Below, in pieces: positions 1-64,000 of a DNA stretch of 64,000 nucleotides. Made by a program: the position numbers and the translations under genes. A model generated the notes under the pieces. The model was not told the DNA's origin and ran no database searches. It saw nothing but the letters and a program-made list of their open reading frames with translations. Within the stretch, counting starts at the first letter, position 1. Every line of letters starts with the position of its first letter. Source of the stretch: Petrimonas sp. IBARAKI (GTDB lineage Bacteria > Bacteroidota > Bacteroidia > Bacteroidales > Dysgonomonadaceae); contig AP018040.2 of the NCBI GenBank assembly GCA_002356435.2, forward strand, positions 2,790,001 to 2,854,000. The letters are read 5' to 3'.

Positions 1-1023
1 TTAGGTGCGGCCCAGAATGTAGTTCCAAATCCCAATATCACCTGGGAGGTTGCAACGATAATGAACGCAGGGTTTGATGCGTCATTATGGAACAGGGCGT
101 TGGACTTCAGTTTTGACGTCTTCAAACAGGAAAGGAATAACATCCTGACCACACGGGACCTTGCCGTACCGGCTTATACTGCTCTTGTTCTTCCTCAAGA
201 AAACATTGGTACTGTGGAAAACAAAGGTATAGAGGTTGCGCTAACGCATAGAAAAACACTCTCCGTAGCCGACAACTTTTCTTTTATTGTCGGAGGAAAT
301 TTCGCATATGCCAAAAACAAGATCATTGACATGAGCGAGGCCAGCAATGTTCCGGACTATCAAAAGGCGGAAGGGAAAAGCCTTGGGGCGGAACTTCTCT
401 ACGAAGCTATCGGGATATTCAGAACTCAAGAGCAAGTGGATAAGTCACCTGTTTATCCGGGAACCCAGGTAGGAGATCTTCAATACCGTGATGTCAACAA
501 GGATGGGGTCATCAGTGCATTAGACAGAGTCCGGATGAACAATAAATCGAACATCCCTCAAATTACGTTCGGATTTAATTTTACAGTTACTTATAAAAGA
601 TTCTCTTTGTTTTCCAACTTTAGCGGTCAGGGAAACGCATGGCAATATTATCACCAGAATACCCGAGTGGCTATAAATACCTTGAAAGAACTGCTTGAAA
701 ACAGGTGGACACCTGGCAGTATGGATTCTAAATATCCAAAACTTCCAACTGTGGAAACCCAGACAGAGCCAAGCGGTCTACGAAGTACATTCTGGTTGCA
801 AAATGCCGCTTTCCTCAGACTTAAAACATTGGAATTAGGATACGATGTTCCTCAAAATTTTGTAAATAAGATCAAATTATCTTCCGTGAGAGTTTACTTA
901 AACGGTAATAATTTATTTACAATTTCTGATATTAAATGGTTTGACCCAGAAGGTAACAATGAGCGTGGTAATTTTTATCCGCAAAATAAAATATTTAACC
1001 TTGGGGTTGATTTGTCTTTTTAA
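1..1023 (+). CDS. SusC/RagA-family TonB-dependent outer-membrane receptor, 3' part
   Basis: The reading frame is open from the first base, so the gene starts upstream of the window; about 340 C-terminal residues are visible. They look like the outer-membrane beta-barrel of a SusC/RagA glycan importer: alternating aromatic strands, an EF-hand-like loop (DVNKDGVISALDRVRM), the usual 'IPQITFGFN' strand, and a last strand ending in GVDLSF with a terminal Phe, as expected for a BAM substrate. A SusD gene begins 28 bases after the stop, confirming the pairing. Plug and signal sequence are outside the window, so substrate class cannot be judged. Confidence 0.93.
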   Translation, partial: LGAAQNVVPNPNITWEVATIMNAGFDASLWNRALDFSFDVFKQERNNILTTRDLAVPAYTALVLPQENIGTVENKGIEVALTHRKTLSVADNFSFIVGGNFAYAKNKIIDMSEASNVPDYQKAEGKSLGAELLYEAIGIFRTQEQVDKSPVYPGTQVGDLQYRDVNKDGVISALDRVRMNNKSNIPQITFGFNFTVTYKRFSLFSNFSGQGNAWQYYHQNTRVAINTLKELLENRWTPGSMDSKYPKLPTVETQTEPSGLRSTFWLQNAAFLRLKTLELGYDVPQNFVNKIKLSSVRVYLNGNNLFTISDIKWFDPEGNNERGNFYPQNKIFNLGVDLSF

Positions 1024-1051
1024 GTACAACTTTTTTAAAAAAAATAAAAAT

Positions 1052-2740
1052 ATGAAATCTTTTATTATAGACAAATATATAAAATTCGGCAAACGATTTT
1101 TATTTATTTTCGTTTGCATGTTGTACCTGACATCCTGCAACATTGACGACACGCTGAATACATCGCCAATGGACAGAATCTCAGATGATGCCTTATGGAA
1201 AGATAAAGCCCTCATTGAAACCTTTATAACCAATACTTACCGTATAATACCAAATGGATTCCGCTATTCATTTTATAACTTATCAATTATTTCCGATGAG
1301 TTGAATGCAAGGCAGAATGCATGGGCATGGGCAGCTATTGCAGGGAATATGACTCCGGATGACCTGGGACAGGTCGATTTTTGGACATCGAATGACACTC
1401 CAACTAATACAAACAGAAATTATTGGAAGACGATTAACCAGGTAAATATCTTTTTACAAAAAATTGAAGATGTACCCAATAATGTCGATGCTGCTACTAA
1501 AAACAGGATGGTTGGTGAAATGAAAGCTATCAGAGCCTTTTCATACTTTAACCTCATCAGCTTGTTTGGAGGTGTACCTTTGATAACCAAACCATTCGCA
1601 CTGGATGACGATTTTATGGTGCCACGCAATTCATACAAAGAAGTAATGGACTTTGTTCTCTCGGAATTGGAAGAATCAATAGGTTTACTTCCTTTGGAAT
1701 ATGACTCACAAAATAAAGGAAGGGTTACGAAGGGAGCGGCGATGGCAATCAAGGCAAGGGCGTTGCTTTATCGGGCAAGTCCGTTAAACAATCCTGAAAA
1801 TGATATTCAAAAGTGGAAGGATGCCGCTAATGCTGCAAAAGCAATCATCGATTTAAATAAATATTCTCTTTTTCCTGACTACAGAACCCTGTTTCTCGAA
1901 GAAAATATTTATAATTCGGAAGCTATCTGGCAAAGACCCTATAATCAGCTTATAACCAAAGAAGCTGCATATATCGAATTAAGTTCGTATCCAAACGGAT
2001 ATAATGGATTCGGACAAATTCATCCCATACAAAACCTGGTTGACGATTATGAAACCATACGAGGATTGCTACCTGAAAATGACCCGCAATATGATCCACA
2101 AAATCCTTATGTGGATAGAGATCCTAGGTTTTATGCATCCATACTCCACGACGGTATGTTTTGGAAGGGACGTGAAGTGGAAACTTTCCTCCCGGGTGGC
2201 AAAGACTCAAATGAAGGACCGGTCTCCGGTTGGAATGCCACTCAAACCGGCTATTATCCAAGAAAATTCTGTAATGAAAGAATAGATAACCCAAGCGGGA
2301 GCAACATGTCGCAAACACCATACACCTGGTTCAGATACGCTGAAGTGCTATTAAACTATGCCGAAGCATCTTATTTCCTTGGAGACGAAGTAACCGCAAG
2401 GGAATATGTCAATATGGTGAGAAAAAGACCAAGCGTGAATATGCCCGAAATAACAGAAAGTGGGGAGGCATTATTTAAAAGAATTGTTAATGAACGCCGT
2501 ATAGAACTTGTCTTTGAACAACATCGCTGGTTCGACATAAGAAGATTGAAAATTGCTCCGCAAGTAATGAACGAGGATTTTACAAGAATGAAAATCACTA
2601 AAAACCCTGACGGAACAAAAACCTATGAGGTCTTATTATGGAAGGAAGTGAACTTTAAAGAACCGAGAGATTATCTCCTCCCAATACCTCAAAGTGAAAT
2701 TGAGAAAAATAGCTTACTGGAGCAAAACCCGGGATATTAA
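1052..2740 (+). CDS. SusD/RagB-family glycan-binding surface lipoprotein
   Basis: 562 residues. I start at the ATG at 1052 rather than the in-frame upstream start at 941, because 941 lies inside susC and only 1052 gives a clean lipoprotein signal ending YLTSC (Cys29). SusD hallmarks follow: helical TPR-like N-half ('EMKAIRAFSYFNLISLFGGVPLI'-type region near residues 150-180), 'RYAEVLLNYAEA' near 440, and the C-terminal 'ERRIELVFEQHRWFDIRR' region and 'LLPIPQSEI...NPGY' end. It acts on the cell surface as the lid of the preceding SusC. A strong hairpin follows the stop, so the SusCD transcript probably ends or is attenuated there. Confidence 0.95.
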   Translation: MKSFIIDKYIKFGKRFLFIFVCMLYLTSCNIDDTLNTSPMDRISDDALWKDKALIETFITNTYRIIPNGFRYSFYNLSIISDELNARQNAWAWAAIAGNMTPDDLGQVDFWTSNDTPTNTNRNYWKTINQVNIFLQKIEDVPNNVDAATKNRMVGEMKAIRAFSYFNLISLFGGVPLITKPFALDDDFMVPRNSYKEVMDFVLSELEESIGLLPLEYDSQNKGRVTKGAAMAIKARALLYRASPLNNPENDIQKWKDAANAAKAIIDLNKYSLFPDYRTLFLEENIYNSEAIWQRPYNQLITKEAAYIELSSYPNGYNGFGQIHPIQNLVDDYETIRGLLPENDPQYDPQNPYVDRDPRFYASILHDGMFWKGREVETFLPGGKDSNEGPVSGWNATQTGYYPRKFCNERIDNPSGSNMSQTPYTWFRYAEVLLNYAEASYFLGDEVTAREYVNMVRKRPSVNMPEITESGEALFKRIVNERRIELVFEQHRWFDIRRLKIAPQVMNEDFTRMKITKNPDGTKTYEVLLWKEVNFKEPRDYLLPIPQSEIEKNSLLEQNPGY

Positions 2741-2754
2741 AAGCTAACATCCAG

Positions 2755-2790
2755 CCAGAGTTGAATGAGTTGAAACATTCAACTCTGGTT
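2755..2790 (+). terminator. Hairpin after the first susD
   Basis: A perfect 13-bp inverted repeat (2755-2767 CCAGAGTTGAATG and 2776-2788 CATTCAACTCTGG) with an 8-nt loop, 15 bases after the susD stop. Only a short T run follows, so it may act as a terminator or as a processing/stability hairpin that separates SusCD from the hydrolase genes. Confidence 0.7.
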
Positions 2791-2842
2791 TATATACGAA
2801 GTTACGGATAGACACATAAAAATATTATGCATTGACTGAACC

Positions 2843-5029
2843 ATGAAAAGAAGTATCAACATTTTGAGAAGATTAAATTTAATTTACCTTTTCTGCTTAT
2901 TATCAATCCTTTTACTACACGGATTTGCCTTTGAATCCACAGCACAAAATAACGATACGCGTGTGCTGGATTGGATGGATTTTAGAGATGCATCTAATTC
3001 CATGTACCGTCATCTGGCGAATGAAACATACAACCTTCTTGATTCCAGAGAATTGGAGGTTAAAAAAATAACTACCCTACAGGGATGGCAACAAAGACAG
3101 TCCCATATAAAACAGGTCATCTGGGAAGTGTTAGGCGCTTTTCCGGAAAAGACAAGATTAAATGCTCAAATTACCGGAAAAGTAAAAAAGGAGGGTTATG
3201 TTATTGAAAACATAATATATGAATCATTACCTAATTTCTATGTTACTGCGTCTTTGTTTATTCCTGACAAAGTTAAAAAACCGGCTCCTGCAATACTTTT
3301 TTGCTCTGGACACACCTCCGAAGTATACAGAAATCCTTTATACCAACTTCCTTTATTGAATTTGGTAAAGAAAGGATTTATAGTTCTGGCAATTGACCCA
3401 ATTGGACAAGGTGAGCGTCTGCAGTATTATAATTCAACGACACAAAAATCAATCATTGGGAGTTCAACTAAAGAGCACTCCTATCCCTCACCTCAAATAT
3501 CCTTGATTTCTCAGTCAATCGCTCGTTATTTTGTTTGGGATGGAATCCGTGGGATAGATTATCTGATTAGCAGAAAGGAAGTTGATCCAAAAAGAATTGG
3601 CGTACACGGACTATCGGGTGGCGGTACTCAGACAGCATATATATCAGCTCTAGACGATAGAGTAACGGCATCAGCACCCGCCTGTTATATAACTAACTTC
3701 AGAAGGCTTATAGGTTCAATCGGAGTACAAGACGGAGAACAAAACTTCTACCATGGGATACTAAAGGGAATTGATCATGCTGATTTTATTATAGCGAGAG
3801 CTCCCAAACCCACACTAATAATGGCAAATACCGGAGACTTCTTCAATATAGAAGGATCGCGTGAAACATACAGAGAGTCGAAAAAAGTTTTTGACATTTT
3901 TAAAAGTCCAGCAAATATTGAATTGATAGAAGCAGACTATGGACACGGCTATACAAAGAAAAACAGGGAGGCCTTATACGCTTTCTTTCAAAAACATTTA
4001 AACCTTCCCGGCTCTTCTATTGAAGAGGAAGTAGAATATGTATCGGCAGAAGAGTTGCAAAAAACCTCTACAGGACAATTAGCATCATCATTAAACAGCA
4101 ACACAGTATTTGATCTTAATCTAATGGAAGTAAGAAAAAACATTAATGCGCTAGAAAAATCAAGAAAGAATTCCATAAATCATTTTTCAAATGTCATTCT
4201 CTCTGCTCAGAAACTTTCCGGATACAGAAAACCTCTTTTTACGGATAAACCCGTGCTTACTTATCAGACCAAGAAAGGGAATTATACTCTTGAAAAGTAT
4301 TTTGTAAAAGGAGAAGGCAATTATCCAATTCCTTATGTTCTATATATTCCGGATAAAACGAACAATAAAGTAGTAATGTATCTACACCCAGAAGGGAAAT
4401 CGAATATAAAGGAAAATGAAATCGAATTATTGACGAAAAAAGGATTTACTGTTCTTGCAGCAGATTTGCTGGGAATAGGAGAACTTAGCGATAGACAATT
4501 CAAAGGAGACGCTTTTATCAATGACGTTTCATATAATTTCTTTTATATGGCTATGCTTACGGGAAAGAGCATTGTGGGAACTCAAGCTGCGGATGTTATC
4601 AAGCTGGCCCATCTTTTTGATAAAAACAACACGACCGTTACCGATATTTATTGTGTTGCACAGGAAGAGTTGTCGCCCGCCTTGCTGCATGCGGCCGCCT
4701 TTGATCCAATCATTTCCCGGCTGATGTTAATCAATCCATATCCTTCCTATCGTTCCATTGCAGAAAATCGTTTCTATGAGTCGAAATTTGTATATAGCAT
4801 AGTACCCGGGGCACTTACCGCTTATGATTTGCCAGACTTGGCTGCTACATTAGCTCCAAGAAGACTTTTTATGGCCGGAAATAAACATATTACTCACGTA
4901 AGCGACAGCGGAGATACAGCAATCATTGAGGAGGCATATAATAACCATTCTGCCAAACAACAATTGACAATATCGTCATCGGAATTAACTGAAAACCTGG
5001 AAAACCTGTTTATCGAATGGATAAAATGA
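2843..5029 (+). CDS. Exported two-domain alpha/beta-hydrolase, acetyl-xylan-esterase-like (copy A)
   Basis: 728 residues with an N-terminal hydrophobic export signal ending near AQ34. The first hydrolase domain (about residues 100-390) has a full apparent triad: nucleophile Ser258 in GLSGGGT, acid Asp332 in NTGDFF, and His368 in DYGHGY. This matches the AXE1/dienelactone-hydrolase-like esterases common in polysaccharide utilisation loci, which remove acetyl or similar esters from glycans in the periplasm. The second domain (about 480-728) has the same fold outline, but the nucleophile elbow is replaced by VAQEELS, so it looks non-catalytic. The gene is the first of three related tandem genes; the third copy (7157-9313) is the closest relative. 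The ester substrate is unknown. Confidence 0.8.
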   Translation: MKRSINILRRLNLIYLFCLLSILLLHGFAFESTAQNNDTRVLDWMDFRDASNSMYRHLANETYNLLDSRELEVKKITTLQGWQQRQSHIKQVIWEVLGAFPEKTRLNAQITGKVKKEGYVIENIIYESLPNFYVTASLFIPDKVKKPAPAILFCSGHTSEVYRNPLYQLPLLNLVKKGFIVLAIDPIGQGERLQYYNSTTQKSIIGSSTKEHSYPSPQISLISQSIARYFVWDGIRGIDYLISRKEVDPKRIGVHGLSGGGTQTAYISALDDRVTASAPACYITNFRRLIGSIGVQDGEQNFYHGILKGIDHADFIIARAPKPTLIMANTGDFFNIEGSRETYRESKKVFDIFKSPANIELIEADYGHGYTKKNREALYAFFQKHLNLPGSSIEEEVEYVSAEELQKTSTGQLASSLNSNTVFDLNLMEVRKNINALEKSRKNSINHFSNVILSAQKLSGYRKPLFTDKPVLTYQTKKGNYTLEKYFVKGEGNYPIPYVLYIPDKTNNKVVMYLHPEGKSNIKENEIELLTKKGFTVLAADLLGIGELSDRQFKGDAFINDVSYNFFYMAMLTGKSIVGTQAADVIKLAHLFDKNNTTVTDIYCVAQEELSPALLHAAAFDPIISRLMLINPYPSYRSIAENRFYESKFVYSIVPGALTAYDLPDLAATLAPRRLFMAGNKHITHVSDSGDTAIIEEAYNNHSAKQQLTISSSELTENLENLFIEWIK

Positions 5030-5087
5030 TAAATATAACCATCTATTGAAAAATACCTGTTTCTATAAAACATCAATTCAGCATAAA

Positions 5088-7145
5088 ATGAAAAAAATAA
5101 TTCTTGTCTGTTTTTCGTTTATTGTGTATACGGCTTTTGCTTACACAATAGGTCCATTTTCAAAAGATTCACAACCAACTCAGGTTGTTCAATCCGATAC
5201 TCTCCCGTTAGTTCTCGCTACGAATCGAACCAACCTCGTAGAGACTCAACTAAAAAATGAAGCCTTTATAAAGTTTGCGTCGCACAGCTTACCCGATAAT
5301 TTGAAAGATTGGAATGTTTACAAGACAAATCTAAGAAAAGAAATTATACGTAAAGCCGGAGTTTATATTAATCATCAACTTCCCATTAATAGTAAGGAAA
5401 CCAAAAGCATAAAAATGTCCGGCTATACCGTTAAGAACATTTATTTCCAAACCCGTCCCGGCATCTATGCAACCGCAAACCTATATATTCCAGAAGGGCA
5501 AGGGCCTTTTCCCGGAGTAATAGTTATGTGCGGCCATTCAGCAAATGGTAGATTATACGACGCCTACCAATCTGTCGCGCATACGTTGGCTCTTAACGGT
5601 TATGTTGCTTTAGGGATTGATCCCTGGGGTGCAGGGGAAAGGACTACCGTACACGGTAATTTCGAATATCATGGGGCAAATCTCGGAGCTTCTCTTATGA
5701 ATATAGGCGAGTCTTTGATGGGAGTACAGATATCCGACAACATACGCGGAGTTGATCTACTCTGCTCTTTACCCTACGTCGATTCCAATAAAATTGGTGC
5801 GACCGGTGCAAGCGGAGGCGGCAACCAAACCATGTGGGTCGCAGCCATGGATGAAAGAATAAAAGCCGCAGTCCCGGTTGTCAGTGTCGGTACTTTTGAG
5901 TCTTACATTATGAATTCAAATTGCGTCTGTGAGATGCTGATTGACGGATTGACCTTTACAGAAGAAGCCGCCGTCTTGGCACTGACAACAGCTATTATGC
6001 CGTGCAACCATAATCAGGACTCAAACTCGGCCTTCTTTCCGGTGGAAATGATAAGGAGTGTCAACAACGCAAGACCGATTTTCAAGTTAACCGGTAGAGA
6101 AAACGATATCACTTATCGAACTTACGACCTGCCCCATGGGTACCATCCAGAAGACAGAAAGGCAATGCTTGGGTGGTTTGATATGAAACTAAAGAATAAA
6201 GGATCCGGTGAAGCCAAAGAAGAAAAAACATTCGACCTTGTGCCTGCAGAAAATCTGATGACATTTCAAAACATGAAAAGGGATGAAAAAGTGATAAGCA
6301 CAGCCGAATACTGTAAGATAAAGGGAGACCAATTGAGAACATCCTATTTGCAAACTAAAACAATTGACATAATTCAAAAAAGAAAAGATTTAATCGACAT
6401 ATTGAGAATCAATGATAAAGAAGAATTAAAAAAAGTTCACACCTACGGGATTACTGACGGATGGGAAAAAATCGCATTAGAAACATCCGATCAGAAATTA
6501 ATTCCGGTTTTGATCACAAGGCCAAAATCAGCTAACGCTGAATATGTTATCGTATTAAACCCCAAAGGTAAGAATGAAACATCACATCAGGTTGCTGCAC
6601 TAAAAAGTGAAGGAAAGGGTATCGCCGTAGTCGATTTGACCGGTATGGGAGAATTATCGTTGAACAAAATTCACAATCAAACTGCCTATTTTCACACGCT
6701 TGCGAGATCGGAAATCTGGTTGGGAAAAACGATTCTCGGTGAATGGGTAAAAGAATTAAACTTACTTGTTAAGTTTTTGAAAAAGGATTTCCAAGCAGGG
6801 AACATTGCTTTTGACGGAGTAAGAGAAGCTGGAGTCGCGGGTTTATTCCTTAGTGCAATGGCTGGTAACATAGATACTCTCGTGCTGCGCGATGTTCCGC
6901 TTAGTTACTTATTTGATAATCGCGATTCCATTGATTTTTTCAGCATGGCTATTCATCTTCCCGGGTTTCTCAATTGGGGAGATGTTTCTCTGGCAACAGC
7001 ACTAAGCGGCAAAAACATTACATTCATCAATCCCGTGACAATGTCCGGACGAAAAATCGAAGGATCGGATTTGGAGAAATATAAAAATGAATTTGAGAAA
7101 TTTTGCCGTATGTGTAATCAAACAAATAAAGTGCATTTTAAATAA
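5088..7145 (+). CDS. Exported two-domain alpha/beta-hydrolase, acetyl-xylan-esterase-like (copy B)
   Basis: 685 residues from the ATG at 5088. An in-frame TTG at 5046 would only add a charged extension ahead of the signal peptide (MKKIILVCFSFIVYTAFA), so I reject it. Domain 1 carries Ser242 in GASGGGNQ, preceded by GIDPWGAGER, and a His in DLPHGYHPE. The C-terminal domain keeps the alternating strand/helix pattern but has FDGVREAG where a GxSxG nucleophile would be, so it appears inactive. It is clearly more diverged than copies A and C. It lies 58 bases after copy A and 11 bases before copy C, so all three are probably co-transcribed periplasmic deacylases acting on the same glycan. Confidence 0.78.
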   Translation: MKKIILVCFSFIVYTAFAYTIGPFSKDSQPTQVVQSDTLPLVLATNRTNLVETQLKNEAFIKFASHSLPDNLKDWNVYKTNLRKEIIRKAGVYINHQLPINSKETKSIKMSGYTVKNIYFQTRPGIYATANLYIPEGQGPFPGVIVMCGHSANGRLYDAYQSVAHTLALNGYVALGIDPWGAGERTTVHGNFEYHGANLGASLMNIGESLMGVQISDNIRGVDLLCSLPYVDSNKIGATGASGGGNQTMWVAAMDERIKAAVPVVSVGTFESYIMNSNCVCEMLIDGLTFTEEAAVLALTTAIMPCNHNQDSNSAFFPVEMIRSVNNARPIFKLTGRENDITYRTYDLPHGYHPEDRKAMLGWFDMKLKNKGSGEAKEEKTFDLVPAENLMTFQNMKRDEKVISTAEYCKIKGDQLRTSYLQTKTIDIIQKRKDLIDILRINDKEELKKVHTYGITDGWEKIALETSDQKLIPVLITRPKSANAEYVIVLNPKGKNETSHQVAALKSEGKGIAVVDLTGMGELSLNKIHNQTAYFHTLARSEIWLGKTILGEWVKELNLLVKFLKKDFQAGNIAFDGVREAGVAGLFLSAMAGNIDTLVLRDVPLSYLFDNRDSIDFFSMAIHLPGFLNWGDVSLATALSGKNITFINPVTMSGRKIEGSDLEKYKNEFEKFCRMCNQTNKVHFK

Positions 7146-7156
7146 ACATATAGAAA

Positions 7157-9313
7157 ATGAAAAAGATTTCTGTTACAGAGTTGCTAAAAGCAAATCTATT
7201 GATTGCTTTTGTTATTTTCAACTCCTATCAGGTATTCGGACAAGAGGTAGAGAACCTGAACGTCCTTGACAACTGGATAAACTGGTCTGATGGAAAGAAT
7301 ATGTTAAGGCTCCACTTAAATCAACAAGCTTTCTCCTACTTCGATCAAAGAGATAGTGAAATTAATAACATAAAAACAAAAACAGATGTTGTTAACAGAC
7401 AAAAGAAAATAAAAGATGTTTTATGGCAAACTGTCGGACCGTTCCCTGAAAAAACAGCGTTGAATACAAAAGTAACAGGAACCATAAAAAAAGCGGGTTA
7501 TAAAATAGAAAAAATAATATATGAATCTTTACCTGGATTTTATGTAACCGGTTGTATCTATCTGCCCGATGGAAAAGGGAAAAAGCCGGCCATACTTTTT
7601 ACCAGCGGTCACACAATGGATGCTTTCAGAAACAAATCTTATCAGACTATGATTTTGAATCTAGTAAAAAAGGGATTTATTGTTTTGGCTATAGATCCGA
7701 TAAGTCAGGGTGAACGGATTCAATTGTATGATCCCGATAAAAAGATATCTTTGCTCGGAGCCGGAGCCATAACACGTGAACACAGTTATCTTGGCACTCA
7801 AACACTCATTTCAGGCACATCTATAGCTAGGTATTTTATATGGGATGGTATACGGGGAATCGATTACCTGCTCACCAGAGATGAAGTCGATCCGCAAAGG
7901 TTAGGAGTCACCGGACAATCCGGAGGAGGAACGCAAGCTGCATACTTATATGCATTTGATGAACGTATTAAAGCCGGAGCAATCGTAAATTACATTACCG
8001 GATTCAGGCGTTTGCTAGAGTCAATTGGACCACAAGATGCAGAACAAAACTTTTATCACGGTGTTTTAAAAGGAATTACCCACGCCGATTTATTGGAGGT
8101 CAGGGCACCAAATTCAGTGATGATATGCGCAGGAACACGTGATTTTTTCAGCATTCAGGGCGCACGTGAAACGTATTCCGAAGTTAAAAATATGTATAAT
8201 ATTCTGGAAGCCGGGAGTAAGGTCGAGTTAGTAGAAGATGATTATGGCCATGGTTATACTATAAAATTTAGGGAGAATATTTGTGCATTTTTTCAAGAAC
8301 ACCTAGATATCCCAGGTAATCCAAAAGATGAAGAAGTTATGTTGTCTGATCTTTCTGAATTAACCGTTACAAAAACAGGTAATACTACAACCGCTTTTGA
8401 AAATGCAGAAACGGTTTCTAGTATCAATAGTAAAGAGTCGAAAAAGCTCGTTGATAACCTAAATATCTCCAGAAAAAATATACATGCTCACCTTGATAAT
8501 ATACACGCAAAAGCACAAAATCTTTCAGGGTATATACCCCCAGATGTAGTTACGGAGTCTGTTTTCCGTGGCAGATATCAAAGAGATGGCTATTCCGTAG
8601 AAATGTACGCTTTGGCAGGTGAAGGAAAGTGTGTTATACCGTTGCTGTTATTTGTACCGGGCAAAGGAAGCCTGTTTCCGACCGTAATTTATATCCATCC
8701 CCACGGTAAAAATGCGGATTCCCAAACAGGCGGAAAAATTGAACAATTAGTAAATGCTGGATATATTGTGGCGGTTCCCGATGTAATCGGTACGGGAGAA
8801 ACTGAAGGAAACAGTTCTGTTGCCATGTTGATTGGTAGAAGTTTAGTAGGAATTCAAGCAGGGGATGTAGTGAGAGTTGCAAACTTTTTAAAACAGAGAA
8901 ATGACGTTGATGCAAAAAAGATTGGAGGTATTGCTTTCGGGAAAATATGCCCTACCCTACTACATGCTGCCGTAATGGATGAATCTATTCAAACTATTTC
9001 TCTTATTGATCCGCTAATCTCCTATCAATCAATTGTTGAAAATAAACTTTTTAATGATGAATTATCGAATTATATTGTTGCTGGATCATTAACGAGCTAT
9101 GATTTGCCAGATTTAATAGGCTATTTGTCACCCAGAAAAGTAGCACTTGCTGGGATAAGGGATCAAATGGGACAATTAATAACCAAGAGTCTTGAAGAAA
9201 GTGGATTATCATTCCCTAAAAGTGCGTATTCAGCCAAACAGAGCTCCAACCATTTTAAAGTGTTTCCGGAAAGTGAAAGTGTAAGTTTTCTTTTGAAATG
9301 GTGTTTTGAATAA
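7157..9313 (+). CDS. Exported two-domain alpha/beta-hydrolase, acetyl-xylan-esterase-like (copy C)
   Basis: 718 residues with a signal peptide ending near FGQ29. It is the near paralogue of copy A: both share 'VLDNW/VLDWM', 'GPFPEKTxLN', 'YFxWDGIRGIDYL' and 'EQNFYHGxLKGI' segments. The triad in domain 1 is Ser255 (GQSGGGT), Asp329 (AGTRDFF) and His365 (DYGHGY). Domain 2 again lost the nucleophile (GIAFGKIC). Copies A and C presumably arose by duplication around the more distant copy B. A bidirectional terminator-like hairpin follows, and the next gene is on the opposite strand. The exact ester substrate is not evident from sequence. Confidence 0.8.
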   Translation: MKKISVTELLKANLLIAFVIFNSYQVFGQEVENLNVLDNWINWSDGKNMLRLHLNQQAFSYFDQRDSEINNIKTKTDVVNRQKKIKDVLWQTVGPFPEKTALNTKVTGTIKKAGYKIEKIIYESLPGFYVTGCIYLPDGKGKKPAILFTSGHTMDAFRNKSYQTMILNLVKKGFIVLAIDPISQGERIQLYDPDKKISLLGAGAITREHSYLGTQTLISGTSIARYFIWDGIRGIDYLLTRDEVDPQRLGVTGQSGGGTQAAYLYAFDERIKAGAIVNYITGFRRLLESIGPQDAEQNFYHGVLKGITHADLLEVRAPNSVMICAGTRDFFSIQGARETYSEVKNMYNILEAGSKVELVEDDYGHGYTIKFRENICAFFQEHLDIPGNPKDEEVMLSDLSELTVTKTGNTTTAFENAETVSSINSKESKKLVDNLNISRKNIHAHLDNIHAKAQNLSGYIPPDVVTESVFRGRYQRDGYSVEMYALAGEGKCVIPLLLFVPGKGSLFPTVIYIHPHGKNADSQTGGKIEQLVNAGYIVAVPDVIGTGETEGNSSVAMLIGRSLVGIQAGDVVRVANFLKQRNDVDAKKIGGIAFGKICPTLLHAAVMDESIQTISLIDPLISYQSIVENKLFNDELSNYIVAGSLTSYDLPDLIGYLSPRKVALAGIRDQMGQLITKSLEESGLSFPKSAYSAKQSSNHFKVFPESESVSFLLKWCFE

Positions 9314-9624
9314 CAATAAATACGTCATGGATTTATTGTAAACACATTATTTATAATAATACTCTAACTTTAAATTGCCGGTTTTTCGAGGTAGTCTTCC
9401 GATAAAACCGGCAATTTAATTCTTTGCCACCTTTTAATGTAATTTGATCAATCTGATCGCACAATTGTCTAGAAGATGTACCTACGGACAAACAAAACCA
9501 ATCTTGTAATCAAACGATCTACAAAAATCATCATGCCCATACCCACTCATTATCAATCAAAGGGCAAACCATAATTGAAGTACCCAGGGACTGTATAGAA
9601 TCGTAAAGACTATAAGAATGAAAA
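9314..9624. other. Convergent intergenic region with terminator
   Basis: 311 bases between the stops of two convergent genes. Apart from the hairpin annotated separately I see no ORF with coding character, repeat or RNA gene; the second half is low-complexity AT-rich DNA. Confidence 0.6.
9371..9418. terminator. Bidirectional terminator hairpin
   Basis: A perfect 15-bp inverted repeat (9371-9385 TAAATTGCCGGTTTT and 9404-9418 AAAACCGGCAATTTA) with an 18-nt loop. The GC core is flanked by T/A runs on both sides, the form expected for a terminator serving both the plus-strand hydrolase operon and the minus-strand GH109 operon that converge here. Confidence 0.85.
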
Positions 9625-11049
9625 TTAATCTATGAAAGCATGCCTATATCCCTGAATTTCATTCCAGTTTCCGCGTGTAAAATCAGGAACAGCGACCGGA
9701 GCACTATTGTTTTCAAGTGAGATGCGACTCAATTCGGCGAGGGAACACCATTCGGCAAGATCGTACACGTCCATATCCAGTGGTAGTCCATTACGAAGAC
9801 AATATACGAGACGATAGTCCATGATATAATCCATACCGCCGTGTCCGCCTACTTCTTTTGCTTTTTCTTCTAACTCCTGATGGATACGATGCTTATATTG
9901 CTGCATTAATGAATTTTTCACCTCTTCGGAAACGAACGAGTGTGGATTCATATTTTCATAATTGGGAATACCACTTCCTTCTAACACTTCGCCTTTTAAG
10001 GCATAACCTGGCTGTGGGTATTTGTTGGCAAAACCTTTCGTGCCGCTTAACTGGTACATACGACTATAAGGACGGGGTGAAGATACGTCGTGCTGGATAT
10101 GAATTGTCTTTTCCTTCTCCGTCCGAATGAAGGTCATCGTATGCTGTCCGTTCGCAAAATTATAAGCGCTATCACGATCTATCCCTCTTTTTTCAATAAG
10201 GTATTCAGGAATATTTACCGCCTTGTTGTCCATAGCCACCAGGTAATCCAACCTATCGCCACGATGAATATTCAATGCCTGGCAAACAGGCCCAAAACCA
10301 TGGGTTGGGTAGACATCACCTCTAAATTCCCGGTTATACTGCATCCGCCAATCATTATGATAACTTTCCCACACCTTTTCAAGGTCATGTATGTATGCTC
10401 CTTCGGCATGCAGAATCTCGCCAAAAAGCCCCTGTTGAGCCATATTCAGGGTGGTGAGTTCAAAGAAGTCGTATACACAGTTCTCCAATTGCATACAGTG
10501 CTTTTCCGTTCTTTCTGCTGTATTAACCACATCCCATATTTCCTGAAGAGTCATCGCGGCAGGTACTTCACACGCTACATGTTTCCCTTGTTCCATAGCA
10601 TAAATCATCATGGGAGCATGATTTTTCCAATCGGTAGCGATATAGACCAAATCAATATCATCACGTTGACATAGCTCTTTCCATACTTCCGCGCTTCCAC
10701 TGTATGCGGCAGCACGAGGCAATCCTTCGCCATCCAGAATCTTTTGCACTTTTTCTACCCGGTCTGTGTCAAGATCGCAGAGCGCAATAATCTTTGTTCC
10801 GGGGATATGAGTGAAACGCATCACTGCAGCTGGTCCTCGCGATCCCAGCCCTATGAAACCTACTCTAACTGTATCTAATCTGGGAGCAACCAACCCCAAA
10901 ACATCTTTTTGTCCAGCGGGCCGAACTGGTATTTCTGTTTGAATAGGCTCGAAGGTGTTCTTTTCTTTTTGAGTATTTAAGCCATTTGTACAACTAAACA
11001 AAAAAATAGTTACCAGTAAAGTCAATAATATTTCTATTTGCTTTTTCAT
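9625..11049 (-). CDS. GH109-type NAD-dependent glycosidase, Sec-type lipoprotein
   Basis: 474 residues. The signal ends LFSC (Cys20), so this is a lipoprotein without a twin-arginine motif. A Rossmann NAD-binding domain starts at GFIGLGSRG (64-72). GH109 signatures known from the characterised NAD-dependent alpha-N-acetylgalactosaminidase family are present: Glu189 in LENCVYD, Tyr219-x-His221 in AYIHD, Tyr247-x-x-His250 in VYPTHG, SPRPYSR, and GGHGGMDYIMDYRL near the C-terminus. GH109 enzymes cleave by transient oxidation at C3 using tightly bound NAD. It is last of a minus-strand set, 49 bases after a UxaE-like gene. The specificity of this subgroup is unknown; GalNAc is only a family-based guess. 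Confidence 0.83.
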   Translation of the reverse strand: MKKQIEILLTLLVTIFLFSCTNGLNTQKEKNTFEPIQTEIPVRPAGQKDVLGLVAPRLDTVRVGFIGLGSRGPAAVMRFTHIPGTKIIALCDLDTDRVEKVQKILDGEGLPRAAAYSGSAEVWKELCQRDDIDLVYIATDWKNHAPMMIYAMEQGKHVACEVPAAMTLQEIWDVVNTAERTEKHCMQLENCVYDFFELTTLNMAQQGLFGEILHAEGAYIHDLEKVWESYHNDWRMQYNREFRGDVYPTHGFGPVCQALNIHRGDRLDYLVAMDNKAVNIPEYLIEKRGIDRDSAYNFANGQHTMTFIRTEKEKTIHIQHDVSSPRPYSRMYQLSGTKGFANKYPQPGYALKGEVLEGSGIPNYENMNPHSFVSEEVKNSLMQQYKHRIHQELEEKAKEVGGHGGMDYIMDYRLVYCLRNGLPLDMDVYDLAEWCSLAELSRISLENNSAPVAVPDFTRGNWNEIQGYRHAFID

Positions 11050-11098
11050 ATATTTTTTTCTTTTTTAAATTAAACGGGTTTATTCTTGTGTTGTAACC

Positions 11099-12346
11099 CT
11101 ATATGCTGAACAATCTTTTTAAGTGCCTTTCATATAGATTTTCCTCTACACAAGAACCTACTACAACAGAATATTTCTCCAGTAAATCGGTGTATTCTTT
11201 ACCTAGTTCAGCTGCAACTTTGTAGGCTACATGAATTAATTGCCGAAAATTAGGATTATAATCCGGATGCTCCTGTTTATGACGCAGTGTATTTGCATAT
11301 TTTTCACCTGTCCAACCATTTACCTGATCAATAGCCGGTAACTTGGAGGTATCTATATCAATCACATCAGCATACGGAGCACACAACTCCTCTTGCCTGT
11401 TATACGCACTTGCGTAGATTCTTTTTGCTATCTCCAGTCCTTCATGGCCTGACAAAGCCAATCCGATCACTTCTTCAATCCAGGTTGTTCCCGCTGTTTT
11501 TAGATGAATTCCTGTGTCATACTTTTGAATTACCTCCGCCATAATCGGATAAATTGAAAACTTATCACTTCCAGAATGGACACTAAGCTTCAGGTCTTCG
11601 GGTAAACCGAACTCTTTCACCGCGAAATCTAAGACAAGGACATCTTCTTCGAACTCATTGGCAAATTGCCTCAAATCGCCTACATAATCGACGCCCTTGT
11701 TGAATCGACCCGTGAACTTAGGTGCGATGGTCTGAGCCGGCACCTGCTTGTCAGCAAGCATCTTCAGGATAAAGAATAACTCAATGGGGGTTTGCGGAGA
11801 CTCCACCTCATCCATAGAGACTTCGGTTATAAAGTTTCCTTCTCCTTTCTCTTTTTTCAAATAGGCATAAATCTCTGATGCATGTTTTGTCGCTGCCAGA
11901 AACTTACCTGCAATTTCATGCAACAGTTCTTTAGTTACAACTAACGATCTCTCCATACCCGGAATTTGCAGTTGGCCCAAATATTTTTCACAGGAAGCAA
12001 CGAATGCAGCTGTTTCTTCTTCATTACTCTTTTTACCAATAAACGAGGCAACATCAAGCGTAAAAAAATCCGATACCTCTGTGTATCGCTTTACTGTCTC
12101 TAAGTTAATATGATCAGCATCTACAAAATAGAGGCCTCCGAAATTCAATGCTTTTACGGCTTCGTCTGCTTCTTTACGCGTATCTTCCGGCACTGTCCCT
12201 ACATAAACGTGTTCCCTGTTGGATTTATTCCAAACGGGAGTGATGCATAACCCTGCTTCATTTGCTTTGAGAATGGCTCTCAACTGGGCTTTACCCTGAT
12301 AGGTAAAACGATCACCTACTCCGATACTATACTTTTCTAATTTCAT
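11099..12346 (-). CDS. uxaE: UxaE-like tagaturonate epimerase family protein
   Basis: 415 residues, no signal peptide, so cytoplasmic. The sequence resembles the tagaturonate epimerase (UxaE) family, which interconverts tagaturonate and fructuronate in galacturonate breakdown. The SVHSGSDKFS segment (255-264), a DADH motif (76-79), and KFTGRFNKGVDYVGD (210-224) fit the metal-binding TIM-barrel architecture of that family; length is typical. It lies between two exported Gfo/Idh-fold genes on the same strand, which is unusual, since no uronate isomerase, mannonate dehydratase or KDG kinase is seen nearby. It may therefore epimerise a different keto-sugar acid. Family assignment is from memory of conserved motifs. 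Confidence 0.7.
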   Translation of the reverse strand: MKLEKYSIGVGDRFTYQGKAQLRAILKANEAGLCITPVWNKSNREHVYVGTVPEDTRKEADEAVKALNFGGLYFVDADHINLETVKRYTEVSDFFTLDVASFIGKKSNEEETAAFVASCEKYLGQLQIPGMERSLVVTKELLHEIAGKFLAATKHASEIYAYLKKEKGEGNFITEVSMDEVESPQTPIELFFILKMLADKQVPAQTIAPKFTGRFNKGVDYVGDLRQFANEFEEDVLVLDFAVKEFGLPEDLKLSVHSGSDKFSIYPIMAEVIQKYDTGIHLKTAGTTWIEEVIGLALSGHEGLEIAKRIYASAYNRQEELCAPYADVIDIDTSKLPAIDQVNGWTGEKYANTLRHKQEHPDYNPNFRQLIHVAYKVAAELGKEYTDLLEKYSVVVGSCVEENLYERHLKRLFSI

Positions 12347-12662
12347 AAAATTGTATTTATATTATTGTTGCTAATCAGTCTTTAAAAACTAGACAAACAA
12401 ATGCAATAGCTGTTTTTCTTATCGTGCCTATAAATAATCCTTTTGTGAAACTCTTTGAATGTTTATTTTTTCATCCCACTAGTTGAAAACCGGTTCTATG
12501 GGTTATTATACTTTGGAAACGGCTGTAGAAAATAATGGAAATTACTCCTCCTGGTTAATAATATTTTAGTATAAAGGAAACAATCAACAGCTAATTCCAA
12601 TGAAAACATCGTCTAAATTCTTATTGGAAATCAACTCCATTATTTCATTCCATTCTCTAGGA
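12347..12662. other. Intergenic leader upstream of the uxaE-like gene
   Basis: 316 AT-rich bases between two minus-strand genes. No plausible ORF, repeat or structured RNA was recognised. Its length suggests the uxaE-like/GH109 pair has its own promoter, but I cannot point to a convincing Bacteroidota -33/-7 pair. Confidence 0.4.
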
Positions 12663-13925
12663 TCATGTAGTAAGAATTTTTCTTTCTTTGTGGTCATAAA
12701 TGGTTTTTCTTCCGGTCTCATACGATTTCATGGCCATTAGGACAGCCACAGCGTGCTGGTAACCTGCATCTATAGATGCGACGGGTATTCTATTGTTACG
12801 GATACACTGTAACCAATCGAGAAAGTGGTCGGGACATTCTATCAGTTCTACTTTATGTTCACCTTCAATTAACCCATCACCTCGAGGAGCTCCCTCATTA
12901 CTATAGGTTGGAGTATTCCAATTACTCATCTTGAGCGTGCCTTTGTCACCATAAAAATTACGTACACTTCCGGCTCCATTGCCCAGATTGTTTGAACTGC
13001 TTACCAGAAATCCTTCAGGATAAACCCACGTGGCTTGGATACAGTCGGGTGCGGTAAACTTGTATTCGTCATCCCATGTAAATGTTCCTCCCAGGCATAC
13101 GCACGATTCCGGAAAGCCAACTCCGGTAATGTAATGTACCATATCAATAAAGTGTGCTCCCAAGTTAGGAATCGGGCCATGGGAAAAATCGTAATAACCA
13201 TACCAGGCTGAATATAATGCAGTATTAAATGGCCTGTAAGGCCTGTCTGCAAGAAACTCTTTCCAGTCAACATCCTCTTGCCTAACCTCCCGCAAATACC
13301 CGTACCAGTATGGTTTTGGACTATTGCGACATTCTTCAACTCGAGAAAGTTTGCCTAATTTTCCATTACGGAATAATTCTCGTGCACCGACGGCTCCAGG
13401 TAGACTCCTAAGTTGTGTTCCCACTTGTGCAACAATACCGGCTTCCCTGACAGCATCAACAGCATTTATTAATTTTGTCATGTCCATGGCCAATGGTTTT
13501 TCCACATAAACATGCTTTCCTGCGCGAGCAACTGCCTCCAAATGTGTAGTATGCAAATGATCAGGTGAAGCAATCATTACCGCATCGAGATTATCTAATT
13601 CTAAAAGATCACGATATGAGGTGACTTTCCTAGCACTTCGCCCAAACCATTCTTTCACTTTTATGTTGGCTTGTTCTCTGGCAATACTCCATGGGTCACA
13701 CAGTGCGGTAATCTCAACATTCATTTTATCTGCATGTTTAAAAATACCATCCAAAAACACCTTGTTTCCACGCGAACCACAGCCGATTATTCCTATTCGT
13801 AGCCGATCATTAGCCCCTAAAGCTCTTCCTTTTTTCAATATTGTCAAGGGATGTGGCATAACACTGAGTCCTGAAGTATATAAAACACTTTTTTTGATAA
13901 AACTTCTCCTGGATAAATTTTTCAT
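12663..13925 (-). CDS. Tat-exported Gfo/Idh/MocA family oxidoreductase
   Basis: 420 residues from the ATG at 13925. The longer open frame up to 14024 only adds residues ahead of the Tat signal MKNLSRRSFIKK, so I reject that start. After the twin-arginine signal comes 'RALGANDRLRIGIIGCGSRG', the usual export-linker plus Rossmann glycine motif, then HVYVEKPLAMD with the conserved EKP lysine. It lacks the GH109 YxH/YPTH signatures, so it is more likely a true NAD(P)-dependent sugar dehydrogenase or a different hydrolase of this fold, working in the periplasm with NAD loaded before export. It is first of the minus-strand set of three. Confidence 0.85.
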   Translation of the reverse strand: MKNLSRRSFIKKSVLYTSGLSVMPHPLTILKKGRALGANDRLRIGIIGCGSRGNKVFLDGIFKHADKMNVEITALCDPWSIAREQANIKVKEWFGRSARKVTSYRDLLELDNLDAVMIASPDHLHTTHLEAVARAGKHVYVEKPLAMDMTKLINAVDAVREAGIVAQVGTQLRSLPGAVGARELFRNGKLGKLSRVEECRNSPKPYWYGYLREVRQEDVDWKEFLADRPYRPFNTALYSAWYGYYDFSHGPIPNLGAHFIDMVHYITGVGFPESCVCLGGTFTWDDEYKFTAPDCIQATWVYPEGFLVSSSNNLGNGAGSVRNFYGDKGTLKMSNWNTPTYSNEGAPRGDGLIEGEHKVELIECPDHFLDWLQCIRNNRIPVASIDAGYQHAVAVLMAMKSYETGRKTIYDHKERKILTT

Positions 13926-15220
13926 GTCAAAAGCAAAATAATAGTTGTACGAAACAATTAAAAAATCATCTTCTCTTACAGTATAACAAACGGAAAACCT
14001 ACGATATGCATATGTATAAAACACTAACCATGGGAATTATACAATTTTGTAGAATTAACGTCAACAATTATACAAAACAACGGGCCTGAACAAATCACAC
14101 TCCCTGTAAGCAATATACTTAAAAGAAAGAATCACAAGAAGATCAAAAATCTCAATTATAGTCAATTAAAAAATAAACAGAGCTAAGTATCTACACATAA
14201 ATTACATAGTAAAAGTCAACAGAATGTTTATCGAATCATTGTTATTCTTAGAAACTATTTAAAATCCTACAAATTATGTTTTTACCCGTATCCTAAATGT
14301 CATCAAGATAAAAAAGACATTTAAATTATTAACAAAATTAAAACATTGAGAATTATTTGTTTGGATATAAAACGCATTCCTACTGACATTTTGCGTATTT
14401 AACCCTGTAATATTATTCCAATATTAAAACCCCAAAAGAAAATTTTTCACTAAAAGTCCAGACAGGAGTTATGTTGTATAAGTTTATATTGATATTGGGG
14501 TTTTGAAAGAGCGAATCACCTATGAAAATAGGCTAATTCTGATTCTCGTGTAATAGCTGGTGGCTGTCTAGGATTCGAGGACTTTCACTGACTTTACTAA
14601 AAACTGGTCATATAACCTGTTAGTCAATCCCATCCATCGCTCAAACAAAGAAAGCTACTCTCTGTTTCAGAGTTAACGCAACTGCTGGCTAGTGGATTGT
14701 TTTCAAACAAAGCAACACCTTGAAATCAAGAAATTCTGGATTCTGTCAAAATGCCATTCAATTCAACTAAATGAAATCTGCGAAGTTGCTACTTGACAGA
14801 CAATTATTCAAAAATGCAATAAATGATTTTGGTTCGATTAACCCAATTTATTTGATCTTTAACAACGTCCAAAATTTAATAGAGCAACAGTTATTTACCA
14901 TTAAAAGATCAACCATTTTCGCAATTTGCCACATGTTATTCACAAATTATCCATCCGAACTAAATTATAATCGCTTATTTTGAATTTTAAAATAACCTAA
15001 TTACTCCATTTTTATTCACATTAATTTAATTATTAGGAATATAGCGATATTCTGCATGTGATCCAAATTAAAGTTAACCGCCCAATAGCCTTTAGATTGA
15101 CTATTTTCGCAAAGTGTGAGAAAGTGACAATCGTGGAATTGTACTGTTTTTCTAATCGCCTATTGGTGTGGATAGTGGTTATTAAAAAAAACAATTATTA
15201 ATTATTTTAAAATTAAATGC

Positions 15221-15268
15221 ATGAAAAAAATTACCTTATGGATATTACTATGTAACAAGCGATTATAA
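15221..15268 (+). CDS. Possible 15-residue leader peptide or gene remnant
   Basis: ATG followed by 14 codons and TAA, encoding MKKITLWILLCNKRL. The start reads like the first residues of an exported protein (MKK plus hydrophobic run), then stops immediately before a perfect hairpin at 15275-15300. It lies about 145 bases upstream of susC. It may be a leader peptide, or the decayed start of a lost gene; both are speculative. Confidence 0.25.
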   Translation: MKKITLWILLCNKRL

Positions 15269-15274
15269 AAAAAC

Positions 15275-15300
15275 TTGCGATAGTACTGAAACTATCGCAA
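15275..15300 (+). promoter_or_regulatory. Hairpin in the susC leader
   Basis: A perfect 10-bp stem (TTGCGATAGT 15275-15284, ACTATCGCAA 15291-15300) with a 6-nt loop, 114 bases before the susC start. No U-run follows, so it is not a classical terminator; it may be an attenuator, RNA-stability element or protein-binding site in the 5' leader. Confidence 0.5.
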
Positions 15301-15413
15301 TTCAGTTGTATCATGAAAAGCAGTACATCATTAATGCTTTGTTTAATTAGTGTAAAACATAAAAAAAAATGCAAAGATAATTTGCCACATTTAAATTATT
15401 AAAAAAAAAGTAT

Positions 15414-18400
15414 ATGAAAAACAACGATTCATTAAGCGTTCATCTTGTTTTGCGCCTTTTTAAAAGTGACTTATCAAAGATAAAACAGGCCCTAATCATA
15501 GTTTTGGTTTTGTTTATGCCTCTTACCATTATTAAAGCAGAAAATACAAGGATTTTAATGGAGACAGATCAACAACAGAAAAAACAAATTTCCGGTGTAA
15601 TCAAGGATGTAAACAATGAACCGATTATTGGAGCTAATGTTCTAGAAAAAGGGAATACAAGTAACGGTACTGTTACCGATGAAAATGGTATTTTCTCATT
15701 AAACATTCCGGCAAATGCGACTCTGCACATATCGTATATCGGATATCTGGACCAAGATGTTCCTACAGGAGGTAAAAGTACAATAGATATAATACTGAAA
15801 GAAGACGTAAAGGCTTTAGATGAGCTAATAGTAGTAGGTTATGGTTCGGTAAAGAAATCCGATTTAACAGGCTCGGTACAAAGGGTCAACTCAGATATAT
15901 ACAAGAACCAGAATATGAGTCAGATCACAGACATGTTGGCTGGGACCGTTGCCGGCTTTAATACTGTACAAAGCTCGTCGGCGGCAGGAGGAGGCTCCAT
16001 TGAAATAAGGGGACGCACCTCTTTAAATGCATCGACTGCTCCCATGATTGTTTTAGACGGATCTATATTTAACGGGAGTCTGCGTGACGTCAACCCACAG
16101 GATGTTGAATCTATAGAAATATTGAAAGATGCCAGTTCATCGGCAATTTATGGTGCAAGAGCTGCCAACGGAGTTGTCATGATAACCACGAAAAAAGGGA
16201 AAAAAGGAAAAACAATGATATCATTTTCCTCACAACTAGGTACATCTAATACCACAAATGACTTCAAACCATACGATGAAGAAGGTTATCTTATTTACAA
16301 ACGAGATTTGCTGAGACAAAAAAACCCCTCTATGCCTTCTTATTATTATGACGATCCAAACAATTTACCTAATAATGTAACTCTGGACCAATGGAGAAAT
16401 GCAAGTAATAATCCACAGGACGACAATGTGAAGGAATGGCTCGGCAGATTGTCTTTCTTTGGGGTAGAAGTAGATAATTATGTTAATGGTAGAACGGTAG
16501 ATTGGTATAAAGAAGTTATCGGAACAGGTATAAGACAAAAACACGATCTCAGCATTAGTGGAGCAACAGAAAACACATCCTATTTTTGGTCAGTTGATTA
16601 TCAGAAAAATGAAGGTGTTGTTCGAGGAGATGATTATTCTGCTATCAGAACTCGTTTAAATTTTGACTTTAACATTACACCCTGGTTAAATGCGGGTATC
16701 AATACTCATTTTTCGGATAGAAATGAAAGTGCCGTACCTGTAAGTTGGAGAGATAATTTGTATTATATGAGCCCTTACGGTTCCAAGTACGAAGAAGATG
16801 GCAGCCTTAAGTGGTATCCAAACACTTTTGCATTGGCAAGCCCTTTACTTAATTATTATGAACAAGAAAAATTGCGTAAAGTAAACTCTCTGTTTGCGAC
16901 AGGTTACCTGAATTTCAGTTTGCCTTTTGGAATAAATTACAAAATTTCTTTCCAACCAAATTATATATTTACAAACGATTATAATTTCTATCCATCTTCA
17001 ATACCCGCAGGCGGTGCGGGAGGATTAGGAAGCAGAAGCGACAGCAAATCTTTTAGTTGGATATTTGATAATATATTGAATTGGAAACGTCAGTTCCAAC
17101 AACATAGTTTTGATGTCACACTTCTATACAGTACAGAACAAAACAATGGATGGAGTACCACAGCCTCTAATCAGCTTTTTGTCCCTAATCAGAAACTCGG
17201 CTTTAGCGGACTTCAATTTGGCACCAACCCAACAGTCAGTTCAAACGATACAAAAACCAGCGCTGATGCATTTATGGGAAGAATCAACTATTCGTTATTT
17301 AACAAGTATTTGCTCACTGCTTCTGTAAGAAGAGATGGATATTCAGCGTTTGGGGTCAAAAATCCGAGAGCAACCTTTCCTGCTCTTGCATTTGCATGGA
17401 AATTATCAGACGAAGACTTCTTTAACCTGCCCAACGTCTATCAACTGAAATTACGTACATCCTGGGGGCTCAACGGCAACCGTGAAATTGGTGCGTATTC
17501 TGCTTTGGCCCAATTAAATTCCGTTCAGCATTTTAATGGAAGTAAAGTACAGGTAGGCGTTTATAACAGTAGCCTACCTAACAAGGAGTTGAAGTGGGAA
17601 AGGACCGAGGCCTTTAATGTGGGAATGGATTTAGGATTGTTTGAAAATCGTATAGATATTACAGGTGATTTTTACATCATGAACACATTTGATCTCTTGA
17701 TGTCAAGACAACTGCCTCAGATAACCGGATTTTCCAGTATAATGACAAACCTCGGACAACTAAGGAATGTTGGGGCTGAATTAACGATTAACACCGTAAA
17801 TATTGACAAAAAAGATTTTAAATGGACTTCTAGTTTAGTCTACTCAGCTAATAGAAACAAGATCATAAAACTATTTGGTGATTTTGAAGAAGTTGAGATC
17901 AATGGTGAAAAGGTAAGAAGAGAGGTTCCTGATTATACTAATAATTGGTTCCCCGGTCATGCCATAGACCAAATTTGGAATTACAAAACATTGGGAATCT
18001 GGCAAATTTCAGAAAAAGAAGAAGCGGCTAAATACAGGCTTGAACCAGGTGATTGGAAAGCTGTAGATGTAGACAATAATGGAAAATACGAAGCTTTAAA
18101 AGACAAGCAGTTTATAGGTTATGAAGAACCCAGACATCGACTTGGATTTAGAAATAGTTTTGATTTTCTGAAGTACTTCTCGGTTTCTTTCTTCATAAGG
18201 GCAGACCTTGGACATTTGGCTCCTTTTAGTTATGCATTACAACTTGCCGGAGCTGATACCGGGGATAAGAGGAATTCTTTTGATATTCCTTACTGGACTC
18301 CGGATAATCCTATTAACGACTATTCACGTATAGTTGCTCGAACAAATGTCTATGGAGGAGGTCTCATGATTTACAAATCACGCTCTTTTGTAAGGCTACA

Positions 18401-18584
18401 GGATGTATCTTGCTCATACTCTTTACCGAACACAATTACACAGCGATTTGGAATTAACAATATGGAGCTTTATTATTCAGGACATAATTTATTAACTTTT
18501 TCTAAATGGCCTGGATGGGATCCTGAATCTTTGAATAGCCCCATGTATAAAAGTCACACTTTAGGTGTCAGAATAACTCTATAA
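15414..18584 (+). CDS. SusC/RagA-family TonB-dependent outer-membrane receptor
   Basis: 1056 residues. The long signal region (hydrophobic core near residues 25-43, ending IIKAEN) is followed by a carboxypeptidase-regulatory-like beta-sandwich (KKQISGVIKDVNNEPIIGANV, about 56-130), the plug with VVGYGSVKKSD, and the SusC signature 'DVESIEILKDASSSAIYGARAANGV' region near 225-255. The beta-barrel runs to the C-terminus. There is no STN domain, so it is not expected to signal through an ECF anti-sigma factor. The first 70 residues closely resemble the third susC (30133), indicating paralogy. It imports an unidentified oligosaccharide with the SusD encoded 13 bases downstream. Confidence 0.96.
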   Translation: MKNNDSLSVHLVLRLFKSDLSKIKQALIIVLVLFMPLTIIKAENTRILMETDQQQKKQISGVIKDVNNEPIIGANVLEKGNTSNGTVTDENGIFSLNIPANATLHISYIGYLDQDVPTGGKSTIDIILKEDVKALDELIVVGYGSVKKSDLTGSVQRVNSDIYKNQNMSQITDMLAGTVAGFNTVQSSSAAGGGSIEIRGRTSLNASTAPMIVLDGSIFNGSLRDVNPQDVESIEILKDASSSAIYGARAANGVVMITTKKGKKGKTMISFSSQLGTSNTTNDFKPYDEEGYLIYKRDLLRQKNPSMPSYYYDDPNNLPNNVTLDQWRNASNNPQDDNVKEWLGRLSFFGVEVDNYVNGRTVDWYKEVIGTGIRQKHDLSISGATENTSYFWSVDYQKNEGVVRGDDYSAIRTRLNFDFNITPWLNAGINTHFSDRNESAVPVSWRDNLYYMSPYGSKYEEDGSLKWYPNTFALASPLLNYYEQEKLRKVNSLFATGYLNFSLPFGINYKISFQPNYIFTNDYNFYPSSIPAGGAGGLGSRSDSKSFSWIFDNILNWKRQFQQHSFDVTLLYSTEQNNGWSTTASNQLFVPNQKLGFSGLQFGTNPTVSSNDTKTSADAFMGRINYSLFNKYLLTASVRRDGYSAFGVKNPRATFPALAFAWKLSDEDFFNLPNVYQLKLRTSWGLNGNREIGAYSALAQLNSVQHFNGSKVQVGVYNSSLPNKELKWERTEAFNVGMDLGLFENRIDITGDFYIMNTFDLLMSRQLPQITGFSSIMTNLGQLRNVGAELTINTVNIDKKDFKWTSSLVYSANRNKIIKLFGDFEEVEINGEKVRREVPDYTNNWFPGHAIDQIWNYKTLGIWQISEKEEAAKYRLEPGDWKAVDVDNNGKYEALKDKQFIGYEEPRHRLGFRNSFDFLKYFSVSFFIRADLGHLAPFSYALQLAGADTGDKRNSFDIPYWTPDNPINDYSRIVARTNVYGGGLMIYKSRSFVRLQDVSCSYSLPNTITQRFGINNMELYYSGHNLLTFSKWPGWDPESLNSPMYKSHTLGVRITL

Positions 18585-18597
18585 AATTTATTTAAAT

Positions 18598-20352
18598 ATG
18601 AAACACTTGAAAAACTTCTTTTTAATAATAGGTAGTATTGTTTTGTTGGGTTCATGTACAGAAGAATGGCTGAAACCTGAAGCTAAATCTTTTTTTACTC
18701 CGGAAAATGTTTTCGTGGACAAAGAAGGCTTTGAATCTTTAGTAATTACAATGAGAAAAGATCTAAAAAGGGAATGTACAGGAAATATGCATTATATGTC
18801 GTTAGAGGCAGCGATGTCAGATTTAGCTTCACCCTGGTCGCAGTTAGATTTTTATAATTTAACTCCAAGTACTTCTCAATATTACCCTAACCTGACTTTT
18901 TTTACGGATGTGTATGGATTTATAAAAAACACAAACGTGTTAATATCCAGAATTGATGATATAAAATGGGTAAATGAAAATGAGCGGAATGCACTACTTG
19001 CTGAAGCTTTATGGTTTAGGGCTTATTGGTATTACAGATTAATCAATTCATACGGAGACGTTCCATTCATTAATGCTGAAGTTACTAGCCCGAAACTTGA
19101 CTTTTATACACATAGTAGATGGGCAATATTAAATAAAATTCAAGAAGATGTGGAATTTGCGGCAAAATGGTTACCTATAAAAGCTGAACCGGGTGCTGTA
19201 TCTAAAGCGGCTGCAGAACATCTTCTCACGAAAATTTACCTGGCAAATTTAAATTTCGACAAGGCTATTGAAGTATCTACACAAATAATAAATGGACCTT
19301 ATTCATTAATGACTGAAAGATTTGGAGTTGATGCTGCCAATCCGGTTCGTAACCTTATCTGGGATTTGCATAGGCCTAAAAATTTCAATATCACTGCCAA
19401 TAAAGAAACTATTCTAGCCACAGTGGACCGATATGAAGCACCTCCCACAGCACGATCTGCAGGCTTATTTACCATGCGTTTATATAATCCGGCATTTATC
19501 CAACCCGCTGTTCTGGATAGCGAAGGGAAGCCTGGAATGGTAGCCTCAGGCCCTATGTACGATTCTTTAGGCAGAGGAAATTCGAATGCCCGATTAACAG
19601 CTCATTATCAATATGGAATATGGAACATAAAAGGAGAAACGTGGAAAAGCACATCCGATTTAAGAAGAGCAGACATCAACTGGGTAGACACTTCTGAATT
19701 TTTATACAACAATCCCAAGTCAGTCGATTTCGGCAAGCCTGTACAAACAAGATATTTTGCTAATCCAATTGACACTTTTAGGCATATTTATGCAATACCC
19801 CACTACATTATGTACGTACCTGAGGATGATCCAAAAGTTACCCCGCAGGGAGGAAACGGTGACTGGTATATTTTCAGAATGGCCGAAACTTATTTGTTAC
19901 GTGCTGAGGCTTACTTCTGGAAAAATGAATTATCATTGGCGGCCAATGACATTAACAAAGTAAGGACCCGGGCAAAGGCCATTCCTATTGATCCACAAGA
20001 AGTCTCCCTTGATTTCATATTGGATGAACGGGCTCGGGAATTATTTGCTGAAGAACCTCGCCATTCGGAACTGTTAAGAGTTTCCTACATACTCGCAAAA
20101 CTTGGTAAAGATGGTTATAGCCTAAATGCCTTTAGTGAGAAAAATTTTTATTACGATAGAGTGATGAAATACAACAAAACGTATGAACAAAAGGTTACTT
20201 TATTGAATAATACGGCAACAATGGCTCCTTTCCACGCTTTGTGGCCTATCCCCGATAAAGTTATTATGGCTAATACTCTGGGAGTAATTAATCAGAATAC
20301 AGGTTATGACGGGGCGGAGAAGAACGTGGCTCCCTTAGAAACAATTGAATAG
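18598..20352 (+). CDS. SusD/RagB-family glycan-binding surface lipoprotein
   Basis: 584 residues with lipoprotein signal ending VLLGSC (Cys20). SusD features: 'EALWFRAYWYYRLINSYGDVPFI' style helix-turn near residue 140, 'FRMAETYLLRAEAYF' near 425, 'ILDERARELFAEEPRHSELLR' near 475, and a C-terminal 'ALWPIPDKVI...NQNTGYDG' end. It pairs with the SusC encoded immediately upstream and should cap it on the cell surface. A large hairpin with a T-run follows in the intergenic DNA, so this SusCD transcript may end there. Confidence 0.95.
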   Translation: MKHLKNFFLIIGSIVLLGSCTEEWLKPEAKSFFTPENVFVDKEGFESLVITMRKDLKRECTGNMHYMSLEAAMSDLASPWSQLDFYNLTPSTSQYYPNLTFFTDVYGFIKNTNVLISRIDDIKWVNENERNALLAEALWFRAYWYYRLINSYGDVPFINAEVTSPKLDFYTHSRWAILNKIQEDVEFAAKWLPIKAEPGAVSKAAAEHLLTKIYLANLNFDKAIEVSTQIINGPYSLMTERFGVDAANPVRNLIWDLHRPKNFNITANKETILATVDRYEAPPTARSAGLFTMRLYNPAFIQPAVLDSEGKPGMVASGPMYDSLGRGNSNARLTAHYQYGIWNIKGETWKSTSDLRRADINWVDTSEFLYNNPKSVDFGKPVQTRYFANPIDTFRHIYAIPHYIMYVPEDDPKVTPQGGNGDWYIFRMAETYLLRAEAYFWKNELSLAANDINKVRTRAKAIPIDPQEVSLDFILDERARELFAEEPRHSELLRVSYILAKLGKDGYSLNAFSEKNFYYDRVMKYNKTYEQKVTLLNNTATMAPFHALWPIPDKVIMANTLGVINQNTGYDGAEKNVAPLETIE

Positions 20353-20390
20353 GCACAGCCTTCAGATTACATCCGTATTAACATAAGAAA

Positions 20391-20498
20391 TGATGTTCTT
20401 AAAGGAAACGTAAAGGTGCGCCAAGGTTTTCAATAGAAAGTGAAAACATAATTTATTTTCAAATCCATTGACGCATCTTTACGTTTTTTCACATCATA
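20391..20498 (+). terminator. Large imperfect hairpin after second susD
   Basis: ACGTAAAGGTGCG (20408-20420) can pair with CGCATCTTTACGT (20472-20484) with a single G-T wobble, followed by a run of T. An outer arm, ATGATGT (20391-20397) with ACATCAT (20492-20498), extends it. The 51-nt loop contains further small inverted repeats. It may terminate the SusCD transcript. Confidence 0.55.
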
Positions 20499-20571
20499 GT
20501 CATTAAACGTATTTCGATGATTTTCAGGTACAATTACTTATTATTTTAAAATAAACAAATACACTAGTTCT

Positions 20572-21693
20572 ATGATAAATCGCAGAGAATTCATTAAACT
20601 AACAACGGCCGCCGGTGTCGCCTCCAGCATCCCATCAATTGTTTTTTCACAAGCAAAACAAAAAGAAGAAAAAAAATCAGGTGCGTCGCCACTGATCTGG
20701 GCAAACCTGTTGCACTTAAGCACCAATATGTGGGAAGATCACCCTTATATAAAGAGAAACAGCATATGGTCAGATATCGTAGAAGAAGAAATTCACAGGG
20801 ATGATTATAAATGTAAAACATGCCAAGATTCATTGGCGTGGGGTATGCGAGGATACAGACCTTTTTTAGTATTTGAAGAACCGGTGTGGAATACCGTGCT
20901 CAATAAAATGGCGGATGCGGGAATGAACATGGTTATCATTGACCTGGGAGATGCCGTGAAATACGAAAGTCACCCGGAGATTGCCGTGAAAAATGCGTGG
21001 TCCGTCGACAAATTAAGGTCGGAGCTCACTAAGATTCGTAATCTGGGCATGGAGCCCATCCCAAAGTTGAACTTTGCAACTTCACACGACGCATGGCTGG
21101 GAGAATATTCCAGAATGGTATCCACAAGCAGATATTATTCAGTTTGTAAAGATCTTATCCAGGAAACCATCGAAATATTTGACACCCCCCGCTTTTTTCA
21201 TTTGGGAATGGACGAAGAAACCGCACACCATCAACGAAATCACAACTATGCCGTTATGCGCCAAAACGATCTGTGGTGGGATGACCTTCATTTCTACATC
21301 AACGAGGTGGAGAAAAAAGGTGTCCGCTCCTGGATATGGTCGGATTACGGGTGGAGACATCCCGAAATGTTCTTCAAGAAAATGCCCAAGTCCGTATTGC
21401 AAAGCAACTGGTATTACGGTGCCGGATTTGATTTGACCCAATTAAAAGAACCGACAAAAAGCTACGTCAAGTTCTACAACGACCTTGAAAATTACGGATA
21501 CGATCAAGTGCCCACCGGAAGCAATTGGAGCAACAATACCAATATGGAGGACACGGTGGACTATTGTAAGAAAACTATTGATCCCTCCCGCCTGCTAGGA
21601 TTTATGACGGCACCCTGGCTGCCGACGTTATCCACTTGTATAAATGAGCATATAGAGGCTATCAATCAAATAAACAGAGCTATTAAAAAATAG
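20572..21693 (+). CDS. Tat-exported GH20-like TIM-barrel protein
   Basis: 373 residues beginning MINRREFIKLTTAAG, a twin-arginine signal, with cleavage near VFSQ27. The body has a TIM-barrel rhythm and the motif FHLGMDEE (209-216), which resembles the catalytic HxGxDE strand of GH20-type beta-hexosaminidases, where the Asp orients the acetamido group and the Glu is the acid. Other visible motifs are MVIIDLGDAVKYESHPE (120-136) and SWIWSDYGW. It is much shorter than classical GH20 enzymes and lacks their N-terminal domain. I infer a periplasmic hydrolase acting on an amino-sugar or related glycan; no family can be named with certainty. It is the first enzyme after the second SusCD. Confidence 0.6.
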   Translation: MINRREFIKLTTAAGVASSIPSIVFSQAKQKEEKKSGASPLIWANLLHLSTNMWEDHPYIKRNSIWSDIVEEEIHRDDYKCKTCQDSLAWGMRGYRPFLVFEEPVWNTVLNKMADAGMNMVIIDLGDAVKYESHPEIAVKNAWSVDKLRSELTKIRNLGMEPIPKLNFATSHDAWLGEYSRMVSTSRYYSVCKDLIQETIEIFDTPRFFHLGMDEETAHHQRNHNYAVMRQNDLWWDDLHFYINEVEKKGVRSWIWSDYGWRHPEMFFKKMPKSVLQSNWYYGAGFDLTQLKEPTKSYVKFYNDLENYGYDQVPTGSNWSNNTNMEDTVDYCKKTIDPSRLLGFMTAPWLPTLSTCINEHIEAINQINRAIKK

Positions 21694-21817
21694 CCATTAA
21701 TCATTCCGCGTTACAATTCCTGAAGTAAAAACATGTCCAATGCCTATTGGCTTAAAACATATGCTGAGGGTACCAAGATAACTGGATAAGGAATACATGT
21801 CAGAACAGACTCGTAAA

Positions 21818-22828
21818 ATGAAAATAATTTCTATAATCATCGTTGGGGTGTTTTTAAATAATCTTGGGATTATTCCAACCTTTCGTTTACAAGCACAACA
21901 GATAAGTGAAAATAATAAAATTATTAAATTTGACGACACCCGAAAAGCCAACTGGGACAACGAGTTCAATTTGGTTAAGATCAAATCGGACGTAGATCAA
22001 AACGTGCAAAAAGCCTATTTCTACAAGTCAAAATCGAAAAGAGAAAAGCCCCTGATCGTAAGTTTACATTCCTGGAGTGGAGATTATACACAGCAAGATA
22101 GTCTGGCCGAATTTTGCAGAATAAACGATATAAACTACATCCATCCTGATTTTCGTGGACCCAACAACACTTTTCAATCCTGTGGGAGCAGTCTCGTTGT
22201 GTCCGATATCAATGATGCAATCGATTTTGCAATTGAAAATGCGAATGTAGATACCGACAAAATCTCTATAATCGGCGCCAGCGGAGGTGGATATGCCACA
22301 TTGTGCTGTTTTATGAACCTGGAACGAAAAATTTATAGATTCTCGGCCTGGGTGCCCATCACCGACCTGATAGCCTGGCACCATCAAAGTACAATACGAA
22401 AGAACAAATATGCGAAGGACATTCTGGATTGCATTGGCAAAGGCATAAAAGGGGGCCTTGATGAAGAGGAAGCAAAAAAGAGATCTCCAATTTTTCTTCC
22501 AACTCCTTTATCAAGGGTTTCACAAACTAAACTATTCATTTATACAGGAATATACGATGGAATTCAAGGAAGTGTGCCCATTACCCATTCTATCAACTTT
22601 TACAACAAACTCCTGCGGGACCTTTCCGAGAAGAATTTCTCCAAGTATGTTTCCGACAGCGAAAAACTAGAATTGCTGGAATTCAGAAAACCCATCGGAG
22701 AATTTGGGAATATTGCAGATCGAAGAGTTTGTTTAAAAAAAGAAACAAAAAACATAAAACTAATCGTTTTTGAAGGAGGACATGAAATGCTCACTAAATA
22801 TGCTTTTCAAGAAATTTTAAATGATTAA
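21818..22828 (+). CDS. Exported alpha/beta-hydrolase (prolyl-oligopeptidase/esterase type)
   Basis: 336 residues if started at the ATG at 21818, which begins the signal peptide directly (MKIISIIIVGVFLNN, cleavage near LQAQ); an in-frame ATG at 21797 adds seven polar residues. A catalytic Ser sits in GASGGGYA, an acid in YTGIYDGIQG and a His in FEGGHEML near the C-terminus. The SLHSWSGD strand supplies the oxyanion loop. It probably deacylates or cleaves glycan-linked esters in the periplasm. It lies between a GH20-like protein and a GH109-type enzyme, 103 and 101 bases away. Confidence 0.8.
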   Translation: MKIISIIIVGVFLNNLGIIPTFRLQAQQISENNKIIKFDDTRKANWDNEFNLVKIKSDVDQNVQKAYFYKSKSKREKPLIVSLHSWSGDYTQQDSLAEFCRINDINYIHPDFRGPNNTFQSCGSSLVVSDINDAIDFAIENANVDTDKISIIGASGGGYATLCCFMNLERKIYRFSAWVPITDLIAWHHQSTIRKNKYAKDILDCIGKGIKGGLDEEEAKKRSPIFLPTPLSRVSQTKLFIYTGIYDGIQGSVPITHSINFYNKLLRDLSEKNFSKYVSDSEKLELLEFRKPIGEFGNIADRRVCLKKETKNIKLIVFEGGHEMLTKYAFQEILND

Positions 22829-22929
22829 ATAAAGCTCAAGCGAAGTAATAACACATGAAAGCGATTGGTTTAAACAAACGACTTATTAATCCGATAACTA
22901 TAATTTTTTAAAACAATATCATTACAGCC

Positions 22930-24378
22930 ATGCAACTCAACAGAAGAAGTTTCCTTAAAATTGCCGGGGCGGCGGGAGTCGGCAGCATGCTCACCGGAAA
23001 ATTAACCGGAAGCGAATTGCCCCCCCAGCAGCAACCTCCGGCAAAACAGTTAAAATCCATATACCTGGAAGCCTACAAGAAGCATCCCCAAAGATTCAAC
23101 ATGTGCGGATACGCGGCGCCAAAAATAGACACGGTCAGGGTCGCATTCATAGGTGTGGGAGCACGCGGAAGCGCCGCCGTAGAGAGAGTCAGCTACATAG
23201 ATGGCGTCAGGATCATGGCCATCTGTGACGAGTTGCCCGAACAGGCGGAAAAAGCCAGGGCGAGAATCAAGACAACGGGTCATCCCGCAAAAGTCTTTGC
23301 GGGAAAGCAGGACTCCTGGAAGCAGGTATGTGAGAGGGAAGACATAGACCTTGTCTATATCACAACCCCGTGGGCTCTACACGCACCCATTGCCATCTAC
23401 GCCATGGAGCACGGAAAGCACGCGGCAGTAGAAATTCCCGCGGCCACGACCGTGCAGGATTGCTGGAGACTGGTGGAAACATCCGAGAAAACTAAAAAAC
23501 ACTGTGTCATTCTAGAAAACTGCTGCTATGACTTTTTTGAGTTGCTCACCCTGAACCTGGCACGAAACGGGTTCTTCGGCGATATCGTTCATTGCGAGGG
23601 AGCCTACATCCACGACATCGGGGAAAGCCTGTTTTTCAGGGGGAAGCCCGGACGAAGCTGGAGGCTGAAAGAAAACATGACAAGAAACGGGAGCTTGTAC
23701 CCCACTCACGGACTGGGGCCCGTTGCCCAAATCATGAACATAAACCGGGGAAACCGCATGGAGTACATGACATCAATGTCTACCGAAGACTTTCTAATGA
23801 ATAATCACGCCAAAAAGCTGGCGAAGGATGATGACTATTTCAAGCAATTCATCGACGCTCCCTTTAGGGGCAACATGAACTCCTCGCTGATCAGAACCGT
23901 GAAAGGACAAACAATCCTCATTCAGCACGATGTGACAACCCCAAGGCCCTATTCACGCTTACACTTAATAAGTGGAACCAAGGCTACGGCACAAAAATAC
24001 CCCCTGCCCGCAAGACTCTCCCGAGCGGAAAATCACACGGAATGGCTATCTGAAAGCGAATTCCAGGATATCGAGAAAAAATACAACCCCCCATTGATCC
24101 AACGGATGCAGGACATTGCTAAAAAAATTGGAGGACACGGGGGAATGGATTTTCTGATGGACTGGAGGCTCATCGATTGCCTGAGAAACGGGTTACCCGT
24201 GGACATGGACGTTTACGATGCCGCTTCATGGAGCGTGATCGGACCCTTGAGCCAATGGTCCGTCGCAAACAGGTCTACGCCAATTGACATACCCGACTTC
24301 ACTAACGGGGCCTGGGCCCTGAACCAGCCACATGACATATCACTGCTAAAGGGTGGTAATACAGACGTAAGGGTATAA
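22930..24378 (+). CDS. GH109-type NAD-dependent glycosidase, Tat-exported
   Basis: 482 residues starting MQLNRRSFLKIAGAAG, a twin-arginine signal. The glycine-rich NAD loop is GVGARG (75-80). Family-defining positions are present: Glu196 in LENCCYD, Tyr226-x-His228 in AYIHD, Tyr257-x-x-His260 in LYPTHG, TPRPYSR, and GGHGGMDFLMDWRL. The gap between the YxH and YPTH motifs is 29 residues, shorter than I recall for the characterised enzyme, so this may be a distinct subgroup. Tat export fits an enzyme that folds around NAD in the cytoplasm. DNA here is visibly GC-richer than in its paralogue at 26597-28072, which hints at separate histories. Confidence 0.87.
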   Translation: MQLNRRSFLKIAGAAGVGSMLTGKLTGSELPPQQQPPAKQLKSIYLEAYKKHPQRFNMCGYAAPKIDTVRVAFIGVGARGSAAVERVSYIDGVRIMAICDELPEQAEKARARIKTTGHPAKVFAGKQDSWKQVCEREDIDLVYITTPWALHAPIAIYAMEHGKHAAVEIPAATTVQDCWRLVETSEKTKKHCVILENCCYDFFELLTLNLARNGFFGDIVHCEGAYIHDIGESLFFRGKPGRSWRLKENMTRNGSLYPTHGLGPVAQIMNINRGNRMEYMTSMSTEDFLMNNHAKKLAKDDDYFKQFIDAPFRGNMNSSLIRTVKGQTILIQHDVTTPRPYSRLHLISGTKATAQKYPLPARLSRAENHTEWLSESEFQDIEKKYNPPLIQRMQDIAKKIGGHGGMDFLMDWRLIDCLRNGLPVDMDVYDAASWSVIGPLSQWSVANRSTPIDIPDFTNGAWALNQPHDISLLKGGNTDVRV

Positions 24379-24461
24379 AGAAATAAAGAATGAAAAAATT
24401 ATACTCCTGAAATCAATCAATCCGACTTATAGGTAAATATATATGATTAATTCTAAAAAAA

Positions 24462-24968
24462 ATGACGTATAAATCCTACTATTCAAAAAAACAACTGTTA
24501 TTTCTGTTAACGTTGAGATTTTTATTGGGTTGGCACATTCTATATGAGGGAATATCCAAGGTTTTAAATCCTCAATGGTCGTCAATAGGCTTTTTACAAG
24601 AATCCCAATGGATTTTATCCGGCTTTTCGAGGTGGATAATATCTAACGGACAATTGCTTTCAATGGTAGACTTCCTTAATACGTGGGGATTAGTGGCTAT
24701 TGGATTAGGGATTATTTTAGGTTTTTTATTTAAACCAGCAACTATTGCAGGATCGATATTACTGTTAGTCTATTATTTAAGTGCTCCTCCTCTTGTGGGA
24801 TTGGAATATAGCGTTGTAACAGATGGAAGCAACCTGATTGTTAATAAAATACTGATTGAATCAGTTGCTCTTTTTGGACTATTCCTTTTTCCTACAAATA
24901 AAACCTTCGGATTAGATTTTTTTACCAGTACAATTTTTAAAAAGCATATAAATGGAAGAGGTAAATAA
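24462..24968 (+). CDS. DoxX-like integral membrane protein
   Basis: 168 residues with four predicted membrane segments (about 11-30, 68-90, 93-113 and 125-147) and the DoxX-like opening 'LRFLLGWHILYEGISKVLNP'. DoxX proteins are small four-helix membrane proteins, some of which are quinone-linked. The gene overlaps the next one by 17 bases, so translation is likely coupled. Its partner is a Tat-exported Gfo/Idh/MocA oxidoreductase, which suggests the membrane protein could accept electrons from, or anchor, that enzyme. This functional link is inference; the fold assignment is fairly firm. Confidence 0.8.
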   Translation: MTYKSYYSKKQLLFLLTLRFLLGWHILYEGISKVLNPQWSSIGFLQESQWILSGFSRWIISNGQLLSMVDFLNTWGLVAIGLGIILGFLFKPATIAGSILLLVYYLSAPPLVGLEYSVVTDGSNLIVNKILIESVALFGLFLFPTNKTFGLDFFTSTIFKKHINGRGK

Positions 24969-26556
24969 AAACATAAGCCAACCGACAAACAACCCTGATG
25001 GAAACGAAAGAGTTGAAAAAACCCAATCAGGAGGTATCTCAAGAAGAACTGTTATAAAAGCGCTAGCCGGAGTACCTGTAGCGGGTTTATTTGGTTTTAA
25101 CTTGTTGAAAAAAAATAATTATGAAAAGAATAAAAGAAACGATATTTTAAAAGAGTTAGGTTTCGATCAAATGGAGTTTCCCGTTCCTGACTATGGTAAT
25201 AAAGCACCTAAAGAAATAATTCGCATCGGTTTTATCGGTTTTGGGACAAGAGCTCAAGCCCTAGCAAAAGGATTAGGATTCATTCATCCTGACGAAATGA
25301 TTAGGCTGAAGAAGAATAATAGTTTGGTAAATTGGCTGGAACAAGAAAATTTACATGTTTCGATTACGGGGATATGTGATGTTTTTGATTTACATGCTGA
25401 GAAAGGAATAGTAACTGCGGACAACAATATTTTCTCCGGAACTAAACAATATCCGGTTAAAAGATATCTCCATTATCAGGACATGCTAGCAGACAAGGAT
25501 ATTGATGCGGTCGTAATCGCTACTCCGGATCATCACCATGCTCTTATGGCCATTGAAGCTGCAAAAGCCAACAAACATGTCTATTTGGAGAAAAGCGTGG
25601 CCCATTCGGAAGAAGAATTAAATGAGTTATATAAAGTAATAAAAAGTAGCAATATCACTTTTCAACTCGGTCATCAAATAACTCAAAGCACTGTCTTTAA
25701 ACAAGCTAAGGAAATTATTGATAAAGATATTTTAGGAAAAATAACTTTAGTACAAACAACAACCAACCGAAATACTTCAGAGGGAGCTTGGATTAGGCAT
25801 CTGGACAGCAAAGGAAATCCTAAACCGGGGAATGATAGAAATATTGATTGGAAACAATGGTTAGGAACCACTCCTTTCGTTCCGTTTAGTATCGAGAGAT
25901 TTTATAATTGGACACAGTGGTTTGCCTACGACACGGGGATGATCGGGCAATTATTTACTCATGAATTTGATGCTGTGAACCAATTGTTAAGGCTTGGGAT
26001 CCCCAAGTCGGTATCATCTTCAGGTGGTATTTATTACTGGAAAGATAAAAGAGAAATTCCCGACTCTTTGCATTGTGTATTTGAATATCCGGAAAGAGAC
26101 CTAACTTTAATGTATAGTGGTAATTTGGCTTCAAGTAGAAATCGCGGCCGGGTTTTTATGGGACATGACGCTTCGATGGAGTTAGGAAACAGCATAAGTA
26201 TAACAATTGATAGAAACTCTACCAAATACAAGACAGGAATAGCTAATGGATTATTAGATACAACTTCTCCTATGGTATCATTTAATTCCAATTTGGGACA
26301 AATAGATGCAGTTACATCAGCGTCGGAAAAATATTATGCAGATCGTGGATTAACCAACACCGTCATTAACGGTCGTCAGGTTGATGTTACGCATCTACAC
26401 TTACGCGAGTGGCTTAATGGCATTAGAGAAAATAAAACACCCAGCGCAAATATTGATGTCGCATATGAAGAAGGTATTGCGTGCTTAATGGCACACTATT
26501 CTTATCTGGAAAAACGTCAAGTCTTCTGGGACAAAGAAAATAAAAAAATAATTTAA
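24952..26556 (+). CDS. Tat-exported Gfo/Idh/MocA family oxidoreductase, coupled to DoxX-like protein
   Basis: 534 residues. A polar 28-residue tail precedes the twin-arginine signal SRRTVIKALAGVPVAG, so the signal is unusually far from the start; the 17-base overlap with the DoxX-like gene supports this start. The Rossmann motif is IGFIGFGTRAQA. The usual EKP motif reads YLEKSVAH, with Ser in place of Pro. A C-terminal 'HLREWLNGIRENKTPSANIDVAYEEG' segment is typical of exported family members. It has no GH109 signature. I infer a periplasmic or membrane-associated sugar dehydrogenase that may pass electrons to the membrane partner. Confidence 0.83.
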   Translation: MEEVNKNISQPTNNPDGNERVEKTQSGGISRRTVIKALAGVPVAGLFGFNLLKKNNYEKNKRNDILKELGFDQMEFPVPDYGNKAPKEIIRIGFIGFGTRAQALAKGLGFIHPDEMIRLKKNNSLVNWLEQENLHVSITGICDVFDLHAEKGIVTADNNIFSGTKQYPVKRYLHYQDMLADKDIDAVVIATPDHHHALMAIEAAKANKHVYLEKSVAHSEEELNELYKVIKSSNITFQLGHQITQSTVFKQAKEIIDKDILGKITLVQTTTNRNTSEGAWIRHLDSKGNPKPGNDRNIDWKQWLGTTPFVPFSIERFYNWTQWFAYDTGMIGQLFTHEFDAVNQLLRLGIPKSVSSSGGIYYWKDKREIPDSLHCVFEYPERDLTLMYSGNLASSRNRGRVFMGHDASMELGNSISITIDRNSTKYKTGIANGLLDTTSPMVSFNSNLGQIDAVTSASEKYYADRGLTNTVINGRQVDVTHLHLREWLNGIRENKTPSANIDVAYEEGIACLMAHYSYLEKRQVFWDKENKKII

Positions 26557-26596
26557 TTTTTAATCAAAAATATATTAATCCTGATTATTTACAACT

Positions 26597-28072
26597 ATGA
26601 AGACAAGTAGAAGAACTTTTTTAAAATCAGCCGGGACCCTTACTGCTGGAGTAGTAATAAGCCCAAGCATTATTTCATGTAATAAATCAAAAAATGAAGA
26701 TGTAAAATTCCTCAACACCTTAAATGAGGTTCGGAAATCCAGAAAACAGCACTTTAACATGTGCGGATATGCGGCTCCACCTTTGGAAACTGTACGTATT
26801 GGTTTTATCGGATTAGGGAACAGGGGGCCTTCATCACTTCGGAGACTGTGCTTGATTGATGGCGTTGAAATAAAAGCAATTTGTGATGTTCGTCCCGAAA
26901 GCTTGGCAAAAGGACGAAAGATTCTCGCTGATACAGGTCTGCCTCCTGCAGATGAATATGGTAAAACAGAGGATGACTGGAAGAATATGTGCGACAGGAA
27001 TGACATTGATTTAATATATCAGGTAACTCCCTGGAGATTGCATACACCTGTTTCTGTATATGCCATGGAGCACGATAAACATGCAGTTGTTGAAATGCCT
27101 GCTGCGCTGACTATTGAAGATTGTTGGAAATTGGTTGAAACTTCCGAACGCACAAAGAAACATTGTATGATGCTGGAAAACTGTTGTTATGATTTTTTTG
27201 AAATGCAGGTATTAAACATGGCCAGACAAGGGGTGTTCGGAGAAATAATACATGCAGAGGCGGCTTACATACATGATCAGTTGGGCATCGCATTCGGGAA
27301 AAGTTACCCTGAGATGTGGTTGTTAAAAGAAAGCCAAACAAGGAATGGCAACCATTATCCCACACACGGATTAGGGCCTGTGTGTCAGGTCATGAATATT
27401 AACAGGGGAGACAGGATGACTAAATTGGTATCCATGCAGTCCAATGATTTCACGTATGGGCCAGAAGCTCATCGATTAGCCCAGCAAGATGATTTTTATA
27501 AAGAGTTCGACACCGATTCTTACAGGGGCAACATGAATACATCCATTATAAAAACTGAAAAAGGACGGACAATTATGCTCCAACACGATGTTTCGAGTCC
27601 GCGCCCATATTCAAGGATTTACATGGTTAGTGGAACGAAAGCGGTAGCTCAAAAATGGCCGCTTCCACCACGTATAAGTCTGGGAAACCATGAATGGTTG
27701 TCTGAAGCAGAGATGAAAGAGTTGGAAGAAAAATATACTCCGCCTATTGTTAAGAAAGTGGGTGATTTAGCCAAAAAAGTGGGTGGACACGGTGGAATGG
27801 ACTTTATGATGGACTGGCGTCTTATCGATTGTTTAAGAAACGGATTACCCCTGGATCAAAATGTTTACGATGCTGCCTTGTGGAGTTCAATGGTCGCACT
27901 TACAGAATGGTCCGTAGCCAACGATTCTGAGCCGATAGAAGTTCCGGATTTTACGTGCGGCGCTTATAAAGCAAATCAACCCATTGACATTAGCATGGAA
28001 AAAGGCGGCAATACAGGAGTCAGACTTGAAAGCATAAAAACAGATGAGTCTGTGAAACAGCAAAACGTATAA
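26597..28072 (+). CDS. GH109-type NAD-dependent glycosidase, Tat-lipoprotein
   Basis: 491 residues. The signal combines a twin-arginine motif (SRRTFLK) with a lipobox SIISC (Cys28), so it is probably exported folded and then lipidated. NAD loop GFIGLGNRG (69-77); Glu194 in LENCCYD; Tyr224-x-His226 in AYIHD; Tyr254-x-x-His257 in HYPTHG; SPRPYSR; GGHGGMDFMMDWRL. It is closer to the Tat-exported paralogue at 22930 (shared FNMCGYAAP near residues 53-61) than to the lipoprotein at 9625. It lies 40 bases after the DoxX-coupled oxidoreductase. Substrate class is inferred as an alpha-linked amino sugar. Confidence 0.87.
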   Translation: MKTSRRTFLKSAGTLTAGVVISPSIISCNKSKNEDVKFLNTLNEVRKSRKQHFNMCGYAAPPLETVRIGFIGLGNRGPSSLRRLCLIDGVEIKAICDVRPESLAKGRKILADTGLPPADEYGKTEDDWKNMCDRNDIDLIYQVTPWRLHTPVSVYAMEHDKHAVVEMPAALTIEDCWKLVETSERTKKHCMMLENCCYDFFEMQVLNMARQGVFGEIIHAEAAYIHDQLGIAFGKSYPEMWLLKESQTRNGNHYPTHGLGPVCQVMNINRGDRMTKLVSMQSNDFTYGPEAHRLAQQDDFYKEFDTDSYRGNMNTSIIKTEKGRTIMLQHDVSSPRPYSRIYMVSGTKAVAQKWPLPPRISLGNHEWLSEAEMKELEEKYTPPIVKKVGDLAKKVGGHGGMDFMMDWRLIDCLRNGLPLDQNVYDAALWSSMVALTEWSVANDSEPIEVPDFTCGAYKANQPIDISMEKGGNTGVRLESIKTDESVKQQNV

Positions 28073-28145
28073 CAAATGCTCTCCAGATCATCTTCATTAA
28101 ACTTTCACAAGTAAAAGAGATTTAAGTATAGCCAATTTAAGGCAG

Positions 28146-28176
28146 TTTAGTCTCAACTAAAGAATTTATACATTTG
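28146..28176 (+). promoter_or_regulatory. Candidate Bacteroidota promoter for the sugar transporter gene
   Basis: TACATTTG at 28169-28176 matches the Bacteroidota -7 consensus TAnnTTTG exactly, and TTTA at 28146-28149, 19 bases upstream, is one base from the -33 TTTG box. The start codon of the transporter is 87 bases downstream. Confidence 0.45.
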
Positions 28177-28262
28177 TGGTCAGCAATCCAGTTAAAATTA
28201 GTGGAGAGGGTAACAAGATGACAATAAGAATACACAAACCATTTCAAATTTAAGCGTTGAGT

Positions 28263-29501
28263 ATGCAAAAAAAAAGACAATTTCAAAGGGCTCTTCTATT
28301 AGCCGCTTTCCTCTTTTTTATTTTCGGATTTCTAACCTGGGTAAACGGTACGTTGATTGCCTTTTTCAAAAAAACTTTTGAACTTAACCATTTCAACTCT
28401 TATTTGGTTACATTTGCCTATTACCTGTCTTACACGCTTATGGCGATACCTTCATCCATGGTTTTGAAGAAGATCGGGTTCAAAAACGGTATGTCGACGG
28501 GCTTACTGATAATGGCATTAGGATGTGGACTCTTTATCCCGGCAGCCAAATTGGCATCATATCCCATTTTTTTAGTTGGACTGTTTACCACCGGCATCGG
28601 GTTAACGCTTCTCCAAACGGCTATTAATCCCTATGTTACTTTAATGGGGCCCCATGAAAGCGGTGCCAAACGCATCAGTTTTATGGGGTTCTCCAATAAA
28701 ATCGGAGGCATCATCGGGCAACTGGTGTTGGGTAGCATCTTGCTGCATGGGGCAACAAACATCGTACAACAGGATGAACTTAATAAAATAATATTTCCCT
28801 ATTTAATTATTACGGCCTTGTTTGTTGTGATGTCCTTTATTCTGAGAAAAAACAATTGGTTCCCTGAAATCGAAGAGGAAAAGGAGGAGCACAAAACTCT
28901 TTCAACACACAACGACAAAAAAAATGTATTTCAATTTCCAAACCTGGTTTTAGGGGTAATCGCTTTATTTTGTGCCGGAGCTACAGAAGTAATGGCAATT
29001 GACAGCATTATTAATTACGGGATGTCGTTAGGTTTTCCGGAAACCCGGGCTAAACTTTTCGGGTCATTTACTTTAATTGCAATGATAATGGGCTATCTAT
29101 CGGGAATGATCCTGATACCCAAATATATAAAACAAGAGAAACTTTTAAAATATGGAGCCATTACAGGTAGTATTTTGGCAATACTGGTTATATATAGTCA
29201 TTCGTCCGTTTCTGTTTTCATGGTATCGCTACTCGGATTTGTGAATGCTCTGTTTTGGCCGGCTATATGGCCACTCGCTTTGGAAGGCTTGGGGCGCTTT
29301 GTAAAAATAGGCTCAGCCCTGCTTATTATGAGCGTAGTTGCAGGTGCTGTTGTACCGTTGCTTTATGGATTAATTGCAGACACAATTGACAGTACTCAAA
29401 AAGCTTATTGGATACTTATACCGTGTTATTTATTTATTGCATATTATGGTTATTTCGGATACAAAATTAAAAGTTGGGATAAACAAAATCCATGGGAATG
29501 A
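28263..29501 (+). CDS. FucP-type sugar MFS transporter
   Basis: 412 residues from the ATG at 28263 (an in-frame TTG two codons earlier is less likely). About 12 transmembrane helices are visible. The opening 'FFIFGFLTWVNGTLIAFFKK' and 'LTLLQTAINPYVTLMGP' match the fucose/glucose/galactose:proton symporter family (FucP/GluP) found in most Bacteroidota glycan loci. It sits after the glycosidase and oxidoreductase genes of the second SusCD locus and should import the monosaccharide, possibly modified, that they release. Substrate cannot be told from sequence. Confidence 0.88.
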   Translation: MQKKRQFQRALLLAAFLFFIFGFLTWVNGTLIAFFKKTFELNHFNSYLVTFAYYLSYTLMAIPSSMVLKKIGFKNGMSTGLLIMALGCGLFIPAAKLASYPIFLVGLFTTGIGLTLLQTAINPYVTLMGPHESGAKRISFMGFSNKIGGIIGQLVLGSILLHGATNIVQQDELNKIIFPYLIITALFVVMSFILRKNNWFPEIEEEKEEHKTLSTHNDKKNVFQFPNLVLGVIALFCAGATEVMAIDSIINYGMSLGFPETRAKLFGSFTLIAMIMGYLSGMILIPKYIKQEKLLKYGAITGSILAILVIYSHSSVSVFMVSLLGFVNALFWPAIWPLALEGLGRFVKIGSALLIMSVVAGAVVPLLYGLIADTIDSTQKAYWILIPCYLFIAYYGYFGYKIKSWDKQNPWE

Positions 29502-30132
29502 ATAGAACAATAATTAAAGGAAAGATCTTTCTCAATAAGGTAATCCTGGAAGGATACACCGGAATACCGCAGGGTAAGTTTCGCTAATACCGGATCAGAC
29601 GCTTCATATATATCGCTGCACTAAGCAACCCTATGGCAATTCTTAACTAAAAACACAATCTTCTTTTTTTAGCATTACGACCGTGTTATTTTTCGCATTT
29701 TATCACAAATATTTCGTGAATTATCTAAATTGAACACAAGAAAAACTTTTCCTTTGAACATTAAAATATTTTAATTTCTATTGTTTTATTTTCAGTATGT
29801 GAAATGTGCGACAAAAGGGATCAACCAGTAACCCTTTGTATTACTTGGCTTTGTGTGTGTGGAAGAAAGCAATGGGAAAAATACATCAATCCTCTTGCTT
29901 TCAGATTAATTAAGCTAATTTTATAAATTATTAAACCAATAAATATTGAGACCAAAGAACATAAAAAAAAACCTTTAATAAGTACTCTGTAAAAAGAATA
30001 CAGAAGTATTGAAGACATTGCTATGCAAATTAGTATAAAAATTTATGAGTAAATAAAACTCTCTTATTATGTGTTAAACTTTTAAAGAAAAATCGCAAAT
30101 ACCATTTGCAACATTTATTAAAAAAAAGTAAT
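29502..30132. other. Intergenic region and leader of the third susC
   Basis: About 630 AT-rich bases with no credible gene. It should contain the promoter and a long 5' leader. A stretch at 29788-29814 resembles 15103-15130 upstream of the second susC (shared ATTTTC...AGT.TG.GAAA.TG..ACAA pattern), and TTTGCAACAT at 30105-30114 parallels TTTGCCACAT at 15381-15390. The two susC genes therefore share leader sequence as well as coding sequence. Confidence 0.6.
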
Positions 30133-33100
30133 ATGAAAAACAACGATTTATTAAGCGCTTGTCTCGTTTTATATCCTTTCAGGAGTGGCTTATCAAAAAT
30201 CAAAAAAATCTTGATGGTAATTCTGGTTGTATTTCTGCCTCTAACTATTGTTAAAGCAGGAAATACTAAGAGTTCAATGGAGATAAGTCAACAACAGAAA
30301 AAACAAATTTCAGGTTTAATCAGGGACGTAAACAATGAGCCTATTATTGGTGCGAATATCATTGAAAAGAATGTGCCGGGTAATGGAACGGTTACTGATG
30401 TAGATGGCAGGTTTACTTTGAGTATCGAAGAAAATGCAACAATACTGGTTTCTTATATTGGATATTTACCGCAAGAGATCAGCGTGGCAGGAAAGACCTA
30501 TTTTGAAGTTATCCTGCAAGAAGATACAAAGACCTTAGATGAAGTTGTGGTAGTAGGTTATGGAACCCAATCAAGAGAAACTATTACAACATCAATCTCT
30601 AAACTTGATAATAAAGTGCTTGAGAATATTCCCTTTACAAATGCAGCTAACGCTTTGAAAGGTACAATTCCCGGGATGCGTGTTCAAACAGTTTCAGGTC
30701 AACCAGGTTCTTCACCAAGAATAATAATAAGAGGTGGAAGTTCTATCAAGAGTCCTGACAGTGCAACTCCTTTATATGTGATTGATGGGGTTACACGTTA
30801 TAATATGAATGATATCAATCAATCTGACATTGAATCTATTCAAGTTCTTAAGGATGCTGCATCAACTGCTATATATGGGGCCTTAGGGTCAAATGGCGTT
30901 GTTATTATTCAGACAAAATCAGGACGATCTGGAAAAATTCAAGTTAATTATAAATATGATCTGACACTTTCTGAAGCGAGCAGAAGGTATGATTTACTCA
31001 GCGCAAAAGATTTCGTTTATTTTTCTCGATTGGGACTCTACAATACCGGTCAAATTAATTCAGCCCTATTAGCTCAACTCGACGGCTCAACTTATGCAGG
31101 TGGAGCCGGTAATGGCTTGTCGAAAGATTATTACTCGAGCTTAATGTATTTAACTCCCGAAAATCAACATAAGTTGAATGAAGGCTGGCAAAGTATTCCT
31201 GATCCACTTAACCCATCTAAAACCCTTATTTTTGAAGATAATGATTACCAAAGTATTTTATTCAGATCTGGTATTTCGCACAATCACTCTTTTGCTGTAA
31301 CAGGTGGGAGTGACAAGGCGACTTTTCATTTAGGGATTGGATATTCTGATAATGAAGGAATTGCAATTACTACCGATTATAAGCGTTTTACGTTAAACTT
31401 TAGTGGAGATATACAAGTTACTAAAAATACAAGTGCTTTTGCCAGAGTAATGTACTCGAACAGAAGTGATAGACAAGTTCACACAAATGACATTTTTAAA
31501 AGTGGACTTCTAATGCCTCCTACAAATAGATTGTATTATGAAGATGGGACTTTAGCCTCAGGAAGGAATTTTGGCTTTGCCAATCCATTATACAGTTTAT
31601 CAGTTTACAAGCCAAGAAATCTTGCAAACGATTTAACCTTGATTGTAGGTGGTCAGGTGAACATTATCCCTGGACTTGTTTTTAAACCACAGTTTTCATG
31701 GAATCAAATTACTAGTTATAACAGAAATTTCCGCACAGCTTTCTGGAATGGATTTGCTTCATACGATACTTCACGTAATGCTAATGCCTCATTTTCGCAG
31801 AACTTCAGTCCTCAATTTAATGCTGTACTTGATTACGCAAAAAGTATAAAAGACCATGATATAAATCTTATGGCAGGATTATCGTATTTTGGAAGAAATA
31901 ATGACAGTTTCAATGCTGCAGGTAATGGTGCCGCTACAGATCTAATACCAACATTAAATGCTTCTGCAGTTCCCACCTCTGTTTCAGGATCTGAAAGTAA
32001 CCATGTCCTGTTAGGATATTTTTCAAGAGCAACATATAGCTATAAGCAAAAATATCTGGTTAATGCTAGTCTAAGATACGATGGAGCTTCAAATTTAGGT
32101 GAAAATAATAAATGGGGTATCTTTCCAGGAATCTCGCTAGGATGGCATGTCGATAAAGAGAATTTTTGGAATGCTCTACCGAAAGATTTGATAAAGTTAA
32201 AATTGAGAGGTAGTTATGGTGTAACTGGAAATATCAGCGGACTTGGATGGTATCAAGCTCAAGGTGAATATAATTCAAGTAACAAGTATAATGGTAATTC
32301 AGCTATACAAATTTCAGTTTTGCCAAACCAAGGATTAAAATGGGAACAATCTAAAACACTAGATTTTGGAGTTGACATGGGATTGTTTAACAGGAGAATA
32401 GATGTAATTCTTGATTACTATAGAAGAGTTAATGATAACCTATTAACAACGTTAGATATGCCACCTTCAACCGGTTTTTCAAGTATTATTACAAATTATG
32501 GTTCTTTAGAAAATAAAGGGTACGAATTCGGATTAAACGCTCGAATAATGCCCTATTCATCAGACTTTCAATGGAATTTATCTTTTAATGTTGCCAAAGT
32601 AAACACAAAAATACTTCACCTTCCTCCTAATGGCATTGAAAATAACCGTGTTGGAGGAGAATATATATGGGATGATAAATTAGGTGATTATGCTTGGAAA
32701 GGAGGATTACAAGAAGGTGGAAAAATTGGAGAATTATTCGGATATAAACAAGTAAGTATTTTTGCAACAGATGAAGAAGCTGCTGCTGGACCAACTGATA
32801 CTTTAATTCCAAGGACAGATAAAACAAAGCATGGAGGTGACGTAAATTGGTTGGATTCTGATAAAAATGGTATAATAGATTCGAGGGATAAAGTCTACAT
32901 GGGGAATCAGTACCCAGACTTAACTGGTGGCTTTTCAACTTTCCTTGAATATAAAAACTTAAGCTTAAGTGTTCGCATGGATTATACTTTAGGAGGAACA
33001 CTATACTATGAAACAGGGGCTAGAATTGAAGGCAATTTCTCTGGAGCAAACGCATTGAGTAAAAAGATTTTACGCTCATGGCAAAAGCAAGGAGATATTA

Positions 33101-33402
33101 CTGACATCCCTAAATATTACTGGGCTGATCAAAATGCAAACTGGAATGTTTGGAACAATCGTGGAAGTTCAAGATATTATCAGAAAACAGATTTTCTTAG
33201 TTTGCGTGAAATTACTCTGTCTTACAGTTTACCCTCCAATTATTTACAAAAGATGAAATTATCTGGATTACGTTTACATCTAACAGGAAGTAATTTACAT
33301 TATTTTACAAATTTTGAAGGGTTGAATCCTGAACAATCGAGCTCTGACACTGCCTATCCGGTACCCAGAGAATTCATATTTGGATTGTCGATTAATTTTT
33401 AA
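30133..33402 (+). CDS. SusC/RagA-family TonB-dependent outer-membrane receptor
   Basis: 1089 residues from the ATG at 30133; the upstream TTG at 30106 is rejected because 30133 aligns exactly with the start of the second susC (both begin MKNND). The signal ends near IVKAGN. It has a carboxypeptidase-regulatory-like domain (KKQISGLIRDVNNEPIIGANI), plug VVVVGYGTQSRE, the SusC signature 'DIESIQVLKDAASTAIYGALGSNGV' region, and a barrel ending FIFGLSINF. An EF-hand-like loop DSDKNGIIDSRDKV lies near residue 910. No STN domain. Its partner susD starts 19 bases downstream. N-terminal similarity to the second susC indicates duplication or recombination, while the barrels differ. Confidence 0.96.
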   Translation: MKNNDLLSACLVLYPFRSGLSKIKKILMVILVVFLPLTIVKAGNTKSSMEISQQQKKQISGLIRDVNNEPIIGANIIEKNVPGNGTVTDVDGRFTLSIEENATILVSYIGYLPQEISVAGKTYFEVILQEDTKTLDEVVVVGYGTQSRETITTSISKLDNKVLENIPFTNAANALKGTIPGMRVQTVSGQPGSSPRIIIRGGSSIKSPDSATPLYVIDGVTRYNMNDINQSDIESIQVLKDAASTAIYGALGSNGVVIIQTKSGRSGKIQVNYKYDLTLSEASRRYDLLSAKDFVYFSRLGLYNTGQINSALLAQLDGSTYAGGAGNGLSKDYYSSLMYLTPENQHKLNEGWQSIPDPLNPSKTLIFEDNDYQSILFRSGISHNHSFAVTGGSDKATFHLGIGYSDNEGIAITTDYKRFTLNFSGDIQVTKNTSAFARVMYSNRSDRQVHTNDIFKSGLLMPPTNRLYYEDGTLASGRNFGFANPLYSLSVYKPRNLANDLTLIVGGQVNIIPGLVFKPQFSWNQITSYNRNFRTAFWNGFASYDTSRNANASFSQNFSPQFNAVLDYAKSIKDHDINLMAGLSYFGRNNDSFNAAGNGAATDLIPTLNASAVPTSVSGSESNHVLLGYFSRATYSYKQKYLVNASLRYDGASNLGENNKWGIFPGISLGWHVDKENFWNALPKDLIKLKLRGSYGVTGNISGLGWYQAQGEYNSSNKYNGNSAIQISVLPNQGLKWEQSKTLDFGVDMGLFNRRIDVILDYYRRVNDNLLTTLDMPPSTGFSSIITNYGSLENKGYEFGLNARIMPYSSDFQWNLSFNVAKVNTKILHLPPNGIENNRVGGEYIWDDKLGDYAWKGGLQEGGKIGELFGYKQVSIFATDEEAAAGPTDTLIPRTDKTKHGGDVNWLDSDKNGIIDSRDKVYMGNQYPDLTGGFSTFLEYKNLSLSVRMDYTLGGTLYYETGARIEGNFSGANALSKKILRSWQKQGDITDIPKYYWADQNANWNVWNNRGSSRYYQKTDFLSLREITLSYSLPSNYLQKMKLSGLRLHLTGSNLHYFTNFEGLNPEQSSSDTAYPVPREFIFGLSINF

Positions 33403-33421
33403 TTATTAAAATTATTAAAAA

Positions 33422-34909
33422 ATGAAAAAAAATAATTCAATAACTATACTATTGTCACTAATACTATTCTCATTTCTTTCTTGTGACAACTTATTGAATC
33501 TCGAACCAACCAGTAACATTACTACTGCTTCTTTTTGGAAAACAGAAGACGATGCAAAGGGAGCTATATACGGAATGTATGCGAGATTTAGAAATGTAAC
33601 AAATAGTAATCTTTTTTTATGGGGTGAAGCACGGAGCCAGAACCTGAAACAATCTGTCGGAAATGATTTTAGTAACATGAGAATATTTCAAAACACTTTA
33701 GATGCTGTAGATGCGGGTCCAAGCTGGAGTACACTTTATCAGGTCGTGAATGATGCTAATTTAATTTTAAAATATGTTCCGGAAATTAGTTTTTTAGATG
33801 GAAACAACAAAAATCAAATATTGGCAGAAGCTTATTCAATGAGAGCTTTTTGTTATTTCGTTATGGCAAGAACATGGGGTGGTGTAATAATATTTACAGA
33901 ACCTACTGAGGGATATATACCTGAAAAAATGTATAAAGAGCGTTCATCGATAGAAGACTGCTTTAAACTAATTAAAGATGACATTGATAAAGCTATAAGT
34001 CTATACCCGGATAATAACTTTATTACCGGTAGAAACAGGTGGTCAAAACCTGCGACAAACGCATTAAAAGGAGATGTGTATTTATGGACAGGAAAAGTTA
34101 TGAATGGTGGGAATTCCGATTTTTCAACTGCACTGAATGCTTTAACCGAAATAGAATCGAGTGATGTAATGTTATTATCTGAATTCAATAGAGTTTTTGA
34201 TTATGATAATAAAGGAAATAAAGAAATACTTTTTGCAAGTAGATTTCAATTATACGAGTCAAGTAACACAGGTTATTATAGGATGTACATAGACCAATTA
34301 CCACCTAATCCCGCTCCAGGAGCCAGTGAAGTAATTGGAGTACCAAGAGATGGTAATTATTGGACATTATCAGATGAAAGCCTTGCTATGTTTTCAAATG
34401 AAGATCAAAGAAAAGACGGAACTTTCTATGAATTATATTCATTTGATGCAGCTACTGGTCTCTATTCTAAATTCTATGGATGTATTCAAATGAAGTTCAA
34501 TGGAGTTGTTGATGCAGGAAGTAGATATTTTCTAGATGATGTGATTATATATCGGTATGCAGATGTTTTATTAATGAAAGCTGAAGCTGAAAATGCTTTA
34601 GGCAAAGATCCATCCACTTCGATTAATAAAATAAGGCAAAGAGCATACGGTGAAAATTATTCTAAACATGTATTTGTCAATGGAAGTAAAGCCCAAAACG
34701 ATATGGAAATTTTAAATGAAAGGTTATTGGAGCTTTTTTATGAGGGAAAACGATGGTGGGACTTAATTCGATTTGACAAAGTATTTGAATTGGTTCCATA
34801 CTTTAAAGAAAATCCTCAAGACAAATATAGACTGTTATGGCCTATTGGATTAAATATATTGAGCATGGAGCCAAATATTTCACAAAATCCAGGTTATCAA
34901 GAGCGATAA
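33422..34909 (+). CDS. SusD/RagB-family glycan-binding surface lipoprotein
   Basis: 495 residues; signal ending SFLSC (Cys21). SusD features: 'AEAYSMRAFCYFVMARTWGGVIIF' region near residue 140, 'RYADVLLMKAEAENALG' near 380, 'NERLLELFYEGKRWWDLIRF' near 425, and 'LLWPIGLNILSMEPNISQNPGY' at the end. It is shorter than the other two SusD proteins. It partners with the preceding SusC. The downstream genes (two propeller and two BNR proteins) are co-directional and probably process the same glycan. Confidence 0.95.
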   Translation: MKKNNSITILLSLILFSFLSCDNLLNLEPTSNITTASFWKTEDDAKGAIYGMYARFRNVTNSNLFLWGEARSQNLKQSVGNDFSNMRIFQNTLDAVDAGPSWSTLYQVVNDANLILKYVPEISFLDGNNKNQILAEAYSMRAFCYFVMARTWGGVIIFTEPTEGYIPEKMYKERSSIEDCFKLIKDDIDKAISLYPDNNFITGRNRWSKPATNALKGDVYLWTGKVMNGGNSDFSTALNALTEIESSDVMLLSEFNRVFDYDNKGNKEILFASRFQLYESSNTGYYRMYIDQLPPNPAPGASEVIGVPRDGNYWTLSDESLAMFSNEDQRKDGTFYELYSFDAATGLYSKFYGCIQMKFNGVVDAGSRYFLDDVIIYRYADVLLMKAEAENALGKDPSTSINKIRQRAYGENYSKHVFVNGSKAQNDMEILNERLLELFYEGKRWWDLIRFDKVFELVPYFKENPQDKYRLLWPIGLNILSMEPNISQNPGYQER

Positions 34910-34952
34910 ATCTATAAATTTAACATAAGATTTGGGAATCAACAGTTTCCTA

Positions 34953-34986
34953 TTTTTGCAACAGAAGGCAAAGATGCTTGCAAAAA
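34953..34986 (+). terminator. Weak hairpin after third susD
   Basis: A 9-bp stem (TTTTTGCAA 34953-34961, TTGCAAAAA 34978-34986) with a 16-nt loop, between susD and the propeller gene. AU-rich and without a clear T-run, so attenuation or mRNA processing is as likely as termination. Confidence 0.35.
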
Positions 34987-35031
34987 TTCAAAGATTGACT
35001 TTTATTTAAAAACTCATTTATCATTTAAGAT

Positions 35032-36513
35032 ATGACTGAAATAAAATCAAAAAAATACAACATTATGATGAGGATATTAATTATTCATCTGATTGCTTGC
35101 TTATTAATTCCATTTTCGCTTGTGGGGCAAACATCACTAGAATTAAATAATAAAAGAGAGTTGTTTGTTGATGATTATTTTATTGACAAGCTATATGGAA
35201 TTGAAATTAAAATGCACACCCCCATTGATGAGGGGGCTGTTCTTTATTTCGACAAACCGTGGGAAGGTCCTTTCTGTGGTTATGTGACAATAATTAAAGA
35301 CAATAATACTTATAGGGCATATTACCGAGGTTCGCAAGGGGGTAGAGATGGAAACAACAACGAAGTTACTTGTTATGCAGAATCAAAAGATGGAATAAAA
35401 TGGTACAAGCCCAATTTAGGGATCCATACGATTCAAGGATCAAAAGACAATAACGTTGTTCTGGCAAATGTTGCCCCTGTTCCTCATAATTTTAGCCCTT
35501 TTCTTGATAAAAATCCAAAAGCCAGACCTGATCAAAAATATAAAGGCCTTGGTGGAGTCGACAAGACTGGTTTATTGGCATATGTATCAGAAGACGGTAT
35601 CCATTGGAAAGAATTACAAAAAGAAGCTGTGTTTAAAAAGGGAGTTTTTGACTCACAAAATGTTGTATTTTGGTCCGAAAGCGAAAAATGTTATGTTTGT
35701 TATTTTCGTATCTGGTCCGATGGAGGATTTACTTCATATAAAGGATTTAGATCTGTAGGACGCTCAATATCAAATGATTTTATCAATTGGTCAGAACCAC
35801 AAGCTATGACATTTGGCGATGCCCCTATGGAGCATCTCTATACTCAACAAACAAGTCCGTACTTCAGGGCTCCGCATATATATGTTGCAATTGGTGGCAG
35901 ATTTATGCCCGGACGTCAGGTTTTGACAGAAGAACAAGCAAAAAAGCTCAACGTAAATCCCGGTTATTTCAAAGATTGCTCGGATGCCTTTTTTATGACT
36001 TCACGGGGAGGAAATGTATATGATCGTACTTTTATGGAAGCATTTATCCGTCCAGGGATCGGATTAGACAATTGGGTCTCACGATCCAATTATCCTGCTC
36101 TGAATGTCGTACAGACAAGTCCAACTGAGATGTCCATATACGTTAATCAGGATTACGCTCAACCTACAGCTCATTTACACAGATATTCTTTAAGATTGGA
36201 TGGATTCACGTCATTGTCTGCTCCGTATAAAGGAGGGGAACTCCTCAGCAAAGCATTTACTTTTTCAGGCAAAGAACTTGAAATAAACTATTCAACTTCT
36301 GCGGCCGGTGAACTTAAATTTGAAATTCAAGATGAAGAAGGGAAGCCAATCCCTGGTTATACGATGGAAGATTCAGATACAATCATTGGTAATGAAATCT
36401 CGAGAATTGTAACCTGGAAAGGAAATAAAAACGTAGAATCACTAGCCTCAAAAACGGTTCGTTTAAGAATTCTCATGAAAGATGCTGATTTGTATTCGTT
36501 GAAATTTAATTGA
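35032..36513 (+). CDS. Exported beta-propeller protein, GH32/GH43-like fold (copy 1)
   Basis: 493 residues as annotated; the export signal begins at Met12/Met13 (ATG 35065 or 35068), so the mature start may be shorter than the first ATG implies. Repeated strands with 'SEDGIHWKEL', 'SKDGIKWYKP' and 'FDSQNVVFWSESEKC' look like a five-bladed propeller of the kind found in GH32/GH43/GH68-type enzymes, with a C-terminal beta domain (about 400-493). Catalytic carboxylates cannot be assigned. The last 248 residues are identical to those of the gene at 37850-39298, while the first 245 are clearly diverged, indicating recent gene conversion. Its glycosidase role is inferred from context. Confidence 0.6.
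   Translation: MTEIKSKKYNIMMRILIIHLIACLLIPFSLVGQTSLELNNKRELFVDDYFIDKLYGIEIKMHTPIDEGAVLYFDKPWEGPFCGYVTIIKDNNTYRAYYRGSQGGRDGNNNEVTCYAESKDGIKWYKPNLGIHTIQGSKDNNVVLANVAPVPHNFSPFLDKNPKARPDQKYKGLGGVDKTGLLAYVSEDGIHWKELQKEAVFKKGVFDSQNVVFWSESEKCYVCYFRIWSDGGFTSYKGFRSVGRSISNDFINWSEPQAMTFGDAPMEHLYTQQTSPYFRAPHIYVAIGGRFMPGRQVLTEEQAKKLNVNPGYFKDCSDAFFMTSRGGNVYDRTFMEAFIRPGIGLDNWVSRSNYPALNVVQTSPTEMSIYVNQDYAQPTAHLHRYSLRLDGFTSLSAPYKGGELLSKAFTFSGKELEINYSTSAAGELKFEIQDEEGKPIPGYTMEDSDTIIGNEISRIVTWKGNKNVESLASKTVRLRILMKDADLYSLKFN
35769..36511 (+). repeat. Direct repeat copy 1 (743 bp), converted tract
   Basis: Nearly identical to 38554-39296 at a constant offset of 2785. I found three differences, all synonymous third-position changes (AAT/AAC, ACT/ACC, ATT/ATC). 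It ends at the stop codon, where TGA and TAG diverge. A further 44-bp exact match lies just upstream (35667-35710 against 38473-38516), separated by a diverged stretch with a 21-bp length difference. Confidence 0.95.
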
Positions 36514-36544
36514 TTTTTTCTTGCTAAACTTGTAATGGCAAATA

Positions 36545-37828
36545 ATGAAATTGAAGAGAATACTTAATTTATTGCTAATATCTTGTGCGCTGTCGAATGT
36601 ATGCGCACAAGATACTTTAAGAAATAAAAATAAAGCATTTTTCTCAAATAATTTAAACTTGACACAATTGATACCATACAAGATAATTTCTACTGGAAAA
36701 AATAGTGGAGACTACCAGGCAGTACCGGATATGTGTCGGTTAAAAAATGGTGATATAATAGTTGTTTTTTATGCGGGAGATAATCATGTAACTTTTCCAA
36801 GTGAAAAATATCCAAAAGCAGGTAGAATTTGTTTGACAAGGTCAAAAGATGAGGGTCAGACGTGGAGTACTCCAATTACAATATTTGATGATGCCCATGA
36901 TAACAGAGATCCCCATATTAATCAATTAAGCGACGGCACAATAATTTGTAGTTTCTTTTCGCTTGAATTTGAATTGAGTACAAAAAAATGCAATTATGAA
37001 AAAAAAATAGAAAATACAAAAGAAGAATCAATAAATTATGGTAATAATCCAGATCTCTTAAGAGATTTGGAGATAGAAACAATGCCTCCAACAAAAAAAT
37101 GGACAGGAAGGGGTCCATTTATCATAAAGTCTTATGATGACGGGAATAGTTGGGAACAAGAGCCAGTATTAATACCGACACATGATATTGACTGGTATAG
37201 TTCAGCTAAAGTTCAAGAATTACCCGATGGAAGATATCTTCTTCCAATTTATCATACAGATTTATACAAAAATTCAGGATGGGGAGGTGTTGTTTTTTCT
37301 TTAGATAAAGGGACAACATGGAATAATATTACATCGATAGGGAAGGAGGCCAATTTGATGTTAGCCGCAGAGACAGAGGTAATTCTATTAAACGACAACA
37401 CTCTATATGCAATCATGAGAGGAGATGGATTTAAAATAAATATGCATTATTCTGTTAGTTATGATATGGGAAAATCGTGGAAATCAGTAAACGATATTGG
37501 TTTTGCTGGTCATTCACCTTCTTTCACACGTCTTAAAAGTAACGAAATTATACTCTCCTATCGCGCTTATGATCCTCAACTAGGATATTATACTGGAATT
37601 AGAATGAGTCGCGACGAAGCAAAAACATGGGAAGGCCCCTATTTAATTGATACAAAGGTAGGTGCTTATCCATCAACAGTAGAGTTAAAGGATGGCTCTG
37701 TTTTAATTGTTTATTATGAGGAAGGTTTAAATAGTTCAATACGGGCAGTACGCTTTAGAAAACCCACCTACTCTGTAAATAATTCTTTATTACAAATTTT
37801 AAATGTGGATTATCTTCCTTTAGAATAA
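36545..37828 (+). CDS. Exported BNR-repeat (sialidase-superfamily) protein
   Basis: 427 residues with a signal peptide ending near VCAQ22. Five Asp-box-like repeats are visible: SKDEGQTW (100-107), SYDDGNSW (196-203), SLDKGTTW (252-259), SYDMGKSW (305-312) and the variant SRDEAKTW (355-362), as in six-bladed sialidase-type propellers. The N-terminal 'PDMCRLKNGDIIVVFYAG' region is common in PUL-encoded BNR enzymes, but a canonical sialidase FRIP motif is absent. Exo-acting glycosidase activity is likely; sialic acid as substrate is not supported. It is located between the two propeller genes carrying the 743-bp repeat, so recombination between them would delete it. Confidence 0.75.
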   Translation: MKLKRILNLLLISCALSNVCAQDTLRNKNKAFFSNNLNLTQLIPYKIISTGKNSGDYQAVPDMCRLKNGDIIVVFYAGDNHVTFPSEKYPKAGRICLTRSKDEGQTWSTPITIFDDAHDNRDPHINQLSDGTIICSFFSLEFELSTKKCNYEKKIENTKEESINYGNNPDLLRDLEIETMPPTKKWTGRGPFIIKSYDDGNSWEQEPVLIPTHDIDWYSSAKVQELPDGRYLLPIYHTDLYKNSGWGGVVFSLDKGTTWNNITSIGKEANLMLAAETEVILLNDNTLYAIMRGDGFKINMHYSVSYDMGKSWKSVNDIGFAGHSPSFTRLKSNEIILSYRAYDPQLGYYTGIRMSRDEAKTWEGPYLIDTKVGAYPSTVELKDGSVLIVYYEEGLNSSIRAVRFRKPTYSVNNSLLQILNVDYLPLE

Positions 37829-37849
37829 AAAATATAAAATGACTATCAT

Positions 37850-39298
37850 ATGAAATTAAAAAAAATTAAAACTAACTGTTTGGCTGCTGTAGCTTGTCTA
37901 TTTCTCCCTCTTTCATTAACGAGTCAGGAACCTGTGAAACTGAGGAATAACCGTGAAATATTTGTAGATTACTTTTTAATTGAAAAGTTGAACAGCATCA
38001 ATCTAGTAAAGCATGCCCCCATTGATGAAGGTCCCGTGCTATATTTCGATAATCCATGGGAAGGTATTTTTAGCACTTATACTACAATAATAAAAGACAA
38101 TGATATTTATCGAGCATATTACCGAGGCGGAAGTACACATAACAATGGTTATACTAATGGAGAATTCACATGTTACGCAGAGTCAAAAGACGGAATAAAG
38201 TGGATCAAGCCAAACTTAAGACTGTACGAAGTTTATGATACATTTGAGAATAATATAGTAGTTGCAAACGAAGCCCCCGTGCAACACAATTTCAGTCCGT
38301 TTCTTGATAAAAACCCTAAAGTCCGATCAGATCAGAAATATAAAGCTTTAGGAGGGACTATAAAAGATAATATCGGTTTAATTCCTTACGCATCACCAGA
38401 TGGAATTCATTGGAAAAAAATGCATAATAAAGGTGTAATTACTAAAGGAAAATTTGACTCGCAAAATGTTGCATTTTGGTCCGAAAGCGAAAAATGTTAT
38501 GTTTGTTATTTTCGTACGTTAAATGATGGCTACAGATCAGTAAGCCACACAACATCAAATGATTTTATCAATTGGTCAGAACCACAAGCTATGACATTTG
38601 GCGATGCCCCTATGGAGCATCTCTATACTCAACAAACAAGTCCGTACTTCAGGGCTCCGCATATATATGTTGCAATTGGTGGCAGATTTATGCCCGGACG
38701 TCAGGTTTTGACAGAAGAACAAGCAAAAAAGCTCAACGTAAATCCCGGTTATTTCAAAGATTGCTCGGATGCCTTTTTTATGACTTCACGGGGAGGAAAT
38801 GTATATGATCGTACTTTTATGGAAGCATTTATCCGTCCAGGGATCGGATTAGACAATTGGGTCTCACGATCCAATTATCCTGCTCTGAATGTCGTACAGA
38901 CAAGTCCAACTGAGATGTCCATATACGTTAACCAGGATTACGCTCAACCTACAGCTCATTTACACAGATATTCTTTAAGATTGGATGGATTCACGTCATT
39001 GTCTGCTCCGTATAAAGGAGGGGAACTCCTCAGCAAAGCATTTACTTTTTCAGGCAAAGAACTTGAAATAAACTATTCAACCTCTGCGGCCGGTGAACTT
39101 AAATTTGAAATTCAAGATGAAGAAGGGAAGCCAATCCCTGGTTATACGATGGAAGATTCAGATACAATCATTGGTAATGAAATCTCGAGAATTGTAACCT
39201 GGAAAGGAAATAAAAACGTAGAATCACTAGCCTCAAAAACGGTTCGTTTAAGAATCCTCATGAAAGATGCTGATTTGTATTCGTTGAAATTTAATTAG
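37850..39298 (+). CDS. Exported beta-propeller protein, GH32/GH43-like fold (copy 2)
   Basis: 482 residues with signal peptide MKLKKIKTNCLAAVACLFLP and cleavage near LTSQ. Same architecture as the gene at 35032-36513: 'LRNNREIFVDYFLIEKL', 'DEGPVLYFDNPWEG', 'SKDGIKWIKP', 'FSPFLDKNPK'. Residues from about 235 to the end are identical to the other copy, whereas the first 234 differ at many positions. The substrate-facing N-terminal blades may thus have different specificities on a shared C-terminal scaffold. It starts 21 bases after the BNR gene. Confidence 0.6.
   Translation: MKLKKIKTNCLAAVACLFLPLSLTSQEPVKLRNNREIFVDYFLIEKLNSINLVKHAPIDEGPVLYFDNPWEGIFSTYTTIIKDNDIYRAYYRGGSTHNNGYTNGEFTCYAESKDGIKWIKPNLRLYEVYDTFENNIVVANEAPVQHNFSPFLDKNPKVRSDQKYKALGGTIKDNIGLIPYASPDGIHWKKMHNKGVITKGKFDSQNVAFWSESEKCYVCYFRTLNDGYRSVSHTTSNDFINWSEPQAMTFGDAPMEHLYTQQTSPYFRAPHIYVAIGGRFMPGRQVLTEEQAKKLNVNPGYFKDCSDAFFMTSRGGNVYDRTFMEAFIRPGIGLDNWVSRSNYPALNVVQTSPTEMSIYVNQDYAQPTAHLHRYSLRLDGFTSLSAPYKGGELLSKAFTFSGKELEINYSTSAAGELKFEIQDEEGKPIPGYTMEDSDTIIGNEISRIVTWKGNKNVESLASKTVRLRILMKDADLYSLKFN
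38554..39296 (+). repeat. Direct repeat copy 2 (743 bp), converted tract
   Basis: Partner of 35769-36511; see that entry. Only three synonymous differences were found across the tract, and the flanking DNA on both sides is unrelated or far more diverged. Confidence 0.95.
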
Positions 39299-39417
39299 AG
39301 CCAACCATTTTAGAATACAAGAGAACTTTACTTACTTAAAATAGTCATCGATCAGTAAATCCCAATCCAAAATTAACGATTATATTTCTTTTGATTATAT
39401 AATAAAAATAATAATAT

Positions 39418-40605
39418 ATGAATTTAAAATATTTTTCAGCATTAGTAATCGGAGTGTTTTTTTGTCTTACTTTTTGCACTACAAGAGAAAAACATAATAA
39501 TTTGGTAAAACATTTGGGAATAGAAAAAATTAAAGATGTTGTTATTTATGAAGATTCACAATTTTATTCTTCATTTCCTTCTGTTGTAAAAAACGGCAAA
39601 AACGATTTTATTGTCGCCTTCCGTCGTGCTCCTGACCGAAGAATATTTAATGAAAAAGGGAACAACCACGTCGATCCTAACAGCTATTTAATGATGGTGC
39701 GTTCAACTGATGGTGAGACTTGGACCAAAGATCCTCAACTTATTTATTCGCATCCTTTTGGCGGATCACAGGATCCCTGTTTATTGAAACTGAGTGATGG
39801 CACCCTGCTTTGTACTAGCTATACATGGGCTTTTTTAAGACCGGACGGAGTTGAAAACCTAAAACGCCCCGTTTTCGATATTGGAGGAGGGGTTATCTTC
39901 TTGGGAGGGTATTTGGTGCGTTCAACTGATGGTGGAAAAACATGGGGAGAGCCCATTTATCCGCCTCATGTTGATGAGGATATTTATTTGAGTGCTTTGG
40001 GAGAGTCCCTGCCAGCATACAATCGAGGTGCTCTTTATGAAGGAAAAAGTGGACGCATTTATTGGGTTGTTGCCGTGAATGATTCTATTCCAATAAAGAA
40101 AACATCCAATCACCTGATTGTATCAGATGATAAAGGTCTCACATGGAGCTATTCGGGGTTGGTTGCCACTGACGACAAAGCCTCCTTTAACGAAACTTCA
40201 ATTTATGAAACCCCAAAAGGAGATTTAGTGGCTTTTTTAAGAACCGCTAATATGGATGATCAAGCTTGTATAGCCCGATCCACAGATGGAGGAAAAACAT
40301 TTAAATGGGAGAAAATGGGCTTTCAGGGTCATCCTCTTAATGCGCTCCGACTTCCGGATGATAGAGTATTACTAACATATGGTTATCGTCATGTACCCTA
40401 CGGGATTCGAGCTCGAATACTTAACTCAGAATGTACCGACTTTGCAACCGCACCGGAGATTATTTTGCGGGAGGATGGTGGAAATGGAGATATTGGTTAC
40501 ACTTGGCCCGTACTACTTGATGAAAACAGGGTTTTGGTTGTATATTATTTTAATAAAGAAAACGGGACTCGACATATTGCTGGAACAATATTGGGAATAA
40601 ATTAA
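39418..40605 (+). CDS. BNR-repeat (sialidase-superfamily) lipoprotein
   Basis: 395 residues; signal ends CLTFC (Cys20), so probably a lipoprotein facing the periplasm or surface. Asp-box motifs: RSTDGETW (95-102), RSTDGGKTW, SDDKGLTW and RSTDGGKTF. An early 'IVAFRRAPDRR' segment occupies the place of the FRIP-type arginine motif of sialidases. Related members occur widely in Bacteroidota and Planctomycetes as exo-alpha-sialidase-like proteins of unproven specificity. It is the last exported enzyme before the cytoplasmic operon, whose transporter gene starts 64 bases downstream. Confidence 0.75.
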   Translation: MNLKYFSALVIGVFFCLTFCTTREKHNNLVKHLGIEKIKDVVIYEDSQFYSSFPSVVKNGKNDFIVAFRRAPDRRIFNEKGNNHVDPNSYLMMVRSTDGETWTKDPQLIYSHPFGGSQDPCLLKLSDGTLLCTSYTWAFLRPDGVENLKRPVFDIGGGVIFLGGYLVRSTDGGKTWGEPIYPPHVDEDIYLSALGESLPAYNRGALYEGKSGRIYWVVAVNDSIPIKKTSNHLIVSDDKGLTWSYSGLVATDDKASFNETSIYETPKGDLVAFLRTANMDDQACIARSTDGGKTFKWEKMGFQGHPLNALRLPDDRVLLTYGYRHVPYGIRARILNSECTDFATAPEIILREDGGNGDIGYTWPVLLDENRVLVVYYFNKENGTRHIAGTILGIN

Positions 40606-40669
40606 TCAATCAAACCATCTTCACTGTTCTGACAGAAAAAAATTATGAAGTTAAAAAGAATAATTATAT

Positions 40670-41938
40670 ATGATTGATCAATCAAAATCTATCCAAGCAA
40701 AACTCCCAAAAAATGCATGGTTAATTGTTTTTTTACTTTTCTGGGTGGGTGCTTTAAATTATCTGGATCGCAACACAATCGCCACCATGAGGAGTTCAAT
40801 CATTGAATCTATTCCGATGACAGATGCACAATTCGGAATATTGACTTCTGTGTTTCTATGGACCTATGCATTCTTCAGCCCTGTTGCCGGATTTATAGCA
40901 GACCGTTTTAGCCGGAGCAAAGTAATTATTTTCAGTTTCTTCATATGGTCATTAGTAACCTGGTTAACATCTTATGCGTCAACTTACAATCAACTTTTGG
41001 CAACAAGAGCTTTGATGGGAATAAGCGAAGCCTTTTATTTGCCAGCAGCAGGAGCATTAATTATTGATTATCACAGAAACTCCACTCAATCTATCGCAAC
41101 CAGTATTCACCTAACCGGAGTTACTCTTGGTTCCACATTAGGATTTATTGGAGGATGGTTAGCTGAAAAACACACCTGGCACTACGCTTTTCATGTTTTT
41201 GGCATATTGGGATTGGTCTATGCAATAATACTTCTGTTTCTTTTAAAAGACATACCCAAGAATTCAAGTGAAAGCAATAATAAGAATGAATCACAAGAAA
41301 AAGAAACAAATGGAAATGTCAATTTTGGATTAGCGGTTGTTGATCTGTTTAAAAATAGATCATTTATCTATTTGTTTTTATTCTGGGGTATTTTGGGAAT
41401 TGTCGGATGGACTATTATGGCTTGGCTACCAACTTTTTTTAAAGAACAGTTTAATCTTTCACAGAGTATGGCAGGCTTTTACGCAACCGCATTTCTTTAT
41501 CCTGCGTCCATAGTAGGATTATTGTTTGCTGGCATCCTATCTGACCGTTGGAGCAAGAGAAATAAGTATGCACGTATATTTGTTCCTATACTTGGCCTGT
41601 TAATTGCGGCTCCGTGTATCTTCTTTGCAAGCTATACCTCAATTTTATACATATCCATAGTTCTTTTTATGTTATATGGATTAACCAGATCATCAGTGGA
41701 AGCTAATTTTACACCAATTGCATGTAGTATTGTCAGTTTACGATATAGATCAACCGGATTAGGAATTTTAAACATGATTGCTACCACTGTTGGAGGTTTT
41801 GGCATCTATCTTACAGGAATGTTTCGTGATTTAGAGATAAGCCTTAAAATAATTTATCAAATGGTTGCTTTAAGCATAATCATTTGCGTATTTTTATTAT
41901 GGTTAATCAAGAGAGAACAAAGTAAAAAAAAGGTCTAG
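40670..41938 (+). CDS. MFS transporter, anion:cation symporter (ACS) type
   Basis: 422 residues with about 12 transmembrane helices and a central cytoplasmic loop (about 200-220). The opening 'NYLDRNTIATM' and 'DRFSRSKVIIFSF' match the ACS branch of the major facilitator superfamily, which carries hexuronates, aldonates and other sugar acids. As the first gene of a 14-gene block with very short gaps, it probably imports the compound that the following enzymes degrade, which suggests that the compound or a derivative is negatively charged. Confidence 0.85.
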   Translation: MIDQSKSIQAKLPKNAWLIVFLLFWVGALNYLDRNTIATMRSSIIESIPMTDAQFGILTSVFLWTYAFFSPVAGFIADRFSRSKVIIFSFFIWSLVTWLTSYASTYNQLLATRALMGISEAFYLPAAGALIIDYHRNSTQSIATSIHLTGVTLGSTLGFIGGWLAEKHTWHYAFHVFGILGLVYAIILLFLLKDIPKNSSESNNKNESQEKETNGNVNFGLAVVDLFKNRSFIYLFLFWGILGIVGWTIMAWLPTFFKEQFNLSQSMAGFYATAFLYPASIVGLLFAGILSDRWSKRNKYARIFVPILGLLIAAPCIFFASYTSILYISIVLFMLYGLTRSSVEANFTPIACSIVSLRYRSTGLGILNMIATTVGGFGIYLTGMFRDLEISLKIIYQMVALSIIICVFLLWLIKREQSKKKV

Positions 41939-42000
41939 TTCCACTATAAAAAAACTCGTATCAGATAAAATTAATATGATTTTCAGATAAAAACCCTTTT

Positions 42001-43002
42001 ATGAATCAAGTTTTTTATAATGAATCAGATCGTATTGTCTGGGAAGAAGACCTTGAGGACTTTATTCCTTACAAGATCTTTGACGCTCATGTTCACTTTT
42101 GGGACGATTCTTTTTTGCCATTGAAAGATCCTCAACGAAATAATTTTGTAAATTCTGATTTACAAATAACCGAGAGGTGGAACAAACAGATGTTTCCTGG
42201 TCGTGACTTTGATTATTTGGTATTTGGTATGCCACTAGCTAATGTTGATATAAAAGCCAATAATGAATTTGTTGTATCAGAACTTGCAGGAAAACCAAAT
42301 TCAAGAAAAAACAGACTGGTTACTCCTGAATGTAAAACTGAAGATATTTATAATGACGTTGTGAAGTATAATTTTGTGGGAATGAAACCGTATCGTCAGT
42401 TTTCCACCACAGGTGATATTAATCAATGTCGTATTCAAGACTTCTTGACACACCCACAGATGGAATTGGCTAATGAAATGGGGTTGTTTATTACATTACA
42501 TTTGTCTCGTTATCACGGGTGTGCGGATGAACAAAACCTGATTGACTTAGAAGAATATACCACAAAGAAATATCCTAATATAAAATGGATACTTGCTCAC
42601 TGTGCACGTAGTTTTACATACTGGCCTCTTCAAAAGGCAATTAACAGACTACGTCAAATACCCAACATATGGTATGACATATCTGCAGTTTCCGATGTGA
42701 TGGCACAATATACTTTACTCAGTAAAGAAGATCATCGGAGAATTTTATATGGTTCAGATAATTTCACGGCAAATGCCTTTCACGGAAGATATGTAGCTAT
42801 GGGAAGATTCTGGTATCAAATAGGAACGCCGGAATATGCGAAAAAAAATAATATTCATACAAATTCAAAACCTATATTGGCTATTTATGAGCAATTGTTA
42901 GCCTTTAAACATGCAGCACAACTTGCTCAATTAAGAACAGAACAAATTAATGATGTTTTTTATAATAATGCTAAAAAATTGTTTGACCTGAAGTCAATGT
43001 AA
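42001..43002 (+). CDS. Amidohydrolase-superfamily protein (Amidohydro_2 type)
   Basis: 333 residues, cytoplasmic. The metal-binding start of the barrel is FDAHVHFWDD (His30 and His32). 'WILAHCARSF' supplies a further His, and 'ILYGSDNFTANAFHG' the C-terminal Asp. This is the Amidohydro_2 class (lactonases, decarboxylases and hydrolases such as sugar-acid lactonases). In the operon it precedes an aminotransferase and a pyruvate-type aldolase, so it may open a lactone or hydrolyse an amide of the imported sugar acid. Reaction not identifiable. Confidence 0.75.
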   Translation: MNQVFYNESDRIVWEEDLEDFIPYKIFDAHVHFWDDSFLPLKDPQRNNFVNSDLQITERWNKQMFPGRDFDYLVFGMPLANVDIKANNEFVVSELAGKPNSRKNRLVTPECKTEDIYNDVVKYNFVGMKPYRQFSTTGDINQCRIQDFLTHPQMELANEMGLFITLHLSRYHGCADEQNLIDLEEYTTKKYPNIKWILAHCARSFTYWPLQKAINRLRQIPNIWYDISAVSDVMAQYTLLSKEDHRRILYGSDNFTANAFHGRYVAMGRFWYQIGTPEYAKKNNIHTNSKPILAIYEQLLAFKHAAQLAQLRTEQINDVFYNNAKKLFDLKSM

Positions 43003-43045
43003 TTAACAGTGATAATAATTCATTTTTTTATGCTAGATAAAAAAT

Positions 43046-44353
43046 ATGTCAAGAAGTCAAGAGTTATATAAAGAAGCGAAAAAGTTAATACCGGGAGGTG
43101 TCCAATTGTTGTCTAAGCGTCCAGAACAATTTTTACCAGAATTCTGGCCAACTTATTACAAAAAAGCAAAAGGTTGTGAGATATGGGATTTGGACGATAA
43201 TAAATATATTGATATGAGTCTCATGGGAATTGGGTCTTGTATATTAGGTTATGCTGATGATGATGTAAATTCAGCTGTATTAAAAGTTATTGAAACTGGG
43301 AACATGACTACATTGAATGCACCGGAAGAAGTGATACTGGCAAAAAAAATTATTGAACTTCATCCATGGGCAGAGATGGTTCGCTATGCACGTACCGGAG
43401 GCGAAGCAATGAGTGTAGCTGTCAGGATAGCAAGAGCTTCAACTAGAAAAGACATCATATTGTTCAGCGGTTATCATGGATGGCACGATTGGTATTTATC
43501 CGCTAATATTTCTAGTGATGCAGCCCTCGATGGTCATTTATTACCAGGGCTCAAACCGGCAGGTGTTCCAAGAAGTTTGAAAAACACTTCATATCCTTTT
43601 TTTTACAACGATGAAGAAGAGTTCTTGTCTCTCATTAGTAGATATGAGAATAATATTGGAGGAGTAGTTTTAGAAACTGTCAGAAATCTGAACCCCAACA
43701 AGAGTTTTTTAGTAACTTTAAAAAAAGAAACTATTCGTTTGAATATACCATTAATTGTTGATGAAATCTCAAGTGGATTTAGACTAAACTGTGGAGGAGC
43801 ACATTTGGTGCTTGGTGTGAAACCGGATATTGCCGTTTTCGCCAAAGGTATAAGTAATGGTTATCCTATGGGGATTATAATTGGTAATAAAAAGTATATG
43901 GATGCAGCTCAAAATACTTTTATTAGTAGTACTTATTGGACGGAAAAAATAGGGCCAACTGCTACTCTGGCTACAATAGAGAAAATGGAAAAATTGAAAG
44001 TACAGAGCTATATAATGGAAATTGGAAAAGAAGTTCAAGAAGCATGGATTTTTATGGCAAAAAAACATAATTTAGAAATAAAAGTTAGTGGCATTTATCC
44101 CTTAAGTCATTTTGAATTCGCTGAATTCCCATTAATATTAAAAACCCTGTTTACGCAAGAAATGCTCACAAAGGGCTTTTTGGCAACAACATCATTTTAT
44201 CCTTCTTATGCTCATAAACAGCAACATATTAAAAAATATATTTGTGCAATCGATCAAACATTTAAAATAATTAAACAATCGCTGAAAGAAGGAAATCCTA
44301 AGACGTATTTAAAAGGTCCAGAATGTCAATCAGGGTTTAAACGTTTGACTTAA
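43046..44353 (+). CDS. Class III PLP-dependent aminotransferase (GSA-aminomutase-like)
   Basis: 435 residues. PLP-binding lysine Lys267 in FAKGISNGYPMG, Asp239 in IVDEISSGFR, the phosphate-contact ARTGGEA (115-121) and the SGYHGWHDWY motif (141-150) match the glutamate-1-semialdehyde aminomutase branch of class III aminotransferases. Members outside haem synthesis move amino groups on sugars or polyamines. The operon setting, with deacetylase and deaminase-like enzymes, suggests it transaminates an amino- or keto-sugar intermediate rather than making haem precursors. Confidence 0.8.
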   Translation: MSRSQELYKEAKKLIPGGVQLLSKRPEQFLPEFWPTYYKKAKGCEIWDLDDNKYIDMSLMGIGSCILGYADDDVNSAVLKVIETGNMTTLNAPEEVILAKKIIELHPWAEMVRYARTGGEAMSVAVRIARASTRKDIILFSGYHGWHDWYLSANISSDAALDGHLLPGLKPAGVPRSLKNTSYPFFYNDEEEFLSLISRYENNIGGVVLETVRNLNPNKSFLVTLKKETIRLNIPLIVDEISSGFRLNCGGAHLVLGVKPDIAVFAKGISNGYPMGIIIGNKKYMDAAQNTFISSTYWTEKIGPTATLATIEKMEKLKVQSYIMEIGKEVQEAWIFMAKKHNLEIKVSGIYPLSHFEFAEFPLILKTLFTQEMLTKGFLATTSFYPSYAHKQQHIKKYICAIDQTFKIIKQSLKEGNPKTYLKGPECQSGFKRLT

Positions 44354-44381
44354 AACAGTCTAATTTAATTGGAATTATATT

Positions 44382-45176
44382 ATGAGAGAAAGTCGTGTAT
44401 TGAAAAAATTAAGAAACGGAGAAGTTGTAATTTGTTTTAAACTGAACTTATCAGGGGGAGAAGTTGCAGAAATTGCAGCCATGTCAGGATTTGACTGCCT
44501 ATGGGCTGATCGTGAACATGTTGCACAGGACTGGTCGGATATAAAAGCACAGAACTGGGTGGCTAAAGCATACGATACAGATTTGATGGTACGCGTTTCA
44601 CGGGGGAGTTACAGTGACTTGATAAAACCGTTGGAACTGGATGCCACCGGAATTTTAGTTCCACATATCATGAATGTGGAAGACGCAAAAAATATAATCC
44701 ATTATACCCGATTCCATCCTGTCGGCAGACGCCCGATTGATGGGGGAAATGCTGACGGTGGATATACGAACATTGCTTTTGATGAATACCTGAGAAAAGC
44801 AAATGAACAACGGTTTATTGCCTTACAGATTGAAGATCCTGAACCGTTGGATGATTTGGAAGCAATTGCTGCATTGGAAGGATACGATATGTTGTTTTTT
44901 GGACCCGGCGATTTCAGCCAGGGCATCGGTGCCCCTGGCGAATGGGAGCATCCGCAACTAACAGAAACACGCAGACGGGTAGCAGAAGTTGCATGTAAAT
45001 ACGGAAAATTTGCAGCAACTGTGGGAAGTCCGCAAAATGCCCAGGAACTAATCGACATGGGCTACCGTTTTATCAGTATGGGTGCTGACGTGATCGGATT
45101 AAGTTCATACTGCCATAACATTATGAACAACATCAATCAGGTAAAAGAAAAAAACAAATCTGCCGGAGTCTATTAA
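44382..45176 (+). CDS. HpcH/HpaI-family pyruvate aldolase
   Basis: 264 residues. Class II pyruvate-aldolase hallmarks: His46 in DREHVAQ (usual DxEH, with Arg in the middle), Arg71 in MVRVSRG, the metal ligand Glu151 in LQIEDPE, and Asp177 in FGPGDFSQG. Family enzymes cleave 2-keto-3-deoxy sugar acids or similar compounds to pyruvate plus an aldehyde. It ends two bases before the aldo/keto reductase gene, which could reduce the aldehyde product or act on a related aldose. Confidence 0.82.
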   Translation: MRESRVLKKLRNGEVVICFKLNLSGGEVAEIAAMSGFDCLWADREHVAQDWSDIKAQNWVAKAYDTDLMVRVSRGSYSDLIKPLELDATGILVPHIMNVEDAKNIIHYTRFHPVGRRPIDGGNADGGYTNIAFDEYLRKANEQRFIALQIEDPEPLDDLEAIAALEGYDMLFFGPGDFSQGIGAPGEWEHPQLTETRRRVAEVACKYGKFAATVGSPQNAQELIDMGYRFISMGADVIGLSSYCHNIMNNINQVKEKNKSAGVY

Positions 45177-45178
45177 CT

Positions 45179-46135
45179 ATGAAAAAAAGAAAATTAGGAA
45201 ATACGGGGATAGAAGTTTCAGAAATTGCTTTTGGCGGTGTTGAAATCGGACTCCCTTATGGTATTGGAGTCAACAGCGACAAGGATATGATCTCCGAAGC
45301 CAAAGCGATAGACCTGCTTCGTTTGGCACTGGATTCGGGTATAAATTTCTTCGATACAGCCCGGATGTACGGTAATAGTGAGCATATTATGGGTAAAGCA
45401 TTCCAAAATAAACGTAGTGAAGTAATATTGGCCACGAAATGTGTCCACCTGCTTGATAACGAAGGAAACTTACCACCAAAAAATAAATTAAGAGAAACTG
45501 TTGAAAAATCCATGTATGAAAGTCTGAAAGCACTTCAAACAGATTATGTGGATATTTTTATGCTTCACCAGGCAACCGTAAAAATTCTTGAAAACGAAGA
45601 AATCCTAACTGTTTTCTCCTCCCTGAAAGATAAAGGGTTATTTAAAGCAGCCGGCGTTTCAACATACACTACAGAAGTAACGGAAAAAACGATAGATATT
45701 GGATTCTGGAATATGATTCAGCTGCCTTTCAATCTTATGGATCAACGGCAAGGAGAACTGTTCAAGAAAGCAGATGAGAAAGGAATCGGCATTGTAGTAA
45801 GATCTGTTTTATTAAAAGGATTGTTAAGTGACAGGGGGAGAAATCTTCACCCAGCCCTCAAAGACGTAGAAAACCACATTGCAAAATACCATGAATTATT
45901 GGAAGGAACCAATTATAAATTGCCGGCATTAGCCACCAAATTTGCATTGTCATTTCCGGAAGTTTCTTCCGTATTGGTGGGTATTGACAAGCAAGAATAT
46001 TTGGAAGAAGCACTAAGAACGGTGGATGGAGTCTATTTAAGTAAAGAAAAACTGAATAAAGCGAGGCAATTAGCATATCCCGAACCGGAATTTATTAATC
46101 TTCCCTATTGGGATAAAATGAAATGGTTAACATAA
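45179..46135 (+). CDS. Aldo/keto reductase
   Basis: 318 residues with the catalytic tetrad in place: Asp59 and Tyr64 in FFDTARMYG, Lys87 in ILATKC and His130 in FMLHQA. It is of the class found in bacterial sugar dehydrogenase/reductase operons (NAD(P)H-dependent, cytoplasmic). The C-terminal 'ALSFPEVSSVLVGI' matches the family cofactor region. Gaps to neighbours of 2 and 18 bases make co-transcription near certain. Confidence 0.88.
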   Translation: MKKRKLGNTGIEVSEIAFGGVEIGLPYGIGVNSDKDMISEAKAIDLLRLALDSGINFFDTARMYGNSEHIMGKAFQNKRSEVILATKCVHLLDNEGNLPPKNKLRETVEKSMYESLKALQTDYVDIFMLHQATVKILENEEILTVFSSLKDKGLFKAAGVSTYTTEVTEKTIDIGFWNMIQLPFNLMDQRQGELFKKADEKGIGIVVRSVLLKGLLSDRGRNLHPALKDVENHIAKYHELLEGTNYKLPALATKFALSFPEVSSVLVGIDKQEYLEEALRTVDGVYLSKEKLNKARQLAYPEPEFINLPYWDKMKWLT

Positions 46136-46153
46136 CAGATAAAATTAAAATAC

Positions 46154-47080
46154 ATGATAAAAATTGGTATAATCGGAATGAGTCCTGGAAATGCTCATCC
46201 CTACTCATGGTCATCTATTATAAATGGAGTTTTTGATGCCGGTGAAATAACGAAAGTCGGTTATCCGGCTGTTGCAAATTATTTAGAAGCAAATAAAGAC
46301 ACACTCGGAATATCCAACGCAAAAGTGACGTGTGTATGGACACAAGACCGCGTAACTTCGGAAAGTATCGCTAAATCAAGCAGAATACCTCTAATAGTGA
46401 ATAAGCTGGAAGATATGATACCTCTCGTGGATGCAATCCTCTTGTCAAGAGATGATCCTGAAAATCATGTAGCTATGGCTAAACCCTTTTTGGAAGCGGG
46501 AATACCTATTTTTGTCGACAAACCACTTGCAAATACAAAAGAAGACCTGCAATACTTTGCTGATGAAAATGCTAAAGGTAAGCTGATCATGTCTTGCTCG
46601 TCCATGCGCTACGCCAACGAAGCCAGGATTGTAAAACAAGAGATTGACTCATTAGGTAAGCTCGAACTTGCAACAGCGGTGGGCAAAAAAGATTGGATCA
46701 AGTACGGCGTTCATATCGTGGAAGGATTATTCTCTATCTTGAATGACCCTAAACCCATATTTGTCAAATCCATAGGCAAAACAAACAAAGAGATCGTGTA
46801 TATTGAGTTTGCTGATGGTTTTCAGGCAACAATACATTTGTTTATGGATATTACGGGTACATTCCAGATATCCTTATTTGGACAACTGGGATGGCGATTA
46901 ATTGATATAAAAAACTCCTACTCTATGTTCAGAGACAACATTATTGAATTTGTCAGATCCGTAGAGCAAGGCACCTCCCGGCTTTCTTTCGATAAAACAG
47001 AAAATATCCTCCGGACCATCATCGCGGCTATCGAAAGTTCCAAGCAAGGAGGGAAAACCATAGATATGTCTAAGTTTTAA
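46154..47080 (+). CDS. Cytoplasmic Gfo/Idh/MocA family oxidoreductase
   Basis: 308 residues with no signal peptide, in contrast to the exported members elsewhere in the window. The Rossmann motif is KIGIIGMSPGNAHPYSW; the catalytic-lysine motif is FVDKPLAN (DKP for EKP). It is shorter than average for the family. It may oxidise or reduce a sugar or cyclitol with NAD(P). It has a 10-base gap to the SDR gene, and together with the aldo/keto reductase it gives the operon three different redox enzymes. Confidence 0.83.
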   Translation: MIKIGIIGMSPGNAHPYSWSSIINGVFDAGEITKVGYPAVANYLEANKDTLGISNAKVTCVWTQDRVTSESIAKSSRIPLIVNKLEDMIPLVDAILLSRDDPENHVAMAKPFLEAGIPIFVDKPLANTKEDLQYFADENAKGKLIMSCSSMRYANEARIVKQEIDSLGKLELATAVGKKDWIKYGVHIVEGLFSILNDPKPIFVKSIGKTNKEIVYIEFADGFQATIHLFMDITGTFQISLFGQLGWRLIDIKNSYSMFRDNIIEFVRSVEQGTSRLSFDKTENILRTIIAAIESSKQGGKTIDMSKF

Positions 47081-47090
47081 CAGATTAAAA

Positions 47091-47867
47091 ATGAACATAA
47101 AAGATTTATTGAATTTAAAAGGCAAAATAATTTTGGTTTCAGGTGGTGCTGGACACTACGGTAAATGCATCGTAGAAGGATTGGCAGAAGCAGGAGGAAC
47201 CGTAATCATTGCTTCCCGTAATATGGATAATATAGTGAAAACTGTGTCTAAATTCCGGGAGGAAGGATGGGATGTACATTCCATGCCCGTTGATCAAGGG
47301 GATCATGACTCTGTTGTAGCTCTGAAAGTGGCAATAACCAAAAAATTTGGAAAATTAGACGTTTTTGTAAATAATGCCGTATCAAGACCGATGAAGACGT
47401 ACAATGATCCCATTGAAAATTTTGCTGAATCCATGCGTATAAATGCGACCGGAGCTATGGACATTTTACGTGAAATGGCAGATTTAATCGAAGAAAGTGG
47501 TGGTGGAAGTATAATAAATATTGCCTCTATGATGGGAATGTTTGGTCCGGATCTTTCCAACTACGAAGGTACGAATATGGGCATACCGCCTCCCGATTAC
47601 TTTTTCCACAGGGCGGGGATAATCAATCTCACCCGGTACCTGGCCCGTATTTATGCCGGGAAAAACATACGGGTGAATTGCGTTAGCCCGGGAGGTTTAT
47701 TCAATAATCAACCCGAGCGCTTCCTGGAGAATTACAACAAAAAAGTTCCTTTGGAAAGAATGGCAAACAACGACGACATAAAAGGCCTGATGGTGCTGTT
47801 GGCATCGGATGCCGGCGCTTATATAAACGGAGAAAACATTTTGATGGATGGCGGAATGCATGCGTAG
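47091..47867 (+). CDS. Short-chain dehydrogenase/reductase with altered catalytic motif
   Basis: 258 residues. Cofactor loop SGGAGHYG (17-24), VNNAV (93-97), Ser146 in NIASMMG, and the C-terminal 'INGENILMDGG' are typical of classical SDRs. The YxxxK motif reads Tyr170-FFH-Arg174, so the normally invariant lysine is arginine. An unusual insertion, 'DLSNYEGTNMGIPPPD', precedes the tyrosine. The same gene otherwise looks intact, so either activity persists with Arg or the protein has another role. Confidence 0.82.
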   Translation: MNIKDLLNLKGKIILVSGGAGHYGKCIVEGLAEAGGTVIIASRNMDNIVKTVSKFREEGWDVHSMPVDQGDHDSVVALKVAITKKFGKLDVFVNNAVSRPMKTYNDPIENFAESMRINATGAMDILREMADLIEESGGGSIINIASMMGMFGPDLSNYEGTNMGIPPPDYFFHRAGIINLTRYLARIYAGKNIRVNCVSPGGLFNNQPERFLENYNKKVPLERMANNDDIKGLMVLLASDAGAYINGENILMDGGMHA

Positions 47868-47908
47868 CACCCCCATACCCCATCGGCGGAAATAATAAGG
47901 TTGAACAT

Positions 47909-49078
47909 ATGCAAAGGAATAATCAAATTGCTTTCAAGGGGATTATAATTTCAGATTCTGAAGTAGTTAAAGGATATCTCACAACAAGTGGAGGAAAAAT
48001 TATCGATATAGGAGAATCTCCTCCGGGATGTGATGTGATTGATTTGGGTGAATCGTATATCACGCCCGGATTCATTGATTTGCATATACACGGCATTCAC
48101 CGCATGCTGGTGGACAACGGTGCGGAAGACTTGAAAGAAATCTGCAAAATTTTACCTCAATACGGAGTTACCGGATTTTTGCCCACACTAGCTCCCAGGC
48201 CTAAAGGAGAAGATGCTGAGTTTCTCTCGGAGTTGTCCAAAACAGAAACTGAAGGAACGGAAGTACTGGGTTTCCACCTGGAAGGGCCGTTTCTCAAGAT
48301 CACAGGAGCTTTAGGCGCCGGGGCCATCTCCGGGGCAGATGAAGGAAGGGTACATGCTCTGATTCATGCGGCGAAACCACATAAAGCGATTTTCAGCATT
48401 TCTCCGGACGTAGACGGAATCGAGAAACTGTTGCCGTTGATGGCAGCCAACGGCACCCCTGTCTTTATGACACACACTGCCGCCACAGTTGAACAAACTC
48501 AGCTAGCCATAGAATTGGGCGTTCGACACGCTACTCATTTCTACGATGTATTCCCCTGTCCCTCTGTTTCCGAACCCGGTGTGCGACCTTGCGGAGCCGT
48601 TGAAGCCATCCTGGCAGACGAGCGGGTAAGTGTGGATTTCATCCTGGATGGCGTACATGTTGACCCCGTGGCGGCAAAAATGTCTTTGATCAGTAAAAGG
48701 AAAGGGCCGGGCAAGGTCTGTCTCGTTACAGATGCCAACGTAGGTGCGGGATTAGAGCCCGGACAATTCTCGTTCGGCAATTTGGGAGATATCTGCTTTG
48801 CGTACAAAGGCGCTCCTGCACGTTCCGTAAAGGACAACACATTGGCAGGGAGTGGCCTGACAATGGACCGGGCTTTAAAAAATGCCGTGAAATGGCTGGA
48901 TTTGGATTTGGTGCAAGCATCAAAGTTGGTAAGCCATCATCCGGCTCAGGTTCTTGGCCTCGGTGATAAGAAAGGATTATTAAAGGAAGGTTACGACGCC
49001 GATTTCGTCGTATTAGATGAAAATCTGGATGTTTTACGAACATGGATAAACGGTAAATGTTTTTTTGAAAGGAAATAA
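47909..49078 (+). CDS. NagA-like N-acetyl-amino-sugar-phosphate deacetylase
   Basis: 389 residues in the amidohydrolase superfamily. NagA landmarks: His59/His61 in GFIDLHIHG, metal ligand Glu125 in FHLEGPF, His189 in THTAA, His210 in ATHFYD, DGVHVDP with His250, and catalytic Asp275 in LVTDA. The classical THLFNAM segment reads ATHFYDVF, so the Asn-Ala pair that contacts the phosphosugar in NagA is changed. Deacetylation of a GlcNAc-6-P-like compound is the likeliest reaction, possibly on a different amino sugar. The following gene starts one base after the stop, indicating translational coupling. Confidence 0.8.
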   Translation: MQRNNQIAFKGIIISDSEVVKGYLTTSGGKIIDIGESPPGCDVIDLGESYITPGFIDLHIHGIHRMLVDNGAEDLKEICKILPQYGVTGFLPTLAPRPKGEDAEFLSELSKTETEGTEVLGFHLEGPFLKITGALGAGAISGADEGRVHALIHAAKPHKAIFSISPDVDGIEKLLPLMAANGTPVFMTHTAATVEQTQLAIELGVRHATHFYDVFPCPSVSEPGVRPCGAVEAILADERVSVDFILDGVHVDPVAAKMSLISKRKGPGKVCLVTDANVGAGLEPGQFSFGNLGDICFAYKGAPARSVKDNTLAGSGLTMDRALKNAVKWLDLDLVQASKLVSHHPAQVLGLGDKKGLLKEGYDADFVVLDENLDVLRTWINGKCFFERK

Positions 49079-49079
49079 T

Positions 49080-50060
49080 ATGAAACAAACTCAAAAATTT
49101 GAGCCTGACCCTGGGCATAATACAGGACATCAGCAATTCGACTTCAATCCCTCTGAATGGGTACCCTTTAAGGACAAAAAAGAAATCAACAGGGTGTTAG
49201 CCATCAAAAGAGAGGATATAGAGAGACACGAAAACCCCGATTTTAAAATTAAGGTTTTACCTGATTCAGATGTCGAATATTATTGGATAACGGACATGTT
49301 CAGAAGAATCAAGCATTCTTCGGATACCGGGGAAAAACTCGTAATGATACTCCCCAATCCTGCCCCGCTTTACAGACATCTGGCCAGATTAATCAATGCT
49401 TGTAATATAGACTGCCGGAATGTCTATGCTTTTGCTATGGATGAATACGCCGATGAAAACGGAAATATTGCGCCTGAAGGGTGGGAATTTGGTTTTACTC
49501 ACGCGATGATGAAATATTTCTATTATGAACTGGATAAAAGGCTGAGGCCGCCAAAAGAGCAGTTTGTCGGATTTACCAACAAGAATGTACATGATTACAG
49601 TAAAATGATTGCTGACCGTGGTGGGGCCGACATATGCTACAGTGGGCCCGGGTGGACAGGCCATTTAGCCTTTATCGAACCGGATGCGCCCGAATTCCGG
49701 GGTTCCCTGGAAGACTGGAAACAGATGGGAGCAAGGGTCTGCACGTTAAGTCCTTTCACTCTCGCTCAAAACTCATTACACGGTGTTTTTGGCAAGAGCG
49801 GAAATTTGGCGGCAGTGCCTCCAAAGGCTGCGACAATAGGCCCCGCTGATGTAATAAATGCCAAACACCGCTTTGACACACACGCTATTACTGTACACGG
49901 TACAACCACCGCATGGCAACGATTTACTACGCGTCTCGTACTGCACGGACCGGTAACGCCGCTTGTGCCCGAATCCATCCTTCAGACATTGAGGACCGAC
50001 GTATACGTATCGGAAACCATCGCACAAAACATAGAAACAGACTGGAACAAAGGATATTAA
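49080..50060 (+). CDS. NagB/6-phosphogluconolactonase-superfamily protein
   Basis: 326 residues from the ATG at 49080, preceded by GAAAGGAA; an in-frame TTG at 49065 is rejected. The glucosamine-6-phosphate deaminase fold is indicated by MDEY (Asp121) and SGPGWTGHLAFIEP (188-201). In NagB this second motif is GIGxDGHIAFNEP; here the Asp before Gly-His is Thr193 and the Asn before Glu200 is Ile, while His195 and Glu200 remain. About 55 extra N-terminal residues precede the domain. A deaminase/isomerase of a non-standard amino-sugar phosphate is likely; the changes argue against plain NagB. Confidence 0.72.
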   Translation: MKQTQKFEPDPGHNTGHQQFDFNPSEWVPFKDKKEINRVLAIKREDIERHENPDFKIKVLPDSDVEYYWITDMFRRIKHSSDTGEKLVMILPNPAPLYRHLARLINACNIDCRNVYAFAMDEYADENGNIAPEGWEFGFTHAMMKYFYYELDKRLRPPKEQFVGFTNKNVHDYSKMIADRGGADICYSGPGWTGHLAFIEPDAPEFRGSLEDWKQMGARVCTLSPFTLAQNSLHGVFGKSGNLAAVPPKAATIGPADVINAKHRFDTHAITVHGTTTAWQRFTTRLVLHGPVTPLVPESILQTLRTDVYVSETIAQNIETDWNKGY

Positions 50061-50073
50061 AAAAACATTAAAG

Positions 50074-51390
50074 ATGACTGAATTAAAAGCCGGCGCAGCA
50101 ACCGTAAATATTACCCCGCAAGAATCACATTTCTTGTTCGGTTACCCGTTTGTTGATAGAATGAGTACCGGCACACACGATGATTTGTTAAGTTCAGCTT
50201 TGTATTTAACGGATGGGAAGAATCAGGTTTTGTTTATTTCCAACGACGTTATATACGTGAGTAAAGCATCTACAGCTCGGATAAGAGAAGAAATTTCTAA
50301 AGAAACCGGGATACAGGCTTCCAATATACTGGTAGCGGCAACACATACACATTCAGCTCCGGTTACTGTAGATGTGGTAATCAGTGCGAACGACCCAATC
50401 GTTCCAAAAGTTGATAGAAACTACCTGAAATTCATGGAGGAGAGCACCGTAAAAGCAGCTTGCCAGGCAGTTGAGAATGCAACGTTGGCGGAGATTGCCG
50501 TTGTTGTTGGAGACGCAACCGGTGTGGGAACCAATCGACACAATCCTGAGTGGGCAAAAGACACGGATGTTCCGGCAGTATTTGTCAAAAATAAGTACAA
50601 TGATGAATTTATCAGTTGTATGCTGATTTGCAACATGCACCCTACCATATTGCACGAAAACTCAACACTGTACAGCAGTGATTTTCCGCATTTTGTCCGA
50701 AAAACCCTTCAGGAAGTAGTTTTAGGAAATGACCGTCCGGTCATCTATTTTACCGGGACTGCCGGGAATCAAAGCCCGAGACACGTGACAAAATCCAACA
50801 CATTTGAAGAGGCCAAACGAATAGGACAGATTGTTGCAGATTCCATCAGCTCCAAGCTAACGGAGACGGTGACTTTCTCCTCCCATATACCTGTTTCAGC
50901 CGCTCAAAAATTCGTCGATTTGCCCAAACGGGCTTTTCCCTCGATTGAATGGGCAGTTGAACATCGCGACAAAACCAAAAAACGTTTCGAAGAGCTTAAA
51001 AAGAATTCAGAAATTCCGCAGGAGGTCCGCACGGCAGAAGTGAACTGGTTTGGTTCAGAAGAACTCCTGTATTTGTCGAAATTAGCTCAAGACAACAAAT
51101 TGGGAAAAGCATACCAAAGCTCTCTACCTGCTGAAATACAAATAATTAAAGTGGGTGAATGGAAATTTGTAGCCTGGCCAGGGGAGGTGTTTGTAGAGTA
51201 CGGCATTGAACTGAAAAATCATGCTAAAGAGATCGCTTTGATAACCTATGCCAATGGCGAACTTCAAGGTTATCTCGTTACCCAGGAAGCTCAGGACGGA
51301 GGTTATTATGAAGCTGGAAATTCTTTCTTCGATTACAAGGCCGGTAAATTAATGCTGGCCGAAACAATCAAGGAATTAAAATCGATGTGA
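50074..51390 (+). CDS. Cytoplasmic protein with neutral-ceramidase N-terminal-like domain
   Basis: 438 residues without a signal peptide. The opening 'GAATVNITPQE' and the zinc motif VAATHTHSAP (His91, His93), plus NMHPTILHENS and GTAGNQSPR, match the PF04734-type domain first known from neutral ceramidases, which hydrolyse an amide bond with zinc. True ceramidases are secreted and much longer. A cytoplasmic, single-domain form inside a sugar operon is more likely to hydrolyse an N-acyl or related group on a small polar substrate. One base separates it from the kinase gene. Confidence 0.72.
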   Translation: MTELKAGAATVNITPQESHFLFGYPFVDRMSTGTHDDLLSSALYLTDGKNQVLFISNDVIYVSKASTARIREEISKETGIQASNILVAATHTHSAPVTVDVVISANDPIVPKVDRNYLKFMEESTVKAACQAVENATLAEIAVVVGDATGVGTNRHNPEWAKDTDVPAVFVKNKYNDEFISCMLICNMHPTILHENSTLYSSDFPHFVRKTLQEVVLGNDRPVIYFTGTAGNQSPRHVTKSNTFEEAKRIGQIVADSISSKLTETVTFSSHIPVSAAQKFVDLPKRAFPSIEWAVEHRDKTKKRFEELKKNSEIPQEVRTAEVNWFGSEELLYLSKLAQDNKLGKAYQSSLPAEIQIIKVGEWKFVAWPGEVFVEYGIELKNHAKEIALITYANGELQGYLVTQEAQDGGYYEAGNSFFDYKAGKLMLAETIKELKSM

Positions 51391-51391
51391 A

Positions 51392-52807
51392 ATGGGATTC
51401 TATCTCGGAATAGATTTAGGAACAAGTTACTTCAAGGCGGGCATATTCGATGAACAAGGAAATCTCGCCGGACTGGGACGTTGTCTTGTTATTAAACAAA
51501 CAGACGATGGAAAGATCTGTGAATTGCCAATCGCTGATTTTTGGGTTACACTACGTAAATGCATTAATCGGGCAATTGAAAAGGCAGAAATCAACCCAAA
51601 CGAGCTAATTGCTGTTTCCTATTCATCGCAAGCCAACAGCTTTATCCTGTTAGATGAAACGGATCATCCGTTAACTCCATTGATTCTGTGGCCGGACAAA
51701 AGAGCCGGACAAATTCCTTCCGTTCTGGACTCTTTATTGGGAAACCCTAATTTTCTAAAGAAAACAGGATTAGGAATTTTGCCCGGTTTGCAATCAATGG
51801 CAGCTAAAATAGTTTGGTTTCAAGAGAACAAGCCGGAAATCTGGGAGAAGGTAAACAGCATTGCTTCCGTTTCAGACTACCTGACATTCTCGTTAACCGG
51901 ACAAAAAGTAAGCGACTTCAGTACATCTTCCATGACAGGACTGTTCGATCTACTTGAAGAAAAGTGGTGGAACGAAGCATTAGAAACACTGAATATCAAC
52001 AAAAAATTCTTGTTTTCTCCCAAAAGAACAGGAAGTTTTGTCGGCACTTTAGCCGGAGAAAGAGCTATACAATTGGGATTGTCTGCCGACACGAAATTCT
52101 TCCTGGGAGGATTAGACCACCATATTGTTGCTGTAGGTGCTGGCTTAACGAGTTCAACCCAAATTTCCGAATCAACAGGCACTGTGCTGGCATGTGTGAA
52201 TTATCATCAAGGATTCTCTCCGAGAGCGGGAATAAACATAGCTCCAGGCTTAAGAAAAGAATATTATTTTCAAATGGCTTTCAATGAAAATGGAGCTACA
52301 GCACTAGAGTGGTATCAAAAAAAGTTTGCTCCTGAATTATCCATTGAAGAACTGTTAAAGATGGCCGAAGGCATTGCCCCGGGAAGTGATGGTTTAAAAG
52401 CTTCTCCCTGTGTTGATAAGTTTGAATCACTTTCGGGATTCCAGAACATTACAAACAAGCATTCCCACGGACATTTTGTAAGGGCGATTCTCGAATCGAC
52501 TGGTTTAAGTTTACGAGACTTAATTTGCAGTCTGGATAAAGAAAACGTATCAGAGGTGTTAATAGCTTCAGGAGGAGGAGCCCGGAGCCTTTTGTGGATG
52601 CAAATAAAGGCCGATATCCTCAATAAAGTTTTTATGGTACCCGAATGCAGTGAATTGGCCTGCCAGGGGGCCGCATTGATCGGAGCGACAGGGAATATCC
52701 AACAGGAAGAGAGGAAAGAGTCTTTCGGAAAACAGGCGAGATATGCTCAGCTGATAAACCCAAATCCAGCAGATGTAGAAAAATATAAATTGGAAAATAA
52801 ATTATGA
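51392..52807 (+). CDS. FGGY-family carbohydrate kinase
   Basis: 471 residues. ATPase-fold motifs: GIDLGTSYFKAGIFD (residues 6-20), LWPDKRAG with the sugar-contacting Asp, GGLDHHIVAVGAG, and the C-terminal ASGGGARSLLWMQIKADI and CQGAALIGA segments. The family phosphorylates pentuloses, hexoses, aldonates, glycerol and tetritols. It overlaps the SIS gene by four bases (ATGA), so kinase and isomerase are probably made in step. Substrate unknown; the kinase is the only one in the operon and so probably commits the imported sugar to the pathway. Confidence 0.86.
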   Translation: MGFYLGIDLGTSYFKAGIFDEQGNLAGLGRCLVIKQTDDGKICELPIADFWVTLRKCINRAIEKAEINPNELIAVSYSSQANSFILLDETDHPLTPLILWPDKRAGQIPSVLDSLLGNPNFLKKTGLGILPGLQSMAAKIVWFQENKPEIWEKVNSIASVSDYLTFSLTGQKVSDFSTSSMTGLFDLLEEKWWNEALETLNINKKFLFSPKRTGSFVGTLAGERAIQLGLSADTKFFLGGLDHHIVAVGAGLTSSTQISESTGTVLACVNYHQGFSPRAGINIAPGLRKEYYFQMAFNENGATALEWYQKKFAPELSIEELLKMAEGIAPGSDGLKASPCVDKFESLSGFQNITNKHSHGHFVRAILESTGLSLRDLICSLDKENVSEVLIASGGGARSLLWMQIKADILNKVFMVPECSELACQGAALIGATGNIQQEERKESFGKQARYAQLINPNPADVEKYKLENKL

Positions 52808-53409
52808 AAGAATTAAAAGAAGATGCGATCCTGCAACGGGCAATACAGTCCTTAAGGATTGAAAGCAAGGCCATTTCGGATATCATTGATTACCTGGACA
52901 AAGAGAGCTTTTTAAAAGCCGTTGAAGTATTGAGCAGCTGTCCCAAGATAATAACCTGCGCCAGCGGGTCGTCCGGTATCGCTGCAAAAAAGTTCGCACA
53001 CTCGTTGTGCTGCATCGAGAGAAACGCACAATTCCTGTCGCCGGCGGAAGCCATCCACGGAGGAATGGGATGCATGAAAAAGGGAGATGCGGTAGTGATG
53101 GTCTCCCGGGGAGGAAAGACCGCCGAGCTGTTACCCATCATCGAGGTGTGCAATAAAAAAGAGGTGATCCTTATCGGGGTTACCGAGAACCTGGATGCTC
53201 CCCTGGCTAAAAATTCACAAATCGTTGTCCCCATGAAAATCGAGAAGGAGAGTGACGGGTTGAATGTCATGGCTACGGCCAGCTTCGTAGCCACGATTGC
53301 CATTTTTGACGCCATGCTTGCCTCCATTATGGAAACCACCGGGTATTCGTTGGAGCAGTTTGCCTTAATCCACCCGGGCGGCGCTGTCGGCAGCAGGCTT
53401 AACGGGTAA
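52804..53409 (+). CDS. SIS-domain sugar-phosphate isomerase (KdsD/GutQ-like, no CBS domains)
   Basis: 201 residues. One SIS domain with CASGSSGIAAKKFAHSL (sugar-phosphate loop), MVSRGGKTAEL, and the KdsD-type tail HPGGAVGSRL. KdsD/GutQ arabinose-5-phosphate isomerases normally carry two C-terminal CBS domains; this protein ends right after the SIS domain. Its neighbours, a kinase overlapping upstream and a TIM-like isomerase 39 bases downstream, suggest aldose/ketose isomerisation of a phosphorylated catabolic intermediate rather than lipopolysaccharide Kdo synthesis. Confidence 0.82.
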   Translation: MKELKEDAILQRAIQSLRIESKAISDIIDYLDKESFLKAVEVLSSCPKIITCASGSSGIAAKKFAHSLCCIERNAQFLSPAEAIHGGMGCMKKGDAVVMVSRGGKTAELLPIIEVCNKKEVILIGVTENLDAPLAKNSQIVVPMKIEKESDGLNVMATASFVATIAIFDAMLASIMETTGYSLEQFALIHPGGAVGSRLNG

Positions 53410-53448
53410 ATAGAGTATCTGAAACCAAAAATAAAATTACCAAATAAT

Positions 53449-54150
53449 ATGTATAAGGGATTAACAATAAAACCGCCATTTTTTGAAATTGGACCTAAAG
53501 CTTACATGTATGGGGAAAGGATGCTGAGGCTGGCAAAAGCGGCCGATGAAGCTTCCGTCAAGTACGATGTGAGAATAATTCTAACACTGCAACCGTCGGA
53601 TATTTACCTGCTGGCCAGGGAGACGGAACACGTGCTCATTTTTGCTCAACACATGGATCCGGTCCCGATAGGCAGGGGAAACGGCTCCATCCTTCCAGAG
53701 GCGCTAAAAGCAGCCGGCGCTGTCGGTGTCATTCTCAACCACGCCGAAAAACCGATGACCCTGGCTGATCTGTCCCGGGCAATTAGACGGGCGGATGAAG
53801 TGGGCCTGGTTTCAATGGTATGTGCCGACTCCATCCGGGAGGCAGAGGCAGTTGCCCATCTTTCTCCCAATATTATCGTGGCTGAACCCACGGAATTGAT
53901 CGGCACGGGACAGACCAGCGACGAGGAGTACGTGATTGCAACCACTTCGGCCATAAAAAAGGTAAACACGGAGATTCAGGTATTACAAGCAGCCGGAATC
54001 AAGAACGGGCAGGATGTTTACAGGACGATCAGGGCGGGGGCTGACGCCACGGGCACCACCAGCGGGATCATGAGAGCAGAGGATCCGGAGGCGATGCTGG
54101 ATGAAATGATCGGTGCCGTTCGAAAAGCATGGGATGATTTAAATAAATAA
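53449..54150 (+). CDS. TIM-family isomerase, non-canonical GPK subgroup
   Basis: 233 residues, the short archaeal-type length. Catalytic His98 (ILNHAEKP) and Glu146 (VAEPTELIGTG) align with those of triose-phosphate isomerase, and the phosphate-binding GADATGTTSG loop is recognisable. The N-terminal NxK motif of glycolytic TIM is replaced by Gly15-Pro-Lys17 (EIGPKAY): the lysine is kept, but the asparagine is lost. TIM homologues in tetritol operons isomerise erythrulose phosphates, so a tetrulose- or other ketose-phosphate substrate is plausible. It is probably not the housekeeping glycolytic enzyme. Confidence 0.75.
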   Translation: MYKGLTIKPPFFEIGPKAYMYGERMLRLAKAADEASVKYDVRIILTLQPSDIYLLARETEHVLIFAQHMDPVPIGRGNGSILPEALKAAGAVGVILNHAEKPMTLADLSRAIRRADEVGLVSMVCADSIREAEAVAHLSPNIIVAEPTELIGTGQTSDEEYVIATTSAIKKVNTEIQVLQAAGIKNGQDVYRTIRAGADATGTTSGIMRAEDPEAMLDEMIGAVRKAWDDLNK

Positions 54151-54171
54151 TTGATTTACAAACTAACTAAG

Positions 54172-54178
54172 AAAGGAG
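54172..54178 (+). promoter_or_regulatory. Strong Shine-Dalgarno sequence before yjbQ-like gene
   Basis: AAAGGAG ends nine bases before the ATG at 54188. Such a full-strength site is unusual for Bacteroidota and is not seen before most genes in this window; it fixes the start of the yjbQ-like gene. Confidence 0.7.
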
Positions 54179-54187
54179 ATTAAAAAA

Positions 54188-54688
54188 ATGAAACTTTACA
54201 GGGGAACAATTGACCTTCAGTCAAAAGATCACAGGCCGGATTTTCACAACGTGACGGACGAAGTAAAAAGAATTGTGAATGAATCCGGCGTTCAGAACGG
54301 CATTTGTGTCGTTTATTCGCACCACACCACCTGCTCGGTGATGACGCAGGAATGTTCGCACGACCTCAATTTTTTCGGCAGGGAATACCTGCAACAGGAT
54401 TTGAACAACATCATGGAGAAGCTGGTGCCGACATGCAGAACCGAAGGGCAATACTTGCATCCGGGTCCGGAGCACATTAAGTTTGCGCTTACCTTCCCGG
54501 ACGAAGAACCGAAAGGCAGCCTTAACACTGACGCCCACTTACGTTCCGTGTTTTTCGGGCGTTCCGAAACCATACCTCTGGTTGACGGAAAGCTCTCGTT
54601 GGGCGATTTTGGGTTCATTTACTTTGTGGACTGGGACCAGATCCGTGAAAGAAAAAGAGTCTGTGAAGTACAAATTATCGGGGAATAG
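54188..54688 (+). CDS. YjbQ/UPF0047 family protein
   Basis: 166 residues. 'VVYSHHTTCSVMTQE' (42-56, with His45/His46) and the later PEHIKFAL segment match the PF01894 family, a small beta-sandwich metal-site protein. Some members show weak thiamine-phosphate-synthase activity; the cellular role is unsettled. It is the last gene of the 14-gene block, 37 bases after the TIM-like gene and before a palindromic terminator-like element. Members of this family occasionally travel with sugar catabolic genes, but its contribution here is unknown. Confidence 0.8.
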   Translation: MKLYRGTIDLQSKDHRPDFHNVTDEVKRIVNESGVQNGICVVYSHHTTCSVMTQECSHDLNFFGREYLQQDLNNIMEKLVPTCRTEGQYLHPGPEHIKFALTFPDEEPKGSLNTDAHLRSVFFGRSETIPLVDGKLSLGDFGFIYFVDWDQIRERKRVCEVQIIGE

Positions 54689-55008
54689 GATCAAACAGCT
54701 TACAGAAGATTTCAAAAGCAATCTGACGTACCCACAAAAGGAACATGACAAGACTTGTTCGGAGATTTCTCATTGTCAAGTACATGTTTTAGTTGGTCGT
54801 TCGGAGGGCGAATGAGTTGATCCGGAAAAGCCTCTACCAATGGGCAGGTGATATCACCTGCTCCATTGGTATATAAAGTTGCCTGTGCGAAAACCGGTAA
54901 AAAAATTTGTCCGTTATCCGATCATTTCATAAACTATTATGCCCATCTGATCAGGAATCAATATGCAGAACCTAAATTTATTAAACTTTAAACGATTTTT
55001 TTTCAGAT
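54689..55008. other. Intergenic region between catabolic operon and DUF4838-like gene
   Basis: 320 bases holding a long palindrome (annotated separately) and AT-rich leader DNA. No supported ORF. A promoter for the downstream lipoprotein genes is expected, but I cannot place one confidently. Confidence 0.5.
54837..54869 (+). terminator. Palindrome at the end of the catabolic operon
   Basis: CCAATGGGCAGGTGAT (54837-54852) is mirrored by ATCACCTGCTCCATTGG (54853-54869) with a single extra base and no loop at the DNA level. As RNA it would fold into a stable hairpin. It follows the last operon gene by about 150 bases; no T-run is adjacent, so Rho-independent termination is only probable. A protein-binding dyad is an alternative. 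Confidence 0.5.
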
Positions 55009-56058
55009 ATGAAATATAGAATAATCTCAATTACATTGTTATTTTTCTCTCTCATACTGTTAAGTATCTCTTGCAGCAGTAACGAAACTACAATTTCGAA
55101 GGACACTTTCCGCGGAGTAGTTCTGTATCCAAGTGATATACGGTCACTCGAATCGGACAAACTTATTGATATTTTGAAAAGGGCGAAAATTAACCTGATA
55201 GGGCTACACTCCAACACCCTGACTGAGAATTTGGATAGTTTGAAAATATTTCTCAAAAGTCCAAATGGGCAATTATTGATTGACTTGTGCAAAAAAAATA
55301 AAATTGAGGTGGAATATGAGTGCCATGTACTACAGGAGATTCTTCCCCGTTCCTTATTTAACAACCATCCCGAATATTTTCGTGTGGATACAAATGGAGT
55401 AAGAAGGGGCGATCTCAATATGTGTTTTTCCTCTGAGGAGGCATGGTTTGTTGTTGAAAGAAATACAACGGAACTACTCAAATGGATCCAACCGACCACT
55501 AACCGCTATTTCTTTTGGATTGATGACTCATACGACGGATTTTGCCATTGTGATAAATGTAACCTTTATTCACCAAGTGATCAGGCACTGTTATACGAAA
55601 ACAGAATGTTGAAGATTATCCAGAAAGTGAATCCTAAGGCTAGTTTAGCTCATTTAGCCTATGCGAGTACATTGGAAGCACCGAAAACAATAAAACCAAA
55701 AGAAGGAATATTTCTCGAATTTGCCCCTATCGGCCGAAACTATGAAGATTCTTTGTCTTCCAAACAGCACAAAGCATTAAAAAAGAATTTGGAAATCTTT
55801 CCGAAAAGAACAGCACATGTATTGGAGTATTGGCTGGATGCCTCCATGTTTTCTGGTTGGGACAGAAATAAATGGAACAAAGTTCCTTGGAATGCCAATT
55901 ATTGCAAGCGGGATATTGAATTGTACCGGAGTTTGGGGATATGTTCTTTTACAACATTTGCCACATGGATGCTTCATCAACACTACTTTGAACTGTATGG
56001 ACAGGATGAAACGGTTGAAATATTAAAAGAATACGGGTCTTTGTTAAATGGGGACTAA
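55009..56058 (+). CDS. DUF4838-like lipoprotein, putative glycoside-hydrolase-fold protein
   Basis: 349 residues; lipoprotein signal ending LSISC (Cys22). The TIM-barrel-like body contains FFWIDDSYDGFCHCDKC (168-184). The WxDD plus CxCxxC arrangement and following 'NRMLKIIQKVNPKASLAHLAYAS' are as in DUF4838 proteins, which occur widely in Bacteroidota glycan loci without a proven reaction. Compared with full-length members it is short, with little outside the barrel. It is followed 30 bases later by a CBM9-like lipoprotein, suggesting they act together on a surface or periplasmic glycan. Confidence 0.65.
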   Translation: MKYRIISITLLFFSLILLSISCSSNETTISKDTFRGVVLYPSDIRSLESDKLIDILKRAKINLIGLHSNTLTENLDSLKIFLKSPNGQLLIDLCKKNKIEVEYECHVLQEILPRSLFNNHPEYFRVDTNGVRRGDLNMCFSSEEAWFVVERNTTELLKWIQPTTNRYFFWIDDSYDGFCHCDKCNLYSPSDQALLYENRMLKIIQKVNPKASLAHLAYASTLEAPKTIKPKEGIFLEFAPIGRNYEDSLSSKQHKALKKNLEIFPKRTAHVLEYWLDASMFSGWDRNKWNKVPWNANYCKRDIELYRSLGICSFTTFATWMLHQHYFELYGQDETVEILKEYGSLLNGD

Positions 56059-56088
56059 AACGAGTGCTAATGTAATTCCGTTAAAAAG

Positions 56089-56784
56089 ATGCGAAACGTT
56101 AATTTTTTGGTCAGTCTGATTGTTATGTTTTTGTCGGGTGAAGGATGTCGACTCAAACAACCCGATACATTTCTTATTGAATACCACACATCCGAAATTC
56201 AGATTGACGGGGATATCGATGGAATGGAATGGAGCCGCTCAACTACCTTAACTGATTTGTATTCTCCCTGGGCACCGGCAGAACGAGACAGTACAATTTT
56301 TCGTTGTTTTTTCTCTCAAAAATATTTTAATTTTTGTTTCGAGGTTATCGATAGAACCCTGACGGTTTTGGAATATACGGATGAAATAACTGTTGCGAAA
56401 GGGGATCGGGTTGAATTGTTTTTTAGTCCTTCTTCCAAACTATCCTCCTACTATTGTTTGGAAATAAATCCAAATGGGTATATTCTGGATTATAAAGCGC
56501 AGTTGTATCGTAAATTCAACTATTTGTGGAATTTTAATCATCGTGATATTGTTGGTAAGATCACGTCAACCGGCTATGTTGTGGAGGGACGCATCTCATT
56601 ATCAGAATTAAAAAAAATAGATATCGATCTTGATAAGGGTTTTTGTTTAGGCATCTTCAGGGCTGATTTTACAGGAGAAAATGAAAATTCCGTAATTTGG
56701 TACTCTTGGTTAAATCCCCATACAAAAGATCCGGATTTTCATATTCCTTCAGCATTTGGAAAATGTAAAATGAAACAGCTATGA
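56089..56784 (+). CDS. CBM9-like carbohydrate-binding lipoprotein
   Basis: 231 residues with a lipobox-like LSGEGC (Cys20). The body is one CBM9-like beta-sandwich: 'IQIDGDIDGMEWSRSTTLTDL' opening, 'KGDRVELFFSP', 'YYCLEINPNGYILDYKAQ', and a closing 'WYSWLNPHTKDPDFHIPSAFGKCKM' strand, as in PUL proteins labelled carbohydrate-binding family 9-like. No catalytic domain is attached. It probably binds sugar ends for the neighbouring DUF4838-like protein. Gene order and a 30-base gap support co-transcription. Confidence 0.78.
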   Translation: MRNVNFLVSLIVMFLSGEGCRLKQPDTFLIEYHTSEIQIDGDIDGMEWSRSTTLTDLYSPWAPAERDSTIFRCFFSQKYFNFCFEVIDRTLTVLEYTDEITVAKGDRVELFFSPSSKLSSYYCLEINPNGYILDYKAQLYRKFNYLWNFNHRDIVGKITSTGYVVEGRISLSELKKIDIDLDKGFCLGIFRADFTGENENSVIWYSWLNPHTKDPDFHIPSAFGKCKMKQL

Positions 56785-56914
56785 CCTATTTTTAAAGGCC
56801 CAAGCACAGTCAAGTTTTTTTAAATCCGAATTCTTTCTTTGTGAAGAAAGTACCAAAACCTGAGAAAATTGTTTTATTTTTACCGCAAAAAATTATATTC
56901 ATTCAAACAGCTTT

Positions 56915-57484
56915 ATGACAGAAAAGGAAAAAATGATTCGTGGAGAATTGTATATGGGTTCAGGTGCTGAATTATCCGGAGAACATTTGAATTCTGTACG
57001 ATTATGCAGGGAGTACAACGCAATCGATCCCGTCGAAAAAGGGAAGAGATCCGAGATATTGAAGGAACTTTGTCCGGTGCAAGGAGACAATGTACATATT
57101 GAAGGGCCTTTTTTCTGCGACTACGGATATAACATCCACTTCGGAAACAACGTCTACATCAATTATAACTGCACAATACTCGACGTGACAACTGTAACTA
57201 TCGGTAACGATGTACTGATAGGTCCTTCTGTAGAAATATATACAGCTGCACATCCGGTTCAATGGAAGCAGAGAGCTACGAGAATTGAATTTGGGAAACC
57301 TGTCTTCATCGGAAATAATGTGTGGATTGGAGGAAACACAACCATCTGCCCGGGGGTCAGCATAGGTAACAGAACAATTATCGGTGCAGGGAGCGTAGTA
57401 ACTAAAGATATACCTGACGATGTAATAGCGGCTGGGAATCCCGCAAGGATAATAAAACGGCTGGATACCGAATATTCACTGTAG
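56915..57484 (+). CDS. Hexapeptide-repeat sugar O-acetyltransferase (Maa/LacA family)
   Basis: 189 residues. The opening 'MTEKEKMIRGELYMGSGAEL' is typical of maltose/galactoside O-acetyltransferases. Left-handed beta-helix repeats follow (NIHFGNNVYINYNC..., TIGNDVLIGPSV, IGNNVWIGGNTTICPGVSIGN), with catalytic His113 in TAAHPV. It transfers acetyl from acetyl-CoA to a sugar hydroxyl in the cytoplasm, often for detoxification of non-metabolisable sugars. It follows 130 bases after the CBM9-like gene and may have its own promoter. Confidence 0.9.
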   Translation: MTEKEKMIRGELYMGSGAELSGEHLNSVRLCREYNAIDPVEKGKRSEILKELCPVQGDNVHIEGPFFCDYGYNIHFGNNVYINYNCTILDVTTVTIGNDVLIGPSVEIYTAAHPVQWKQRATRIEFGKPVFIGNNVWIGGNTTICPGVSIGNRTIIGAGSVVTKDIPDDVIAAGNPARIIKRLDTEYSL

Positions 57485-58015
57485 CTAAAAATGCATGCGA
57501 TAGCGTACTGATAATCATAAAGAAGAAAATAATGTTTTGTTTATTGTTTGTGGCATTCTGTTTGAAAGGACAGTCATAAACTCCGTCAACCCTTGAAATT
57601 CCCGGGGAGGGAACTACACAACCGACACTTCAAAGTGGTTAAGGGAATTAGAGGAAAGTATCGTTCCCGAAGCGAAGAGATTTTCGTTTCACTGGTTTTT
57701 TCCTATTTCGCTGAGTTTGGAGATCCGCTGAAAGATCCCGAAGTATCCTCTTACTCCGATTTTCTACTGCTACGTATCGCACAGGAAGCAGGAAGCAGGA
57801 AGCAGGCAGAATGCGAAAGACGCAAATATTCAGGTTAATACATCCTGGGAACTTGGTTCTGTCCCCGTAATACCGGCTTACAGAACATGTCAGGAACTTG
57901 TCGAACGAATCCACCGGGGACAGCCAACAACAAATTCACCACGGTCGGTATTCCTTAACCACACCTTAATGTAGTTAAGGAATGAAAAGGACAAACTCGC
58001 CCCGAGTCCGTAAAT
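57485..58015. other. Convergent intergenic region with short repeats
   Basis: About 530 bases between convergent genes. Contents: a tandem AGGAAGC microrepeat (about 57782-57806), an inverted pair CTGTCCCCG (57859-57867) and CGGGGACAG (57915-57923), and a 10-bp hairpin at 57950-57983. An 81-codon frame at 57593-57838 runs through the microrepeat and is not convincing. Possible remnant of a small REP/MITE-like element. Confidence 0.55.
57950..57983. terminator. Hairpin upstream of the GH106-like gene's 3' end
   Basis: ATTCCTTAAC (57950-57959) pairs with GTTAAGGAAT (57974-57983) across a 14-nt loop. It lies 33 bases beyond the stop of the minus-strand glycosidase gene, the expected place for a terminator of that transcript. 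Confidence 0.5.
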
Positions 58016-61000
58016 TCATTCATATACCGACATCAACACCGGACCGATAAGTCCGGCCCGCGGCTCACCCCGGTACGGTGTAGGGATAGTCTGATAGTGG
58101 TTAGACAGGGTACTGTACACCAGTACCTCGATATCGTTCTTACCATCTTTCACCAGTCCGGTAATGTCCAACTCATAGGGAGGGCTGATCAACACGCCAG
58201 CTGACTGCCCGTTAACTGTCACCTCGCAGGTAGCCACCACCTCTCCCAGTTTCAGCATGATCTGCTTTGCCCCCGCGGTGTTATTCAGTTCGTACGATTG
58301 ACGGTAACGGATCCCTCCGGAATAGTATCGTAACGCTCCCTCCTGTGACCAGTCTCCGCTCTTCATAAGTCCCGTTGAAGTTTTCAGTGTCACCGGTTCC
58401 CGCACCACAGCCGTACCCTGGTAACCTTTTTCCGCACGCACCGTGAAGGCAACCGTTGCTGTTCGCTCTTTCTTCTTCCTGAGTGTCACCCGATAACGGT
58501 TCATACCTCTTTTACCGGGTGTACGAAGGATCTGACTCCGTGCAACCTTCTCTCCATCGATCCAGAGGTCCGTCAGTTCACCCTGCAACACCAGAGTCAT
58601 CTCCTCCAGACCCGGTACTGCGTCAAAGCGGAAGTTCCACCGGTTGCGGGTACCGCCGTAAGGGTCAAACAGCAGGTGTTTGCCTGTAACCCAGCGCGAC
58701 GACACCTCATCGGCATAAGGGGATGGTTTCTCCGGCAGAGGCGTCTTCTCCGGAAAGAAGAGCACCATTCCGCGCAGACGCGTGTCGTTATACAAACCCG
58801 TGCGGGGCTTATAATCTAGCTGCTCCGACCGGTCGTATTGCACCTCCAAAGCATGCCATCCCTTCTTCAGGTGGACCGTCTCTTTCATCTCCTGCCCATC
58901 CACACGCACATATTGGGGCAATACCCCGTCTGACTCTATCCTATAAACCCCACCTTTCGGGGCATATACATACGTCTTGAAGCGCTGATTTTTCCCTTTG
59001 TCTAATATAAAGAAACGATCATCCACCTTCCCTTTCAAGCCGTGGTATCCCTGTGCTCCCGGATTGTCCCAAACGCCGTACTGCCAGGAGAAGGAGACCG
59101 GTGTCCATGCAATACCGTCAGCCTGGGTCATGAGTTGCGGGCCATAGCCGTAAATACCCTCCTCCCAATTGGCATCATTATAGTCCGGTTGCATCCAGTT
59201 GCCTGGCATCCCGTTGTCCGGGGCATAGCGGAACGAGCGGGCCTCCGCTCCTATCATACCGTCGAAAGCCGGAAAGCGGTAGTCTCCCCACTTGTTCTGA
59301 AGTGTAGGCAGCAACTCCGTCACCCATTCCCGCCCTAACGGTATCTCGTAACTAAGCCGGAGGGCTGTGCGGCCCTCATCCGCCATCAGTGGTTCGCCCG
59401 GAGAGAAAACAATCAGGTAGGAGTTACCCGTCTCTCTGTTCATCCGGATGCGGGTGCCGGCTTTATCTTGAGATAACACGGGACAGGCTTGTGCGGTACC
59501 GCTGTGGGCATCCCACAGCTCCACACGACCCGTAGCCCGGAAGAAGCATTCGCTCCCCTTTTCCACATCCTTCACCATATAAATATCCTTGTTACCCACC
59601 CTGCGATGCAGTACCTTGCCCCCATCCGGCCCAGGCCGGAAGTCGGGAGTAATAAGCCCCGCAACCTGTCGTTCCGGCGCTTCGGGGATATACCAACCCA
59701 CACCGCCGGCAGCATTCACCTGTTTCTTTGCCGGCTTACCCGCAGCTACCTCGGCTGCAGTAAGGCCAAATAGTTCACGCAGTATCGCCTCTACCTCGGG
59801 GTCCTTCTCTCCTTTTGCAGAAGTGGCCCTCGGCAGGCGACCTGTAGCTAGCACAATCCCTCCAGCGCGGTAAAACGCCAGCGCCCGGGTAAGGGATGAG
59901 TGGTGCATAGCCTCCATATCGGCCAAAACAAGCACTTTGTACCGTTCGTCCGCCATCCTCAGTTCACGCTCCTCAATACTCGCATCCCTCAACGAGCGAA
60001 AATCCACAAAATCAAAATCCAGTCCGCTGTTGCTCAGCCTTAGGGCCAGATCAAACACCCCGTCGGGTTTCGTACCGGGATAAGCCTGTATCGTCTCCGT
60101 TGGATACACTAGCGCAATATCACAAACATGAGAGCCCTGGCTCAGAATGAAACTCATCCGTTCGGTATAGTCTAGCCACCTTTTCATGTGAGGCCAGTAA
60201 GGCATTCGGAAATGAAAGTCGGGCGGCGCCCACTCCCACCATCCCCCGTGTGTGGAATAGTACAAGCCGTGCATGCACACCAGGTTTCCTCCGGCAACGA
60301 AGTGGTGGTCAATCTGATCGGTAAGCCAGGCTCCTGAACTGCCCCATCCCATACTGTGGAACGCCTCCAGCCAGGTACGAGGACGGCTGTAGAGGTGAGC
60401 GATGGAACTGGAAATTTTTGTTTCGAGGAAGCTCGATCCCCTTGCGGGAGCGTCGTTCCCGGGAGCGGTGAACCACGACATGGCCCGGAAGTAGTCTATG
60501 TATGCCATTGGGTCCTTGCCCCGGCTCAGATTGTCGCAACCGTACATCAATCCTCTGTCGGCATGCCACTGATAGATAGGCTTGTAGTAACGTTCTTCGG
60601 AAAGATCCATCAATACCTCGCAATAATCCATTCGTACGCGAGGAGTGACCGGACCTATGGATTCTTTTAAAGCGGGCAGATAGGGAACGATGTCATATCC
60701 TTTTCTGCGGATAAACTCCTCGCTGAAATCATCCGACCAGGTGAGCATGTGGATCGGATATGCGAGTTCATCCTGAAAAAAATAGTTCATCCCCGCGCGG
60801 CCCGCATCATCCATCCTCTCCTCAAAGCGATTGAAATATACATCCAATAATTTGTTGCCATGTTCGGGATGAATCACATAACCCGGTGCTGTAGTAATGG
60901 TGTAAATGCGACTGATTCCCTTGCCGGGAGCCCTCCATCGTATACGGCCGTCTGTCACGCTGTCTGTAAGTACTATTTTACCCGGCCATACTACTACCGT

Positions 61001-61594
61001 CAACAGGTTTTCTGGTTGCAAGGCATTGTAGGTTTCTCCTCCTCTGATGCTGTCCACGCGGATCACCAGCTCACCGCTGTAATCCCGGAATACCGCCACG
61101 GTGTCCAGTTCATCGGGATAGTATCCGTTACCGTTCCAACCCACGGTATAATCGTCGAGTCCGGCTCCCAGGCCACGGCGTCCAGCCTCACCCGAGAACC
61201 AATTCCAAACCTCCCACCATTTATCCGAAAAAACGTGAGGCACACCCGGTTCGGTCATACCGTAGAGTCCGTAGCCATCTCTGTTCTCCAACGTATCTAT
61301 GCGCGGAGAAGTATGAATGTAACTAACAGCAAAGCCATCCACTGCTGACGAAGAGAGGATGTCCAGTTGCTCCTGCAACCGTTCTTTCCTGAGCGAGTCT
61401 CCGTTCCACCAGTAGAAAGGAACATTGCCGTAACCCCCTGGGGGAGCAGCAAAGTGTTGTAGCAGGTCACTCTCGTAGGCTTTCTTAGGATAACCCTTCC
61501 CCTTTTGTAATTGTCCGGCGACAGGCTGCTGCAGAATAGTCAGCAGCAGTATCAATAACCACCCTTTCTTCACAACTTTTGTGCTGTTTTTCAT
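58016..61594 (-). CDS. Large exported glycoside hydrolase, GH106-like (putative alpha-L-rhamnosidase)
   Basis: 1192 residues with a signal peptide ending near PVAGQ28. The N-terminal 'VPFYWWNGDSLRKERLQEQL' region, the TIM-barrel segment 'YFFQDELAYPIHMLTWSDDF', 'LEAFHSMGWGSSG' and a C-terminal galactose-binding-like sandwich ('LGEVVATCEVTVNGQSAGVL') fit the GH106 alpha-L-rhamnosidase type, although the family is diverse. The gene is visibly GC-richer than the AT-rich SusCD loci to its left. Oppositely oriented and far from a SusCD, it may belong to a separate locus. Family assignment is from motif memory, so rhamnose specificity is tentative. Confidence 0.68.
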   Translation of the reverse strand: MKNSTKVVKKGWLLILLLTILQQPVAGQLQKGKGYPKKAYESDLLQHFAAPPGGYGNVPFYWWNGDSLRKERLQEQLDILSSSAVDGFAVSYIHTSPRIDTLENRDGYGLYGMTEPGVPHVFSDKWWEVWNWFSGEAGRRGLGAGLDDYTVGWNGNGYYPDELDTVAVFRDYSGELVIRVDSIRGGETYNALQPENLLTVVVWPGKIVLTDSVTDGRIRWRAPGKGISRIYTITTAPGYVIHPEHGNKLLDVYFNRFEERMDDAGRAGMNYFFQDELAYPIHMLTWSDDFSEEFIRRKGYDIVPYLPALKESIGPVTPRVRMDYCEVLMDLSEERYYKPIYQWHADRGLMYGCDNLSRGKDPMAYIDYFRAMSWFTAPGNDAPARGSSFLETKISSSIAHLYSRPRTWLEAFHSMGWGSSGAWLTDQIDHHFVAGGNLVCMHGLYYSTHGGWWEWAPPDFHFRMPYWPHMKRWLDYTERMSFILSQGSHVCDIALVYPTETIQAYPGTKPDGVFDLALRLSNSGLDFDFVDFRSLRDASIEERELRMADERYKVLVLADMEAMHHSSLTRALAFYRAGGIVLATGRLPRATSAKGEKDPEVEAILRELFGLTAAEVAAGKPAKKQVNAAGGVGWYIPEAPERQVAGLITPDFRPGPDGGKVLHRRVGNKDIYMVKDVEKGSECFFRATGRVELWDAHSGTAQACPVLSQDKAGTRIRMNRETGNSYLIVFSPGEPLMADEGRTALRLSYEIPLGREWVTELLPTLQNKWGDYRFPAFDGMIGAEARSFRYAPDNGMPGNWMQPDYNDANWEEGIYGYGPQLMTQADGIAWTPVSFSWQYGVWDNPGAQGYHGLKGKVDDRFFILDKGKNQRFKTYVYAPKGGVYRIESDGVLPQYVRVDGQEMKETVHLKKGWHALEVQYDRSEQLDYKPRTGLYNDTRLRGMVLFFPEKTPLPEKPSPYADEVSSRWVTGKHLLFDPYGGTRNRWNFRFDAVPGLEEMTLVLQGELTDLWIDGEKVARSQILRTPGKRGMNRYRVTLRKKKERTATVAFTVRAEKGYQGTAVVREPVTLKTSTGLMKSGDWSQEGALRYYSGGIRYRQSYELNNTAGAKQIMLKLGEVVATCEVTVNGQSAGVLISPPYELDITGLVKDGKNDIEVLVYSTLSNHYQTIPTPYRGEPRAGLIGPVLMSVYE

Positions 61595-61651
61595 CTTCAG
61601 TATCGTTAAGGATATTTTTATGTAATAGCCCGTTGTTCCGACTCTTTTAAT

Positions 61652-63346
61652 TTAGAATTTAAGTGTAAACCCACCCATCGCATTGAAACCCTGTGCCGGA
61701 TATCCGTACCAGATATCGTACTTCTGGAGCAGAAGATTGTTGGCTTTCAAGTGAATAGCAAAGGATTCATTGATGTCGTAAAGGGCTCCAAAATTGAGGT
61801 CGTTAATGTTGTTTATTTGTACATTTGTATCATTGAAGTAGGACCACCTGTCACCGGCAAAATAATAGTTGAGCATGAATTTCAGGTTGCTCGTGGCACT
61901 AAACGTAGTACTAATATCAGTTTCGAAACCCGGTTTGTTATAGGCTTTTGCATCAGGGATACCGGTGTCATTTACGGTATAAAAATTCTTTTTTATGCGC
62001 AACGCAATATCTAAAGGCGACCAGATGTTGGATTGAAGCATTCCTCCAATATGAGAATGAGAAAAATTTCCATAAAGAGGGGCTAATGATTCCTTAATTG
62101 ATGGCATATCGGGAGTCTCTGCCTGAACTATTTGATTTAATACCAAGAAATGCTCATCCTCGGTTTTCTTAAATCCTCCGAAAATATCGAAACGAAAACC
62201 ACTGACTTCGCCAATCTTTGCTCCGGCTTCGATATCAACAATTGAAAAGGATGATTTTACCGGTGTCATAGGGGTGATGTAACGCGACTCGTTCATCATA
62301 TCCAAATAGGTATTGCCGTCAATTCCACCTTTTATGTGAGCATAAAGGGAAGAATGTCCGGCAACCTTCAGGTCCAGTTCAATGTTTGGTGCAACCCGGA
62401 ATTTTGTTCCACCCAGCATCTGAAACAATAAATCAGCTCCCAACCTGGCTTTCCAGTTCAATCCTTCAAATGCGACATAGGGATTGGCACCCAACAGCGT
62501 AAAATCATCCATACCCTGACTATAAAAAACGCCAAGAAACTTTCCATCAACCCCTACCCGGCTGTCCCCACCCTGAAAAGGCTTATCCAGTCCAACTACG
62601 GCGTCGATGTGATTTCCTTTCAAACCGGCACTCGTCAAATCCGAACCGTATTTGCTAGCAAAATTCTTGAAATCGAAAAATCCACGATAATTAACAAGGT
62701 CCGATTTGTTGGACTCTACCCCCAATCCCAAGTTGAAAACGCCCAGTGTTTGGTTTACATTGTCGTAAAAGCGGTCATTCCCGAAAGTATTGCCGTAGTA
62801 ATTGAATGCATTATGCGAGTACGCGGCCTTGAGATTAAGTTTGAAGGCACTGAGCAGATGCCCGTACCGGAGCTGCCCCAGATTATCCATAAAAAAAGCC
62901 TTGTTACCCGCCGGATCACTCTCCTGTACGTAATTTATATCCCCGTTGGATGAGCTATGCAGAAAATTAAACGTGAGGTTGCTCTTTTCATTCTCGACAA
63001 GGCGATAGCCCAATGCCCCATCGATATTGGCATAATTTCCGGCTCCGAGCGAAACATATCCTTTTTTCGAACTGAAAGGAACCTCTGTCATTATGTTGGC
63101 GGGATCCGGGATAGCAATTTCCAACGGTGGCGTGGTTCTACCCGCCCAAGGCGAATAACCGGTATTGGCTTTCTTGATTGCCGGCTGCGGGACGGACGGC
63201 AATGAATTTATTTTATTGGCATCCTGCAGCGTTGGGTTGAACTCACGTTGAAGTTCCATCTGACGCCGTAACAAAGAGTCTTGTTGTTGGGCAAAAATAC
63301 CGGTAGATACAAGCAACAGGGCTACACTAAATATTGTCTTTTTCAT
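61652..63346 (-). CDS. Outer-membrane beta-barrel protein, TonB-receptor-like without plug
   Basis: 564 residues from the ATG at 63346 (an in-frame TTG two codons upstream is unlikely). Signal peptide MKKTIFSVALLLVSTGIFAQ. After a proline-rich linker (about 35-95), the protein is a run of amphipathic strands (GYVSLGAGNYANIDGALGY..., LNYYFAGDRWSYF) ending GFNAMGGFTLKF with a terminal Phe. No plug domain or TonB box is evident, so it is not a complete TonB-dependent receptor. It begins 20 bases after the stop of a TPR protein; the pair looks like a conserved chromosomal unit rather than part of the glycan loci. Confidence 0.75.
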   Translation of the reverse strand: MKKTIFSVALLLVSTGIFAQQQDSLLRRQMELQREFNPTLQDANKINSLPSVPQPAIKKANTGYSPWAGRTTPPLEIAIPDPANIMTEVPFSSKKGYVSLGAGNYANIDGALGYRLVENEKSNLTFNFLHSSSNGDINYVQESDPAGNKAFFMDNLGQLRYGHLLSAFKLNLKAAYSHNAFNYYGNTFGNDRFYDNVNQTLGVFNLGLGVESNKSDLVNYRGFFDFKNFASKYGSDLTSAGLKGNHIDAVVGLDKPFQGGDSRVGVDGKFLGVFYSQGMDDFTLLGANPYVAFEGLNWKARLGADLLFQMLGGTKFRVAPNIELDLKVAGHSSLYAHIKGGIDGNTYLDMMNESRYITPMTPVKSSFSIVDIEAGAKIGEVSGFRFDIFGGFKKTEDEHFLVLNQIVQAETPDMPSIKESLAPLYGNFSHSHIGGMLQSNIWSPLDIALRIKKNFYTVNDTGIPDAKAYNKPGFETDISTTFSATSNLKFMLNYYFAGDRWSYFNDTNVQINNINDLNFGALYDINESFAIHLKANNLLLQKYDIWYGYPAQGFNAMGGFTLKF

Positions 63347-63366
63347 TTTCAATTATTCATTGTGAA

Positions 63367-64000
63367 TTATAAATTACTTAGTCTTTCGTTTATCATTTGC
63401 TGAACATCGGCTTCGGAGCCTTTGTAGTTGTTTTTCAGGCTTTCAAGGTATTGTCTGGCCTGAAAATTATCGCCTTTGGCTCTGTATGTATCCGACAGGA
63501 CAATCAGTGCACGCGCCATCCAGTACTGGTGCGGCGTTCCTTTTTGCATAAACGATTTCACCTGTGACTCTGCCTTGTCGTACGACTTCCACCGGTAATA
63601 CGTGTCGGCAAGTATAAATTGCGCTTCCGCACCGTAAATGTTTCGTGTGTCTTGTGCCAGCGATTGGAAATCGTCCATCGCCTTTTCCACCTCGTTGACT
63701 TGCTGTAGTGATTTTCCACGCAGGTACCGGGCTTCTGCAGTTACTTCAGGCGACAGATTGGCATTAGCCAGGAAAGCAGTTGCTGCACGAGCGGCTTCGT
63801 GAAAACTTTTCAACCGGTACTGTGTACGGACAACACCCATCTGTCCCGTTTGCTGACTGCTCTGATTCCGGGCCGAGTTAGCCAGTCTGGAATAATCTGC
63901 CAGTGCCTGGTTGAGGTTTCCGTTGTTGTATTCGATGGCGGACACATAGATCAGCGCATCGTCGAGATACTTGGCACTGTTGGCATCTGCTACTTTCCTG
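63367..64000 (-). CDS. Tetratricopeptide-repeat protein, C-terminal part
   Basis: About 211 C-terminal residues; the frame is open to the last base of the window, so the start lies outside. Repeated helix pairs with TPR spacing are visible: 'YNNGNLNQALADYSRLAN', 'EARYLRGKSLQQVNEVEKAMDDFQSL', 'AQFILADTYYRWKSYDKAESQV', 'ALIVLSDTYRAKGDNFQARQYL'. Such proteins act as scaffolds in the periplasm or at membranes. It probably shares a transcript with the barrel protein gene downstream. Confidence 0.85.
   Translation of the reverse strand, partial: RKVADANSAKYLDDALIYVSAIEYNNGNLNQALADYSRLANSARNQSSQQTGQMGVVRTQYRLKSFHEAARAATAFLANANLSPEVTAEARYLRGKSLQQVNEVEKAMDDFQSLAQDTRNIYGAEAQFILADTYYRWKSYDKAESQVKSFMQKGTPHQYWMARALIVLSDTYRAKGDNFQARQYLESLKNNYKGSEADVQQMINERLSNL

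Follow-up and report, generated by a model that had tools for sequence, protein, structure and literature searches.

The known systems closest to the locus analyzed here include two routes of N-acetylhexosamine catabolism. With the NagP/NagK-NagA-NagB pathway for GlcNAc, the locus shares a NagA-type metal deacetylase, the NagB fold, and a NagP-type carrier. With the Aga pathway for GalNAc (AgaA-AgaS-tagatose-6-phosphate), it shares the possible substrate, a SIS protein, and, in some relatives, a LacD-type aldolase. Two single-protein resemblances complete the picture: neutral ceramidases (PF04734) have the fold and putative zinc-site residues of the protein termed here CerN, and archaeal triose-phosphate isomerases (TIM) have the active-site Lys, His, and Glu of another product of the locus. 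Mycobacterial NagA is reported to contact the 6-phosphate via Asn, the Ala backbone, and Arg and to be inactive on GlcNAc (PMC6016474), and in NagB the phosphate is bound where the alpha-1 helix starts (PMC4281351). Descriptions of the operon itself were absent among the matches listed in open-access full text.

We analyzed a window of 64,000 nucleotides from Petrimonas sp. IBARAKI. It probably contains an operon for amino-sugar catabolism that differs from the known pathways and is common to very distant bacteria.

Core module and variable cassette

The putative operon comprises 14 open reading frames (ORFs), all on the plus strand (40670-54688), with intergenic gaps of -4 to 62 bases (Table 1), in agreement with the earlier note. 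For the nagB-like gene, the most probable start codon is ATG 49080, one base past the nagA-like gene, rather than the TTG at 49065 given by the ORF lister. Consensus promoter and terminator scans were at the level of chance (52 promoters found versus 47.0 +/- 6.8 in shuffles; 16 terminators versus 14.4 +/- 4.7).

Table 1. Features of the window, with the evidence for each assignment
Feature	Position	Strand	Evidence
GH109 C-terminal domain	9625..11049	-	PF21252
UxaE tagaturonate-epimerase-like gene	11099..12346		
GH109 C-terminal domain	22930..24378		PF21252
GH109 C-terminal domain	26597..28072		PF21252
NagP/FucP-type MFS importer	28257..29501	+	NF046060 354.6 bits, below cut-off 625
Apparent 5' remnant of resident nagA	29498..29587	+	ATG overlaps NagP stop
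BNR_2	36545		domain search
Putative propeller gene	37850		
BNR_2	39418		domain search
MFS importer, ACS/galactonate-like	40670..41938	+	best NCBIfam TIGR00893 (D-galactonate type), below cut-off; tblastn match 29/80 loci
Amidohydro_2 protein, variable cassette	42001..43002	+	family search; 3/80 loci
GSA-aminomutase-like class III aminotransferase, variable cassette	43046..44353	+	specific match 3/80 loci
HpaI-type pyruvate aldolase (HpcH/HpaI)	44382..45176	+	family search; 15/22 SIS-bearing loci
Aldo/keto reductase	45179..46135	+	family search; 17/80 loci
Gfo/Idh/MocA oxidoreductase	46154..47080	+	family search; 13/80 loci
Short-chain dehydrogenase (SDR)	47091..47867	+	family search; 17/80 loci
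NagA-like deacylase, core	47909..49078	+	TIGR00221 216.5 bits vs cut-off 225.65; 71/80 loci
NagB-like isomerase/deaminase, core	49080..50060	+	TIGR00502 48.6 bits vs cut-off 236.9; NagB fold in model
CerN, short ceramidase-fold amidase, core	50074..51390	+	PF04734 over cut-off; 64/80 loci
FGGY ketose-type kinase, core	51392..52807	+	XylB-like, below cut-off; 57/80 loci
SIS isomerase, KpsF/GutQ type	52804..53409	+	22/80 loci
Archaeal-type triose-phosphate isomerase homologue	53449..54150	+	NF003302 over cut-off; 21/80 loci
YjbQ/UPF0047 protein	54188..54688	+	TIGR00149 over cut-off; 20/80 loci

A tblastn search of GTDB species genomes (E up to 1e-3) found 433 stretches encoding nagB-like relatives, and all counts over 80 loci refer to the best 80 of them, which are labelled as seven phyla plus KSB1. 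Comparison of these loci separates a core module, consisting of the nagA-like, nagB-like, cerN, and FGGY kinase genes, from a cassette that varies and in the window contains the MFS importer, amidohydrolase, aminotransferase, HpaI aldolase, and three oxidoreductases. The core is extended by the SIS, archaeal-type TIM, and YjbQ genes, almost only in Bacteroidota. The neighborhood search suggested in the earlier note recovered the core in other genera and phyla, and the arrangement is not due to chance, since the genes recur there in the same order. The single 14-gene pathway assumed in that note is not supported by the same comparison: the Amidohydro_2 and aminotransferase genes have matches in just three of the 80 loci, where they are fused as one ORF.

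In these loci, YjbQ is encoded only together with the TIM homologue (all 20 loci), and all 13 loci with a Gfo/Idh/MocA gene also have the aldo/keto reductase. Among the 22 SIS-bearing loci, 15 encode an HpaI-type and five others a DHDPS-type aldolase, none both, and two neither; over all loci, the mutual exclusion of these aldolases is non-significant (Fisher p 0.31), and where SIS is missing, part of the HpaI matches are weak, at 29-34% identity. In other lineages, a DeoC/LacD-type aldolase is found in 14 of the 80 loci and a phosphofructokinase, named by sight of the sequence and not by family search, in four. The SIS gene and the AT4 aminotransferase gene are never found together (SIS only 22, AT4 only 35, neither 23). 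This exclusion is confounded by relatedness, because all SIS loci belong to Bacteroidota and 10 of the 22 form one tight clade, mostly of ruminant bins. In the nagB tree, whose bootstrap is not settled, four Niabella rows and locus L040 group with non-Bacteroidota rows, and two changes are needed for Bacteroidota and six for Planctomycetota. The tree is suggestive of transfer between phyla, with the reservation that bins may carry wrong labels.

Carriers and GH109 genes near the core

In the window, about 18 kb separate the NagP-type importer gene from nagA. A 91% identical gene lies directly upstream of nagA in a genome of the same genus (G008, locus L024), and a NagP/FucP-type carrier also directly precedes nagA in Dysgonomonas (L038), L028, and L032/L023, the counterparts in L038 and L028 being 71-73% identical to the window gene. 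It is probable that the window gene originally served as the importer for the core operon. The short stretch at its 3' end reads IKGKIFLNKVILEGY versus IKGKIILDDRILEGY in G008 (11/15 identical), and the local DNA alignment scores 20.5, whereas none of 300 shuffles exceeded 19.5, lending modest support to its interpretation as what is left of a resident nagA at its 5' end. The class of the MFS importer had earlier been taken as one argument for an N-acylated amino-sugar acid or other modified amino sugar; the ACS-type carrier does recur in relatives, but the argument is weak given the NagP/FucP-type carriers in front of nagA.

Of the ten GH109 C-terminal domains encoded in the genome, six lie upstream of the operon at distances of up to 63 kb. 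By tblastn (43-72% identity), a GH109 gene adjoins the run NagP-nagA-nagB-cerN-FGGY in Dysgonomonas (L038/L021), separates cerN from FGGY in L040, and lies within 10 kb in L023/L032; these are three distinct places among the 90 loci searched. This linkage favors a GalNAc-type substrate. Of the neighbors named in the earlier note, the GH109 and BNR genes were confirmed by domain search, and the propeller gene had no Pfam or NCBIfam match. The window also contains a UxaE-like gene, for which no match was found in the 90 related loci searched.

Active-site residues and the order of reactions

The NagA-like and NagB-like enzymes retain most of the catalytic machinery and have lost the known contacts to the 6-phosphate. 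In the NagA-like proteins, the metal ligands (Glu, His, His) and the catalytic Asp are kept in 65/65 sequences; the phosphate-binding Arg is lost in 65/65 (replaced by Lys in two), and the phosphate Asn is changed to Asp in 57/65. For NagB, we take Asp72, Asp141, His143, and Glu148 to be the catalytic residues and Arg172 and Lys208 to bind phosphate. Asp72, His143, and Glu148 are kept in all 80 NagB-like sequences, and in all 80 Asp141 is replaced by Thr, Arg172 by Leu or Met, Lys208 is lost, and TGG of the phosphate loop (canonical TGG[ST]P) is deleted. The canonical enzymes of the same genome served as a control: its NagB (414 bits) retains the loop, Asp141, Arg172, and Lys208, and its NagA (297 bits) retains the phosphate Arg, with Ser in place of Asn. 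Asp141, Arg172, or the loop also differs in four further NagB homologues encoded in this genome (L113-L116), three of which retain Lys208; hence, single changes such as these are not unique to the operon family. The NagB-like protein of the window had no Pfam match. Its AlphaFold2 model (pLDDT 86.1; below 50 in the active-site loop 190-199) best matches NagB structures, with TM 0.84 by target length for 2bkv, followed by 6-phosphogluconolactonases. Asp141 probably aids ring opening in NagB, and with this residue replaced, the NagB-like protein could lack deaminase activity altogether.

CerN (438 aa, no signal peptide evident by eye) scores 47.2 bits with PF04734 (cut-off 32.1), and its model matches 2zws and 4wgk with 14-16% identity. 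Residues H91, H93, H189, E371, and Y412 are invariant in 28 aligned sequences; presumably, they include the zinc ligands of a putative zinc site. In Nitratireductor (L110), CerN lies beside a NagA that keeps both Asn and Arg, near NanE and ROK genes, and beside a NagB that has kept Lys208 and not the loop, Asp141, or Arg172. CerN is therefore found next to a phosphate-type route as well. The FGGY kinase scores 235.7 bits with xylulokinase TIGR01312 and does not reach the cut-off of 380.25. The SIS protein best matches GutQ, KpsF, KdsD, and PDB entry 3fxa. In the TIM homologue, Lys17, His98, and Glu146 are conserved, and Gly replaces Asn in 21/21 aligned sequences (INFK to EIGPK); we assume for these four positions the catalytic roles they have in TIM.

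These observations support the earlier idea of N-acylated amino-sugar catabolism by a non-textbook route next to GH109 genes. The families of the NagA-deaminase-kinase skeleton on which it was built are present, but the usual kinase-first order is unlikely, since both enzymes have lost the known 6-phosphate contacts. From this loss, we infer that deacetylation and deamination or isomerization would act on the unphosphorylated sugar, with the FGGY kinase afterwards. The substrates of FGGY kinases are typically ketoses and polyols, in keeping with a kinase step that follows isomerization. Accordingly worded as a scheme, an N-acylated amino sugar, most likely of the GalNAc type, would be freed by the neighboring GH109 enzymes and taken up unphosphorylated via the NagP-type or ACS-type carrier. 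The acyl group would be taken off the free sugar by CerN, by the NagA-like enzyme, or by both, and the NagB-like enzyme would isomerize/deaminate the resulting amino sugar, still free, to yield a ketose (D-tagatose in the case of galactosamine), which only at this stage would be phosphorylated by the FGGY kinase. The SIS and TIM-like isomerases and an aldolase, of the HpaI or DHDPS type in most Bacteroidota SIS loci, could then lead the sugar phosphate to central metabolism; in other lineages, the lower steps may in some loci fall to a DeoC/LacD-type aldolase or to phosphofructokinase. This permuted order with a GalNAc-type substrate deserves middling confidence. The same residue losses would be seen if the phosphate sat elsewhere on the sugar or were bound in a new way, as the Lys at the Arg position in two NagA-like proteins might suggest, two deacylases are many for one acetyl group, the SIS and TIM proteins are not obvious consequences of a tagatose route, and GH109 is close to the core in few relatives.

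A possible, though rather doubtful, variant keeps the kinase last and assumes 6-deoxy or uronic amino sugars, which have no C6 hydroxyl and so cannot be 6-phosphorylated (N-acetylfucosamine, N-acetylquinovosamine, GalNAcA, or ManNAcA). The FGGY kinase would then be fuculokinase-like, or a 2-keto-3-deoxy acid would be the substrate of the pyruvate aldolase. Such substrates are consistent with the lost 6-phosphate contacts, the ACS-type carrier in 29/80 loci, the pyruvate-type aldolase in 20/22 SIS loci, the ALDH, AKR, and SDR partners that could handle lactaldehyde, and the UxaE-like gene. However, the NagP-type carrier and the GH109 linkage point to neutral N-acetylhexosamines, the UxaE-like gene is confined to the window among the loci compared, and phosphate isomerases of the SIS and TIM types fit a 1-phosphate poorly.

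We consider it unlikely that the classical order is preserved with a new mode of 6-phosphate binding, the FGGY kinase acting on the N-acetyl sugar before NagA deacetylation and NagB deamination. The families form the textbook set, most catalytic residues are retained, and the phosphate site varies in other NagB homologues of the genome as well, but the three NagB contacts and the NagA Arg are lost in every census sequence while the canonical NagB and NagA of the same genome keep them, and we know of no FGGY kinase for N-acetylhexosamines. About equally improbable in our view is that the NagB-like protein has ceased to act on amino sugars and serves as an aldose-ketose isomerase or lactonase in a pathway for sugars, polyols, or nucleoside sugars, with nitrogen coming from elsewhere. 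The loss of Asp141, the structural match to 6-phosphogluconolactonases, and the neighbors of distant relatives (31-32% identity) agree with it; in Vibrio nigripulchritudo these neighbors are a nucleoside hydrolase and a ribokinase, and in Haloarcula GlpR and a class I aldolase. Against it, NagB structures match better, and the NagA-like partner in 71/80 loci and CerN in 64/80 imply an amide substrate. Two other candidates were not adopted. Catabolism of sialic or other nonulosonic acids was suggested by the pyruvate aldolase and BNR genes; the DHDPS-type gene is far below the NanA cut-offs, and the core is found without an HpaI or DHDPS aldolase, e.g., in L038. Diamino-sugar catabolism, suggested by two deacylases and an aminotransferase, is not supported, AT4 being present in 35/80 loci and in 0/22 SIS loci.

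Comparison with known pathways and enzymes

In its broadest form, the kinase-last reading amounts to a third N-acetylhexosamine route, which we put forward tentatively. In Bacteroidota, Planctomycetota, Verrucomicrobiota, and other phyla, a ceramidase-fold enzyme, a NagA-fold enzyme, or both would deacetylate free GalNAc or a similar sugar, a NagB devoid of its phosphate site would deaminate the product to a free ketose, and the FGGY kinase would phosphorylate this ketose last; CerN would be a new sugar deacetylase recognizing a 2-acylamino-1,3-diol motif as in ceramide. If the kinase does act last, GlcNAc-6-phosphate deacetylase and GlcN-6-phosphate deaminase are wrong names for these proteins.

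In summary, the operon differs from the GlcNAc NagA/NagB pathway by the loss of 6-phosphate contacts in both enzymes, Thr in place of NagB Asp141, a kinase of the FGGY and not the NagK type, and the extra CerN, SIS, TIM, and YjbQ proteins. From the Aga pathway it differs by a SIS protein that is KpsF/GutQ-like and not AgaS-like, by the presence of a NagB-like protein, and by the absence of PTS and PfkB-type genes among the 14 window genes. Unlike neutral ceramidases, CerN is short, apparently lacks a signal peptide, has low identity to them, and is encoded within a sugar operon. Unlike archaeal TIM, to which its best PDB match (1hg3) belongs, the window homologue has Gly for the catalytic Asn and a YjbQ partner, and the genome encodes a separate bacterial-type TIM elsewhere. 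The operon also places three little-understood protein groups in a definite setting, namely the short amidases resembling ceramidase, the bacterial TIMs of archaeal type, and YjbQ.

Residue losses in the NagA-like and NagB-like proteins

The earlier note had described 14 ORFs as a catabolic operon, and ORF and family searches bore out the strand, spacing, and family of every one. The nagA-like product scores slightly under the NCBIfam NagA cut-off, while the nagB-like product has no Pfam match and, at 48.6 bits, falls well short of the NagB cut-off (236.9). The TIM homologue is over the threshold of the archaeal-type model, the SIS protein is KpsF/GutQ-like with 3fxa as its best PDB match, and the kinase is XylB-like, under the cut-off. 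Elsewhere, the host genome (one contig, 3.69 Mb) encodes NagB and NagA of the canonical kind (414 and 297 bits, respectively), the NagA gene standing apart in a locus that also holds AraC-like, NagP-like, and NagB-like genes. A TIM of bacterial type (322 bits) is likewise encoded outside the operon; thus, the operon copies are extra paralogues.

In the residue census, metal ligands and catalytic Asp are present in all 65 NagA-like sequences. The phosphate Arg is kept in none (Thr in 36, Ser in 21, Ile in 4, Lys in 2, His and Val in one each), and the phosphate Asn position holds Asp in 57, Asn in 7, and Ala in one. Mycobacterial NagA is described as holding the phosphate with these residues, losing function when the conserved Arg is modified, and not accepting GlcNAc (PMC6016474). 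The control, canonical NagA of the host genome, keeps Arg and has Ser in place of Asn.

In E. coli numbering, all 80 NagB-like sequences retain the catalytic residues Asp72, His143, and Glu148, have Thr for catalytic Asp141 and Leu or Met for Arg172, and lack Lys208; the phosphate loop has lost its TGG in all 80. The model has the NagB fold, with low confidence in active-site loop 190-199. A phosphate role is also ascribed to the first helix of NagB in an excerpt of PMC4281351. Canonical NagB of the host genome keeps all elements. The same genome encodes four more NagB homologues (L113-L116), in which Asp141, Arg172, or the loop is variable and Lys208 is kept in three. Because single changes occur there too, the argument rests on the joint loss, together with that of the NagA partner.

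Spread and gene neighborhoods

The nagB-like gene is rare among near relatives (8 of 150 genomes, host included; the family also includes Proteiniphilum and Dysgonomonas). A phylum sample of 395 genomes yielded only the host gene and one remote (26%) protein, which by eye retains Asp at position 141. Identity of the nagB-like protein across fetched genomes is 61-90%. In a scan of GTDB species genomes, 433 relatives were confirmed, and the top 80 were fetched (see table of neighbors; loci shorter than the operon depress the counts). These counts define a nagA-nagB-cerN-FGGY core with SIS-TIM-yjbQ as an extension, found in Bacteroidota, TIM and YjbQ also occurring in one Lacunisphaera (L089).

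Genes near the best 80 of 433 nagB-like relatives (tblastn, E up to 1e-8)
Group	Loci of 80
Core partners	nagA-like 71, CerN 64, FGGY 57
Extension	SIS 22, TIM 21, YjbQ 20
Aldolases and PFK	HpaI 23, DeoC/LacD 14, DHDPS 5, PFK 4
Redox enzymes	AKR 17, SDR 17, Gfo 13
Aminotransferases and amidohydrolase	class III (AT4) 35, GSA-type of the window 3, amidohydrolase_2 3
Regulator and importer	DeoR 29, ACS-type MFS 29

In raw counts that ignore kinship, the 22 SIS loci carry a pyruvate aldolase of HpaI type (15) or DHDPS type (5), never both; two have neither, one of which (L055) starts at nagB. All 22 lack AT4.

Several further observations concern these neighborhoods. Two proteins of about 160 aa each, with Cys/His motifs by eye and no Pfam or NCBIfam match, lie upstream of the core (10 and 9 of 80 loci; L033, L030, L034, L037, L040, L096, L098), five loci also having the DHDPS-type aldolase. 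Amidohydrolase_2 and the GSA-type aminotransferase, separate in the window, form one long ORF in the three loci that match them (L035, L090, L091; 778 aa in the latter two), which suggests that they work jointly. Remote (31-32%) NagB-like relatives lie beside GlpR and a class I aldolase on Haloarcula plasmids (L013, L014), and beside a nucleoside hydrolase, adenosine deaminase, and ribokinase on a Vibrio nigripulchritudo plasmid (L012).

Coordinates of features
Feature	Strand	Window	Other
GH109 cluster		9625-28072	genome 2768212-2817655 (six C-terminal domains)
UxaE-like gene	-	11099-12346	
NagP		28257-29501	
Operon	+	40670-54688	
Amidohydrolase_2 and GSA-type aminotransferase	+	42001-44353	fused: L090:11607-13940; L091:14506-16839
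CerN	+	50074-51390	
Small upstream proteins			L033:5425-6355

Composite structure of the window locus

The window's version of the operon is composite. In the same-genus genome G008 the order is NagP-nagA-nagB-cerN-FGGY-SIS-TIM-yjbQ-DUF4838-CBM9-lacA. The window's matching NagP lies 18 kb upstream, separated by a second SusCD pair, BNR proteins, and seven genes from MFS to SDR. At its end is a short stretch resembling the nagA start (11 of 15 residues in the best run), with an alignment score narrowly above all 300 shuffles. The 5' end of the window nagA aligns to Proteiniphilum X52, where G008 does not align; past it, nagA is nearer to G008 in places. This alignment pattern is as expected if two loci had recombined within nagA. 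The MFS-HpaI-AKR-Gfo-SDR cassette also precedes nagA in L026, L029, and L036; the host is thus not alone in joining it to the core. In the G008 draft, nagB-like is in two pieces with stops between and the nagA-like frame has an early stop; both look broken, by assembly error or decay.

Reaction order and substrate

Both hydrolytic steps would act on a sugar without 6-phosphate, deacetylation being performed by the NagA-like protein or CerN, and the FGGY kinase would follow. CerN has conserved putative ceramidase zinc residues and a model of neutral ceramidase-like fold (pLDDT 94.3). One context counts against this reading: on a Nitratireductor plasmid, with NanE and ROK genes nearby, CerN lies beside a NagA with Asn and Arg and a NagB that keeps Lys208 but not the loop, Asp141, or Arg172. 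Thus, CerN is not tied to the kinase-last order.

GH109 is an alpha-N-acetylgalactosaminidase family. One 50-kb region directly upstream of the operon holds six of the ten GH109 C-terminal domains in the genome, and in three distinct relatives (L038/L021, L040, L023/L032) GH109 either adjoins the operon or lies within it. This linkage and the NagP-type carrier favor GalNAc as the substrate. The main alternative is a 6-deoxy or uronic amino sugar. A gene resembling UxaE (tagaturonate epimerase) lies next to GH109 in the window; a search of 90 loci gave no match for it near the core.

The TIM homologue has Gly at the catalytic Asn position in all 21 aligned sequences. Archaeal-type TIM and YjbQ are also adjacent elsewhere: with an SDR, a TIM-barrel protein, and an FGGY kinase on a Shinella plasmid (L106), and behind a class II aldolase on plasmids of Enterococcus (L107, L108) and L. 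paracasei (L109), with a PTS too in E. faecium and L. paracasei. Phosphorylated trioses or tetroses may be what YjbQ acts on. FGGY kinases typically act on ketoses and polyols; were GalNAc the substrate, the ketose would be tagatose, and its further breakdown would suit the LacD-type aldolase and PFK that some relatives carry.
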